A stretch of 32,810 nt of DNA from a virus, in the IMG/VR virus record IMGVR_UViG_3300030430_002820, positions 1 to 32,810 of that record. One strand, 5' to 3'. The notes beneath the pieces are model-generated. The model did not search any database, was not told the origin of the DNA, and was given only the letters and a program-made list of their open reading frames with translations. Made by a program: the position numbers and the translations under genes. Shown one piece after another: positions 1-32,810 of this stretch (the first letter of the stretch is position 1; every line of letters begins with the position of its first letter).

Positions 1-3000
1 ATTACAGTTGTACCATTTAGTTGATATGCTGAAGCATTAACTACAGAAAAATGACCAGTACCAGATGAGGCTGTTATATTGCCTGCAAAAGTTGCATTTG
101 ACCCTGATTCTGTAATAACTAAAGCATTTGCACCTGCTGTATTGTTGAATAAATAAAAGTCATTATTTGAAAGTCCTCTTAATCCGTGATACCATTTTAA
201 ACTGCCATTTGTTTTGTATTGATATGATGCACCACTTGTATCATTTGCTCTATCTGCAATATAATCAGCACTTCCTGCACTATCTAAAGTTATTGATGTG
301 CCTGTTGCGCTTATACTACCTCCAACAGTAACAAGTCCTGTATTGGGGTTTAAAGCAAGATTTACCCCACCAGGCGTTAATATTTGACCTCCATTAACAG
401 TTACACTACCTGCAAAAGTTGCGTGGTCACCACTTAAAGTTAAATTAATCCCTGAGATTGTTTCAAGTTTTAAAGCACCTCTTTTATTACCTAAGTGAGA
501 TGAACCTAAAGTATTATTTATAAAAAATTGTTCTGCATCTGGATTAGTAGCTGTGTTATATATACTAAAAGCACTTGCACCACCTTCGCCAGCTTGTATT
601 CTTATTTCAGGATTTGTAGCACTTTGAATTAAGTTAATTACACCACCATTAGTTGTAGCGCTACCCACATAAACATTACCTGCAAAAGTTGCATTATCAT
701 TGTGTGCTAATATTAAAGCTGGTGTCGTCGTGCCAGCTCCTGAAGGTTTTGTAAAAAATCTTAAATCGGCACCATTTAAACTTGTTGTTCCGTGTGCATA
801 AACTATAGCATCTATACCTGCAACTTGTTTATGAGCATCGCCTTGTCCACTTGTAGCTGTAAAATAAACACCACCTATTTGGTCATTATCTGTTGTTGAG
901 CTTCCTTCTAACATAATAAATGAACCATTAGCATCACCATTTAAAGTTAAAAATCTACCATTAGAATCAGGTTTAAAGAATGTACCTGAGTTTATATTAC
1001 TAGTTGGATTTGTTTGTGTAATACCTACGTTACCTCCCCATCTTTGTAACACTAAAGGTGTTACATTAGTACCTCTTTTTACTGATTGTATAAATCCATA
1101 GTTACCAGATTCATCAACACCAAAGTTTAATAAGTTACCTGTTGATGCTGCTGTAGTTTTTATAACAAACTGTCCAAAAGTATCTATTGTGCTAAAAGTT
1201 ATATCTTCAACAACTTCTAATTTTGTATTAGGAACATCTGTTCCTATTCCAATATCTTTATTTGTTGCAATCCTAAGAGCGTTTTGAGAATTTATTTGTA
1301 AATCTAATGGCTTTGATGCATCATCAGTTGTAATTCTAGCATAGCTATCTCCGTGTCCTAATTTTAATTCCCTTGTTCCGATTGTAGTAACAACGTGCAA
1401 ATTATACTGAGGGCTTGTTGTTCCAATACCTACGCTACCTGTATCTCTTAATATGGTTAATCTTGTGCTTAATGAAGACGAACCAGTATTTATTTTGAAA
1501 GCATTATTTGCGCCATCATAATGCAAATATGCACCATTTGTTAATGAGGATGCTGCTGCGCCTTCTGTCATAAAAATACCATTATTTTCTGCACCAGTAT
1601 TTGAATTAAGTATTATATTAGCACCATCAGTATCTTGAATATGTAGGTTTTCTTGTGGCGAACTTGTTCCAATCCCAACAGTCCCATCTTCATTAACTCT
1701 CATTAACTCAGTACCAGCGTTGTGTTTGCTAATTAAAAATGACCTATCTGTTTGGTTATTATCGCTATCAATATCAATTCTAACTGATGAATTACTTTTT
1801 ATAAATTGAGTAAATACTGAATCTGAAACAGTTGCTGTATTTAAAGTTATGTTACCTGCAAATAATACATTTCCTGTGCTTTGTAATGTAATATCTGTCG
1901 TACCTGCTCTACCAATTCTTAAGTCATCTTCATAAGCATCTATTCTATAAAAAGCATAACTGCTATCGTGGTCTTCTGCTGTATGTAATTCTATTTGACC
2001 ACCTTCAGGTGAACCACTTGCACCCCCGTGTATTTTTAGTTTTCTTTCTCCACCATCTGCAACACCAATTACTACATCATTTGTAAAAGTTGCAAAGCCA
2101 TTTTTATTTATTGTAAACCTAGTTGTATTTGTATCTTGTACTCTAAATAAAGTATCTCCATCTGCATCTAAACCAGTTATATTCATTCTTAATCCACTAC
2201 CAGCATTAGAAGAATTAGCTTGTATAATAGGCGCTGAATTATCTATATTTATATTTCCAGTAAATAAATTTGGACTAGAACCATTTTGGTCAATGAATCC
2301 AGCTACTGTTATATCACTAGCAAAACTTGTGTTTCCTGAAGTATCAACAACTATATAATCATTTGTTCCTAATGCTGAATGTTTACTTAATTTGAATTTA
2401 TCGCTATCAGAATCATCAATACCTAAAGAAAAATGTTGAGTATTATTTGCTAAGAAATTTATATAAGGGTCAGCACCACCCTCGCCTTCAATTTGTACAG
2501 TTGCATTACCTGCACCTGTTCCAAATACAGTTAATTTTTTTGTAGGAGATTCAGTTCCAACACCTAACCTATCTGTTGAACCATCAGCCGTTACAAATGC
2601 AGTACCTGAAGTATTAAAAACTTTAAAGTCGTGGTCTTGAGTGTGTCCTGTTAAATTAACACCTTGTAGGTTAATAAATAAACCTGATGTTCCGTGTATA
2701 ATTTTGTATGTTTCTTGACCTGACCTAGTTAAATTAATAGCTGTTCCTGTTGAATCGATATTTAACTTACCACTTGATGTGGTAGTACCTATTAACAAAT
2801 TACCTGAACTATCAATTCTTGCTCTTTCTGATTGTCCAACAAAGAAGCTTATTCCATCGTGTCCATATACACCTAAACCATCTGCTGATGAACCATTATG
2901 GTCTAATGCTTTCAAACCTACTCCACCTGAACCTGCTGGGTCTTGACAACAAACACTTGCTCTGAGTGATAAATATTTGCTATTGTCAAATCCATCAATA

Positions 3001-4712
3001 ATTACATTTCCTGTAAAAGTTGTTGTTCCGAAACTATTAGTATTACCTGCTGCTGTAACACTACCAGAAAAAGTGCCTGATGTTGCAGATAATGCTGTTA
3101 TTGTAGTATTTCCAAAACTATTTGAATTGCCACTTGCTATTACACTTGCACTTGATGTTATAGCACCTGATGAAATTGTACCAGCAAAAGTTGCATTACC
3201 TGTGCTTGATGCTATTCTAAATCTTTCTGTATTACCTCCAGTTGAAAAAATTATATTAGACTGACTTCTTATTGCTAAATCGTTAGCAGCAGAAGTACCT
3301 ATCATTTGTCCCCCTGTATCTACTAATTGAATGCCACCTTTGAAGGTAGAACCATCCATAAATCTAATTCTTTTATTTACTGATGGGCTAATTTCGATAT
3401 CTCCGCCAAAAATTGATTTTGTGCCACTTATTGCAATAGGTGCGTCTGTCAGTGTATTACTGTCAGACCACATTACTACATCATTAGCAGTACCACTACC
3501 ATCAACAGCACCAGTTGCGTTTATTGTAACTGTTTGATTACTTACGGATGTTGTTACATTAGTACCACCAGCTATAGTAAATGTTTGTGAATCTAAATCT
3601 ACTGAACCAGTACCGCTATCACCAACTATGTCTAAATCTTGTGCTGTAATTTGTGCATCTACATAAGCTTTGTTAGCCGCATCTGTAGAAGCACTTACAG
3701 TATCAACTCCTTGTATTCTTCCTGTTCCACCCAGTGTTATATCTCCGCCATCTACTGTAATATCACCTGAAAAACTTGCATCACCATCAACATCTAAAGT
3801 GTGTGTAGGTACTGCGAAAGGGTCTGTGTTTCCTATAATAACTTTTGGTTGATTAGTACCTGTGTTATGTATAGCCATAGCGCTTGTATAATTTGTTCCA
3901 TTTACACTGAATGTTAAAGCACCTTTATGCTCACTTCCATCAATTATCCTTGAAAAAATACCTGAATAACTTTTTACTCCATTGTTGGCAGCATTATTAC
4001 CTCTAAACTCTACAACACCTAACGTGTCATTATCTGCAGGTGCACCAGCATTTCTATATAAAACTAAATCAGGTGCAGAAGCAGCAGAAGTATCAGTGCC
4101 AATCAATAAAAGATTTTCAGCAGTAGAATCTGTTGTAGATTGTATTACTGGTGCACTTGAACTACTTACTGTAATAGAACCTGTAAAATTACCAGTAGTA
4201 GCTTCTAAGCCGCCTATGACTAGACCTGCTTTTGTATAGCCTGTTCCGCTTGTGTTTACTGTTGTAGTGGGTTCAACTTGTAATGATTTAAATAGTTTGA
4301 ATTTATCATCACTTTCATCTCTAAATAGGCCTGCAAATAAAGTAGTGCTACTTGGAGTATATTTGCCATAGAAACCTATGTCAACAGCATCTGTAGATGT
4401 GTTATTGTTTGCTAAAACAATCAAAGGGTCTTTGACCGTAAGTGTATCTGTACCTACTGTAGTTAAACTACCTTCTACAACTAAGTTACCTGTAACTGTT
4501 AGATTGCCACCAAACTTACCATCACCTGAAGCATGAAATTGTACAGTCGGAGTAACACCGACACCTATTTGTGTAGTTGATAAAAATAATGGACTGTTGT
4601 TACCAAAACCATCTGTTATTCTTTTTGCACCAGTCGTTAAGTTACCATTGTCAGTAAGTTTTATTAGAGACTGGTAAGTATCTTTTATTTTATTTCCTGA
4701 AAGTGTTGCCAT
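1..4712 (-). CDS. Giant repetitive tail fibre protein, C-terminus outside window
   Basis: The reading frame is open from the ATG at 4712 to the window edge, giving at least 1570 residues. The protein is built of short beta-rich repeats: segments of the form TFAGNVTVxG or FTGSITV recur throughout. Heptad-like tail-fibre signatures of the VGIGTxSPxxxLHV type occur near residues 715, 1014, 1094 and 1155. Such repeats are typical of trimeric receptor-binding fibres of phages of aquatic bacteria, which bind the host surface at the tail tip. The N-terminus (MATLSGNKIKDTYQSLIKL) is the likely virion attachment part and is conserved-looking. The C-terminal end, where an S74-type chaperone domain often sits, is not in view. 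The gene is the last of the structural operon and follows a 30-codon gene by 2 nt. Fibre assignment is strong; the receptor is unknown. Confidence 0.85.
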   Translation of the reverse strand, partial: MATLSGNKIKDTYQSLIKLTDNGNLTTGAKRITDGFGNNSPLFLSTTQIGVGVTPTVQFHASGDGKFGGNLTVTGNLVVEGSLTTVGTDTLTVKDPLIVLANNNTSTDAVDIGFYGKYTPSSTTLFAGLFRDESDDKFKLFKSLQVEPTTTVNTSGTGYTKAGLVIGGLEATTGNFTGSITVSSSSAPVIQSTTDSTAENLLLIGTDTSAASAPDLVLYRNAGAPADNDTLGVVEFRGNNAANNGVKSYSGIFSRIIDGSEHKGALTFSVNGTNYTSAMAIHNTGTNQPKVIIGNTDPFAVPTHTLDVDGDASFSGDITVDGGDITLGGTGRIQGVDTVSASTDAANKAYVDAQITAQDLDIVGDSGTGSVDLDSQTFTIAGGTNVTTSVSNQTVTINATGAVDGSGTANDVVMWSDSNTLTDAPIAISGTKSIFGGDIEISPSVNKRIRFMDGSTFKGGIQLVDTGGQMIGTSAANDLAIRSQSNIIFSTGGNTERFRIASSTGNATFAGTISSGAITSSASVIASGNSNSFGNTTITALSATSGTFSGSVTAAGNTNSFGTTTFTGNVIIDGFDNSKYLSLRASVCCQDPAGSGGVGLKALDHNGSSADGLGVYGHDGISFFVGQSERARIDSSGNLLIGTTTSSGKLNIDSTGTAINLTRSGQETYKIIHGTSGLFINLQGVNLTGHTQDHDFKVFNTSGTAFVTADGSTDRLGVGTESPTKKLTVFGTGAGNATVQIEGEGGADPYINFLANNTQHFSLGIDDSDSDKFKLSKHSALGTNDYIVVDTSGNTSFASDITVAGFIDQNGSSPNLFTGNINIDNSAPIIQANSSNAGSGLRMNITGLDADGDTLFRVQDTNTTRFTINKNGFATFTNDVVIGVADGGERKLKIHGGASGSPEGGQIELHTAEDHDSSYAFYRIDAYEDDLRIGRAGTTDITLQSTGNVLFAGNITLNTATVSDSVFTQFIKSNSSVRIDIDSDNNQTDRSFLISKHNAGTELMRVNEDGTVGIGTSSPQENLHIQDTDGANIILNSNTGAENNGIFMTEGAAASSLTNGAYLHYDGANNAFKINTGSSSLSTRLTILRDTGSVGIGTTSPQYNLHVVTTIGTRELKLGHGDSYARITTDDASKPLDLQINSQNALRIATNKDIGIGTDVPNTKLEVVEDITFSTIDTFGQFVIKTTAASTGNLLNFGVDESGNYGFIQSVKRGTNVTPLVLQRWGGNVGITQTNPTSNINSGTFFKPDSNGRFLTLNGDANGSFIMLEGSSTTDNDQIGGVYFTATSGQGDAHKQVAGIDAIVYAHGTTSLNGADLRFFTKPSGAGTTTPALILAHNDNATFAGNVYVGSATTNGGVINLIQSATNPEIRIQAGEGGASAFSIYNTATNPDAEQFFINNTLGSSHLGNKRGALKLETISGINLTLSGDHATFAGSVTVNGGQILTPGGVNLALNPNTGLVTVGGSISATGTSITLDSAGSADYIADRANDTSGASYQYKTNGSLKWYHGLRGLSNNDFYLFNNTAGANALVITESGSNATFAGNITASSGTGHFSVVNASAYQLNGTTV

Positions 4713-4714
4713 AT

Positions 4715-4807
4715 TTATTTAGTTGCTTTCTTTTTTAAATAGATTAACAATTTCTTTATATTCCCTTTTTTAGGTTTATATGTCTTCTTTTTATCTAAAG
4801 TACCCAC
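4715..4807 (-). CDS. Small basic protein, 30 aa, GTG start
   Basis: An open frame fills the gap between the connector gene and the fibre. It begins at a GTG overlapping the last 13 nt of the connector gene and ends 2 nt before the fibre ATG. The product starts VGTLDKKKTYKPKKGN and ends LLIYLKKKATK; about half the residues are lysine. No ATG is available in this frame, so the start is inferred from the overlap. The tight fit in the operon and the strongly biased composition argue for a real gene, but AT-rich DNA also gives lysine-rich chance frames. Function unknown; a DNA- or virion-binding peptide is possible. Confidence 0.45.
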   Translation of the reverse strand: MGTLDKKKTYKPKKGNIKKLLIYLKKKATK

Positions 4808-5304
4808 CCTTGAAATAAAGCATCTTTATCAGGGTATATGTCATCATTTGAATTGCTTGTATATTCTGGAAACAAAGACTGATTGAAACTCATGTAATCA
4901 ATAAATCTTTGTGTATAATATTCAGCATATTCCCTTTCTTTTTGAACTAAATAATCTACTTCTTCTTTACTAACAAGCTGTGAGTTTTCACTCTGATGTT
5001 TAAATACACCACCATTAGAAATACTATAACTGGCAAAAGGAAGATATTCTACCATAGCATAATGAATTAACATAGGTTGTATAAAATCATTTACAAGTGT
5101 AAGATAATTACCTGTCAATGATGCACCACCTGTGCCTAAAATATCATTACTAATTTTATTATATAAATCAGTACCAAGAAAATTCTGTATGTGTATTTCT
5201 TGAGCTAACTCAATAAATTGTATAAATTTATCTGTATCAACATTAGCGTTTAACGCTGTGTTTTTTACTATATCACTTCTTCTTATAAATAGTGCTTTTG
5301 CCAT
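4795..5304 (-). CDS. Head-tail connector-like protein (DUF6712-like)
   Basis: A 169-residue protein starting MAKALFIRRSDIVKNTALN. It resembles a family seen next to portal genes in Bacteroidetes phages (I recall it as DUF6712). It is largely helical, with a conserved-looking centre (NYLTLVNDFIQPMLIHYAMVE) and the end DALFQGWVL. Its ATG overlaps the portal stop codon by one base (TAATG), so the two are probably translationally coupled. Position beside the portal and size fit a head completion or adaptor protein, analogous in place to HK97 gp6, but the fold is not proven from sequence. The basis is context plus family resemblance. Confidence 0.65.
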   Translation of the reverse strand: MAKALFIRRSDIVKNTALNANVDTDKFIQFIELAQEIHIQNFLGTDLYNKISNDILGTGGASLTGNYLTLVNDFIQPMLIHYAMVEYLPFASYSISNGGVFKHQSENSQLVSKEEVDYLVQKEREYAEYYTQRFIDYMSFNQSLFPEYTSNSNDDIYPDKDALFQGWVL

Positions 5305-6533
5305 TATTCTTCTATTTCTTGTTCAGTATCTTGTTGTTCTTCTTGTTCTTCTTCTTTTTTAATACCTGTCTCCTTTTCGACTTCTGCATCTGTGAGTGCA
5401 TTTGTTAAATCAGTAAACTCAAGTGGTTGTAAAGTTTTGAAGTATATATCTAATTCAATATTGTTGTATTCTAATATTTTTTCTAGTTCATCAAGTATAG
5501 TAACTTGCATTGGCCTAATAACTGTATTATCCATAAGTATAGAAGCTGTTTGTAGTTCCTCAGCATTGTTACCTAAACCTGTATTATCTTTTATACCAAC
5601 TAACATAGGCGATACAATTCTGTGCGATACCATAACTTTTCTCATAGATTCATCTGATAAGAACTTATATTGTTCATGGGCATCTGATAAAATTACAGGC
5701 TCAATGTTTGCTGCTAATTCTTTACTATCATTAAAAGCTAAAATAAAACGACCAGCATTTGAACTTCCGCTAAATTTTTCTTTTATTCTGTGTTCTATTC
5801 TTTCTCTTTGGTCATCTGGTGGAACACCATTGTTAAAGTTAATTAACATACTTGGTGCTAAACCATTTTGTATATTATTTATATGATAGTTTGCAATTTC
5901 TTCTTCTAACTCTGCATATTGTAATCCACCTTGATAATCTACTGGAGCGTAATAATAAAATCCAGCTTTATAAGGTCTTATATATAAAATTTCTAATCCA
6001 GAGTTACTCATACCAAAAGCAGGTATTCTCCTTACTTTTGTATTTGATTTTACTTCTTTCCAATCCTTAGCGTAGTAGTAAGCCTTTACTAGACCGTCTT
6101 TTCCTGCCTTCTCTGCCCTTAACGACTCAACAGCTATGTGTTCTACCTGAACAATTTTAGAACGGTCTTTAGAATAGATTATTTGAAGTGCAGCTTGGCC
6201 CATCATTTTATAATCATAGCATATTCTTTTCATGATATGTTTTTTAAACAATTCTTTCATTTGCTTATATGCTTCAGGTTTGTCTTCACTTTCTACAGCT
6301 TCAATACCTTTACCATATATCATTTCTGATATTCCGTTTATAGCTGCATTGTTTGTTGGTGAACCATTATATCTATCTATTAAATATTGGAAATAATCAT
6401 TGTCCTCACCGTATTCAACATAGTCCTTATTATATTGTTCAATGATTTCTGGTCTTGTATAAGAGTTTAGATTGACAACATGTATTTCACCGTTGCCTTT
6501 ATTTAGTTTTGTATTAGTTCTTTTTTTTGTCAT
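5304..6533 (-). CDS. Portal protein
   Basis: A 409-residue protein of the length expected for HK97/PBSX-type portals, which form the dodecameric ring at the capsid vertex through which DNA is packaged by the terminase. Visible portal-like stretches are YGSPTNNAAINGISEMIYG-type text near residues 55-75, YYYAPVDYQGGLQYAELEEEIANYH near 195-220, the aromatic/NG loop NGLAPSMLINFNNG near 225-240, and SPMLVGIKDNTGLGNNAEEL near 310-330, the stretch corresponding to the portal clip/stem end. The C-terminus is a glutamate-rich tail (residues about 385-409). The start ATG overlaps the stop of the 111-residue gene by 4 nt (ATGA). Placement after the capsid gene in transcription order is unusual. Confidence 0.85.
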   Translation of the reverse strand: MTKKRTNTKLNKGNGEIHVVNLNSYTRPEIIEQYNKDYVEYGEDNDYFQYLIDRYNGSPTNNAAINGISEMIYGKGIEAVESEDKPEAYKQMKELFKKHIMKRICYDYKMMGQAALQIIYSKDRSKIVQVEHIAVESLRAEKAGKDGLVKAYYYAKDWKEVKSNTKVRRIPAFGMSNSGLEILYIRPYKAGFYYYAPVDYQGGLQYAELEEEIANYHINNIQNGLAPSMLINFNNGVPPDDQRERIEHRIKEKFSGSSNAGRFILAFNDSKELAANIEPVILSDAHEQYKFLSDESMRKVMVSHRIVSPMLVGIKDNTGLGNNAEELQTASILMDNTVIRPMQVTILDELEKILEYNNIELDIYFKTLQPLEFTDLTNALTDAEVEKETGIKKEEEQEEQQDTEQEIEE

Positions 6534-6865
6534 AATATTACAAAGTCATTGTCATAAGAGTTTTCTGTAGTGTACTCTCCAGAATGTACATCAAATATAT
6601 TAAAATTAGTTTGGTCTGTACAAAAAATAGCACCTCTGTATATAATTGTAGAACCATCTTTTACTTTAAAAGTATAGAATCTACCCTCTTTTAAACTGAA
6701 GAATCCAGTAATAGTCATGTAACCATTAGCATTAGTTACATCAATTCCTATGTTAGAAGATACTCTTGTAGATTTATCTAATAATTCAAAAGTAGGACTA
6801 GATGCAGCACTTCTAGGTATTATCTTAAAAGTCTGTCCACCTGTAGATGTGTTAAGTATAATCAT
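6530..6865 (-). CDS. Conserved structural-operon protein, 111 aa, function unknown
   Basis: A short beta-rich protein (MIILNTSTGGQTFKIIPR...) lying between the tail tube and the portal. It lacks transmembrane segments, cysteine clusters (one Cys only) and recognisable enzyme motifs. The pattern NGYMTITGFFSLKEGRFYTFKVKDGSTIIYRG suggests a beta-sandwich. Similar short proteins occur at this place in flavobacterial phage genomes, so a head-tail joining or minor tail role is plausible. A terminator lies just upstream, so its expression depends on read-through or an own promoter. Overlaps the portal gene start by ATGA. Confidence 0.6.
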   Translation of the reverse strand: MIILNTSTGGQTFKIIPRSAASSPTFELLDKSTRVSSNIGIDVTNANGYMTITGFFSLKEGRFYTFKVKDGSTIIYRGAIFCTDQTNFNIFDVHSGEYTTENSYDNDFVIL

Positions 6866-6901
6866 ATTATAAATAACAAATAATATTTAATTTGTTTATA
6901 T

Positions 6902-6928
6902 AAAAAAAGGGATACATCAAGCATCCCT
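6902..6928 (-). terminator. Rho-independent terminator after tail tube gene
   Basis: On the minus strand the RNA forms a 7-bp stem GGGATGC/GTATCCC with a 5-nt loop, followed directly by seven U. It starts 26 nt after the tail tube stop codon and precedes the 111-residue gene. It would reduce expression of the portal and later genes relative to the tail tube. Confidence 0.85.
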
Positions 6929-6953
6929 CTTTTATACAAAGTAAATTTAATTA

Positions 6954-7526
6954 TTAAGAATTACTTCCTTCTGTGATTGTTATAGTTCCAGAAATCCCAG
7001 CAAATTGACTAAAAGGAAAAGTACCACTCGTTGCATCCACTACCATAAAGTTAGCAGGTTTTCTTTCCGAAGCCGATAAAGTAAGTGTATAACCACTCAA
7101 ATCTCCCATAGCCGCACCAGTTACTATTGTACCACCAGATACATCAGCACCATGCTCTAATCCCATCAACATACAATTTCCATTGTAATCTTCGACAACT
7201 ACATGAGGTCTTCCAAAAGCTAATAATTTTAATTCTTTATTATCTTCCTTACTTAATTTGTGTAGTGTTAAATTTAGTGTTTGTTCGAAGAATGTAGTAC
7301 CATTTTCTCTTGAAGCAGTAATATTCGATTCAAACGATGAGTTACCTTTAACTTCATATTTAAATGCAGTTAAATTATTACTTGCATCGCCTGTCATGTT
7401 TGTAATTTCGTCATCTGTTTCAGTAACTGTACCCAAACTACCAAAATCTACAAAGTAAACATTTCTAATACCACCAACTACGTCTTTACATGGTTCTTTT
7501 CTACCTCTTGTTAAATTACATGCCAT
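6954..7526 (-). CDS. Major tail tube protein
   Basis: A 190-residue protein beginning MACNLTRGRKEPCKDVVGG. The size, the alternating beta-strand pattern and the N-terminal cysteine-containing RGRxxPCKDxVGG text fit tail tube subunits of flavobacterial siphoviruses. Subunits of this family stack as hexameric rings around the tape measure. The gene sits between two rho-independent terminators (7542-7580 upstream and 6902-6928 downstream), as expected for an abundant product expressed from its own transcript. The start is the ATG 15 nt after an A-rich T-stretch; no Shine-Dalgarno. Alternative: another abundant virion protein. Confidence 0.7.
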   Translation of the reverse strand: MACNLTRGRKEPCKDVVGGIRNVYFVDFGSLGTVTETDDEITNMTGDASNNLTAFKYEVKGNSSFESNITASRENGTTFFEQTLNLTLHKLSKEDNKELKLLAFGRPHVVVEDYNGNCMLMGLEHGADVSGGTIVTGAAMGDLSGYTLTLSASERKPANFMVVDATSGTFPFSQFAGISGTITITEGSNS

Positions 7527-7541
7527 ATTATTATTATTATT

Positions 7542-7580
7542 AAAAAAAAAAGGTAGATAGGCATATACCCACCTACCTTA
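7542..7580 (-). terminator. Rho-independent terminator after major capsid gene
   Basis: Minus-strand RNA: outer stem AAGGTAG/CTACCTT, with a further inner GG/CC-containing stem, followed by nine U. It begins 18 nt after the major capsid stop and ends 16 nt before the tail tube ATG. Confidence 0.85.
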
Positions 7581-7598
7581 ATTTATGTTAAACTATTA

Positions 7599-8501
7599 TT
7601 ATGAGTATAATACTATATCACTTCCGATTCCATGCTGAACACCAGCACTTCCTCTTAAAATGATTCTTACATTTTGACTTCCATCAATATCTGCCATATC
7701 AATTAACTTAACTTCTTGCCAGTCATTTAATAGACCTGTTCCGAAGAATAAGTTAGAAGATTCTGCAGCAACCATTTTATTATCTCCTAGTCCAGGAGCT
7801 GTAAATAATGGAATACCTTGAAAGTTCATTTCTGTTTTGCCAACGTTATATAGCTCTCTATATCCTAAAGCTGCTTGAGCTTGTACATATAATTTAGCTG
7901 CACTTGTTGGAATGTAAATGTTAACGTCTTCTTTGCTATATACTGCAGATGGAATAGCATCAACTACTTTTCCTAATTCTGCAATAATGTTACCAGCAGT
8001 CAATCCACCACCTACAACTGCAACGTCAACGACGTCTGCGTCTGCTGCAAGTAAAGCTTGGAATCCATCAAATTCACCAGCATTAGCTGTTGCTCCTTGC
8101 CAAATGTTTTGCTCAACTTTTTGAGCTACTTTAGCTGCAACCTGTGCAATTAAGAAATCAGAAAATCTTTTTGGTAAGTTGTCATATTGACTGAAGCCCA
8201 TTGATTGAGCATCCCAATCTTGTCTGAAATCTTTTTTACATAGCTGAAGGTTTACTTGAAATTCTTCTGGTTGTAAGATTCTTTCTGTTAATGTTACATT
8301 TGAAGTTGGATTAAAGTCGCAAGAAGCATCTTTTAAAATGTCATTCATTGATAGCTTTTTAATCACTTCTTTAAATTTAATATTGGGTTTAATTGAAACC
8401 CCTCCTTGTGATAAAGTTACACCACTTAGCAAAGCTGCTGCAATATATTCACCTGCAAACTCGCCTGCATAAGAAGTAGTTATCGAAGTTGTAGTCGCCA
8501 T
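7599..8501 (-). CDS. Major capsid protein (HK97-like)
   Basis: A 300-residue protein in the place expected for the main capsid subunit: after protease, scaffold and decoration genes and before the tail tube. The central part (FSDFLIAQVAAKVAQKVEQNIW, residues about 123-144) looks like the spine helix region of the HK97 fold, and the C-terminal half (residues about 205-300; GIPLFTAPGLGDNKMVAA and later beta strands) like the A domain. There is no long N-terminal delta domain; scaffold function is supplied by the separate acidic gene upstream. A strong terminator follows, fitting high expression. The ATG is preceded by an A-rich leader with no Shine-Dalgarno. Confidence 0.85.
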   Translation of the reverse strand: MATTTSITTSYAGEFAGEYIAAALLSGVTLSQGGVSIKPNIKFKEVIKKLSMNDILKDASCDFNPTSNVTLTERILQPEEFQVNLQLCKKDFRQDWDAQSMGFSQYDNLPKRFSDFLIAQVAAKVAQKVEQNIWQGATANAGEFDGFQALLAADADVVDVAVVGGGLTAGNIIAELGKVVDAIPSAVYSKEDVNIYIPTSAAKLYVQAQAALGYRELYNVGKTEMNFQGIPLFTAPGLGDNKMVAAESSNLFFGTGLLNDWQEVKLIDMADIDGSQNVRIILRGSAGVQHGIGSDIVLYS

Positions 8502-8526
8502 ATCTTTTTTCTTTTTTTATTTATTA

Positions 8527-8943
8527 TTATAATTCACCAACTGTAATTGAAGAACTAGCATTACCATTTCCATATACGAAATAGCTAGTGCCGTCAGAAT
8601 GTATTTCAATGAAATCACCGATACTTTCTGCACCATCTTCAAATGTTACTTTGTCAACTGCATCAGCTTCAACGATAGCTCCGTTTACAATTATACCGCC
8701 GTTAATAGTGTCTCTATTATCTGCTGGAGATTGTACTACGAAGTCAGTTGTAAATGCTGCTGATACAACAAATTTTGCTTTCCATCCTGCTGTTGGAGCA
8801 GGTAAAGTTACTGTGTAACCTGTTCCAGAAATCTTAAATACTTTTCCAGAATCTGCTAGACTTAATGAGCCTGATGCTGAAACTAATTCATAATCATCAA
8901 AAATTCTCATTACATCATCACTAACGTGTGTTAATACTGCCAT
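8527..8943 (-). CDS. Probable capsid decoration/stabilisation protein
   Basis: A 138-residue beta-rich protein (MAVLTHVSDDVMRIFDDYE...). The middle (KVFKISGTGYTVTLPAPTAGWKAKF) is typical of small virion surface proteins with a jelly-roll or Ig-like look. It is encoded between the scaffold and the major capsid gene, the usual site for decoration proteins. Spacing to the scaffold is 11 nt and to the capsid gene 25 nt, so all three are one operon. No catalytic residues seen. Could instead be a head fibre base; the virion role is inferred from position. Confidence 0.55.
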   Translation of the reverse strand: MAVLTHVSDDVMRIFDDYELVSASGSLSLADSGKVFKISGTGYTVTLPAPTAGWKAKFVVSAAFTTDFVVQSPADNRDTINGGIIVNGAIVEADAVDKVTFEDGAESIGDFIEIHSDGTSYFVYGNGNASSSITVGEL

Positions 8944-8954
8944 AATTTTATTAT

Positions 8955-9482
8955 TTATTTATTATTGTTAATTAAAGTTTCCATTACTCTATCAAGAGTA
9001 GATTGTTTTCTATTATGAGCTAACTTAAATTTAGGCTCAAATACATCCTCTGAATTATGTTGAATTGGTTCTGCTGCAGGTTCTGCAGAGAGTTTTTCAA
9101 TTTCTTTTGACATAGAGACTTTATCATCATGATATTTAAGTTCCATATCTTCAATCATTTTTTTCATTGAAGCCATGTCTTTTTCATATTGTTCTCTAGT
9201 AACATATTTATCCATGTCAAGTTCAACATCTTCTTCGTCAGAAATAAGTTCAGATTCTTGTTCTTCAAGTTTAACTTCTTCAGCCGTAACTTCCACGTCC
9301 TCTGGTTTTACTTCTTCTAAATGTACTTCTTCGTTTACCGCTTCCTCAGTAAGTTTCAAAGACATTTCAGCTTCCTCCTGTAATTGTTCTTCAACAACTT
9401 CTTTAGAAAGCTCCTCTTTTTTAATTAAAGATAATTTTTCCATAATATCTTTTAATATCATTGTAGCTTTATTCTTTTCCAT
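8955..9482 (-). CDS. Capsid scaffolding protein
   Basis: A 175-residue protein that is extremely acidic in residues 25-100 (runs of E, D and V such as EEVKLEEQESELISDEEDVELD), then coiled-coil (MASMKKMIEDMELKYHDDKVSMSKEIEKL, about 105-132) with a basic C-terminal end (FKLAHNRKQSTLDRVMETLINNNK). This architecture, helical acidic body with a basic capsid-binding tail, is that of phage scaffolds, which nucleate procapsid assembly and are cut by the protease. It lies between the protease and the capsid genes, exactly where a scaffold is expected. Confidence 0.75.
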   Translation of the reverse strand: MEKNKATMILKDIMEKLSLIKKEELSKEVVEEQLQEEAEMSLKLTEEAVNEEVHLEEVKPEDVEVTAEEVKLEEQESELISDEEDVELDMDKYVTREQYEKDMASMKKMIEDMELKYHDDKVSMSKEIEKLSAEPAAEPIQHNSEDVFEPKFKLAHNRKQSTLDRVMETLINNNK

Positions 9483-9536
9483 AACTTAAGTTTAGATTTA
9501 TATATATGTAATAAATTGTAAATAAAGTGTTAGATT

Positions 9537-9674
9537 TTATATTTTACCAATACCCTGAGCTCTCAGAGTACCATCACAACACTTTATGGAATAAGATTTT
9601 CCATCTTTACAAAGACAACCTCTACGACTATTCTTAGGTACGTTTCTGCCTACAGTTTCTTTTGTCTTTTTCAT
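9537..9674 (-). CDS. Small cysteine-rich basic protein, 45 aa
   Basis: The ATG at 9674 overlaps the protease stop codon by ATGA, a strong sign of translational coupling, and the frame runs 46 codons to TAA. The product, MKKTKETVGRNVPKNS and then RRGCLCKDGKSYSIKCCDG, contains a CxC...CC arrangement of four cysteines within 17 residues and ends GTLRAQGIGKI. The C-x-C / C-C pattern suggests a zinc knuckle or disulphide mini-fold. Similar RRGCLC...CCDG...AQGIG proteins recur in Bacteroidetes phages, to my recollection, but I know no function. Its location inside the capsid module hints at a virion or assembly role. Confidence 0.75.
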   Translation of the reverse strand: MKKTKETVGRNVPKNSRRGCLCKDGKSYSIKCCDGTLRAQGIGKI

Positions 9675-11236
9675 TTTTTACTTTTAGGATGTTTAGCTGG
9701 CAACAAATCATAATCTGTTGTATATTTTGCATTTTGTGGCCTACCGTTTCTTACAAGATACATAAATGCGTTGACTCTCGCATGTGCCCATTGTGAGGGT
9801 GATTTAACATTAGGTGAATGGCTAGTATTAAATGCACCAAGTCCTCTTTGAAATACAGATGCTAACATACCTACCGTTATACCATAACCTAATTTTTCTT
9901 TATATCTTTTGTTAAAATCGTCAGCTTTTTTTTGCAAAGACGCTCTATCTTTTGCAGATACTTTAGCTCCACGTTTACCAGAAGCATCACCTTTTGCTGT
10001 TCCTTTACCTTTTGGATTTCTATTAGGTGTACCTGAAGCTGGTGCTTTAGGACTTTTTCTTATACCTCCTCTTGGGCCAACCTCTGCCATTTTTACACAC
10101 TTACCATTCATTCTTTTGAAACCACTTGGACATTTAGTGTGTTTATACATTTCATCTTTCTTATGAAACTCACAAGGCATATACCAAGTTTTACCTTCAA
10201 ACTCATGTTCATGAATACCTTCGCATCCAATATCCTTTGCCATCTTCTCAGCCATTTCTTTTGAAGCATAAGCAAGTCTGTCATCTAATATTGCATAATC
10301 TTTGTCAACCACCATTGATGCCATCTTAAGTTCACCAAGTTCTCTTAGTTTACCTCTCGACCAGTTTAACCCTGCTTTACCACCCCATAGTAAATATGAT
10401 ATAGTGCCACATGCTTTTGTGTCATTAGCATCATAATAAGTTTCTGCTCGACTTAAATATGAATACATGCGTTTAATCGTTGACAATGAGAGACTCGCAC
10501 CTCTGCTTAATTGCTGAGCTCTTACTTTTCCAACGCTTGTTGCACATTTATTATTTACTTTTTTATTTAGTTCAATACCTCTCTTTGCATTATTTCTAAC
10601 ACCACTACCATAATCACTATATGTTTTTAACTGATACTTATTGCCAAGTATTGAATTGGCAATCTCTAATAATATTTCTTCTGCTTCTTCCTCATCATTT
10701 GCTGAAGTTAAAGCACTCATATCTAATTTATCTGTAAAGTAACCTTCTATAGAAAAACCTTTAACTAAACCTGTTTTAACATATTCATTCCATACAGCAT
10801 CATTATTTACTTTCATAGTAACCATCCAAGTACCTTCAGGTAAATCAAATCCATACTTTTTAGATTTATCCATATTAGAATCTTCTATAATCCAAGATTC
10901 AACTACAGACAATCCATTTAATTGTGCTTGATGTTCTAGTGTAGATTTGTTTTGATTGCCTCTCATTAGAAATAATTGTGATGCTTGTCTTACTGTATCT
11001 TTTGAGAAGTATATAAAATAATCTTCTCCACCATTTGACCTAAATATATTTTTGTTAGGTATAAGAGCTGGGCCAACTAATATTCTTTTTTCATTGTCAA
11101 CTTCAGCTAATTTAACTTCTTCATTTTTTGATAATGCAATAAAGTTTTCTTCAATAGCTGGTTTATCAACTATAGATATAGCTTCTATACCAGACATTAA
11201 TTGTTCTTCGTCAATAAGTAGTTCTATAATTTTCAT
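9671..11236 (-). CDS. Prohead protease (XkdF-like) fused to extra domains
   Basis: A 521-residue multidomain protein. Residues 1-170 match the XkdF-like prohead protease/head morphogenesis pattern: DEEQLMSGIEAISIVDKPAI, then ILVGPALIPNKNIFR, ISTLEHQ-type KSTLEHQAQL with a candidate catalytic His, ESWIIEDSNMDKSKKYGFDLPEGTWMV and VKGFSIEGYF with the candidate Ser. Residues about 200-300 form a second helical domain (YGSGVRNNAKRGIELN ... KACGTISYLLWGGKAG). Residues about 385-521 form a third, opening GPRGGIRKSPKAPASG and ending LPAKHPKSKK; this resembles a domain of unknown function often attached to phage structural proteins (DUF5824/DUF5872-like). It would mature the procapsid and cut the scaffold. 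The fused domains about triple the usual protease length. Confidence 0.75.
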   Translation of the reverse strand: MKIIELLIDEEQLMSGIEAISIVDKPAIEENFIALSKNEEVKLAEVDNEKRILVGPALIPNKNIFRSNGGEDYFIYFSKDTVRQASQLFLMRGNQNKSTLEHQAQLNGLSVVESWIIEDSNMDKSKKYGFDLPEGTWMVTMKVNNDAVWNEYVKTGLVKGFSIEGYFTDKLDMSALTSANDEEEAEEILLEIANSILGNKYQLKTYSDYGSGVRNNAKRGIELNKKVNNKCATSVGKVRAQQLSRGASLSLSTIKRMYSYLSRAETYYDANDTKACGTISYLLWGGKAGLNWSRGKLRELGELKMASMVVDKDYAILDDRLAYASKEMAEKMAKDIGCEGIHEHEFEGKTWYMPCEFHKKDEMYKHTKCPSGFKRMNGKCVKMAEVGPRGGIRKSPKAPASGTPNRNPKGKGTAKGDASGKRGAKVSAKDRASLQKKADDFNKRYKEKLGYGITVGMLASVFQRGLGAFNTSHSPNVKSPSQWAHARVNAFMYLVRNGRPQNAKYTTDYDLLPAKHPKSKK

Positions 11237-11253
11237 ATTAGATTTATATATAA

Positions 11254-12858
11254 TTAATTTATACTTGCGTTATTTGTAATATTTCTGTCAAGCTCTTGTT
11301 GAGTAGTTACCTCTTTACCAACAACAAATGCTTGTATAGGTCTGCCAGTAACACCAGCTAATGATGTTGCTAGCTGTGATGTTTCACTTGCACCTACTAC
11401 ATTAAAGTCAGGTGCTTGGATAACAGTCTGTCCACCAGATTGAGAACCTTGTCCTCCTGCAGGTGTTTTGATTCTTCTTATCGCTGCAACTTGTGCTAAA
11501 CCTTGTACAACTGCTGCTGCTGCTGCAATAGCTGCCCTTACAGGTGCATCAACAACAGGTAAACTAAATTGACTTTCGTAAGCCTTTTGAGCTGCTGCAT
11601 AAGTTGATATTAAAGTACCAGCTATAGCAAGACCTTTACCGACACCTGTTTGTTCACCAGCTAATCTACCTAATCCAACCAAAGCATTACCTGTGTCATT
11701 ATAAGCTTGTATTTTAGAATCGGCCTCTATCTCGGCAAGTTTTATTTGGTCTTTACTTGCTTTTTTAATCATCTTTGTTTGTTCTGTAAGACCCTTATTT
11801 AAAACCGATAAACTTTTTACTGCTGAATCACCTGCACCATCAAGTGCATCTCTAGCAAATATTTGTAATTTTGATAGACCTTCAAACAAATCTCTATCAA
11901 GAACAATATCTTTTATGCCTTTAAAAGCTTTTACAACACCTATATCATCTCTATCTCCAAATTCACCTAAGGCTAAAAAGCTTTGTGTTAGATTATCAAT
12001 CTCTTGTTGTATTTCTGCTATTGCTTGTTGTCTTCTTTCTTTTGACTTTGCTATAGCATCAACTACAGCACTTTCAATACCTAATCCACTTTTTATAGCA
12101 ATCATTACTTTGTCAAAAAAGCCAATATTATCAATTAGTCTTTGGTTTTCTATTTCTATAAGTTCACCATACTTTTGCTGTATCAAAGACATTAAGGCTT
12201 GTGCTTGTGCTTTCTTTTTTAAAGCTGGAATGTAATCTTCTATAGCTTGTATTGAATCTTTTGTAAGTGTGCCTTCTTCATTTAGTTGTAAATTAAGTTC
12301 TTTATGTTCTCTGTTAAGTTCATCTAAGGCTGCCTGTTTTTCACCATAAGTTCTTGTAACATCGTTTAGAACTATACTTAATGTTTCTAGTCTGCCAATT
12401 TGCTCACCTGCAGCTTTTGCTGCATCTTCTTGTGCTTTTCTTAAATCTTTTACAGCTTGTGTTGTGCCTGTTAACATGTCAAGTAGTTTAGGCCCGAATG
12501 AAATTAAAAGTTGTACTAAGATTAAGAATCCACCTGTTCCAATTAAAGATTTACCTAATTGTTTAAAAGATTCAATAGCACTTCCATTTGTTTCTATAAA
12601 ACTAGATAATAATGTTACTACTTGTGATAAGTTGTTTGCGATTGCTGTAAAACCAAATGAAGCATCAGAAGCTAAACGTCCAGTTTCTAAAAGTATTGCG
12701 TTATTTAATCCTGATTGTGCTCTTGCTTTTTTTGTAGTTTCAACTACTTTCATTTGGGCATTCGATAAACCCTGTAATGATTTTTCTACTTTAGATACGG
12801 CAATATTTGCATCTTTAGCACCAACCTGTATTTGAATTAATATTTTCTTAGTTGCCAT
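11254..12858 (-). CDS. Tail tape measure protein
   Basis: A 534-residue protein, mostly alpha-helical, with coiled-coil stretches (residues 145-290 rich in A, E, K, Q, L) and a hydrophobic segment near 113-133 (GGFLILVQLLISFGPKLL). A second Ala/Gly-rich hydrophobic part (TGVGKGLAIAGTLISTYAAAQKA, then AAIAAAAAVVQGLAQVAAI) near 400-460 is typical of tape measure C-terminal regions. Tape measures set tail length at roughly 0.15 nm per residue, so a tail of about 80 nm would be expected. It is read from an ATG 11 nt inside the preceding 48-residue gene. Start chosen because MATKKILIQIQVGAKDANIAV gives the usual short N-terminal strand. Confidence 0.8.
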   Translation of the reverse strand: MATKKILIQIQVGAKDANIAVSKVEKSLQGLSNAQMKVVETTKKARAQSGLNNAILLETGRLASDASFGFTAIANNLSQVVTLLSSFIETNGSAIESFKQLGKSLIGTGGFLILVQLLISFGPKLLDMLTGTTQAVKDLRKAQEDAAKAAGEQIGRLETLSIVLNDVTRTYGEKQAALDELNREHKELNLQLNEEGTLTKDSIQAIEDYIPALKKKAQAQALMSLIQQKYGELIEIENQRLIDNIGFFDKVMIAIKSGLGIESAVVDAIAKSKERRQQAIAEIQQEIDNLTQSFLALGEFGDRDDIGVVKAFKGIKDIVLDRDLFEGLSKLQIFARDALDGAGDSAVKSLSVLNKGLTEQTKMIKKASKDQIKLAEIEADSKIQAYNDTGNALVGLGRLAGEQTGVGKGLAIAGTLISTYAAAQKAYESQFSLPVVDAPVRAAIAAAAAVVQGLAQVAAIRRIKTPAGGQGSQSGGQTVIQAPDFNVVGASETSQLATSLAGVTGRPIQAFVVGKEVTTQQELDRNITNNASIN

Positions 12859-12994
12859 ATCTTAATCTTTTTAGTTGCTGCTTCATTTCTTTATAATTAC
12901 TAACAGCTTTGTATTTACCTTTTGCTATTTCTATTATTTCATCTTCACCATACCAATCTGATGCGTTAAGTAAATCTATTATCTGTTTTATCAT
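12848..12994 (-). CDS. Small helical protein upstream of tape measure, 48 aa
   Basis: A 49-codon frame starting MIKQIIDLLNASDWYGEDE and ending QLKRLRYGN fills the gap between the 813-residue tail protein and the tape measure, with its last 11 nt overlapping the tape measure start. It starts 3 nt before the end of the upstream gene region (leader ATAATTATG). Predicted to be helical with an acidic first half and a basic second half. Unknown function; the slot immediately before the tape measure is often used by tail chaperones, but the chaperone here is clearly elsewhere. Confidence 0.7.
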   Translation of the reverse strand: MIKQIIDLLNASDWYGEDEIIEIAKGKYKAVSNYKEMKQQLKRLRYGN

Positions 12995-12996
12995 AA

Positions 12997-15438
12997 TTAT
13001 AGTTTGTTTAATAATTCTAAATTCGATACTTCAGTTTTAAAGTTTGTGCTTATAGAATTAATACGAAAGGTACGGTCTTGTATTACAAACTCGTCATTCA
13101 ATCTATAATTTGCTAATATATCAGTTGTTAAATAAGCTTTTAACTTAAATAATCTTCTTTTTTCATTGAATATGCCGTCAATATAAGTTTTATAAAACTT
13201 CTTAAATAATGAGTTGGTTGTGCCAAGATAATCTATCAAGTTCCATTCGTCTATTTCGTTATCAAAGTTTATTGTAAATGCAGGTGGTCTTATAATTACA
13301 AAAGCTTCGCTATTAGCCATAATGTCTAAACTAATTGTAAGTTGTGTATTACTATCAACTGCAGTAACTACAGCACTTGTATTGTCTGTTGTATTTAAAA
13401 CAATATCACCAACATTTACCGTAGCAACAAAGTTTTGACCTGATTGAATTAATTTATTAGTTGCAGCACTTGTAGTTGTACCTAAGTCTTCAGGATTACT
13501 TCTATTACTACCTCTTTCATTAGTATTGCTTGGTCTGTGATATTGTGTAATAGAAACAGGTGTTCCGTCTGAAATCCATTTGATACCTTTTGGTGAACTT
13601 AGTCCAGTTTCTTGTACACCATAAAAAATTAAAGGTGCTGGCAAAACTGGTTCATAGTTTCCTGTATTTGGTGTTACATCTGTATCTGATGTAAATTCAC
13701 CTGCAGCAGAGTAACCCCATTGAATATCTGTTACAAAAGCTTGTGGTTGTGTAACACCTGAGTATGGGCTACTTCCTGTTTCGTTATCGTCAAATAATCT
13801 TTCAAACTTCATGTGTTCAAAAGGAGCTTCTACGTCATAAACTGTTCCTCTATCTATATTTTGTGGCCTTACTTCTTCATTACCAAATACCTCGTTAAAT
13901 TGTTCTAAATGATTTATAGATAAAAGTGTTTTAGGTTCTTGATATTTAAAATCTATCTCACTAAATTCAAAAGCTCTATCTATCTGTGTATTTGAAGTGT
14001 CAACATATTTTGTAATATCATATTCACCTCCTGATGGATTATTAACTCTATCTGCATAAAAATTGTCCAATGTATCTACAAATATTTTGCCAAAGTCAGC
14101 ATCGCCAACGTCATCTATGAAAAATGCTGTAAGGTTAAACATTTTAAATAAACCACTTAAAAAATCTATAGTTTTTATTTTTGGTGTGTTCTGTGTTATT
14201 ATAATCTCACTTACAGTTGATATAGCTGCGGCTGAACCATTAATATTATATACAGCGTTTATCTCAGATGTTGGATTGCCCGTCAAAGGGTCAAGAATAA
14301 GTTCTGTTAGTTCTATGCTAGGTGTAAAAGATATTGCTGTCTCTGATTCAATAATCCATTTGACTTGAAAGTTTACAGCATTAAAAGATGAAGGTATCTC
14401 AAATGTTAGTGCTCTTACTGAACCAGATTCATTAGAGCTTTGTGCTAAGGTTGTACCACTTACATAATCAATAGCTTTCATTGTAAAAGGTATGCTTTGG
14501 TTTGCACCTGCTGTAGTTACAGTTAGAACACCTCTAAAACTATTTGTATGATTTTGTACAGTAAATCCCCAACTATCTCCACTTACGTTAAAGTGTGGGA
14601 CTGTACCAGAAGAATAACCCCAGTTTCCACATATTCGACTTAATATTTCATCTTGGTTAACATCTCCTCCTATAGGGCCTTTGTTTCTACATAACCATAA
14701 ATATAAATTAGAAAACTCTGTATTGTTAAAAAAGTCTCTAGTAAATACAACATTACTCGGATAACCGTTTGCGATTGTATATTTATTTTCTATAGCTTCG
14801 ATAATAGTCAAACATTTTATCGCTGGCTTTAAATCATCAAACGCTAGTCCAATATTGTTTTGTGTTGTATTATAATATAAGTTTCCACTATATTGTGGTG
14901 ATGATTCGGCAGAATCATAATAAAATCTTTTTGTATGAGATATAAGTGGATATATAATTTTACTTGATGATAAACCACTTTGTAAACCTGTCTTTACATT
15001 TGAGCTAGAATAATCATGTGTAAAATTATCGAGCTGAGGTAAATCAGATAATTCGTCATCGCCAAGTAAATCTTTTAGATTTATAGTATTGCCATAAAAA
15101 ACTAAAGTATATGCAAAAGGTTTATTGTCTTTTAACTTAACGTTTTCCAAAGATATTTTACCTCGTTTGAAAGGATTGAAGTCAAGTTCCATGATTGCAT
15201 CTTTTCTAGTTCTAGCATCAAAGTTGTTTTCTATTTCATATCTATACCAATGTTCAAATATTTTGTTATTGTCTCTTGATGCAGGAACTGTAAAGCTTTG
15301 ACTAAAATCCATAAATACTTTACCTATATCTCTTACATCTTGTATCTTGGATGTTAAGCTTATAGTTTCGTCATCAAACATATCTACTCTTTGATAATCT
15401 TTATCAGAGTTTTTTATGTATAAAACTACTTTCTGCAT
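12997..15438 (-). CDS. Large tail/baseplate-like structural protein, 813 aa
   Basis: The N-terminus MQKVVLYIKNSDKDYQRVDMFDDETISLTSKIQDVRD resembles a family of large tail proteins of Bacteroidetes phages that probably form the distal tail or tail-tip hub. Residues 50-130 (FTVPASRDNNKIFEHWY) are the family-specific start; the rest is a mosaic of beta-rich domains. Residues about 651-720 form a module also present in the next gene upstream (see 15438-16796). Overlaps that gene by one base (TAATG). The C-terminal end (RLNDEFVIQDRTFRINSISTNFKTEVSNLELLNKL) looks like a compact beta domain. Virion tail role is likely; the exact position in the tail is inferred. Confidence 0.65.
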   Translation of the reverse strand: MQKVVLYIKNSDKDYQRVDMFDDETISLTSKIQDVRDIGKVFMDFSQSFTVPASRDNNKIFEHWYRYEIENNFDARTRKDAIMELDFNPFKRGKISLENVKLKDNKPFAYTLVFYGNTINLKDLLGDDELSDLPQLDNFTHDYSSSNVKTGLQSGLSSSKIIYPLISHTKRFYYDSAESSPQYSGNLYYNTTQNNIGLAFDDLKPAIKCLTIIEAIENKYTIANGYPSNVVFTRDFFNNTEFSNLYLWLCRNKGPIGGDVNQDEILSRICGNWGYSSGTVPHFNVSGDSWGFTVQNHTNSFRGVLTVTTAGANQSIPFTMKAIDYVSGTTLAQSSNESGSVRALTFEIPSSFNAVNFQVKWIIESETAISFTPSIELTELILDPLTGNPTSEINAVYNINGSAAAISTVSEIIITQNTPKIKTIDFLSGLFKMFNLTAFFIDDVGDADFGKIFVDTLDNFYADRVNNPSGGEYDITKYVDTSNTQIDRAFEFSEIDFKYQEPKTLLSINHLEQFNEVFGNEEVRPQNIDRGTVYDVEAPFEHMKFERLFDDNETGSSPYSGVTQPQAFVTDIQWGYSAAGEFTSDTDVTPNTGNYEPVLPAPLIFYGVQETGLSSPKGIKWISDGTPVSITQYHRPSNTNERGSNRSNPEDLGTTTSAATNKLIQSGQNFVATVNVGDIVLNTTDNTSAVVTAVDSNTQLTISLDIMANSEAFVIIRPPAFTINFDNEIDEWNLIDYLGTTNSLFKKFYKTYIDGIFNEKRRLFKLKAYLTTDILANYRLNDEFVIQDRTFRINSISTNFKTEVSNLELLNKL

Positions 15439-16796
15439 TATAAAATATTATTTATTTTATCAAAGGCGTAATCGAATTGAACAGTATAGTTTATAAGTTT
15501 ATCATTTACAGACTTTTTAAATCTAAGTGTGTTCGATTTTAAGTTAACAGGTAATACTGTTGTTATGTCGTCAACCCATACTTGTTCAGCTAACATTTTT
15601 TGTTTTACTATTTCATTGTATGATTCTGGATAGTAACCAGTATTAACAGTAATACTTTCTTTACCATTAGCCATAAATTTCTTTTCTTGATGTTTAGATA
15701 AAGCATAAGAAGGTGTGCCACCAGAATTTTCTAAATCTAATATATTGTTCTTATACTTTTCACTTCTTATATTAATTTCTTTGAATGACTTTTTGAAATA
15801 CCATATATTTTGTAGTGCACCAAATTTATTATAGAATATTAAATTAAGTGGACTGTATTTACATTCTTCTACTTTTTTCAATGTAATTACTGTATCGGTA
15901 AATCCAGATACAGATGTATCAAAAGTAACTATATCACCATCATTTAGTAACTGTGTGTCTTCAATTATTATATATTGTATTTTTTGATTTGTGTTACCGT
16001 TGTCAGCAATTTGTATAGGTGTTTGTCCTGAACCCCATGTACTGTCGTTAGTTTCCCAAAAGTCATTTGCTGCTTCCCAGTTTATATTTGAACCTGCTAA
16101 ACTTGTCAATGTTACAAGTGGCAACGCTTCAGCAAATACAGGTATTTTTATATCTTGTCCATCAAAATAATAAACATCTGTATTATTCTGTAAAACCATT
16201 GGTGTTGTTGTTGTTCTTGGATTAACACCATCTTCAAAGTAACCATAACCATCAATACCTAAAAAAGTATTAACAACTGTATTTTGGCCACCTACTTGAA
16301 CAATATTGCCTGCTGAATTAAATATTGTTACATCAGCATCAATCCATATAGTATCTGTTGCATAGTTGTTATATTCAGTAATCATATAATCTCTTGCAAG
16401 CTCACTTAGTTCAAATACAACATAGGGCATGGCATATATAATATAGTTTTCTCCATTAGCCATAATGTCTGCATCAAGAGTCAAAGTTGTGTCACTATCT
16501 ATCGCAGTTACTGAAGCTGTAGTATTATCTGTTGTGTTTTTTACAAAACTACCAACTTGTACTGTAGATGTAAAATTTTGTGTGCTATCAACTAATTTAT
16601 TTGATGTAGTTGCAGAAGTAGTACCTCTATCAAGTTCATCAAGCTTTTGTTCTTTTTGAATTGTATATCTTAAATAAGCATTAGTTCTTGAATTGTGTAA
16701 ACCTGTAAATATATACAATTGTAATTTAACAGAATTCAAATCTGCGTTTTTTACTTTCAAATAGAAAGGACTTCTTGTGTTTATAATTGTTGACAT
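15438..16796 (-). CDS. Tail structural protein with inserted repeat module, 452 aa
   Basis: A beta-rich protein starting MSTIINTRSPFYLKVKNADL, followed at residues 57-121 by a module rich in T, D and V (TSNKLVDSTQNF ... VGSFVKNTTDNTTASVTAIDSDTTLTL ... IMANGENYIIYAMP). The same module, with about half its residues identical, occurs in the adjacent 813-residue protein. The remainder (residues 125-452) has no recognised motif; it contains a long Thr/Asn-rich beta section and a C-terminal segment FKKSVNDKLINYTVQFDYAFDKINNIL. Encoded between the HK97-gp10-like protein and the large tail protein; TAATG overlap with the latter. Probably a tail fibre or baseplate partner of it. Confidence 0.6.
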   Translation of the reverse strand: MSTIINTRSPFYLKVKNADLNSVKLQLYIFTGLHNSRTNAYLRYTIQKEQKLDELDRGTTSATTSNKLVDSTQNFTSTVQVGSFVKNTTDNTTASVTAIDSDTTLTLDADIMANGENYIIYAMPYVVFELSELARDYMITEYNNYATDTIWIDADVTIFNSAGNIVQVGGQNTVVNTFLGIDGYGYFEDGVNPRTTTTPMVLQNNTDVYYFDGQDIKIPVFAEALPLVTLTSLAGSNINWEAANDFWETNDSTWGSGQTPIQIADNGNTNQKIQYIIIEDTQLLNDGDIVTFDTSVSGFTDTVITLKKVEECKYSPLNLIFYNKFGALQNIWYFKKSFKEINIRSEKYKNNILDLENSGGTPSYALSKHQEKKFMANGKESITVNTGYYPESYNEIVKQKMLAEQVWVDDITTVLPVNLKSNTLRFKKSVNDKLINYTVQFDYAFDKINNIL

Positions 16797-16797
16797 G

Positions 16798-17346
16798 TTA
16801 TTTCTCTATCTTTTTAAATGTTTCACCAGTTTTACCATAACCTAGCATAATCATAAACTCATCAATATTTTTACTTATATCGTCAATAATATTTGGTGTT
16901 ACGTCAATTATACTATCTACTTGTTGATTTACTAATTCAGTTAAAAAAGGAACTGGCTTGATGCCTTCTCTATTTATTTTTTGTGCAATCAAATTAGCAA
17001 CTCTATTTTTATCTTTTATAGAATCAAGAGTTACAGGTTTTCTGTTTATCCAACTTACAATATCATTTACTCTTACGTTTGTACCAGCTTTAGTTCCCTC
17101 ATCAATCTTTTCACCATAATCTTTACCTGTTATATTAAATTGAAAAAAATCACCACCTCTTACAATTTTAGTACTTAGTTGTAAACTATCTTTTAATTGT
17201 CCACTTGATTTTAGAGCACTTTGTATCGTTCTGCCAGATTTATACGTTCTAGTAAAAGGCTTGTCTATTCTAGCCTTTGCAAGTCTAATTAGTTTATTTG
17301 AATAATTAGTTAGAAAGGATTCTGTATTTTTTAATTTAAAACTCAT
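16798..17346 (-). CDS. HK97 gp10-like neck/tail completion protein
   Basis: A 182-residue protein with the hallmarks of the HK97-gp10 family: an N-terminal helix (SFLTNYSNKLIRLAKARID), a strand pair, then YGEKIDEGTKAG near residues 90-101, corresponding to the conserved YxxxxExGT loop, and a C-terminal helix ending in PVPFLTELVNQQVDSII. Such proteins sit at the head-tail interface. I start at the ATG at 17346 because it overlaps the upstream stop codon as TAATG; a TTG two codons upstream is possible but less likely. The gene ends 1 nt before the next start. Confidence 0.7.
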   Translation of the reverse strand: MSFKLKNTESFLTNYSNKLIRLAKARIDKPFTRTYKSGRTIQSALKSSGQLKDSLQLSTKIVRGGDFFQFNITGKDYGEKIDEGTKAGTNVRVNDIVSWINRKPVTLDSIKDKNRVANLIAQKINREGIKPVPFLTELVNQQVDSIIDVTPNIIDDISKNIDEFMIMLGYGKTGETFKKIEK

Positions 17347-17837
17347 TAGCAAGCACTTTGTCCATTTGAATTAATATCTGATATTTGATTGTTTGGCACA
17401 ATTACATCTAGTGTTAAAGACCAACCTGTAAGTAAATTTTCAAATCTGTCCTCAAACATCTGTGCTTCAAAATCTGTATCTATTTGAAATAAATCGCTAT
17501 ACAGTTCACCACGCCTAAGAGCACTCTGCAATCCATTGACAACAAAAAACATTGTATTTAAAATATCTTGTTTGTTATTTATATCATGAAAATAATTATT
17601 CTGTTCTTTTAAGTCTTCATTAGTTTCTGATACAACATCCATACATATTACTTGCATATTGAAACGAACAACATGCTCTTGAAAAGTACAACTGTTTACT
17701 ACTATGTGGGCTAATGGAAATATAGTTTGCTTTGATAAGTCAACTTCAAATATATCTCCAAATGTAACTGAATTAATATTACTGTTGCCTTGTAGATATG
17801 TTTTTAATTTATCTAGTATATCGTAAAATGTTGTCAT
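17346..17837 (-). CDS. Tail terminator-like protein, 163 aa
   Basis: A 163-residue protein, MTTFYDILDKLKTYLQGNSNINSVTFGDIFEVD..., with the helix-strand plan seen in tail terminator/completion proteins of siphoviruses. The start ATG overlaps the stop codon of the frameshifted tail chaperone (ATGA), placing it in the tail module. It has five cysteines (CTFQEH, VICMDV, QSAC) and a hydrophobic strand FPLAHIVVNS. Role inferred from order (next to the gp10-like protein and the tail chaperone) and size; direct motif support is weak. Confidence 0.5.
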   Translation of the reverse strand: MTTFYDILDKLKTYLQGNSNINSVTFGDIFEVDLSKQTIFPLAHIVVNSCTFQEHVVRFNMQVICMDVVSETNEDLKEQNNYFHDINNKQDILNTMFFVVNGLQSALRRGELYSDLFQIDTDFEAQMFEDRFENLLTGWSLTLDVIVPNNQISDINSNGQSAC

Positions 17838-18615
17838 CCTTTATAAGCTCTTTTTATTTCGTCTTGTTCTATTTGGTTCTTCTCTTTCTCAAATGATAAA
17901 TAATTTAAACATTCGAATAATGATAGTTTGGTAACTTTGTCAAATCTGAGGACATCTCCTTTAGCGAGTGCATAAACTGATTGATACCAGCCCCATTTTT
18001 TGCCAAATGATTCTCTAGCGTTTGCAAATCCTGTTTCGTCAGATTCTGTTCCATATATCTCGGTATAGCTTGAAGTAACGCTTTCCCTAAATTGTAAAAA
18101 AAAAGCATACCACTTAATGCTACATTCATTGGCATCCCTTTCATAATCTCTTGTATTTCTTCTTTGCCTTCGTATGGTGCTATAGTATATTTATCACCTA
18201 ACTTAAAATTAACTGGCCTATACATAACACTCATTACTTTGTGCATGTTTTGCCAATCATTAATATTAGTTTCTATGTCAATATATTCTCCTAAAGATAT
18301 ATCGTCAAGTTTTGGTATGAAGCCCATGTCAACACCTTCTAATTTAAATCTTCTTATTAGTTTTGGTTTTTCAGCAAATGCTTTGTCTAGTATTTCTAAT
18401 ACCTTGTTAAAACCTCTTACAGAAATCTTATCTACTTCTGCAAGGCTTATGTTGCAAAATATTTCAACGAGCTTCATATTTAAAAAGTTTGTTAGCTCAT
18501 CAGTTTGTTCTGCGTCCTTATGAGCATCCATGACTTTCATATACTTTTGGTACTGCTCAAGTGTTATATCATTTAACGTTTGAGGTACTTCTAATTCTAT
18601 AAATTTCTTAGCCAT
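17834..18615 (-). CDS. Tail assembly chaperone, long form by programmed -1 frameshift (gpGT-like)
   Basis: After residue 207 of the short form (codon AAT of GCA AAA AAT) the -1 frame is open for 53 codons to a TGA at 17834-17836, which overlaps the next ATG. The extension begins WGWYQSVYALAKGDVLRFDK and continues KLSLFECLNYLSFEKEKNQ, a natural, non-random domain that has no start codon of its own. The predicted long form has 260 residues. The site, A AAA AAT, is a canonical X XXY YYZ slippery heptamer. This is the arrangement of lambda gpG/gpGT: a small fraction of ribosomes make the T-domain fusion that recruits tail tube subunits to the tape measure. The extension fills the 67-bp space that would otherwise be an unexplained gap. 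Confidence 0.85.
17905..18615 (-). CDS. Tail assembly chaperone, short form (gpG-like)
   Basis: A 236-residue protein starting MAKKFIELEVPQTLNDITLEQYQKYMKVM. This beginning is common among tail assembly chaperone-type proteins in Bacteroidetes phages. It is highly helical, with the central stretch VMYRPVNFKLGDKYTIAP near residues 130-150. The zero-frame end, GAGINQFMHSLKEMSSDLTKLPNYHYSNV, is the part replaced after the frameshift. Such proteins keep the tape measure soluble during tail assembly and are absent from the mature virion. It is the first gene of the structural operon and lies downstream of a cluster of dyad sites at 18703-18749. Confidence 0.75.
   Translation of the reverse strand: MAKKFIELEVPQTLNDITLEQYQKYMKVMDAHKDAEQTDELTNFLNMKLVEIFCNISLAEVDKISVRGFNKVLEILDKAFAEKPKLIRRFKLEGVDMGFIPKLDDISLGEYIDIETNINDWQNMHKVMSVMYRPVNFKLGDKYTIAPYEGKEEIQEIMKGMPMNVALSGMLFFYNLGKALLQAIPRYMEQNLTKQDLQTLENHLAKNGAGINQFMHSLKEMSSDLTKLPNYHYSNV
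17995..18001 (-). promoter_or_regulatory. -1 ribosomal slippery heptamer A AAA AAT
   Basis: Minus-strand sequence GGC A AAA AAT GGGG. Zero-frame codons are GCA, AAA, AAT; slippage gives AAA and AAA in the -1 frame followed by TGG. G-rich sequence directly downstream (GGGGCTGG) could slow the ribosome; I see no obvious strong stem. Confidence 0.85.
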
Positions 18616-18702
18616 ATTATAATTAATAATTATTGTTTATATTGTATCTAACTTATCCCACCTGCTTATATGTCAGATTAATAGTATTATATATATTTAG
18701 TA

Positions 18703-18749
18703 TTACACCATGTAATATATTACACTATGTATTATATTACACTATGTAA
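18703..18749. promoter_or_regulatory. Cluster of three dyad (operator-like) sites, 17-bp spacing
   Basis: Three copies of a 13-bp imperfect or perfect palindrome TTACA-CTA-TGTAA start at 18703 (TTACACCATGTAA), 18720 (TTACACTATGTAT) and 18737 (TTACACTATGTAA), exactly 17 bp apart. The cluster is 90 to 130 bp upstream of the tail chaperone start and sits beside an alternating AT stretch. The same dyad recurs at 28856-28915. The rest of the 166-bp gap at 18616-18781 is AT-rich with no TAnnTTTG promoter that I could find. Confidence 0.7.
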
Positions 18750-18781
18750 TATATATATAATATATATATACTGACTATATG

Positions 18782-18982
18782 TCATTTGGAATATTTTCTA
18801 TAATAGTATAGATAGATTTCATATACCTTATCACTCCAATCTTTACGGCCATAAGTCTTAGGACTTCTAATTATATTACCATTGTTATTGACTTCAACAA
18901 AGTATTGATTAGCGTCTCTTGGCACAGCGTAAACCTTTATGCCATTTTTTATACACCAAGATATTGCATCGTACTTTTCCAT
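18782..18982 (-). CDS. Small hypothetical phage protein, 66 aa
   Basis: A 66-residue protein (MEKYDAISWCIKNGIKVYAVP ... GRKDWSDKVYEIYLYYYRKYSK). The pattern, a helix, a strand pair ending NIIRSPKTYGRKDW and a basic aromatic C-terminus, resembles small proteins common in flavobacterial phages, sometimes as stand-alone genes near the terminase. No enzyme motif. It stands alone between the dyad cluster and the non-coding GGCC region and may have its own promoter; none is clear. An in-frame upstream extension reads QYLAQFNS before the ATG, echoing QEVYLKQFNT in the gene at 21260-21421, but a stop codon precedes it. Confidence 0.65.
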   Translation of the reverse strand: MEKYDAISWCIKNGIKVYAVPRDANQYFVEVNNNGNIIRSPKTYGRKDWSDKVYEIYLYYYRKYSK

Positions 18983-19386
18983 ACTATTGAATTGCGCAAG
19001 GTATTGAATTTATTGATAACTGCAAACTGTCAGGTGCAAAGTATTGTATGTATAGAGAGTTGAGTAATATCCAATATAGTTGGCCGTTTGCACAGACACC
19101 CTATATTTAAGGCCATATAAGGCTATTTATATTATTTATGGGCCAATACCATTAAACTGAATTAATAGGCCGTTAAATTGAATGTAATAGGCCTTAAAAT
19201 TGATGTTTCTTTGTTTTTATAGGCCGTAAAATAAAAAAAACCCATTTAATTAATCTTTTTCAACTGATTATCAACAATTTAAATTTTTTAAGCCATGATT
19301 ATAAAATTAATAAAAGGCCATATAAGATTAATAAAAATTAATTAATTATGCATCATAACTTTTATTATGTTAAATTATGTAGACAT
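18983..19386. other. Non-coding AT-rich region with spaced GGCC sites, candidate origin
   Basis: About 400 bp without a supported gene. GGCC occurs at 19082, 19111, 19141, 19168, 19190, 19222 and 19316, most 22-32 bp apart (about 2-3 helical turns), typically in the context TAGGCC or AAGGCC. Outside this region GGCC occurs only about 20 times in 32 kb. A DnaA-box-like TTATCAACA lies at 19268-19276 (one mismatch from TTATCCACA). The right part (19300-19380) is almost pure AT. Repeated short sites, a DnaA-like box and an AT-rich tract fit a replication origin, but the primase-helicase gene lies 8 kb away and no initiator protein is identified. Confidence 0.4.
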
Positions 19387-19410
19387 AAAAAAAAGGGCCG
19401 AAGCCCTTTG
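19387..19410 (-). terminator. Rho-independent terminator after 97-aa gene
   Basis: Minus-strand RNA: AAAGGGC-TTCG-GCCCTTT stem with a stable UUCG tetraloop, followed by U8. It lies 7 nt after the stop of the 97-residue gene and ends the small-gene operon that begins near 20768. Confidence 0.95.
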
Positions 19411-19416
19411 CAGTAT

Positions 19417-19710
19417 TTAGATTTTATTTAACCGTGCTAGTTTATAAACCCCTGTTTGAATATCTCTCTCAATTTCTTTCTTGCTTTTATCTGTGCCGAG
19501 AAATGATTTTAAATATTTCAAGGTAGTTCTTGAATAATCCCAATAATTTTTGTCAAGTATTGTCTTGCCTAAAAATCCCCTTTGTTTCTTTGCTATGATT
19601 GTTGAATAGCTTTGAAAATATATATATTTGTCTGTATATATCTCAAATTGATTTGCGACAGGGTTTCCTGTCCTCGTTGAGTTCATTTGAACCACTTGTA
19701 TTGTTTTCAT
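19417..19710 (-). CDS. Hypothetical phage protein, 97 aa
   Basis: Begins MKTIQVVQMNSTRTGNPVANQFEIYTDKYIYFQSYSTIIA. The combination NQFEIxTxxxxxFQSYxxxIA followed by YWDYSRTTLKYLKSFLG is one I have seen in small conserved proteins of Bacteroidetes and other phages (a DUF8033-like pattern). Function unknown. It is the last gene of its operon and is followed at once by a UUCG terminator. The start context ...AATATGAAAAC matches that of four other genes in this operon. Confidence 0.7.
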   Translation of the reverse strand: MKTIQVVQMNSTRTGNPVANQFEIYTDKYIYFQSYSTIIAKKQRGFLGKTILDKNYWDYSRTTLKYLKSFLGTDKSKKEIERDIQTGVYKLARLNKI

Positions 19711-19725
19711 ATTGTTTTAATTTAT

Positions 19726-19968
19726 TTAAGATTTTTTTGATTTAATCCATTTTACTAAAATTTCTCTTGCTTCAAGTTTTCCCAACCCAAATTCTTCTTG
19801 TATAAATATACCAGCACCAAACATGTTTGTGATGCCCGATTCTCTTAAGTTTTCTAAGTATTCAAATATTTCTTTTTCCATTTTTATTTTATTTTTTAAT
19901 TGTTTTATTTTTCTTAATTGTTTTCTTTTATTTGCATAATGCAAAATGTTTTTTTCTATTCTATGCAT
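19726..19968 (-). CDS. Small phage protein, 80 aa (core is last 51 residues)
   Basis: The C-terminal 51 residues (MEKEIFEYLENLRESGITNMFG ... EARE ILVKWIKSKK) match a widespread small phage protein pattern: a helix, the motif SGxTNMFGA, then EEFxLxxxEAREIL and W. The first 29 residues are lysine-rich and may not be translated. Two starts are therefore possible: the ATG at 19968, which overlaps the upstream gene by 8 nt, or the ATG at 19881 in an A-rich leader. I give the longer one for its overlap but think the shorter is about as likely. Function unknown. Confidence 0.7.
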   Translation of the reverse strand: MHRIEKNILHYANKRKQLRKIKQLKNKIKMEKEIFEYLENLRESGITNMFGAGIFIQEEFGLGKLEAREILVKWIKSKKS

Positions 19969-20452
19969 CTTGTTTAAATTCTGGATTAGGTTTATTAGCG
20001 TTCTTGCCTTCAGTTAAAACTTGTTGCATTATTTTGTCAACAAGTCTTGTGTATAAAAGCTCATTTTCTTCACTAAACAATGAAGGGCTACTATAATGGT
20101 TATAACTCGTTAAAAAATGTACCAACTTTGTAACCTCATTTTCAGCATTTGAATAGTTATATAAAAAGTCAATCATTCTCTGATAATAATCAGTAATATA
20201 TACGTCCTCCTCATAAATGCCATTGCTGTCAAAAATAACCTCTTGAACGTTACAATTTCCATTATTAAAGTAGTCATAATTTAATCTTGAAACTACTCTT
20301 ATAAGTTCACCCTGTATTGTAGGAGCGTCTCCACAATCGGGGACTAATATTTTATAAAGTTCATTATATTCAGTTTGATAAATGCCTTCATCATTCCAAT
20401 AAGTTTTACCTTTTGGTGTAAATTTTTCGTATGTGATTTGTTTTGTTTTCAT
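19961..20452 (-). CDS. Hypothetical acidic phage protein, 163 aa
   Basis: A 163-residue protein starting MKTKQITYEKFTPKGKTYWNDEGIYQ. It has the striking stretch VPDCGDAPTIQGELIRVVSRLNYDYFNNGNCN near residues 38-69, with two Cys-containing loops and a GELIR helix, then a helical C-terminal half. I cannot assign it to a named family. Preceded by the common AATATGAAAAC start context and followed by an 8-nt overlap with the next gene. Composition is typical of the phage. Confidence 0.65.
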   Translation of the reverse strand: MKTKQITYEKFTPKGKTYWNDEGIYQTEYNELYKILVPDCGDAPTIQGELIRVVSRLNYDYFNNGNCNVQEVIFDSNGIYEEDVYITDYYQRMIDFLYNYSNAENEVTKLVHFLTSYNHYSSPSLFSEENELLYTRLVDKIMQQVLTEGKNANKPNPEFKQDA

Positions 20453-20458
20453 ATTATA

Positions 20459-20575
20459 TTAATTTATTTCGATTGATAAAAAGATAGTAAAAATGAAAGC
20501 CATCAAATAAACAAATAGCTTTATAAATCTATCGTGTAAAATAATTTTTTCTAATAGTGTTTTTATTGTTTTCAT
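20459..20575 (-). CDS. Small predicted membrane protein, 38 aa
   Basis: A 39-codon frame in a region otherwise empty. The product (MKTIKTLLEKIILHDR, then FIKLFVYLMAFIFTIFLSIEIN) has one clear transmembrane segment at about residues 17-34 and a basic N-terminus. The start is the AAATATGAAAAC context shared with the neighbouring 55-residue gene; the two starts sit in an identical 19-nt stretch. Could be a small host-membrane effector; nothing more can be said. Confidence 0.6.
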   Translation of the reverse strand: MKTIKTLLEKIILHDRFIKLFVYLMAFIFTIFLSIEIN

Positions 20576-20577
20576 AT

Positions 20578-20745
20578 TTATTGTTTGTTAATATAGGTTT
20601 TAAGTGATAAAAGGAATTCGTTAAATTCTAAATCCTTTTTTAATTTTTGGCAAAAAGAATTATTTTTTTTATTTGGATAATAATAATTAATTAATTCAAT
20701 TTGTCTTTTAAGGTTTTTACATTTGTTTAGTAAATCTGTTTTCAT
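20578..20745 (-). CDS. Small helical protein, 55 aa
   Basis: A 56-codon frame, MKTDLLNKCKNLKRQIELINYYYPNKKNN..., helical and basic, no recognised motif. It stops 2 nt before the start of the membrane peptide gene. It is the first gene after the well-formed promoter at 20768-20799, which supports its being expressed. Confidence 0.65.
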   Translation of the reverse strand: MKTDLLNKCKNLKRQIELINYYYPNKKNNSFCQKLKKDLEFNEFLLSLKTYINKQ

Positions 20746-20767
20746 ATTTATTGTTTTTAATTATACC

Positions 20768-20799
20768 CAAATATAAAATATATTTTCCAACTGACAAAA
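20768..20799 (-). promoter_or_regulatory. Bacteroidetes-type promoter for the small-gene operon
   Basis: On the minus strand TTTTG (20799-20795), a 19-nt spacer and TATATTTG (20775-20768) match the -33/-7 consensus of the Bacteroidetes housekeeping sigma factor (TTTG...TAnnTTTG). The first gene downstream starts at 20745. The spacer includes GTCAGTTGGA, a string that also appears upstream of the gene at 22024. Confidence 0.75.
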
Positions 20800-20821
20800 T
20801 AAATATTATTTTTTTTTTATA

Positions 20822-20829
20822 TATCTTTG
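20822..20829 (+). promoter_or_regulatory. Possible plus-strand promoter -7 element
   Basis: TATCTTTG, followed by C, is an exact TAnnTTTG on the plus strand, the only such site I noticed in a non-coding position facing right. No good -33 TTTG lies about 19 nt upstream. If used, it would make an RNA that runs through the hairpin at 20864-20899 and the pseudoknot element at 20926-20987. Confidence 0.3.
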
Positions 20830-20854
20830 CAAAAATCCAAAACCAGATACGGCC

Positions 20855-20899
20855 AAAAAAAAACCCCCTATTAAATTTATGTATTAAATTCACAGGGGG
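20855..20899 (-). terminator. Terminator hairpin with U9 tract
   Basis: Minus-strand RNA: CCCCCT...AGGGGG closing stem around an AT-rich loop that can itself pair (AATTTAATAC/TAAATTTAAT), followed by nine U. It ends transcripts coming from the gene at 21263. The stem is symmetric, so it also folds in a plus-strand transcript but lacks a U tract there. Confidence 0.85.
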
Positions 20900-20925
20900 A
20901 ATAAAAACAACTCACATAAATATTT

Positions 20926-20987
20926 TAGAGGTGTGTAGCACGGAGAATAGCTACACTAAAGATACTTTTTCCGTTGAGCAACCTCTA
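20926..20987. ncRNA. Candidate structured RNA with pseudoknot
   Basis: Three exactly complementary pairs can form together: closing stem TAGAGGT (20926-20932) with ACCTCTA (20981-20987); hairpin GTGTAGC (20933-20939) with GCTACAC (20950-20956); and ACGGA in its loop (20940-20944) with TCCGT (20970-20974), an H-type pseudoknot. Both strands could fold this way. On the minus strand it is the 3'-UTR of the 92-residue gene (it even includes that stop codon) ahead of a terminator; on the plus strand it is followed by ATTTTTCTTT and preceded by a -7-like element at 20822. I do not recognise a named RNA family. Confidence 0.4.
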
Positions 20988-21263
20988 TTTTTCTTTACTG
21001 ACCATTGGTTTAAATTTAAATCCATCTTCTTGAATATTGATTTGAATTTCTGCACCATTTGGACAACACGGAATTTCCATGTCTAAGTCATAACAAGTTT
21101 TGTCGTGTGGATTCCAAATAAACAATCTACTTTGTGCCATGTTTATTAGATGCATAAAATCTTCGTTTGATAATGTATTATACAATTCACAAAGGGCTTC
21201 ATGTCTTGTTTTGCCCTCAAACCTTATTTTGTCAATTACGTTTTTACTTTCTTTTGTTTTCAT
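20985..21263 (-). CDS. Hypothetical protein, 92 aa
   Basis: A 92-residue protein starting MKTKESKNVIDKIRFEGKTRHEALCEL. The N-terminal half is helical (HEALCELYNTLSNEDFMHLINMAQSRLF); the C-terminal half is strand-like with a CC pair in MEIPCCPNGAEIQINIQ. No family recognised. Its ATG overlaps the previous stop (ATGA), so it is the last of the six-gene coupled chain running from 22024. It is followed by the pseudoknot-capable element and a terminator. Confidence 0.65.
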   Translation of the reverse strand: MKTKESKNVIDKIRFEGKTRHEALCELYNTLSNEDFMHLINMAQSRLFIWNPHDKTCYDLDMEIPCCPNGAEIQINIQEDGFKFKPMVSKEK

Positions 21264-21421
21264 ATTAAATTCATATATATTATTTCTCTGTTTCTGCTAT
21301 ATTGTTTTATAGTCCAATCAACACTTCTATCAGTATTGAATTGCTTAAGGTAAACTTCTTGATTGCGTTCCTTTATCGCAAAAATATAAGTATTCTTATG
21401 CTTTTTGCTTTCTGTACTCAT
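21260..21421 (-). CDS. Small hypothetical protein, 53 aa
   Basis: A 54-codon frame (MSTESKKHKNTYIFAIKERN ... VDWTIKQYSRNREIIYMNLI) that overlaps the previous gene by 26 nt and the next by ATGA. It contains QEVYLKQFNT followed by WTIKQYSR, which resembles the region around the start of the gene at 18782-18982 at both DNA and protein level. Possibly a distant duplicate. Function unknown. Confidence 0.6.
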   Translation of the reverse strand: MSTESKKHKNTYIFAIKERNQEVYLKQFNTDRSVDWTIKQYSRNREIIYMNLI

Positions 21422-21566
21422 CTTCTAAATGTTTATGATAAACTTCTATTTTAGCTTCTAAAGATGCTATCTTATCCTCGTATTCAGCATTTTTAGTTGT
21501 GGCATTATTTAATAATTGCCTAAGATGATTAATTTCTATTCTGTATAAATCTGCTTGTCCTGTCAT
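21396..21566 (-). CDS. Small coiled-coil protein, 56 aa
   Basis: A 57-codon frame, MTGQADLYRIEINHLRQLLN followed by AEYEDKIASLEAKIEVYHKHLEDE, with a clear heptad pattern of I/L residues across about 45 residues. It overlaps the upstream gene by ATGA. Likely a dimeric coiled coil; role unknown. Confidence 0.65.
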   Translation of the reverse strand: MTGQADLYRIEINHLRQLLNNATTKNAEYEDKIASLEAKIEVYHKHLEDEYRKQKA

Positions 21567-21733
21567 TTATTTTTAATTATTATTTTATCTTGTAAAAAAC
21601 TTATTGTGTCCATTATAAACATTTCTTTTTGTCTGTGATTATCCATTTCCTGTGGAACACATATCCAATAGTTCGTTGTCTTTGGAGTTAAGAACTTTTT
21701 TATCATTTCCCCTATTTGTCTCATTGGTCTCAT
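21563..21733 (-). CDS. Small hypothetical protein, 56 aa
   Basis: A 57-codon frame, MRPMRQIGEMIKKFLTPKTT followed by NYWICVPQEMDNHRQKEMFI. It begins 5 nt after the previous stop codon and ends in an ATGA overlap. No motif recognised, but the codon order and tight coupling favour a real gene. Confidence 0.6.
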   Translation of the reverse strand: MRPMRQIGEMIKKFLTPKTTNYWICVPQEMDNHRQKEMFIMDTISFLQDKIIIKNK

Positions 21734-21737
21734 AATT

Positions 21738-21902
21738 TTATTCGTTTATTAATTTATAAATTATATCACAAGACATGGTTACGTCTTTAAATAAAGTTTC
21801 TTTATTTTCTTGAGACATTCTATTTTCTTTTTGTATTTTTTTAATATTATATTTAATATCAGATATGTAATACATAATTAAATTATACGTTGTTTTTTTC
21901 AT
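21738..21902 (-). CDS. Small hypothetical protein, 54 aa
   Basis: A 55-codon frame, MKKTTYNLIMYYISDIKYNI then KKIQKENRMSQENKETLFKD, with an aromatic N-terminal helix. Starts in an ATGA overlap with the preceding 41-residue gene. No recognisable family. Confidence 0.6.
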   Translation of the reverse strand: MKKTTYNLIMYYISDIKYNIKKIQKENRMSQENKETLFKDVTMSCDIIYKLINE

Positions 21903-22024
21903 TTCTTCTTTGTTTTATTGTTTATTAATTCTATGTTTTTTTTCATTATCCAATCAAAATCAGAACTATGAAAGTATCTGTTCTTGTCGTAATGTTCTAT
22001 TGTTTTCTTAATTTGTTTCTTCAT
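21899..22024 (-). CDS. Small basic protein, 41 aa
   Basis: A 42-codon frame, MKKQIKKTIEHYDKNRYFHS then DFDWIMKKNIELINNKTKKK, with a highly basic composition. First gene of the ATGA-linked chain that runs to 20985. It starts 51 nt after the terminase stop, in a gap containing TTTATTTGGATATGTCAGTTGGA, a weak match to the Bacteroidetes promoter. Confidence 0.55.
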   Translation of the reverse strand: MKKQIKKTIEHYDKNRYFHSSDFDWIMKKNIELINNKTKKK

Positions 22025-22075
22025 AACACTTACAATATTAAGCATTCCAACTGACATATCCAAATAAAAAATATA

Positions 22076-23290
22076 TTATTTTACAAAATAACTTCCGTGT
22101 GGTACAGAACGAGTCAGCAAATATTGAATTGCATATCTGGAAGCGTCGATGCCATGATTGAATTTATCAATAGGAATTGCACCTGTTAGTTTCCATGAAT
22201 AGTTATTGAACTCTCGTATTAAATTTACACTATCACTATCAATTATAATATTGTAGTCTTGCATCAAACTTATTCCTGTTAGTATGCTACCTTTTCTTTT
22301 TATTGTAGGTACAATATTCAAACCTTTGGATTTACATTCAGATATTAAACGTGGCTCAGAATTATCACATACTATTAAATTCTTACCCATGTATCGAATT
22401 GACAAATCAAATATTTGTGTTGTAGTCAAACCTTTTTTATAAAAGTGTTCTCTAATCCAAATTAATTTCCTTACTTTGTCAATGGCAACTTCACATAAGC
22501 AACTCTCGTCAACAGAGAATCCTATATCTAATCCACCTATTGAATCTATTTGGGTATTGAATTTACCTATATTCCAATGAGTAAATATTACACCCTCTGC
22601 TCTTTTGAGCCAACCACCCATTATCTGATGCTGATATTTCTCTGGCCTTCTTATCTTCATGTCTTCGATTTGTTTTACAAAAGATTGTGATAAGTGTTTT
22701 AGATTGTCTAAGTATGTTGTATGGATATATGTTATATTATTCTTACTTCCATTATAACCATCTGGAATACCTCTATTCTGAAAAAACCTTTGATATATCC
22801 AATTCTCTTTTGTAGTAGGGTTTAGAATTAATATACATCTGTTAGTAACATTCTTTGCTCTGATACTAAAATCAATTTTATCAAAGCTTTCCTCATCAGT
22901 TAACTCCTCTGCTTCATCAAGTACAAATGTAGATACACCCTGTATAGATTTTAGTTTTGCCGTTTGGTCTCCACTACTTGTTCTTATACCACTAAAGTAT
23001 ATTGAACTGCCTGTTAAATTATTTATGATTTCTGTTTTAGTTATTGTGAATTGTTCGCCAATACCCATGAGCTCAATCTTCTCTATGAACTCTGGTATAA
23101 TTGACATGCCTGCTGAAGTCATTGTGAATCTAGTAAACAATATTCTGTGTCCAGATTCGTATGTTAATAATACTAAAAATGTATTTACGGCAAAAGATTT
23201 CCCACTTCCACGTCCACCTGTTATTACAAAGTATCTATCTTTTGAATTGAATAAGGTTTGGTATTTATTGTTTAGATTGAGGTTTTTCAT
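22076..23290 (-). CDS. terL: Terminase large subunit
   Basis: A 404-residue packaging motor of the PBSX/Terminase_3 type. Walker A is GGRGSGKS at residues 25-32 and Walker B with the catalytic Glu is VLDEAEE at 123-129. The C-terminal RNase H-like nuclease shows GLDIGFSVD near 255, VCDNSEPR near 305 and HGIDASRY at 379-386, the three acidic positions that bind metal. It cuts the concatemer and pumps DNA through the portal using ATP. Length is normal. The start overlaps the small terminase gene by 26 nt, indicating coupling. Confidence 0.93.
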   Translation of the reverse strand: MKNLNLNNKYQTLFNSKDRYFVITGGRGSGKSFAVNTFLVLLTYESGHRILFTRFTMTSAGMSIIPEFIEKIELMGIGEQFTITKTEIINNLTGSSIYFSGIRTSSGDQTAKLKSIQGVSTFVLDEAEELTDEESFDKIDFSIRAKNVTNRCILILNPTTKENWIYQRFFQNRGIPDGYNGSKNNITYIHTTYLDNLKHLSQSFVKQIEDMKIRRPEKYQHQIMGGWLKRAEGVIFTHWNIGKFNTQIDSIGGLDIGFSVDESCLCEVAIDKVRKLIWIREHFYKKGLTTTQIFDLSIRYMGKNLIVCDNSEPRLISECKSKGLNIVPTIKRKGSILTGISLMQDYNIIIDSDSVNLIREFNNYSWKLTGAIPIDKFNHGIDASRYAIQYLLTRSVPHGSYFVK

Positions 23291-23624
23291 CTACTTCGTT
23301 ATGTTCAATATCAATAGTAGTATCTTTATCTAAGAAATTTATTACAGGAATATTTACTTCTGTTTTTACATCAAGTTCTTTGCTTTCTTTTGGTTTGCCA
23401 TATTTATATTCCCAAAGCAATCTCATGTGTGGAAAACTCTCTCTAGCAAGTTTACCTAATTCAAGCCATGCTTTTTCTTCACTACCAAAAACCTTTTTCA
23501 TGGATTGTAAAGCAAAGCTACTTATCTTTTTTTCTTGTGCTTTTGGTTTACGGCCTTGACCTCTTGATATACCTTTTACTGCACCATTATTTCTACGACC
23601 ATCTTTTTTCTTTATTCCGTCCAT
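23265..23624 (-). CDS. terS: Terminase small subunit
   Basis: A 119-residue protein directly upstream of the large terminase. The basic N-terminus (MDGIKKKDGRRNNGAVKGISRGQGRKPKAQEKK) is a likely DNA-binding region, followed by a helical part with FPHMRLLWEYKYGKPKES near residues 65-82, a stretch seen in small terminases of flavobacterial phages, and an acidic tail. It would recognise the packaging site and recruit the large subunit. Overlaps the upstream Nmad1-like gene by 13 nt. Confidence 0.75.
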   Translation of the reverse strand: MDGIKKKDGRRNNGAVKGISRGQGRKPKAQEKKISSFALQSMKKVFGSEEKAWLELGKLARESFPHMRLLWEYKYGKPKESKELDVKTEVNIPVINFLDKDTTIDIEHNEVDEKPQSKQ

Positions 23625-23962
23625 AAACCTTTACTTACTAATTGTGCTATAATAGAATAGTTACCTAAGTCTTTGAAACTATCTAACAAAGATTCATTGT
23701 TTGCTTTTCTGTCTTTTAACATTAAGTTTTTCCATCTACTTATTTTGTCATTCATTCTGAACCATAACCCTGTCAATGCAAATACCTTACCTTCTTTCTT
23801 TTCTAAGTTTGCACCCGTGCTAATGTTACTGATGCCATAATCTAATTGCTTTTTACAAAACAATTCAAATTGTTCTAGCATAATAGATTCATAATTCTTA
23901 TATAAATTTGGCGACTCTTTCTGTAATAGTTTTCTGTACTTGTTTTCCATTTTTAAGTTCAT
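23612..23962 (-). CDS. Nucleotide modification associated domain 1 (DUF1599) protein
   Basis: A 116-residue helical protein with the Nmad1/DUF1599 signature: KKQLDYGISNIS near residues 37-48, LTGLWFRMNDKISRWKNLML near 63-82 and ESLLDSFKDLGNYSIIAQLV near 89-108. The family is linked in published comparative genomics to phage DNA base hypermodification, but its biochemical role is unsettled; it resembles MazG-like helical folds. Start could also be the ATG four codons later (MENKY). Overlaps the previous gene by 65 nt, unusually long, so the start of one of the two is uncertain. Confidence 0.7.
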   Translation of the reverse strand: MNLKMENKYRKLLQKESPNLYKNYESIMLEQFELFCKKQLDYGISNISTGANLEKKEGKVFALTGLWFRMNDKISRWKNLMLKDRKANNESLLDSFKDLGNYSIIAQLVSKGLWTE

Positions 23963-24167
23963 GTATTAATATTTCTAATCTTTGTATCTCTTTTAGTATA
24001 TTGAACATCTCATGATGATTTATATGTATTCTGCCATAATATTTGCCATTACTGACATAGCAACTATTAATAATAATAAATTGACATAAACTCTTTTTAT
24101 AATTATCATAATATTCAATATCTTCTTTACGCTTCTGTTCTAACCGTAATTCTTTTTTTGTACTCAT
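23898..24167 (-). CDS. Hypothetical protein, 89 aa
   Basis: A helical, charged protein (MSTKKELRLEQKRKEDIEYYDNYKKSL ...) with a C-terminal coiled coil (EMFNILKEIQRLEILIHELKNGKQVQKTI). No domain recognised. It overlaps the upstream gene by 41 nt and the downstream one by 65 nt, so boundaries should be treated with caution. Confidence 0.5.
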   Translation of the reverse strand: MSTKKELRLEQKRKEDIEYYDNYKKSLCQFIIINSCYVSNGKYYGRIHINHHEMFNILKEIQRLEILIHELKNGKQVQKTITERVAKFI

Positions 24168-24327
24168 CGACTGCTTTTAATATACCCTTACAACATTCAT
24201 AATGTTCTTCATTCTCATAATATTTCAATACGAAATATACATCTTTTAAATTTGATATGTTAGTTTCTAAACATAGCAAAGCATCATTATAACATTCTTT
24301 TTCGTCCAAGTATATATTGTCATTCAT
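24127..24327 (-). CDS. Hypothetical acidic protein, 66 aa
   Basis: A 66-residue protein, MNDNIYLDEKECYNDALLCL then KYYENEEHYECCKGILKAVDE, with four cysteines (two as a CC pair) in a helical acidic context. The start overlaps the RecE-like stop by one base (TAATG), which supports both being real. Function unknown. Confidence 0.6.
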   Translation of the reverse strand: MNDNIYLDEKECYNDALLCLETNISNLKDVYFVLKYYENEEHYECCKGILKAVDEYKKRITVRTEA

Positions 24328-25100
24328 TACAAAGTGTCTTCTATTAAATAATCATTTAGGTCAAATTCATTTTTAATAAAAGTTTCGTACACTTTAATTG
24401 CTTGTTCTACTTTTTGTTCTCCTCTAAAATAAAAGTCTTGACTAATATTATATATACCCAATTCATTTGTAGGGCTTTTATCTATAACTACAAACCTATA
24501 ATCTTTATATGACTTGCCAAATAAATTACAATATATGAAAGCTTGACTATCATAATTATACATATAAGCACTATGTTTAAATTTATGTATGTTGGCCGTA
24601 CTTTTTAAATCAACGAGACAATCTCCAAGAATATCTGCTTTACCTCTGAATGCATAATTATTTACATAATTTATTTGTGGCACTTCAAAGTTTGAATTTA
24701 CAAGAAACTCAGATGCTTCTTTACAATTATAAAATCTATCTCGAAGCTTCAAAGCATTATCTCTTTCTTTCATTGTAAAGACATCCCATCTCTCTTTTTT
24801 AGCTAATTTATATTCTTTATTGTTTTTTGTTGCGACATCTAAAAACAAACATTCATCAAATTTGTCTTTCTCTAATATTGAAGCATGAAATAAATAACCT
24901 TCTGATAATGCCGTAGATTCAGTTGGTAGCTCGAAGCTCAATAAATATTCTCTAGGAGACTTAAGTAGTTTAGATACAGAGCTACTTGATAAACAAGCTT
25001 TTGCAAGATAACCATAATAAAATTTATCTTCATTTGCTTTATCAATAAGTTCCTGTCTATCCCAAAACTCTCCGTCTAGTGTAGTTATAAAATCTTTCAT
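24327..25100 (-). CDS. RecE-like/DUF3799 PD-(D/E)XK exonuclease
   Basis: A 257-residue protein with LSSSSVSKLLKSPREYLLS near residues 37-55, a start typical of exonuclease VIII/Cas4-like nucleases. The catalytic core is FRGKADILGDCLVDLKST near 151-168, giving the D...DxK metal site, followed by YNYDSQAFIYCNLFG near 180-194, the QxxxY motif. These enzymes resect double-stranded ends to make single strands for an annealing protein. The partner is the ERF protein encoded at 29545. Together they fit a phage recombination system of the Red/RecET kind, although split across 5 kb. Confidence 0.75.
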   Translation of the reverse strand: MKDFITTLDGEFWDRQELIDKANEDKFYYGYLAKACLSSSSVSKLLKSPREYLLSFELPTESTALSEGYLFHASILEKDKFDECLFLDVATKNNKEYKLAKKERWDVFTMKERDNALKLRDRFYNCKEASEFLVNSNFEVPQINYVNNYAFRGKADILGDCLVDLKSTANIHKFKHSAYMYNYDSQAFIYCNLFGKSYKDYRFVVIDKSPTNELGIYNISQDFYFRGEQKVEQAIKVYETFIKNEFDLNDYLIEDTL

Positions 25101-25101
25101 A

Positions 25102-25341
25102 TTAATTACAATCTATGTTATATTGTGTAGTTCTTAACGATTCCCAACAACCACCTACAACTTGATAAGTTATAATCTCGTTATAACCATCACGACAAAT
25201 ATAAATATATTTAACCCAACCATCACTATATTCAACTTGATAAGGGCCAACATAAGGGGGTGAAGGATAATGACTTAGGTCGCAATTATCTTCGCAACCA
25301 AATATAAGTATAGCCAAAAATAGCTTAAGGAATGTTTTCAT
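25102..25341 (-). CDS. Small lipoprotein
   Basis: A 79-residue protein with a signal peptide ending in a lipobox: MKTFLKLFLAILIFGC, cysteine 16 being the likely lipidated residue. The mature part is small and cysteine-rich (CEDNCDLS, YICRDG, VGGCWES, IDCN), so disulphides are likely. It would be anchored in the host inner or outer membrane facing the periplasm or surface. Phage lipoproteins of this size can block receptors or DNA entry (superinfection exclusion, as T5 Llp), but nothing in the sequence proves that here. Its own promoter -7 site (TATATTTG, 25358-25365) lies 17 nt upstream. Confidence 0.7.
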   Translation of the reverse strand: MKTFLKLFLAILIFGCEDNCDLSHYPSPPYVGPYQVEYSDGWVKYIYICRDGYNEIITYQVVGGCWESLRTTQYNIDCN

Positions 25342-25357
25342 TGTTCTTTGTTTAGAA

Positions 25358-25365
25358 CAAATATA
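25358..25365 (-). promoter_or_regulatory. Bacteroidetes-type -7 element for lipoprotein gene
   Basis: Minus strand TATATTTG, an exact TAnnTTTG, 17 nt before the lipoprotein ATG. Only a weak TTTAG lies at the -33 distance (about 21 nt upstream), so strength is uncertain. Confidence 0.5.
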
Positions 25366-25370
25366 ATAAA

Positions 25371-25529
25371 TTATTTTATATATCTACTAAACCTCTTTCT
25401 CCACATCTCGTTTGCAACTGCATATCTTTGTTTGCTATCTGGGTACTCAGAAATCATTTTAGCATTGTTCATAAACCTTTGTAAAAAAGAATCTTTAGTT
25501 TCGTATTGTTTTGGTTTTATAAGTGGCAT
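25371..25529 (-). CDS. Small phage protein, 52 aa
   Basis: A 53-codon frame, MPLIKPKQYETKDSFLQRFM, then NNAKMISEYPDSKQRYAVAN and EMWRKRF. This matches a recurrent phage pattern, MPxxKPxxxExxxxFxxRxMxxxxMxxEYPDxxQRxAVxxxxW, which is found both alone and fused to prohead proteases. Function unknown. It sits in a gap between the lipoprotein and the nuclease gene and ends 6 nt from the promoter element. Confidence 0.75.
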   Translation of the reverse strand: MPLIKPKQYETKDSFLQRFMNNAKMISEYPDSKQRYAVANEMWRKRFSRYIK

Positions 25530-25531
25530 AA

Positions 25532-25939
25532 TTAAAATTTACATTTACTACAATTCCATTTCCTACCTAGAGCATTTATGTAGGTAACAAAACCTACTTT
25601 GTCTGTATAATAAACCCATTTCTTGTCATGATAAACACCTGTAACCCAACATTCTTCTAGTGGTATATTTGTGTCATCAGAATTAAATTCATGCTCTACT
25701 TTTAGAACAAGAGATTTACCTGTATGCCAAGAATCACAAAGTCTCTCTAACAATAATCTTTGCCCTGTAGGTATTGAATTAAATTTATATTTAACTTCAA
25801 TCAAAATTAAAACTTCATTGTCAAACTCTAAAACAGCATCAATATCTGATGGGTGCATGTTTCCATTTTGTACACCTGTAAAATCAATAACTTGCTTTAC
25901 TTTATTTCTGTTTCTAATTAAGCTGACTTTTTCTGTCAT
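25532..25939 (-). CDS. PD-(D/E)XK-like nuclease with Cys pair, 135 aa
   Basis: Residues about 29-52 read MHPSDIDAVLEFDNEVLILIEVKYKF, which gives the D...ExK nuclease site (DIDAVLEF, IEVK) of the PD-(D/E)XK superfamily, followed by a helix with Q in GQRLLLERL. The C-terminus carries WNCSKCKF, a CxxC that could bind zinc. It may be a structure-specific or Holliday-junction-type endonuclease, or a restriction-like enzyme. One of three PD-(D/E)XK-type proteins in this region. Its ATG overlaps the next upstream stop by one base. Confidence 0.6.
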   Translation of the reverse strand: MTEKVSLIRNRNKVKQVIDFTGVQNGNMHPSDIDAVLEFDNEVLILIEVKYKFNSIPTGQRLLLERLCDSWHTGKSLVLKVEHEFNSDDTNIPLEECWVTGVYHDKKWVYYTDKVGFVTYINALGRKWNCSKCKF

Positions 25940-26346
25940 TAATTTTCTTTTAAGTATTCTATGTAAACTCTTTCTAATTTATTGTGTAACTCGTTTCTAA
26001 AACAACTACTACAATTTGTTGCTTGTTTATTTTCATGGAACACTCTATTATAAATAACTAATAATTTATCTTGTGTTTCTGCAGATACTACATTACTCTT
26101 GGCTTTAAAATATGTATCGAGATAATTAAATTCATCTTCATTTAAACATTCTGGTTTATTGTACGGAAATAAACGATTTAAAGTATCACGTCTTTTATCA
26201 CATCCACAGTCCTCACCCAAGATAAACTTAGCTACTTTGTCTATGCCAGTCTTTTTAAATACCTTTTCAACAGTATCTCCAAGACCTCTAGCTTTTGTAT
26301 TTTCTGTATTCTTCTTTTGTGTTTTGTCTAATTTTTTCTTTCGCAT
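25939..26346 (-). CDS. Cysteine-rich conserved phage protein, 135 aa
   Basis: A basic N-terminus (MRKKKLDKTQKKNTENTKARG), then GLGDTVEKVFKKTGIDKVAKFILGEDCGCDKRRD and, near residues 110-117, NCSSCFRN. The DCGC...C...CxxC arrangement suggests metal binding. I recognise the pattern GLGDTVEKxxKxTGI...DCGCDKRxxxLNxLFPYxxPECL as a recurrent protein of flavobacterial phages, of unknown role. It overlaps the sigma-like gene by 59 nt. A regulatory or DNA-binding role is a guess. Confidence 0.65.
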   Translation of the reverse strand: MRKKKLDKTQKKNTENTKARGLGDTVEKVFKKTGIDKVAKFILGEDCGCDKRRDTLNRLFPYNKPECLNEDEFNYLDTYFKAKSNVVSAETQDKLLVIYNRVFHENKQATNCSSCFRNELHNKLERVYIEYLKEN

Positions 26347-26893
26347 TTGTTAAAGTATTAAATATTGAACTCAAACTTATCTTTGTCTCTTTGCTTAAAT
26401 CTCTCATGCTCATGCCACTATCAAAATATAGTTTAGTTAGTTTTTTATCATACCAATACCAACTATCTATTGTTTTATCTATTTTGTCAAATAGCTCATC
26501 TAGTTTAATTTTTTTATTTAATTTATTACTATGTAATTCATAATCCTCAAAATAATTATTATATATCTTATTAAATTTATTTTCATCCATTTCAGTGAAC
26601 AGATATATTTTTTTTGTCTTTATACTTTTACCATACTTGGCAAAATTACTATAGTATAGATTTCGTAGTGTTATGTATATGTAAAAAGTATTTACTTCGG
26701 TTTCATTATACATAATCTTTTTTATGTCTTTTGTATAATCATAAATTCTTATATACATTTCTTGTACAATCTCATTTGCTTCGTCATTTGTTAAACCAAA
26801 ACTTTTTGCCATGTTAAACCAGTCTTGGTGTTTTTGTGATAGTATTTTAAGTATTTTACAATCCACAATCAAGTACGGCTTTAATTTGTTCAT
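26288..26893 (-). CDS. Sigma-70-like factor (regions 2 and 4)
   Basis: A protein of 201 residues from the chosen start. The first half contains SQKHQDWFNMAKSFGLTNDEANEIVQEMYIRIYDYT, the layout of sigma region 2 with the EMYIRI -10/core-binding helix. The C-terminal part reads DKKLTKLYFDSGMSMRDLSKETKISLSSIFNTLTNAKEKIR, a region-4 helix-turn-helix. It would direct host RNA polymerase to phage promoters, perhaps the late structural operon. I start at the ATG at 26893 (MNKLKPYLI) because it leaves a 38-nt overlap with the VRR-NUC gene, versus 131 nt for the ATG at 26986. Confidence 0.7.
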   Translation of the reverse strand: MNKLKPYLIVDCKILKILSQKHQDWFNMAKSFGLTNDEANEIVQEMYIRIYDYTKDIKKIMYNETEVNTFYIYITLRNLYYSNFAKYGKSIKTKKIYLFTEMDENKFNKIYNNYFEDYELHSNKLNKKIKLDELFDKIDKTIDSWYWYDKKLTKLYFDSGMSMRDLSKETKISLSSIFNTLTNAKEKIRQNTKEEYRKYKS

Positions 26894-27143
26894 AAGAGTT
26901 ACAAACAAAATATGAGCCTTTCCAATTAGATTTAAATTGTAATTCGTCTTTTGTAAGCTTCTGTTGTGATATAGACTTAGTACCATCTTTTATTTCTATT
27001 AAATAATTCTTGCCATTATAACCTATAATTATATCTGGTGCTCCTTTTCCTAGTTGATGAGTATGTAATATACTACATCCTATCTCTCTTAACTTAGAGA
27101 CTATTTCTTTTTGGTTACTATCTACTCTTGCTTTAAGTCGCAC
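26856..27143 (-). CDS. VRR-NUC domain endonuclease
   Basis: A 95-residue stand-alone VRR-NUC protein. The catalytic motif is GAPDIIIGYNGKNYLIEIKDG near residues 34-54 (PD...ExK), followed by SISQQKLTKDE, the helix with the Q. These small enzymes cut branched or damaged DNA in phage replication and recombination. The start is a GTG (residues VRLKARVDSNQ, written as M), which overlaps the primase-helicase stop by 22 nt; no ATG is nearby. Confidence 0.8.
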   Translation of the reverse strand: MRLKARVDSNQKEIVSKLREIGCSILHTHQLGKGAPDIIIGYNGKNYLIEIKDGTKSISQQKLTKDELQFKSNWKGSYFVCNSYEQIKAVLDCGL

Positions 27144-28852
27144 CTGTATTTATCTATTTCAACAAAAGGGGTTTCATTGTTAAAATAATATCGGCTTGAC
27201 TTCCTGTCGTATGTTATACCATGTATCTCTTGTGGATAACCTACAAGTTTTTGTTTCTTAATCTTTTGACTGCCAAATATAACTCTAGTATCAGAAAAAT
27301 CTAATGCTCTATTTGGTCTCCAAATAAATAGACAATTATCACACTTATCAGCAAAAGTACCTCCACCTTTGATTCGGTTGACATCTGGTTTATAATATCT
27401 GTTGTTGTCATCTTTTTGAGGTGTAACTTGATGTGCAACCAAATGTACTGATATTTTATTTTCAACTGCAAATCTTTTTAGTTGACTCATAAATCTACTG
27501 ATATATAAATCTTCTCTCTCTCCAATTTGCATACGATGTTGAACTGTATTATAAGGGTCTATTATCAAAGAACGAATACCTTTTGTCTTTACTAAAAACT
27601 TAGCTCTGTCAAAGATGTCATCTAATTTATAACTTTTTTTTGGATAAATTACAAAGAAGTGTTTTTTCATAAACTCAAGACCTTCTCTAAATTCTTTTTC
27701 ATTCATGTAGTTTTTACTGTAAAAAGGGTCTGCGCTTTTGCCAATGTATGATTCTATTAAATCACTATAGAAATCATTTATAGGCATATTTTCTGGACTA
27801 AACACACCAAACTTCCAACCATCATGAAATGCCTTAAGTAAAGATAGTTGGCCTAAAAACATACTCTTGCCTTCATTCTGATAACCCGTCCATATATTTA
27901 CTTCTCCTATTCTCCAAGTCCAAGCATTGTCTATTAAACTGATATGTGTTGTACTTCCTCTCTCTTGACCATTCCTGTAACTATCAATCATGCTATCATA
28001 AATATCATCAATAGTAAATATACCTTCTAGTTTTGGGTCATGAGCATCTCTTACTCTTTGCTTTAGTGATTCTATGCCTTCCTTAAGTAAAACTTCGTTT
28101 GCATCTTTATGAGGTTTTAAATTTACTATCTTACATTTTTCTGCACCAAATCTTCTTACGAGTTCTTCTTCTAAATATCTACCATTGTCATCATTATCTG
28201 TTGCTATATAAACTCTTTCAGCCTGTTCAAAGACTTCGTAACAATTAGATATACATTCTAGTTTTTTATCTAAGTTTTTATCTTTTATGTTTGGCGCACC
28301 CATGTTTACAGAAGTATGCCATGTAATACCAGCAACTTCCCAACTCAAAGAGTCCATTTCTCCTTCACAAATAATAATTAGTTTTTCATTCTTTACTCTA
28401 TCATAATTATATATGATTGGCAAACTATCTTTGCTTTGTGTAAATGTTTTTTTTGCAAGTCCTCTTGTTTTGTAATTAATTAGTTCATTGTCTTTAAAAT
28501 ATGGGAAAACAATACTTTTTCCATCTTTAGTGCTAATAATTTTATTTGCCTGTATAACTTCTTTTGTAATACCTCTTTTTTGTAGAAAGTCTAAACCTAT
28601 TTGATTTATTTTCTGTAGATTATTTTTTTTTGGTTTAGTATATTGTTTTATTGGCATATAATTATCCTTTGGTTTTACACAGCCCTTCCATCCACATTTA
28701 TGGCAATTATAAAGACCTGTATCTAAGTTAATACTTAAACACAAATCTTTATAATGTTTTTTGCCTATTTTAAAACAATTAGGGCAAGTTACTTTTTGTT
28801 GTGTTTTATTACCCTTAGGATAAACACCAATGTTATTAAATTCTTGTTTCAT
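27122..28852 (-). CDS. Primase-helicase (T7 gp4-like)
   Basis: A 576-residue bifunctional replication protein. A zinc-binding CPNC (23-26)...CHKC (50-53) leads into a TOPRIM primase domain with CEGEMDSLSW (162-171) and ATDNDDNGR (217-225). The RecA-like helicase has Walker A GYQNEGKS (323-330), Walker B RSLIIDPYN (427-435) and HLVAHQ (470-475). Role: unwinds the fork and makes primers. No separate DNA polymerase is visible in the window. The ATG lies 3 nt downstream of a dyad-site cluster (28856-28915), so a bound protein would block expression. Confidence 0.9.
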   Translation of the reverse strand: MKQEFNNIGVYPKGNKTQQKVTCPNCFKIGKKHYKDLCLSINLDTGLYNCHKCGWKGCVKPKDNYMPIKQYTKPKKNNLQKINQIGLDFLQKRGITKEVIQANKIISTKDGKSIVFPYFKDNELINYKTRGLAKKTFTQSKDSLPIIYNYDRVKNEKLIIICEGEMDSLSWEVAGITWHTSVNMGAPNIKDKNLDKKLECISNCYEVFEQAERVYIATDNDDNGRYLEEELVRRFGAEKCKIVNLKPHKDANEVLLKEGIESLKQRVRDAHDPKLEGIFTIDDIYDSMIDSYRNGQERGSTTHISLIDNAWTWRIGEVNIWTGYQNEGKSMFLGQLSLLKAFHDGWKFGVFSPENMPINDFYSDLIESYIGKSADPFYSKNYMNEKEFREGLEFMKKHFFVIYPKKSYKLDDIFDRAKFLVKTKGIRSLIIDPYNTVQHRMQIGEREDLYISRFMSQLKRFAVENKISVHLVAHQVTPQKDDNNRYYKPDVNRIKGGGTFADKCDNCLFIWRPNRALDFSDTRVIFGSQKIKKQKLVGYPQEIHGITYDRKSSRYYFNNETPFVEIDKYRCDLKQE

Positions 28853-28855
28853 TGT

Positions 28856-28915
28856 TTACACTATGTTTTATAATACACTATGTATTATATATATATTATA
28901 TATTACACTATGTAT
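28856..28915. promoter_or_regulatory. Second cluster of the TTACA-CTA-TGTAA dyad, three copies
   Basis: TTACACTATGTTT at 28856, ATACACTATGTAT at 28873 and TTACACTATGTAT at 28903. The first two are 17 bp apart, as in the cluster at 18703-18749, and the third is 30 bp further. The first site ends 4 nt before the helicase ATG. The sequence in between is alternating AT (possible melting region). Confidence 0.7.
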
Positions 28916-29172
28916 TATAAGGAACTGACAAGTTTGACATCTGGGCTTACAAAAATCTTTCTTTCTTTACCACCGTTGCCAACACTTTTAGTTACTCTTT
29001 TTATGTATTCTTTGTCTTCTAATTTGTTTAAAACCCTATACAAAGTTCTATCATTCATTTTAAGTGCACCACAAATAGATTTATTTGAAGCATAGCAAAA
29101 ACCTTTTTTTCTTGATAGCCCTTCTATGTACGATAATACAACCGTTTCAGGTATTGTTAAATTAGTATTCAT
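28915..29172 (-). CDS. Winged-helix DNA-binding protein
   Basis: An 85-residue protein, MNTNLTIPETVVLSYIEGLSRKKGFCYASNKSICGALKMNDRTLYRVLNKLEDKEYIKRVT. The segment YASNKSICGALKMNDRTLYRVLNKLEDKEYIKRV is a typical HTH_36/replication-initiator-type winged helix: SxxxI...LxxxxRTxxRxLxxLExxxxI. It may be a replication initiator accessory or a transcription regulator. The start at 29172 is preferred over a GTG at 29229 and an ATG at 29208 because the family usually begins with NTNLTIPETV. The stop lies at the edge of the dyad cluster. Confidence 0.7.
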   Translation of the reverse strand: MNTNLTIPETVVLSYIEGLSRKKGFCYASNKSICGALKMNDRTLYRVLNKLEDKEYIKRVTKSVGNGGKERKIFVSPDVKLVSSL

Positions 29173-29226
29173 AAAATTTAAATTAATATTTAAGTATCTG
29201 TTATTCATAGTTTTATAAATCACAAA

Positions 29227-29281
29227 CACTCAGCAAAAACAACTAAATAATATGAAACCTATGAAAAATATGTGCTGAGTG
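29227..29281. repeat. Perfect 9-bp inverted repeat in leader region
   Basis: CACTCAGCA at 29227-29235 and TGCTGAGTG at 29273-29281 are exact reverse complements with a 37-nt AT-rich interval, between the SSB-like stop and the winged-helix start. In RNA this makes a long-loop hairpin; in DNA the two arms could be a pair of binding sites. No U tract follows on either strand. Confidence 0.6.
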
Positions 29282-29296
29282 CTTATGATTGTTTGT

Positions 29297-29542
29297 TTAG
29301 AATGGCAAGTCGGTTTCTACCTTGCTCTCTGTTTTCTGCTCTGGCACATACTCATCAATCCATACTGTGTGAGTTTTGCCATATTGGTCAACTTCTTTTT
29401 TCTTACCAATGCTTAGCTTAAGAAACTTTCTACCATTGTATTCAATCCATGAATCTTTGGTCTTATCTTCTGCTATAGTAAAATTAATTAAATCGTAGTT
29501 CTTTACTTGTCTTCCAGAACCTACATACTTTTTTTCATTCAT
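29297..29542 (-). CDS. SSB-like small protein, 81 aa
   Basis: An 81-residue protein with a strand-rich body (KNYDLINFTIAEDKTKDSWIEYNGRKFLKLSIGKKK) and an acidic end KTESKVETDLPF. The last residues match the hydrophobic-acidic tip (DDIPF/DDLPF) of bacterial single-stranded DNA-binding proteins. It lies 2 nt after the ERF annealing gene in transcription order, a common SSB position. The OB-fold is shorter than that of cellular SSBs, so I call it SSB-like. Confidence 0.6.
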   Translation of the reverse strand: MNEKKYVGSGRQVKNYDLINFTIAEDKTKDSWIEYNGRKFLKLSIGKKKEVDQYGKTHTVWIDEYVPEQKTESKVETDLPF

Positions 29543-29544
29543 AT

Positions 29545-30126
29545 TTAACTTGTTAATAATTTTTCAACTTCTTTACTTACTTTGTATTTTTGCCTTACAT
29601 CAGACATTGTTATCTTGTTTGACTGTAAAGCCTTTTTTGCATTTTCAAAATACTTACCTGTTTTAGCTAACCACTCTTTATCAACATCTAATGTTTGAGT
29701 GGTTGTCTGTGTCCATTTAGAGCTTGTTTTAGAGCTCTTAGAGTGAGTATTTGTTGCATCTGCATCCTTTGTGTCGTCTATTAAAAATAAACCGTTTAAA
29801 GCATACTTTCTAGCATAACTGGACGATGCACCAAAACATTGTGCTATGTCCATTCCCTTTTTACTAGGGTCTATACCAGCTTGAGCATTTACACTTATAG
29901 AATCTGTACCATCACTAATTGTAACTGTAGCTACAACATATAAAGGCTCGTTGTTTACAAAATCAGATATTGTCAACAATAAACCCTCTTTTTTAAGTAA
30001 AGGCTTTACTGCTTCTAATATGTCTTCGCAACTTCTATAATTATAATTACCAAAGTTGTTCCTTTGATTTTTAGGTGCTTTCAAACTCGATTGAATAGCC
30101 ACCAATTTACTTTGTAGATTTTTCAT
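29545..30126 (-). CDS. ERF-family single-strand annealing protein
   Basis: A 193-residue protein. The N-terminal domain has NFGNYNYRSCEDILEAVKPLLKKEGL near residues 24-49, typical of ERF, and the signature GASSSYARKYALNGLFLIDDTKDAD near 103-127. ERF rings anneal complementary strands and promote phage recombination. I use the ATG at 30126 (MKNLQSKLVAIQ); a TTG 11 codons upstream exists but lies in the promoter/terminator region. The C-terminal third is a basic helical tail. Works with the nuclease at 24327-25100 and the SSB-like protein next to it. Confidence 0.85.
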   Translation of the reverse strand: MKNLQSKLVAIQSSLKAPKNQRNNFGNYNYRSCEDILEAVKPLLKKEGLLLTISDFVNNEPLYVVATVTISDGTDSISVNAQAGIDPSKKGMDIAQCFGASSSYARKYALNGLFLIDDTKDADATNTHSKSSKTSSKWTQTTTQTLDVDKEWLAKTGKYFENAKKALQSNKITMSDVRQKYKVSKEVEKLLTS

Positions 30127-30157
30127 GGTGCTAATATATACAAAAAATGTCAGATGC

Positions 30158-30188
30158 AAAAAAAAAGGGCAACAATTTTATGTTACCC
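30158..30188 (-). terminator. Rho-independent terminator between lysis and ERF genes
   Basis: Minus-strand RNA: 8-bp stem GGGTAACA/TGTTGCCC (one G-U pair), 6-nt loop, followed by nine U. It separates the lysis and virion genes upstream from the ERF gene, whose start lies 32 nt further. The T run also contains TTTG, a possible -33 of an ERF promoter followed 18 nt later by TATATTAG. Confidence 0.85.
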
Positions 30189-30234
30189 CTTTCAAACAAT
30201 GAAAACAAAGAAATCAATGGATATTTTGTAACAC

Positions 30235-30290
30235 CCTATTGAATTCATAAAGATATAAAAAAATACCTATTAAATTCATAAAGGACATAA
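30235..30290. repeat. Direct repeat pair, about 25 nt each
   Basis: CCTATTGAATTCATAAAGATATAAA-type text at 30235 recurs as CCTATTAAATTCATAAAGGAC-type text at 30266 (offset 31 nt, about 80% identical). Non-coding, between the 45-residue gene and the terminator. A 10-bp inverted repeat ATAAAGGACA/TGTCCTTTAT spans 30278-30315 and overlaps the end of that gene. Confidence 0.55.
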
Positions 30291-30296
30291 ATATTA

Positions 30297-30434
30297 TTAT
30301 CTACCCTGTCCTTTATATCTTTTTTTATAATTTTTACTGTGCTTGACTTTACTTGATTTTGTTTTGGCGTGTATGCCTTTTCTTTTACGTGATTTAGATT
30401 TATATATAGCTACTTCGTTTCTTTTCCTAGCCAT
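30297..30434 (-). CDS. Small highly basic protein, 45 aa
   Basis: A 46-codon frame, MARKRNEVAIYKSKSRKRKG then IHAKTKSSKVKHSKNYKKRY KGQGR, in which about 45% of residues are K or R. I recognise the motif IYKSKSRKRKGxHAKTKSSKxKxSKNY as a recurrent small basic protein of flavobacterial phages, often next to the lysis genes. It overlaps the holin stop by 8 nt. Could bind DNA, RNA or membranes. Start and frame are secure. Confidence 0.8.
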   Translation of the reverse strand: MARKRNEVAIYKSKSRKRKGIHAKTKSSKVKHSKNYKKRYKGQGR

Positions 30435-30888
30435 TACTCTTAAATATACTGGTAGCTTTTTCTGTAGTTCTGCCACCGAAGTAAGCTAAAACGCAAGCCA
30501 TCATAACTTTCTCAAATGTATCATTCCATACTTCTCCTATGTGAAAAGGTATTGAATCAATAGAGTCCAATATACCAGCAAAGCTAAATACCACAATGCA
30601 CCAAACAAGGATAAGAGGACGAACATTTTTGCTAAGCCAACTATCACTTGATGCATCAGCTTGCCATCTGTTTGTAACAGCTTCCATCTCTTTGTTTTGT
30701 TGTTCGTAAATAAGTTGTTGTAATTTAATTTTTTCTTCATTAGGTATTTTAGATTTAGTTATTTCTGCAATAGCTTCTTTAGGAGATGTTACTCCCTGTA
30801 ATACGCTTCCTAATGTTGGATTTACTAGGCCTGCAGCTCCTAGTAACATTTTACCTACTGTTGTATCTTTAAATTTCTTTTTAGGCAT
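30427..30888 (-). CDS. Holin (3-TM, GTA-type)
   Basis: A 153-residue membrane protein. The middle WQADASSDSWLSKNVRPLILVWCIVVFSFAGIL (residues about 75-107) is the signature of the GTA_holin_3TM family: RWxADxxSDSWLSxxxRPL followed by a membrane helix; a second helix (FEKVMMACVLAYFGGRTTEK) lies near 126-143. It would open the inner membrane so that the endolysin encoded directly upstream (8-nt overlap) reaches the wall. The N-terminal part (residues 1-70) is helical and cytoplasmic. Confidence 0.8.
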   Translation of the reverse strand: MPKKKFKDTTVGKMLLGAAGLVNPTLGSVLQGVTSPKEAIAEITKSKIPNEEKIKLQQLIYEQQNKEMEAVTNRWQADASSDSWLSKNVRPLILVWCIVVFSFAGILDSIDSIPFHIGEVWNDTFEKVMMACVLAYFGGRTTEKATSIFKSNG

Positions 30889-31351
30889 TTGTTATATCTA
30901 TATATTTAGTTTTACCGTCATGTCTTACGGCCTTAAGTATTTTATTTCTGTTCTTACTTTCACTTACATAACTTATGTGTAACCAATCTGGATTTTCTTC
31001 GTTGCCAAACTCCCATATCATTTGGTCAAAATCAAGATGTTCTTTTATATAATAAAACATCTCGGCATTTGTTTTATAACCATATACATCATCTATATCT
31101 ATTGCAGCTCCGTTTTTGCATGTATGTTGACTGCTTGTCTTAGAACCTATAGCAACACATAATTCTGGACTTCTATAAAAGCTTGTAATCTTTATTGGGC
31201 CACCAACCCACTCTCTTAGTGGTTCAAACAACCAATGAGCAAGTAGTTTCATATTCCCTAATGCATTTCCGTTTGGTGTGTTGTCTATACCTAATCTAAG
31301 TGCTGTAACACTTTTAGTTGCTTCTTTTTCGGATATATGTTCTGAAATCAT
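30881..31351 (-). CDS. Endolysin, M15 family peptidase
   Basis: A 156-residue zinc peptidase of the M15_3 (D-Ala-D-Ala carboxypeptidase/endopeptidase) type. Metal ligands: His76 in SSQHTCKNG, Asp85 or Asp87 in GAAIDID, and His125 in WLHISY. A structural NPDW precedes the last His. It cuts peptidoglycan peptides at lysis. No signal peptide, so release depends on the holin. Length is normal for the family. Confidence 0.9.
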   Translation of the reverse strand: MISEHISEKEATKSVTALRLGIDNTPNGNALGNMKLLAHWLFEPLREWVGGPIKITSFYRSPELCVAIGSKTSSQHTCKNGAAIDIDDVYGYKTNAEMFYYIKEHLDFDQMIWEFGNEENPDWLHISYVSESKNRNKILKAVRHDGKTKYIDITNA

Positions 31352-31357
31352 AACTTA

Positions 31358-31693
31358 TCAATTTGTTGAAACTCTACGAAATCTACTGCTATTTATAACT
31401 TCTTGTAGTTCTGATACAGGTACATCTATAGATAATGATATACCACCATCCCATCTACCAACTAAATTTCTATCTCTATATATAAATATTACAGGAACTG
31501 ATTTTATTTGATTTTTTATACTTGCTTTTTGTTCCTCAAGTAATGCAGTTACAATTTTTGCGCCTTTTATTTTATTTAGATGCTTATAATCGTTCTTATA
31601 ATTCCAAGAACTATTTATGTGTAAAACTGTGTACTCTTGCGTACTAGCGATTGCATATACAAATAACGCAATGAGGACAAATATTTGTTTCAT
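31358..31693 (-). CDS. Secreted thioredoxin-like protein, 111 aa
   Basis: The signal peptide MKQIFVLIALFVYAIASTQ is followed by a mature domain with a thioredoxin-like plan: YTVLHINSSWN, a helix (KIVTALLEEQKASI), then SVPVIFIYRDRNLVGRWDGGIS, where VP is the usual cis-proline site and the following strand and GG turn fit. The CxxC redox motif is absent: the place where it would be expected reads SSWN. A periplasmic binding or lysis-related role is possible. It is inserted between the endolysin and the spanin-like gene, with ATGA overlap. Confidence 0.6.
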   Translation of the reverse strand: MKQIFVLIALFVYAIASTQEYTVLHINSSWNYKNDYKHLNKIKGAKIVTALLEEQKASIKNQIKSVPVIFIYRDRNLVGRWDGGISLSIDVPVSELQEVINSSRFRRVSTN

Positions 31694-31977
31694 TTTTGTA
31701 TAATTTCATATAATTTTTCATCTATTTTATCTAGTTTTTCTGAGTTTTCTTTTACTTGTTCTGCTGTATTTTCTATTGTTTCCCTAATAAGCTGGTCTTT
31801 TAAATCATACTCTGTTCTTGTTAATTCTGGTTTAGGTAATTCTTTTGCAACATCTATTTCAGAATTTAAATCTGTGTACATCAAGGCAAGTGAAACTGCT
31901 CCAGCTATGACAATACCAATAGTTTTTAAATCTAAAGTTAGTTTTGTGTCTTCACCTATCTCACTTGGCTTCTTCAT
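31690..31977 (-). CDS. Membrane-anchored coiled-coil, spanin-like, 95 aa
   Basis: The N-terminal cytoplasmic part (MKKPSEIGEDTKLTLDLK) is followed by one transmembrane helix (TIGIVIAGAVSLALMYT, residues about 19-35) and a long coiled coil (residues 55-95, EQVKENSEKLDKIDEKLYEIIQ). This is the topology of an inner-membrane spanin, or of a holin accessory. The overlap with the secreted thioredoxin-like gene and the neighbouring endolysin fit a lysis role. Confidence 0.6.
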   Translation of the reverse strand: MKKPSEIGEDTKLTLDLKTIGIVIAGAVSLALMYTDLNSEIDVAKELPKPELTRTEYDLKDQLIRETIENTAEQVKENSEKLDKIDEKLYEIIQK

Positions 31978-31986
31978 AATATTAGA

Positions 31987-32220
31987 TTATTTTTCTTCTT
32001 TTATTTCTTCATAAGAGCCATCTTCTAAATTTATGTTTACTTTACCATAAATATCTTCAAGGCCCTTCATGATGTTATTATTTTCTTCAACTAAAACGTC
32101 TTGTGCTTTAAGTAATTCTTGTTTTCTTATTACTAAAACACCTAAGTCGTTTCTAACAGCAGCAAATTTTTTTTGCATGTCAAGTATTTGATTTAATTCT
32201 TCTTCTTTAATTTTATTCAT
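31987..32220 (-). CDS. Coiled-coil protein, 77 aa
   Basis: MNKIKEEELNQILDMQKKFAAVRNDLGVLVIRKQELLKAQDVLVEENNNIMKGLEDIYGKVNINLEDGSYEEIKEEK is helical with heptads in residues 5-55 and an acidic tail. It lacks a membrane segment. Small coiled-coil proteins of this kind, ending in GKVNINLEDG-type text, are common near the lysis genes of marine phages; function unknown. It has a well-formed promoter just upstream (32238-32270). Confidence 0.65.
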   Translation of the reverse strand: MNKIKEEELNQILDMQKKFAAVRNDLGVLVIRKQELLKAQDVLVEENNNIMKGLEDIYGKVNINLEDGSYEEIKEEK

Positions 32221-32237
32221 AATATTAGATTTATAAT

Positions 32238-32270
32238 CAAATATAGTAAATTACCAGTCAGGACGCAAAA
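32238..32270 (-). promoter_or_regulatory. Bacteroidetes-type promoter for lysis operon
   Basis: Minus strand TTTTG (32270-32266), 20-nt spacer, TATATTTG (32245-32238). Matches TTTG-N19/20-TAnnTTTG. It lies within the last codons of the 106-residue gene and 18 nt before the ATG at 32220, so it can drive the coiled-coil and lysis genes separately. Confidence 0.7.
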
Positions 32271-32571
32271 CCACGTCAACTGGTTTTTCTAACAATGCAA
32301 TTTGATTTGATAAATCTTCTTTCATTCTATCTACATCTAAGCCAGCTTCAAGCCAACTTTCAACGTCAGACTTTTGTAACTTGTCATATTCAATAAAATT
32401 ATCTTTATCATATTCTACACTATATGTTCCAATCATATTAGATTTATAATCTCCTTTTTGTGCACGATAAGCCCAATGAACATTGTAAATAACATTGTCT
32501 TTTTTATCTTCTTTTATTTTTGCATCTAAAGCATGAATAGCCCAACTATAACTTATTTTTTTTTCTGCCAT
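32251..32571 (-). CDS. Small conserved phage protein, 106 aa (DUF7936-like)
   Basis: MAEKKISYSWAIHALDAKIKEDKKDNVIYNVHWAYRAQKG contains a strand pattern (VIYNVHWAYRAQKGDYKSNMIGTYSVEY) followed by FIEYDKLQKSDVESWLEAGLDVDRMKEDLSNQIALL. It resembles a small protein found beside tail fibre genes in marine phages, including cyanophages (I recall DUF7936). Role unknown. It follows a partial structural gene by 53 nt. Confidence 0.6.
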   Translation of the reverse strand: MAEKKISYSWAIHALDAKIKEDKKDNVIYNVHWAYRAQKGDYKSNMIGTYSVEYDKDNFIEYDKLQKSDVESWLEAGLDVDRMKEDLSNQIALLEKPVDVVLRPDW

Positions 32572-32624
32572 CTTATATTAAATTTATATATAAGTAACTA
32601 ATTTGTTTTCAGTTGTTTGGTTAT

Positions 32625-32810
32625 TTAACAATTTTCTACTCCTGCAACACTTCCAGAAAATCCTCCTCCACCACCTAAAACTTCAGCTACTGTTCCTTCT
32701 GCTATTCCTGTTGATGGGTCAAATATTCTATAAAAACCAGCAGGTGCTTTTGTACTGCCAGTTTCACTTGTATATATAAAATCACCACTCACAGGCAAAG
32801 TGTTGCTTCC
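32625..32810 (-). CDS. C-terminal end of a structural protein, partial
   Basis: The minus-strand frame is open from the right edge to a TAA at 32625, giving 61 residues: GSNTLPVSGDFIYTSETGST, then KAPAGFYRIFDPSTGIAEGT and a glycine-rich end GGGGGFSGSVAGVENC. The FYRIxDPSTGxAEGTV stretch and the glycine-rich tail suggest a virion surface or tail protein. The N-terminal part is outside the window. It may belong to a separate gene or to the fibre that leaves the left edge if the contig is circular; joining the edges directly would put it out of frame by one base. Confidence 0.6.
   Translation of the reverse strand, partial: GSNTLPVSGDFIYTSETGSTKAPAGFYRIFDPSTGIAEGTVAEVLGGGGGFSGSVAGVENC

Follow-up and report, generated by a model that had tools for sequence, protein, structure and literature searches.

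A conserved run of at least nine T's marks a -1 frame transition, probably made by transcriptional slippage, in a tail-module gene of flavobacterial phages

The window, by which we mean the whole stretch of viral DNA analysed (32,810 nucleotides), carries on its minus strand an open reading frame of 236 codons (17905..18615), which would give the unshifted form of the protein considered here and which is conserved in all relatives. Its first 173 codons (18097..18615), homologous to phrog_32199 (unknown function), would be common to two products and lead into a run of nine T's (18096..18104, minus strand) with the reading CTT TTT TTT TAC, inside which lies an in-frame T TTT TTT (18103-18097). 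Beyond the run two frames are open on the same strand. The 0 frame continues for a tail of 63 codons (17905..18095), and the -1 frame for an extension of 87 codons (17837..18097, LQFRESVTSSYTEIYG...FGKKWGWYQSVYALAKGDV...AYKG) up to a TGA (17834..17836) that overlaps the ATG of the next gene as ATGA. That gene, g163 (17346..17837, minus strand, 163 aa), has similarity to phrog_30964 (unknown function) and possibly encodes a tail-completion or neck type protein.

The order of genes is terL, the T-run gene, g163, g184, g452, g813, the probable tape measure gene, protease, major capsid, g190, g111 and portal, and it was found to be kept in the window, in the cultured Nonlabens phage P12024L and, over the stretches compared, in two further relatives (L163 and L166). 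The block occupies 4795-23290 of the window, running as in P12024L from the terminase through the tail module with its tape measure, the protease, the capsid and g190, a probable tail tube gene, to the portal, which comes last. A 534-aa protein (11254..12858, minus strand) is the probable tape measure protein, as it has C-terminal homology to P12024L_50, a coiled, hydrophobic protein of 687 aa. A T10 run was seen in the window at 7542-7551 (minus strand), in noncoding DNA between the capsid gene and g190, where it may serve as a terminator U-tract or form a spacer of variable length. On the same strand a long, repetitive, tail-fibre-like stretch (1-4690) appears to read through to the window end and is probably truncated.

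In a preliminary description of this gene, made from the letters of the window, a -1 ribosomal frameshift was placed at GCA AAA AAT, so that N207 would be joined to WGWYQSVYALAK. The 236-codon minus-strand gene (18615-17905) and the in-frame A AAA AAT (17995..18001, minus strand, read from 18001 to 17995) are present as described, the latter 102 nt downstream of T TTT TTT, and so is the TGA (17836-17834) overlapping the ATG at 17837. The 53 open -1 codons counted after A AAA AAT were also correct as a count, but not as the length of the extension, which from the T run has 87 codons. The -1 frame in the window is in fact open for 118 codons, from 18190 to the TGA at 17836-17834, and when ATG, GTG and TTG were sought in that frame from 18190 to the stop, none was found, in agreement with the claim that the extension lacks its own start codon. 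The 67-nt gap between the annotated ORFs, which it had been proposed to explain, is likewise there and is accounted for by the -1 extension.

To collect relatives, the -1 part and the 0-frame part were each used as queries; several of the searches relied solely on 0-frame patterns that lie before the run and thus introduced no bias toward any site. They comprise viral contigs, the cultured Nonlabens phages P12024L and P12024S, contigs of bacterial MAGs, and prophages, one of them in Flagellimonas onchidii. Among 796 genomes from the phylum and family of the Flagellimonas host a few prophages were found, all with a T9 run. The related loci numbered 611, with 473 distinct sequences, and in all but one of them (610 of 611) both parts stood in a 0/-1 arrangement: of the 544 loci in which profile models recognised both parts, 543 had the -1 arrangement, as did all 67 loci of the out-of-sample final set. 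Alignment of the -1 extension in relatives, which had been suggested as a check, was thus carried out and showed the -1 frame to be open and conserved at the 610 loci, confirming both the -1 frameshift as such and the view that the extension is a real domain. The one exception (L468, 2480-3298) is the only relative with both parts in one frame; it keeps the run, as T10, and has the sequence that a transcript with one added U would give. It may be a real variant, in which the default between short and long form has naturally been flipped, or an assembly indel.

Two other contigs drew our attention in the course of the searches. In one (JAHZJZ010000222.1, L168) a phage contig of the clade was binned with an epsilonproteobacterial MAG, and it is probably mis-binned, or else the clade has a wider host range. 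In the other (IMGVR_UViG_3300046167_000393) the gene occurs at both ends of a single 38-kb contig (L114/L115), which suggests a terminally redundant or circular genome.

Since homopolymers are prone to error, it might be argued that the split gene reflects sequencing or assembly error, or a decayed gene. This is the least probable of the explanations considered and can be all but dismissed, because the same frame and a run of T9-T12 recur in 473 distinct sequences, cultured phages and prophages included, and because both frames are under purifying selection. It might also be argued that the -1 part is translated independently, as a gene in its own right whose start is reached by internal initiation or by coupling, and it is indeed annotated as a separate ORF in the Nonlabens phages: P12024L_40/41 (JQ823123.1, L161:3564-4258) and P12024S_38/39 (L162) are each given as two separate hypothetical proteins. 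P12024L_40 and P12024S_38, like phrog_32199, are homologues of the shared N-terminal part. However, the conserved -1 domain has already run for about 90 nt where the second ORF is annotated to start, so that a joined CDS is needed in both phages; an ATG, GTG or TTG is absent from the -1 frame of the window and from around the opening of that frame in 135 of 238 relatives; and initiation does not predict a T run. An internal start was rejected for the want of in-frame starts in the window and in most relatives, and a separate gene is accordingly very improbable.

On the evidence of the sequences the -1 fusion, and its start at the T run, are clear. Homology of the -1 part begins at the run (query residues 1 to 4 in the loci returned by two of the searches), and directly after it the -1 frame has the invariant residues F4, F5, L6 and F8 (FF-L-F) and a nearly invariant Y16. 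Upstream of the run the -1 register had a pN/pS of 1.9, and 33 of 238 relatives have a -1 frame that becomes open no more than 3-9 nt ahead of T TTT TTT. A ribosomal shift at A AAA AAT (18001), the mechanism first proposed, would have a perfect heptamer followed by 53 open -1 codons, but when representatives were chosen by 80% nucleotide clustering, the heptamer was present in 17 of 155 and missing in 138, and over the roughly 100 nt that precede it the -1 frame was already conserved and subject to purifying selection. A AAA AAT was therefore rejected as a conserved transition site, and a shift there is hardly credible; the transition lies at the T run instead. The fusion product would have 260 residues whether the shift took place at the T run or at A AAA AAT, so that a size test cannot separate the two, although the fusions differ at residues 174-207, the 34 residues between the sites. 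The junction peptide predicted for a shift at the T run is GMPMNVALSGMLFFLQFR, and ESVTSSYTEIYGTESDETGFANAR is a peptide from -1 codons that precede A AAA AAT.

The sequences also carry the mark of purifying selection in both frames after the run. Over the first 33 codons pN/pS was 0.61 in the -1 frame and 0.56 in the 0 frame, as against 1.4 in the +1 frame. The 0 frame stays open for a median of 60 codons, compared with 17 in simulations given the -1 protein and codon usage, and this openness was beyond chance (P<0.05) in 81% of 150 representatives; in the window it was 62 codons against 22 expected (P 0.005). Within the overlap the -1 frame uses TTA for 17% of its leucine codons, compared with 60% after the overlap, and its synonymous rate is 0.19, compared with 0.33. 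Since the 0 frame is open past chance and the synonymous rate is lower in the overlap, the two C-termini are dual-coded. The +1 frame, which transcripts with U8 or U11 would enter, is closed within six codons in 155 of 155 representatives, largely because the leucine codon TTA is shared with the other frames. In an AF2 model of the 0-frame protein, pLDDT was about 90 over most of residues 10-172 and fell right after the run, and because of this drop the 0-frame tail may be flexible, or it may need partners in order to fold. The -1 domain modelled alone gave a low-confidence structure (pLDDT 62, pTM 0.34).

Among the 473 distinct sequences, the final 50 of which formed an out-of-sample set, the run was T9 in 415, T10 in 53, T11 in three and T12 in two, and none was shorter; elsewhere in coding sequence T9 occurred twice in 571 kb. 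The run starts in all three codon phases (0, 1 and 2). Its usual form is xTT TTT TTT Txx, and in four lineages in which the first codon is AGT, GCT, GAT or GGT it is extended 3' to TTG. Such a 3' extension was seen in all four lineages without the 5' T as compared with 12 of 151 others that have a T there (p about 8e-5), and variants with TTT TTT TTT CTG keep nine T's despite the lost 3' T. Nine T's thus remain where the flanking residues have changed. The last base of T TTT TTT is synonymous as T or C in both frames when a leucine codon follows in the -1 frame; this doubly synonymous base was T in 134 of 134 representatives, whereas matched controls in the overlap had C in 81 of 189 (43%), and at 70% clustering the figures were T in 36 of 36 and C in 16 of 48 controls (33%). 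The idea that T9 arises from hydrophobic residues alone was rejected, since the first position also takes codons for S, A, D and G, and since only T is found at the doubly synonymous site.

The agent of the shift was considered next to these constraints. A ribosomal slippery heptamer is a matter of seven bases in one phase, while in polymerase slippage it is length that matters and phase is irrelevant. The floor of nine, the freedom of phase and the compensated flanks hence favour transcriptional slippage, and we regard programmed slippage at the T run as probably the best explanation of the -1 fusion. Efficient in vivo slippage by bacterial RNA polymerase has been reported for stretches of 9 A or T, and productive slippage at a 9-T run for Thermus dnaX (Atkins review, PMC5009743). 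The alternative is a -1 ribosomal frameshift at U UUU UUU within the run, in which tRNA-Phe in the P and A sites would slip back by one base and yield the same fusion. As every run of nine T's holds an in-phase T TTT TTT, which was found in all relatives examined, a ribosomal shift could take place at every site, and tail chaperone genes of other phages are known to use -1 ribosomal shifts, often without stimulators (PMC5009743), the P2 record NC_001895 annotating a -1 translational frameshift in E+E'. Furthermore, orthologues that use ribosomal frameshifting have been found to share a constant direction of shift, which orthologues that use slippage do not always do (PMC3711429), and the direction is constant here, which counts against slippage, though it could instead reflect a required product ratio or the dual-coded overlap. 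Nonetheless, seven T's would suffice for the ribosome, leaving the floor of nine, the compensated flanks and the shifting phase unexplained, and in E. coli U UUU UUU reportedly shifts much less readily than A AAA AAG (PMC5009743). Downstream RNA structure, sought against shuffles in nine sequences, was ordinary (z -1.2 to +1.2), and a pseudoknot or stem beyond the run was dropped as a candidate. Ribosomal shifting alone seems to us unlikely, if much less so than the other alternatives; slippage is preferred over it, and both may contribute. A search of the literature for slippage in phage tail genes returned only the general review and a genome survey.

According to the model that we propose, a single tail-module gene would give rise to two proteins with 173 residues in common. 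In most transcripts T9 would be copied faithfully, leading to the 236-residue protein with its 63-residue tail. In a fraction of transcripts RNA polymerase would slip at the run on the weak rU:dA hybrid, and those with one extra U (U10) would be read into the -1 frame to yield a 260-residue protein carrying an 87-residue, mostly helical WGWY domain, while in U8 or U11 transcripts a stop would be met after a few codons. Short and long protein would thereby be made in a fixed ratio, like gpG and gpGT, and the likely use of this is in tail assembly, where the short form, the long form or both may coat the tape measure protein and recruit tail subunits. We infer both the polymerase as the agent and the short to long ratio from the DNA.

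Two-product tail genes are a textbook case of conserved ribosomal frameshifting in phages. The present findings make it somewhat likely that, across a large clade of flavobacterial phages, the ratio of two tail-assembly proteins is governed by polymerase slippage at nine or more T's, and not ribosomally, the two C-termini overlapping by about 190 nt. If so, a fixed ratio of two forms would be reached at another step of gene expression, and it would depend on the host polymerase and on nucleotide pools. A T9 run in this gene offers a simple annotation rule, by which gene calls can be corrected in P12024L, P12024S and many metagenomic phages, and the gene is a natural test bed for telling transcriptional from ribosomal slippage.

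A role as a gpG/gpGT-like tail assembly chaperone is plausible by analogy, from the position of the gene and its design. The frame-change fusion, with a predicted short and a predicted long form, is conserved, and the gene appears to open the tail module, in which it would be the sole two-form chaperone candidate. It is not the immediate upstream neighbour of the tape measure gene, following the major tail protein, but lies five genes before the probable tape measure gene. Searches of Pfam, PHROGs, PDB sequences and Foldseek for the identity of the protein returned only unnamed viral relatives, with no match in the PDB by sequence or fold. Weak signals were a Pfam match of one member to Phage_TAC_7 (E 0.12), a Foldseek match named 'tail assembly chaperone' (E 0.29, prob 0.77) and a weak fold match to Flavobacterium phage 6H, which held no useful annotation. 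Comparison with lambda G/T, P2 E and HK97 gp13 by hhalign gave no similarity, so that the lambda gpG/gpGT design, to which the preliminary description had assigned the gene, holds as an analogy only.

As in Thermus dnaX, a homopolymer of at least nine is conserved at the transition and no structure is needed; here, in contrast, the gene belongs to a phage structural module and the fusion by the proposed slippage would require one extra U. Like lambda gpG/gpGT, P2 E/E+E' and HK97 gp13, the T-run gene would have two products with a shared N-terminus and a -1 change and is found in a tail module, whereas it has a T9 run instead of a heptamer, no detected sequence similarity to these chaperones, and a place five genes before the tape measure gene where theirs is directly before it. 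The unshifted product has a 63-residue dual-coded tail that is absent from gpG. With phrog_32199 and P12024L_40/P12024S_38 it shares homology over the N-terminal part, the -1 part being annotated there as a separate hypothetical protein. In P2 gene E the -1 ribosomal site is T TTT TTG. Thus P2 gene E, as the gene described here, has a T-rich -1 site in a tail chaperone gene, but its site is a heptamer only, unlike the T run with its homopolymer floor of nine.
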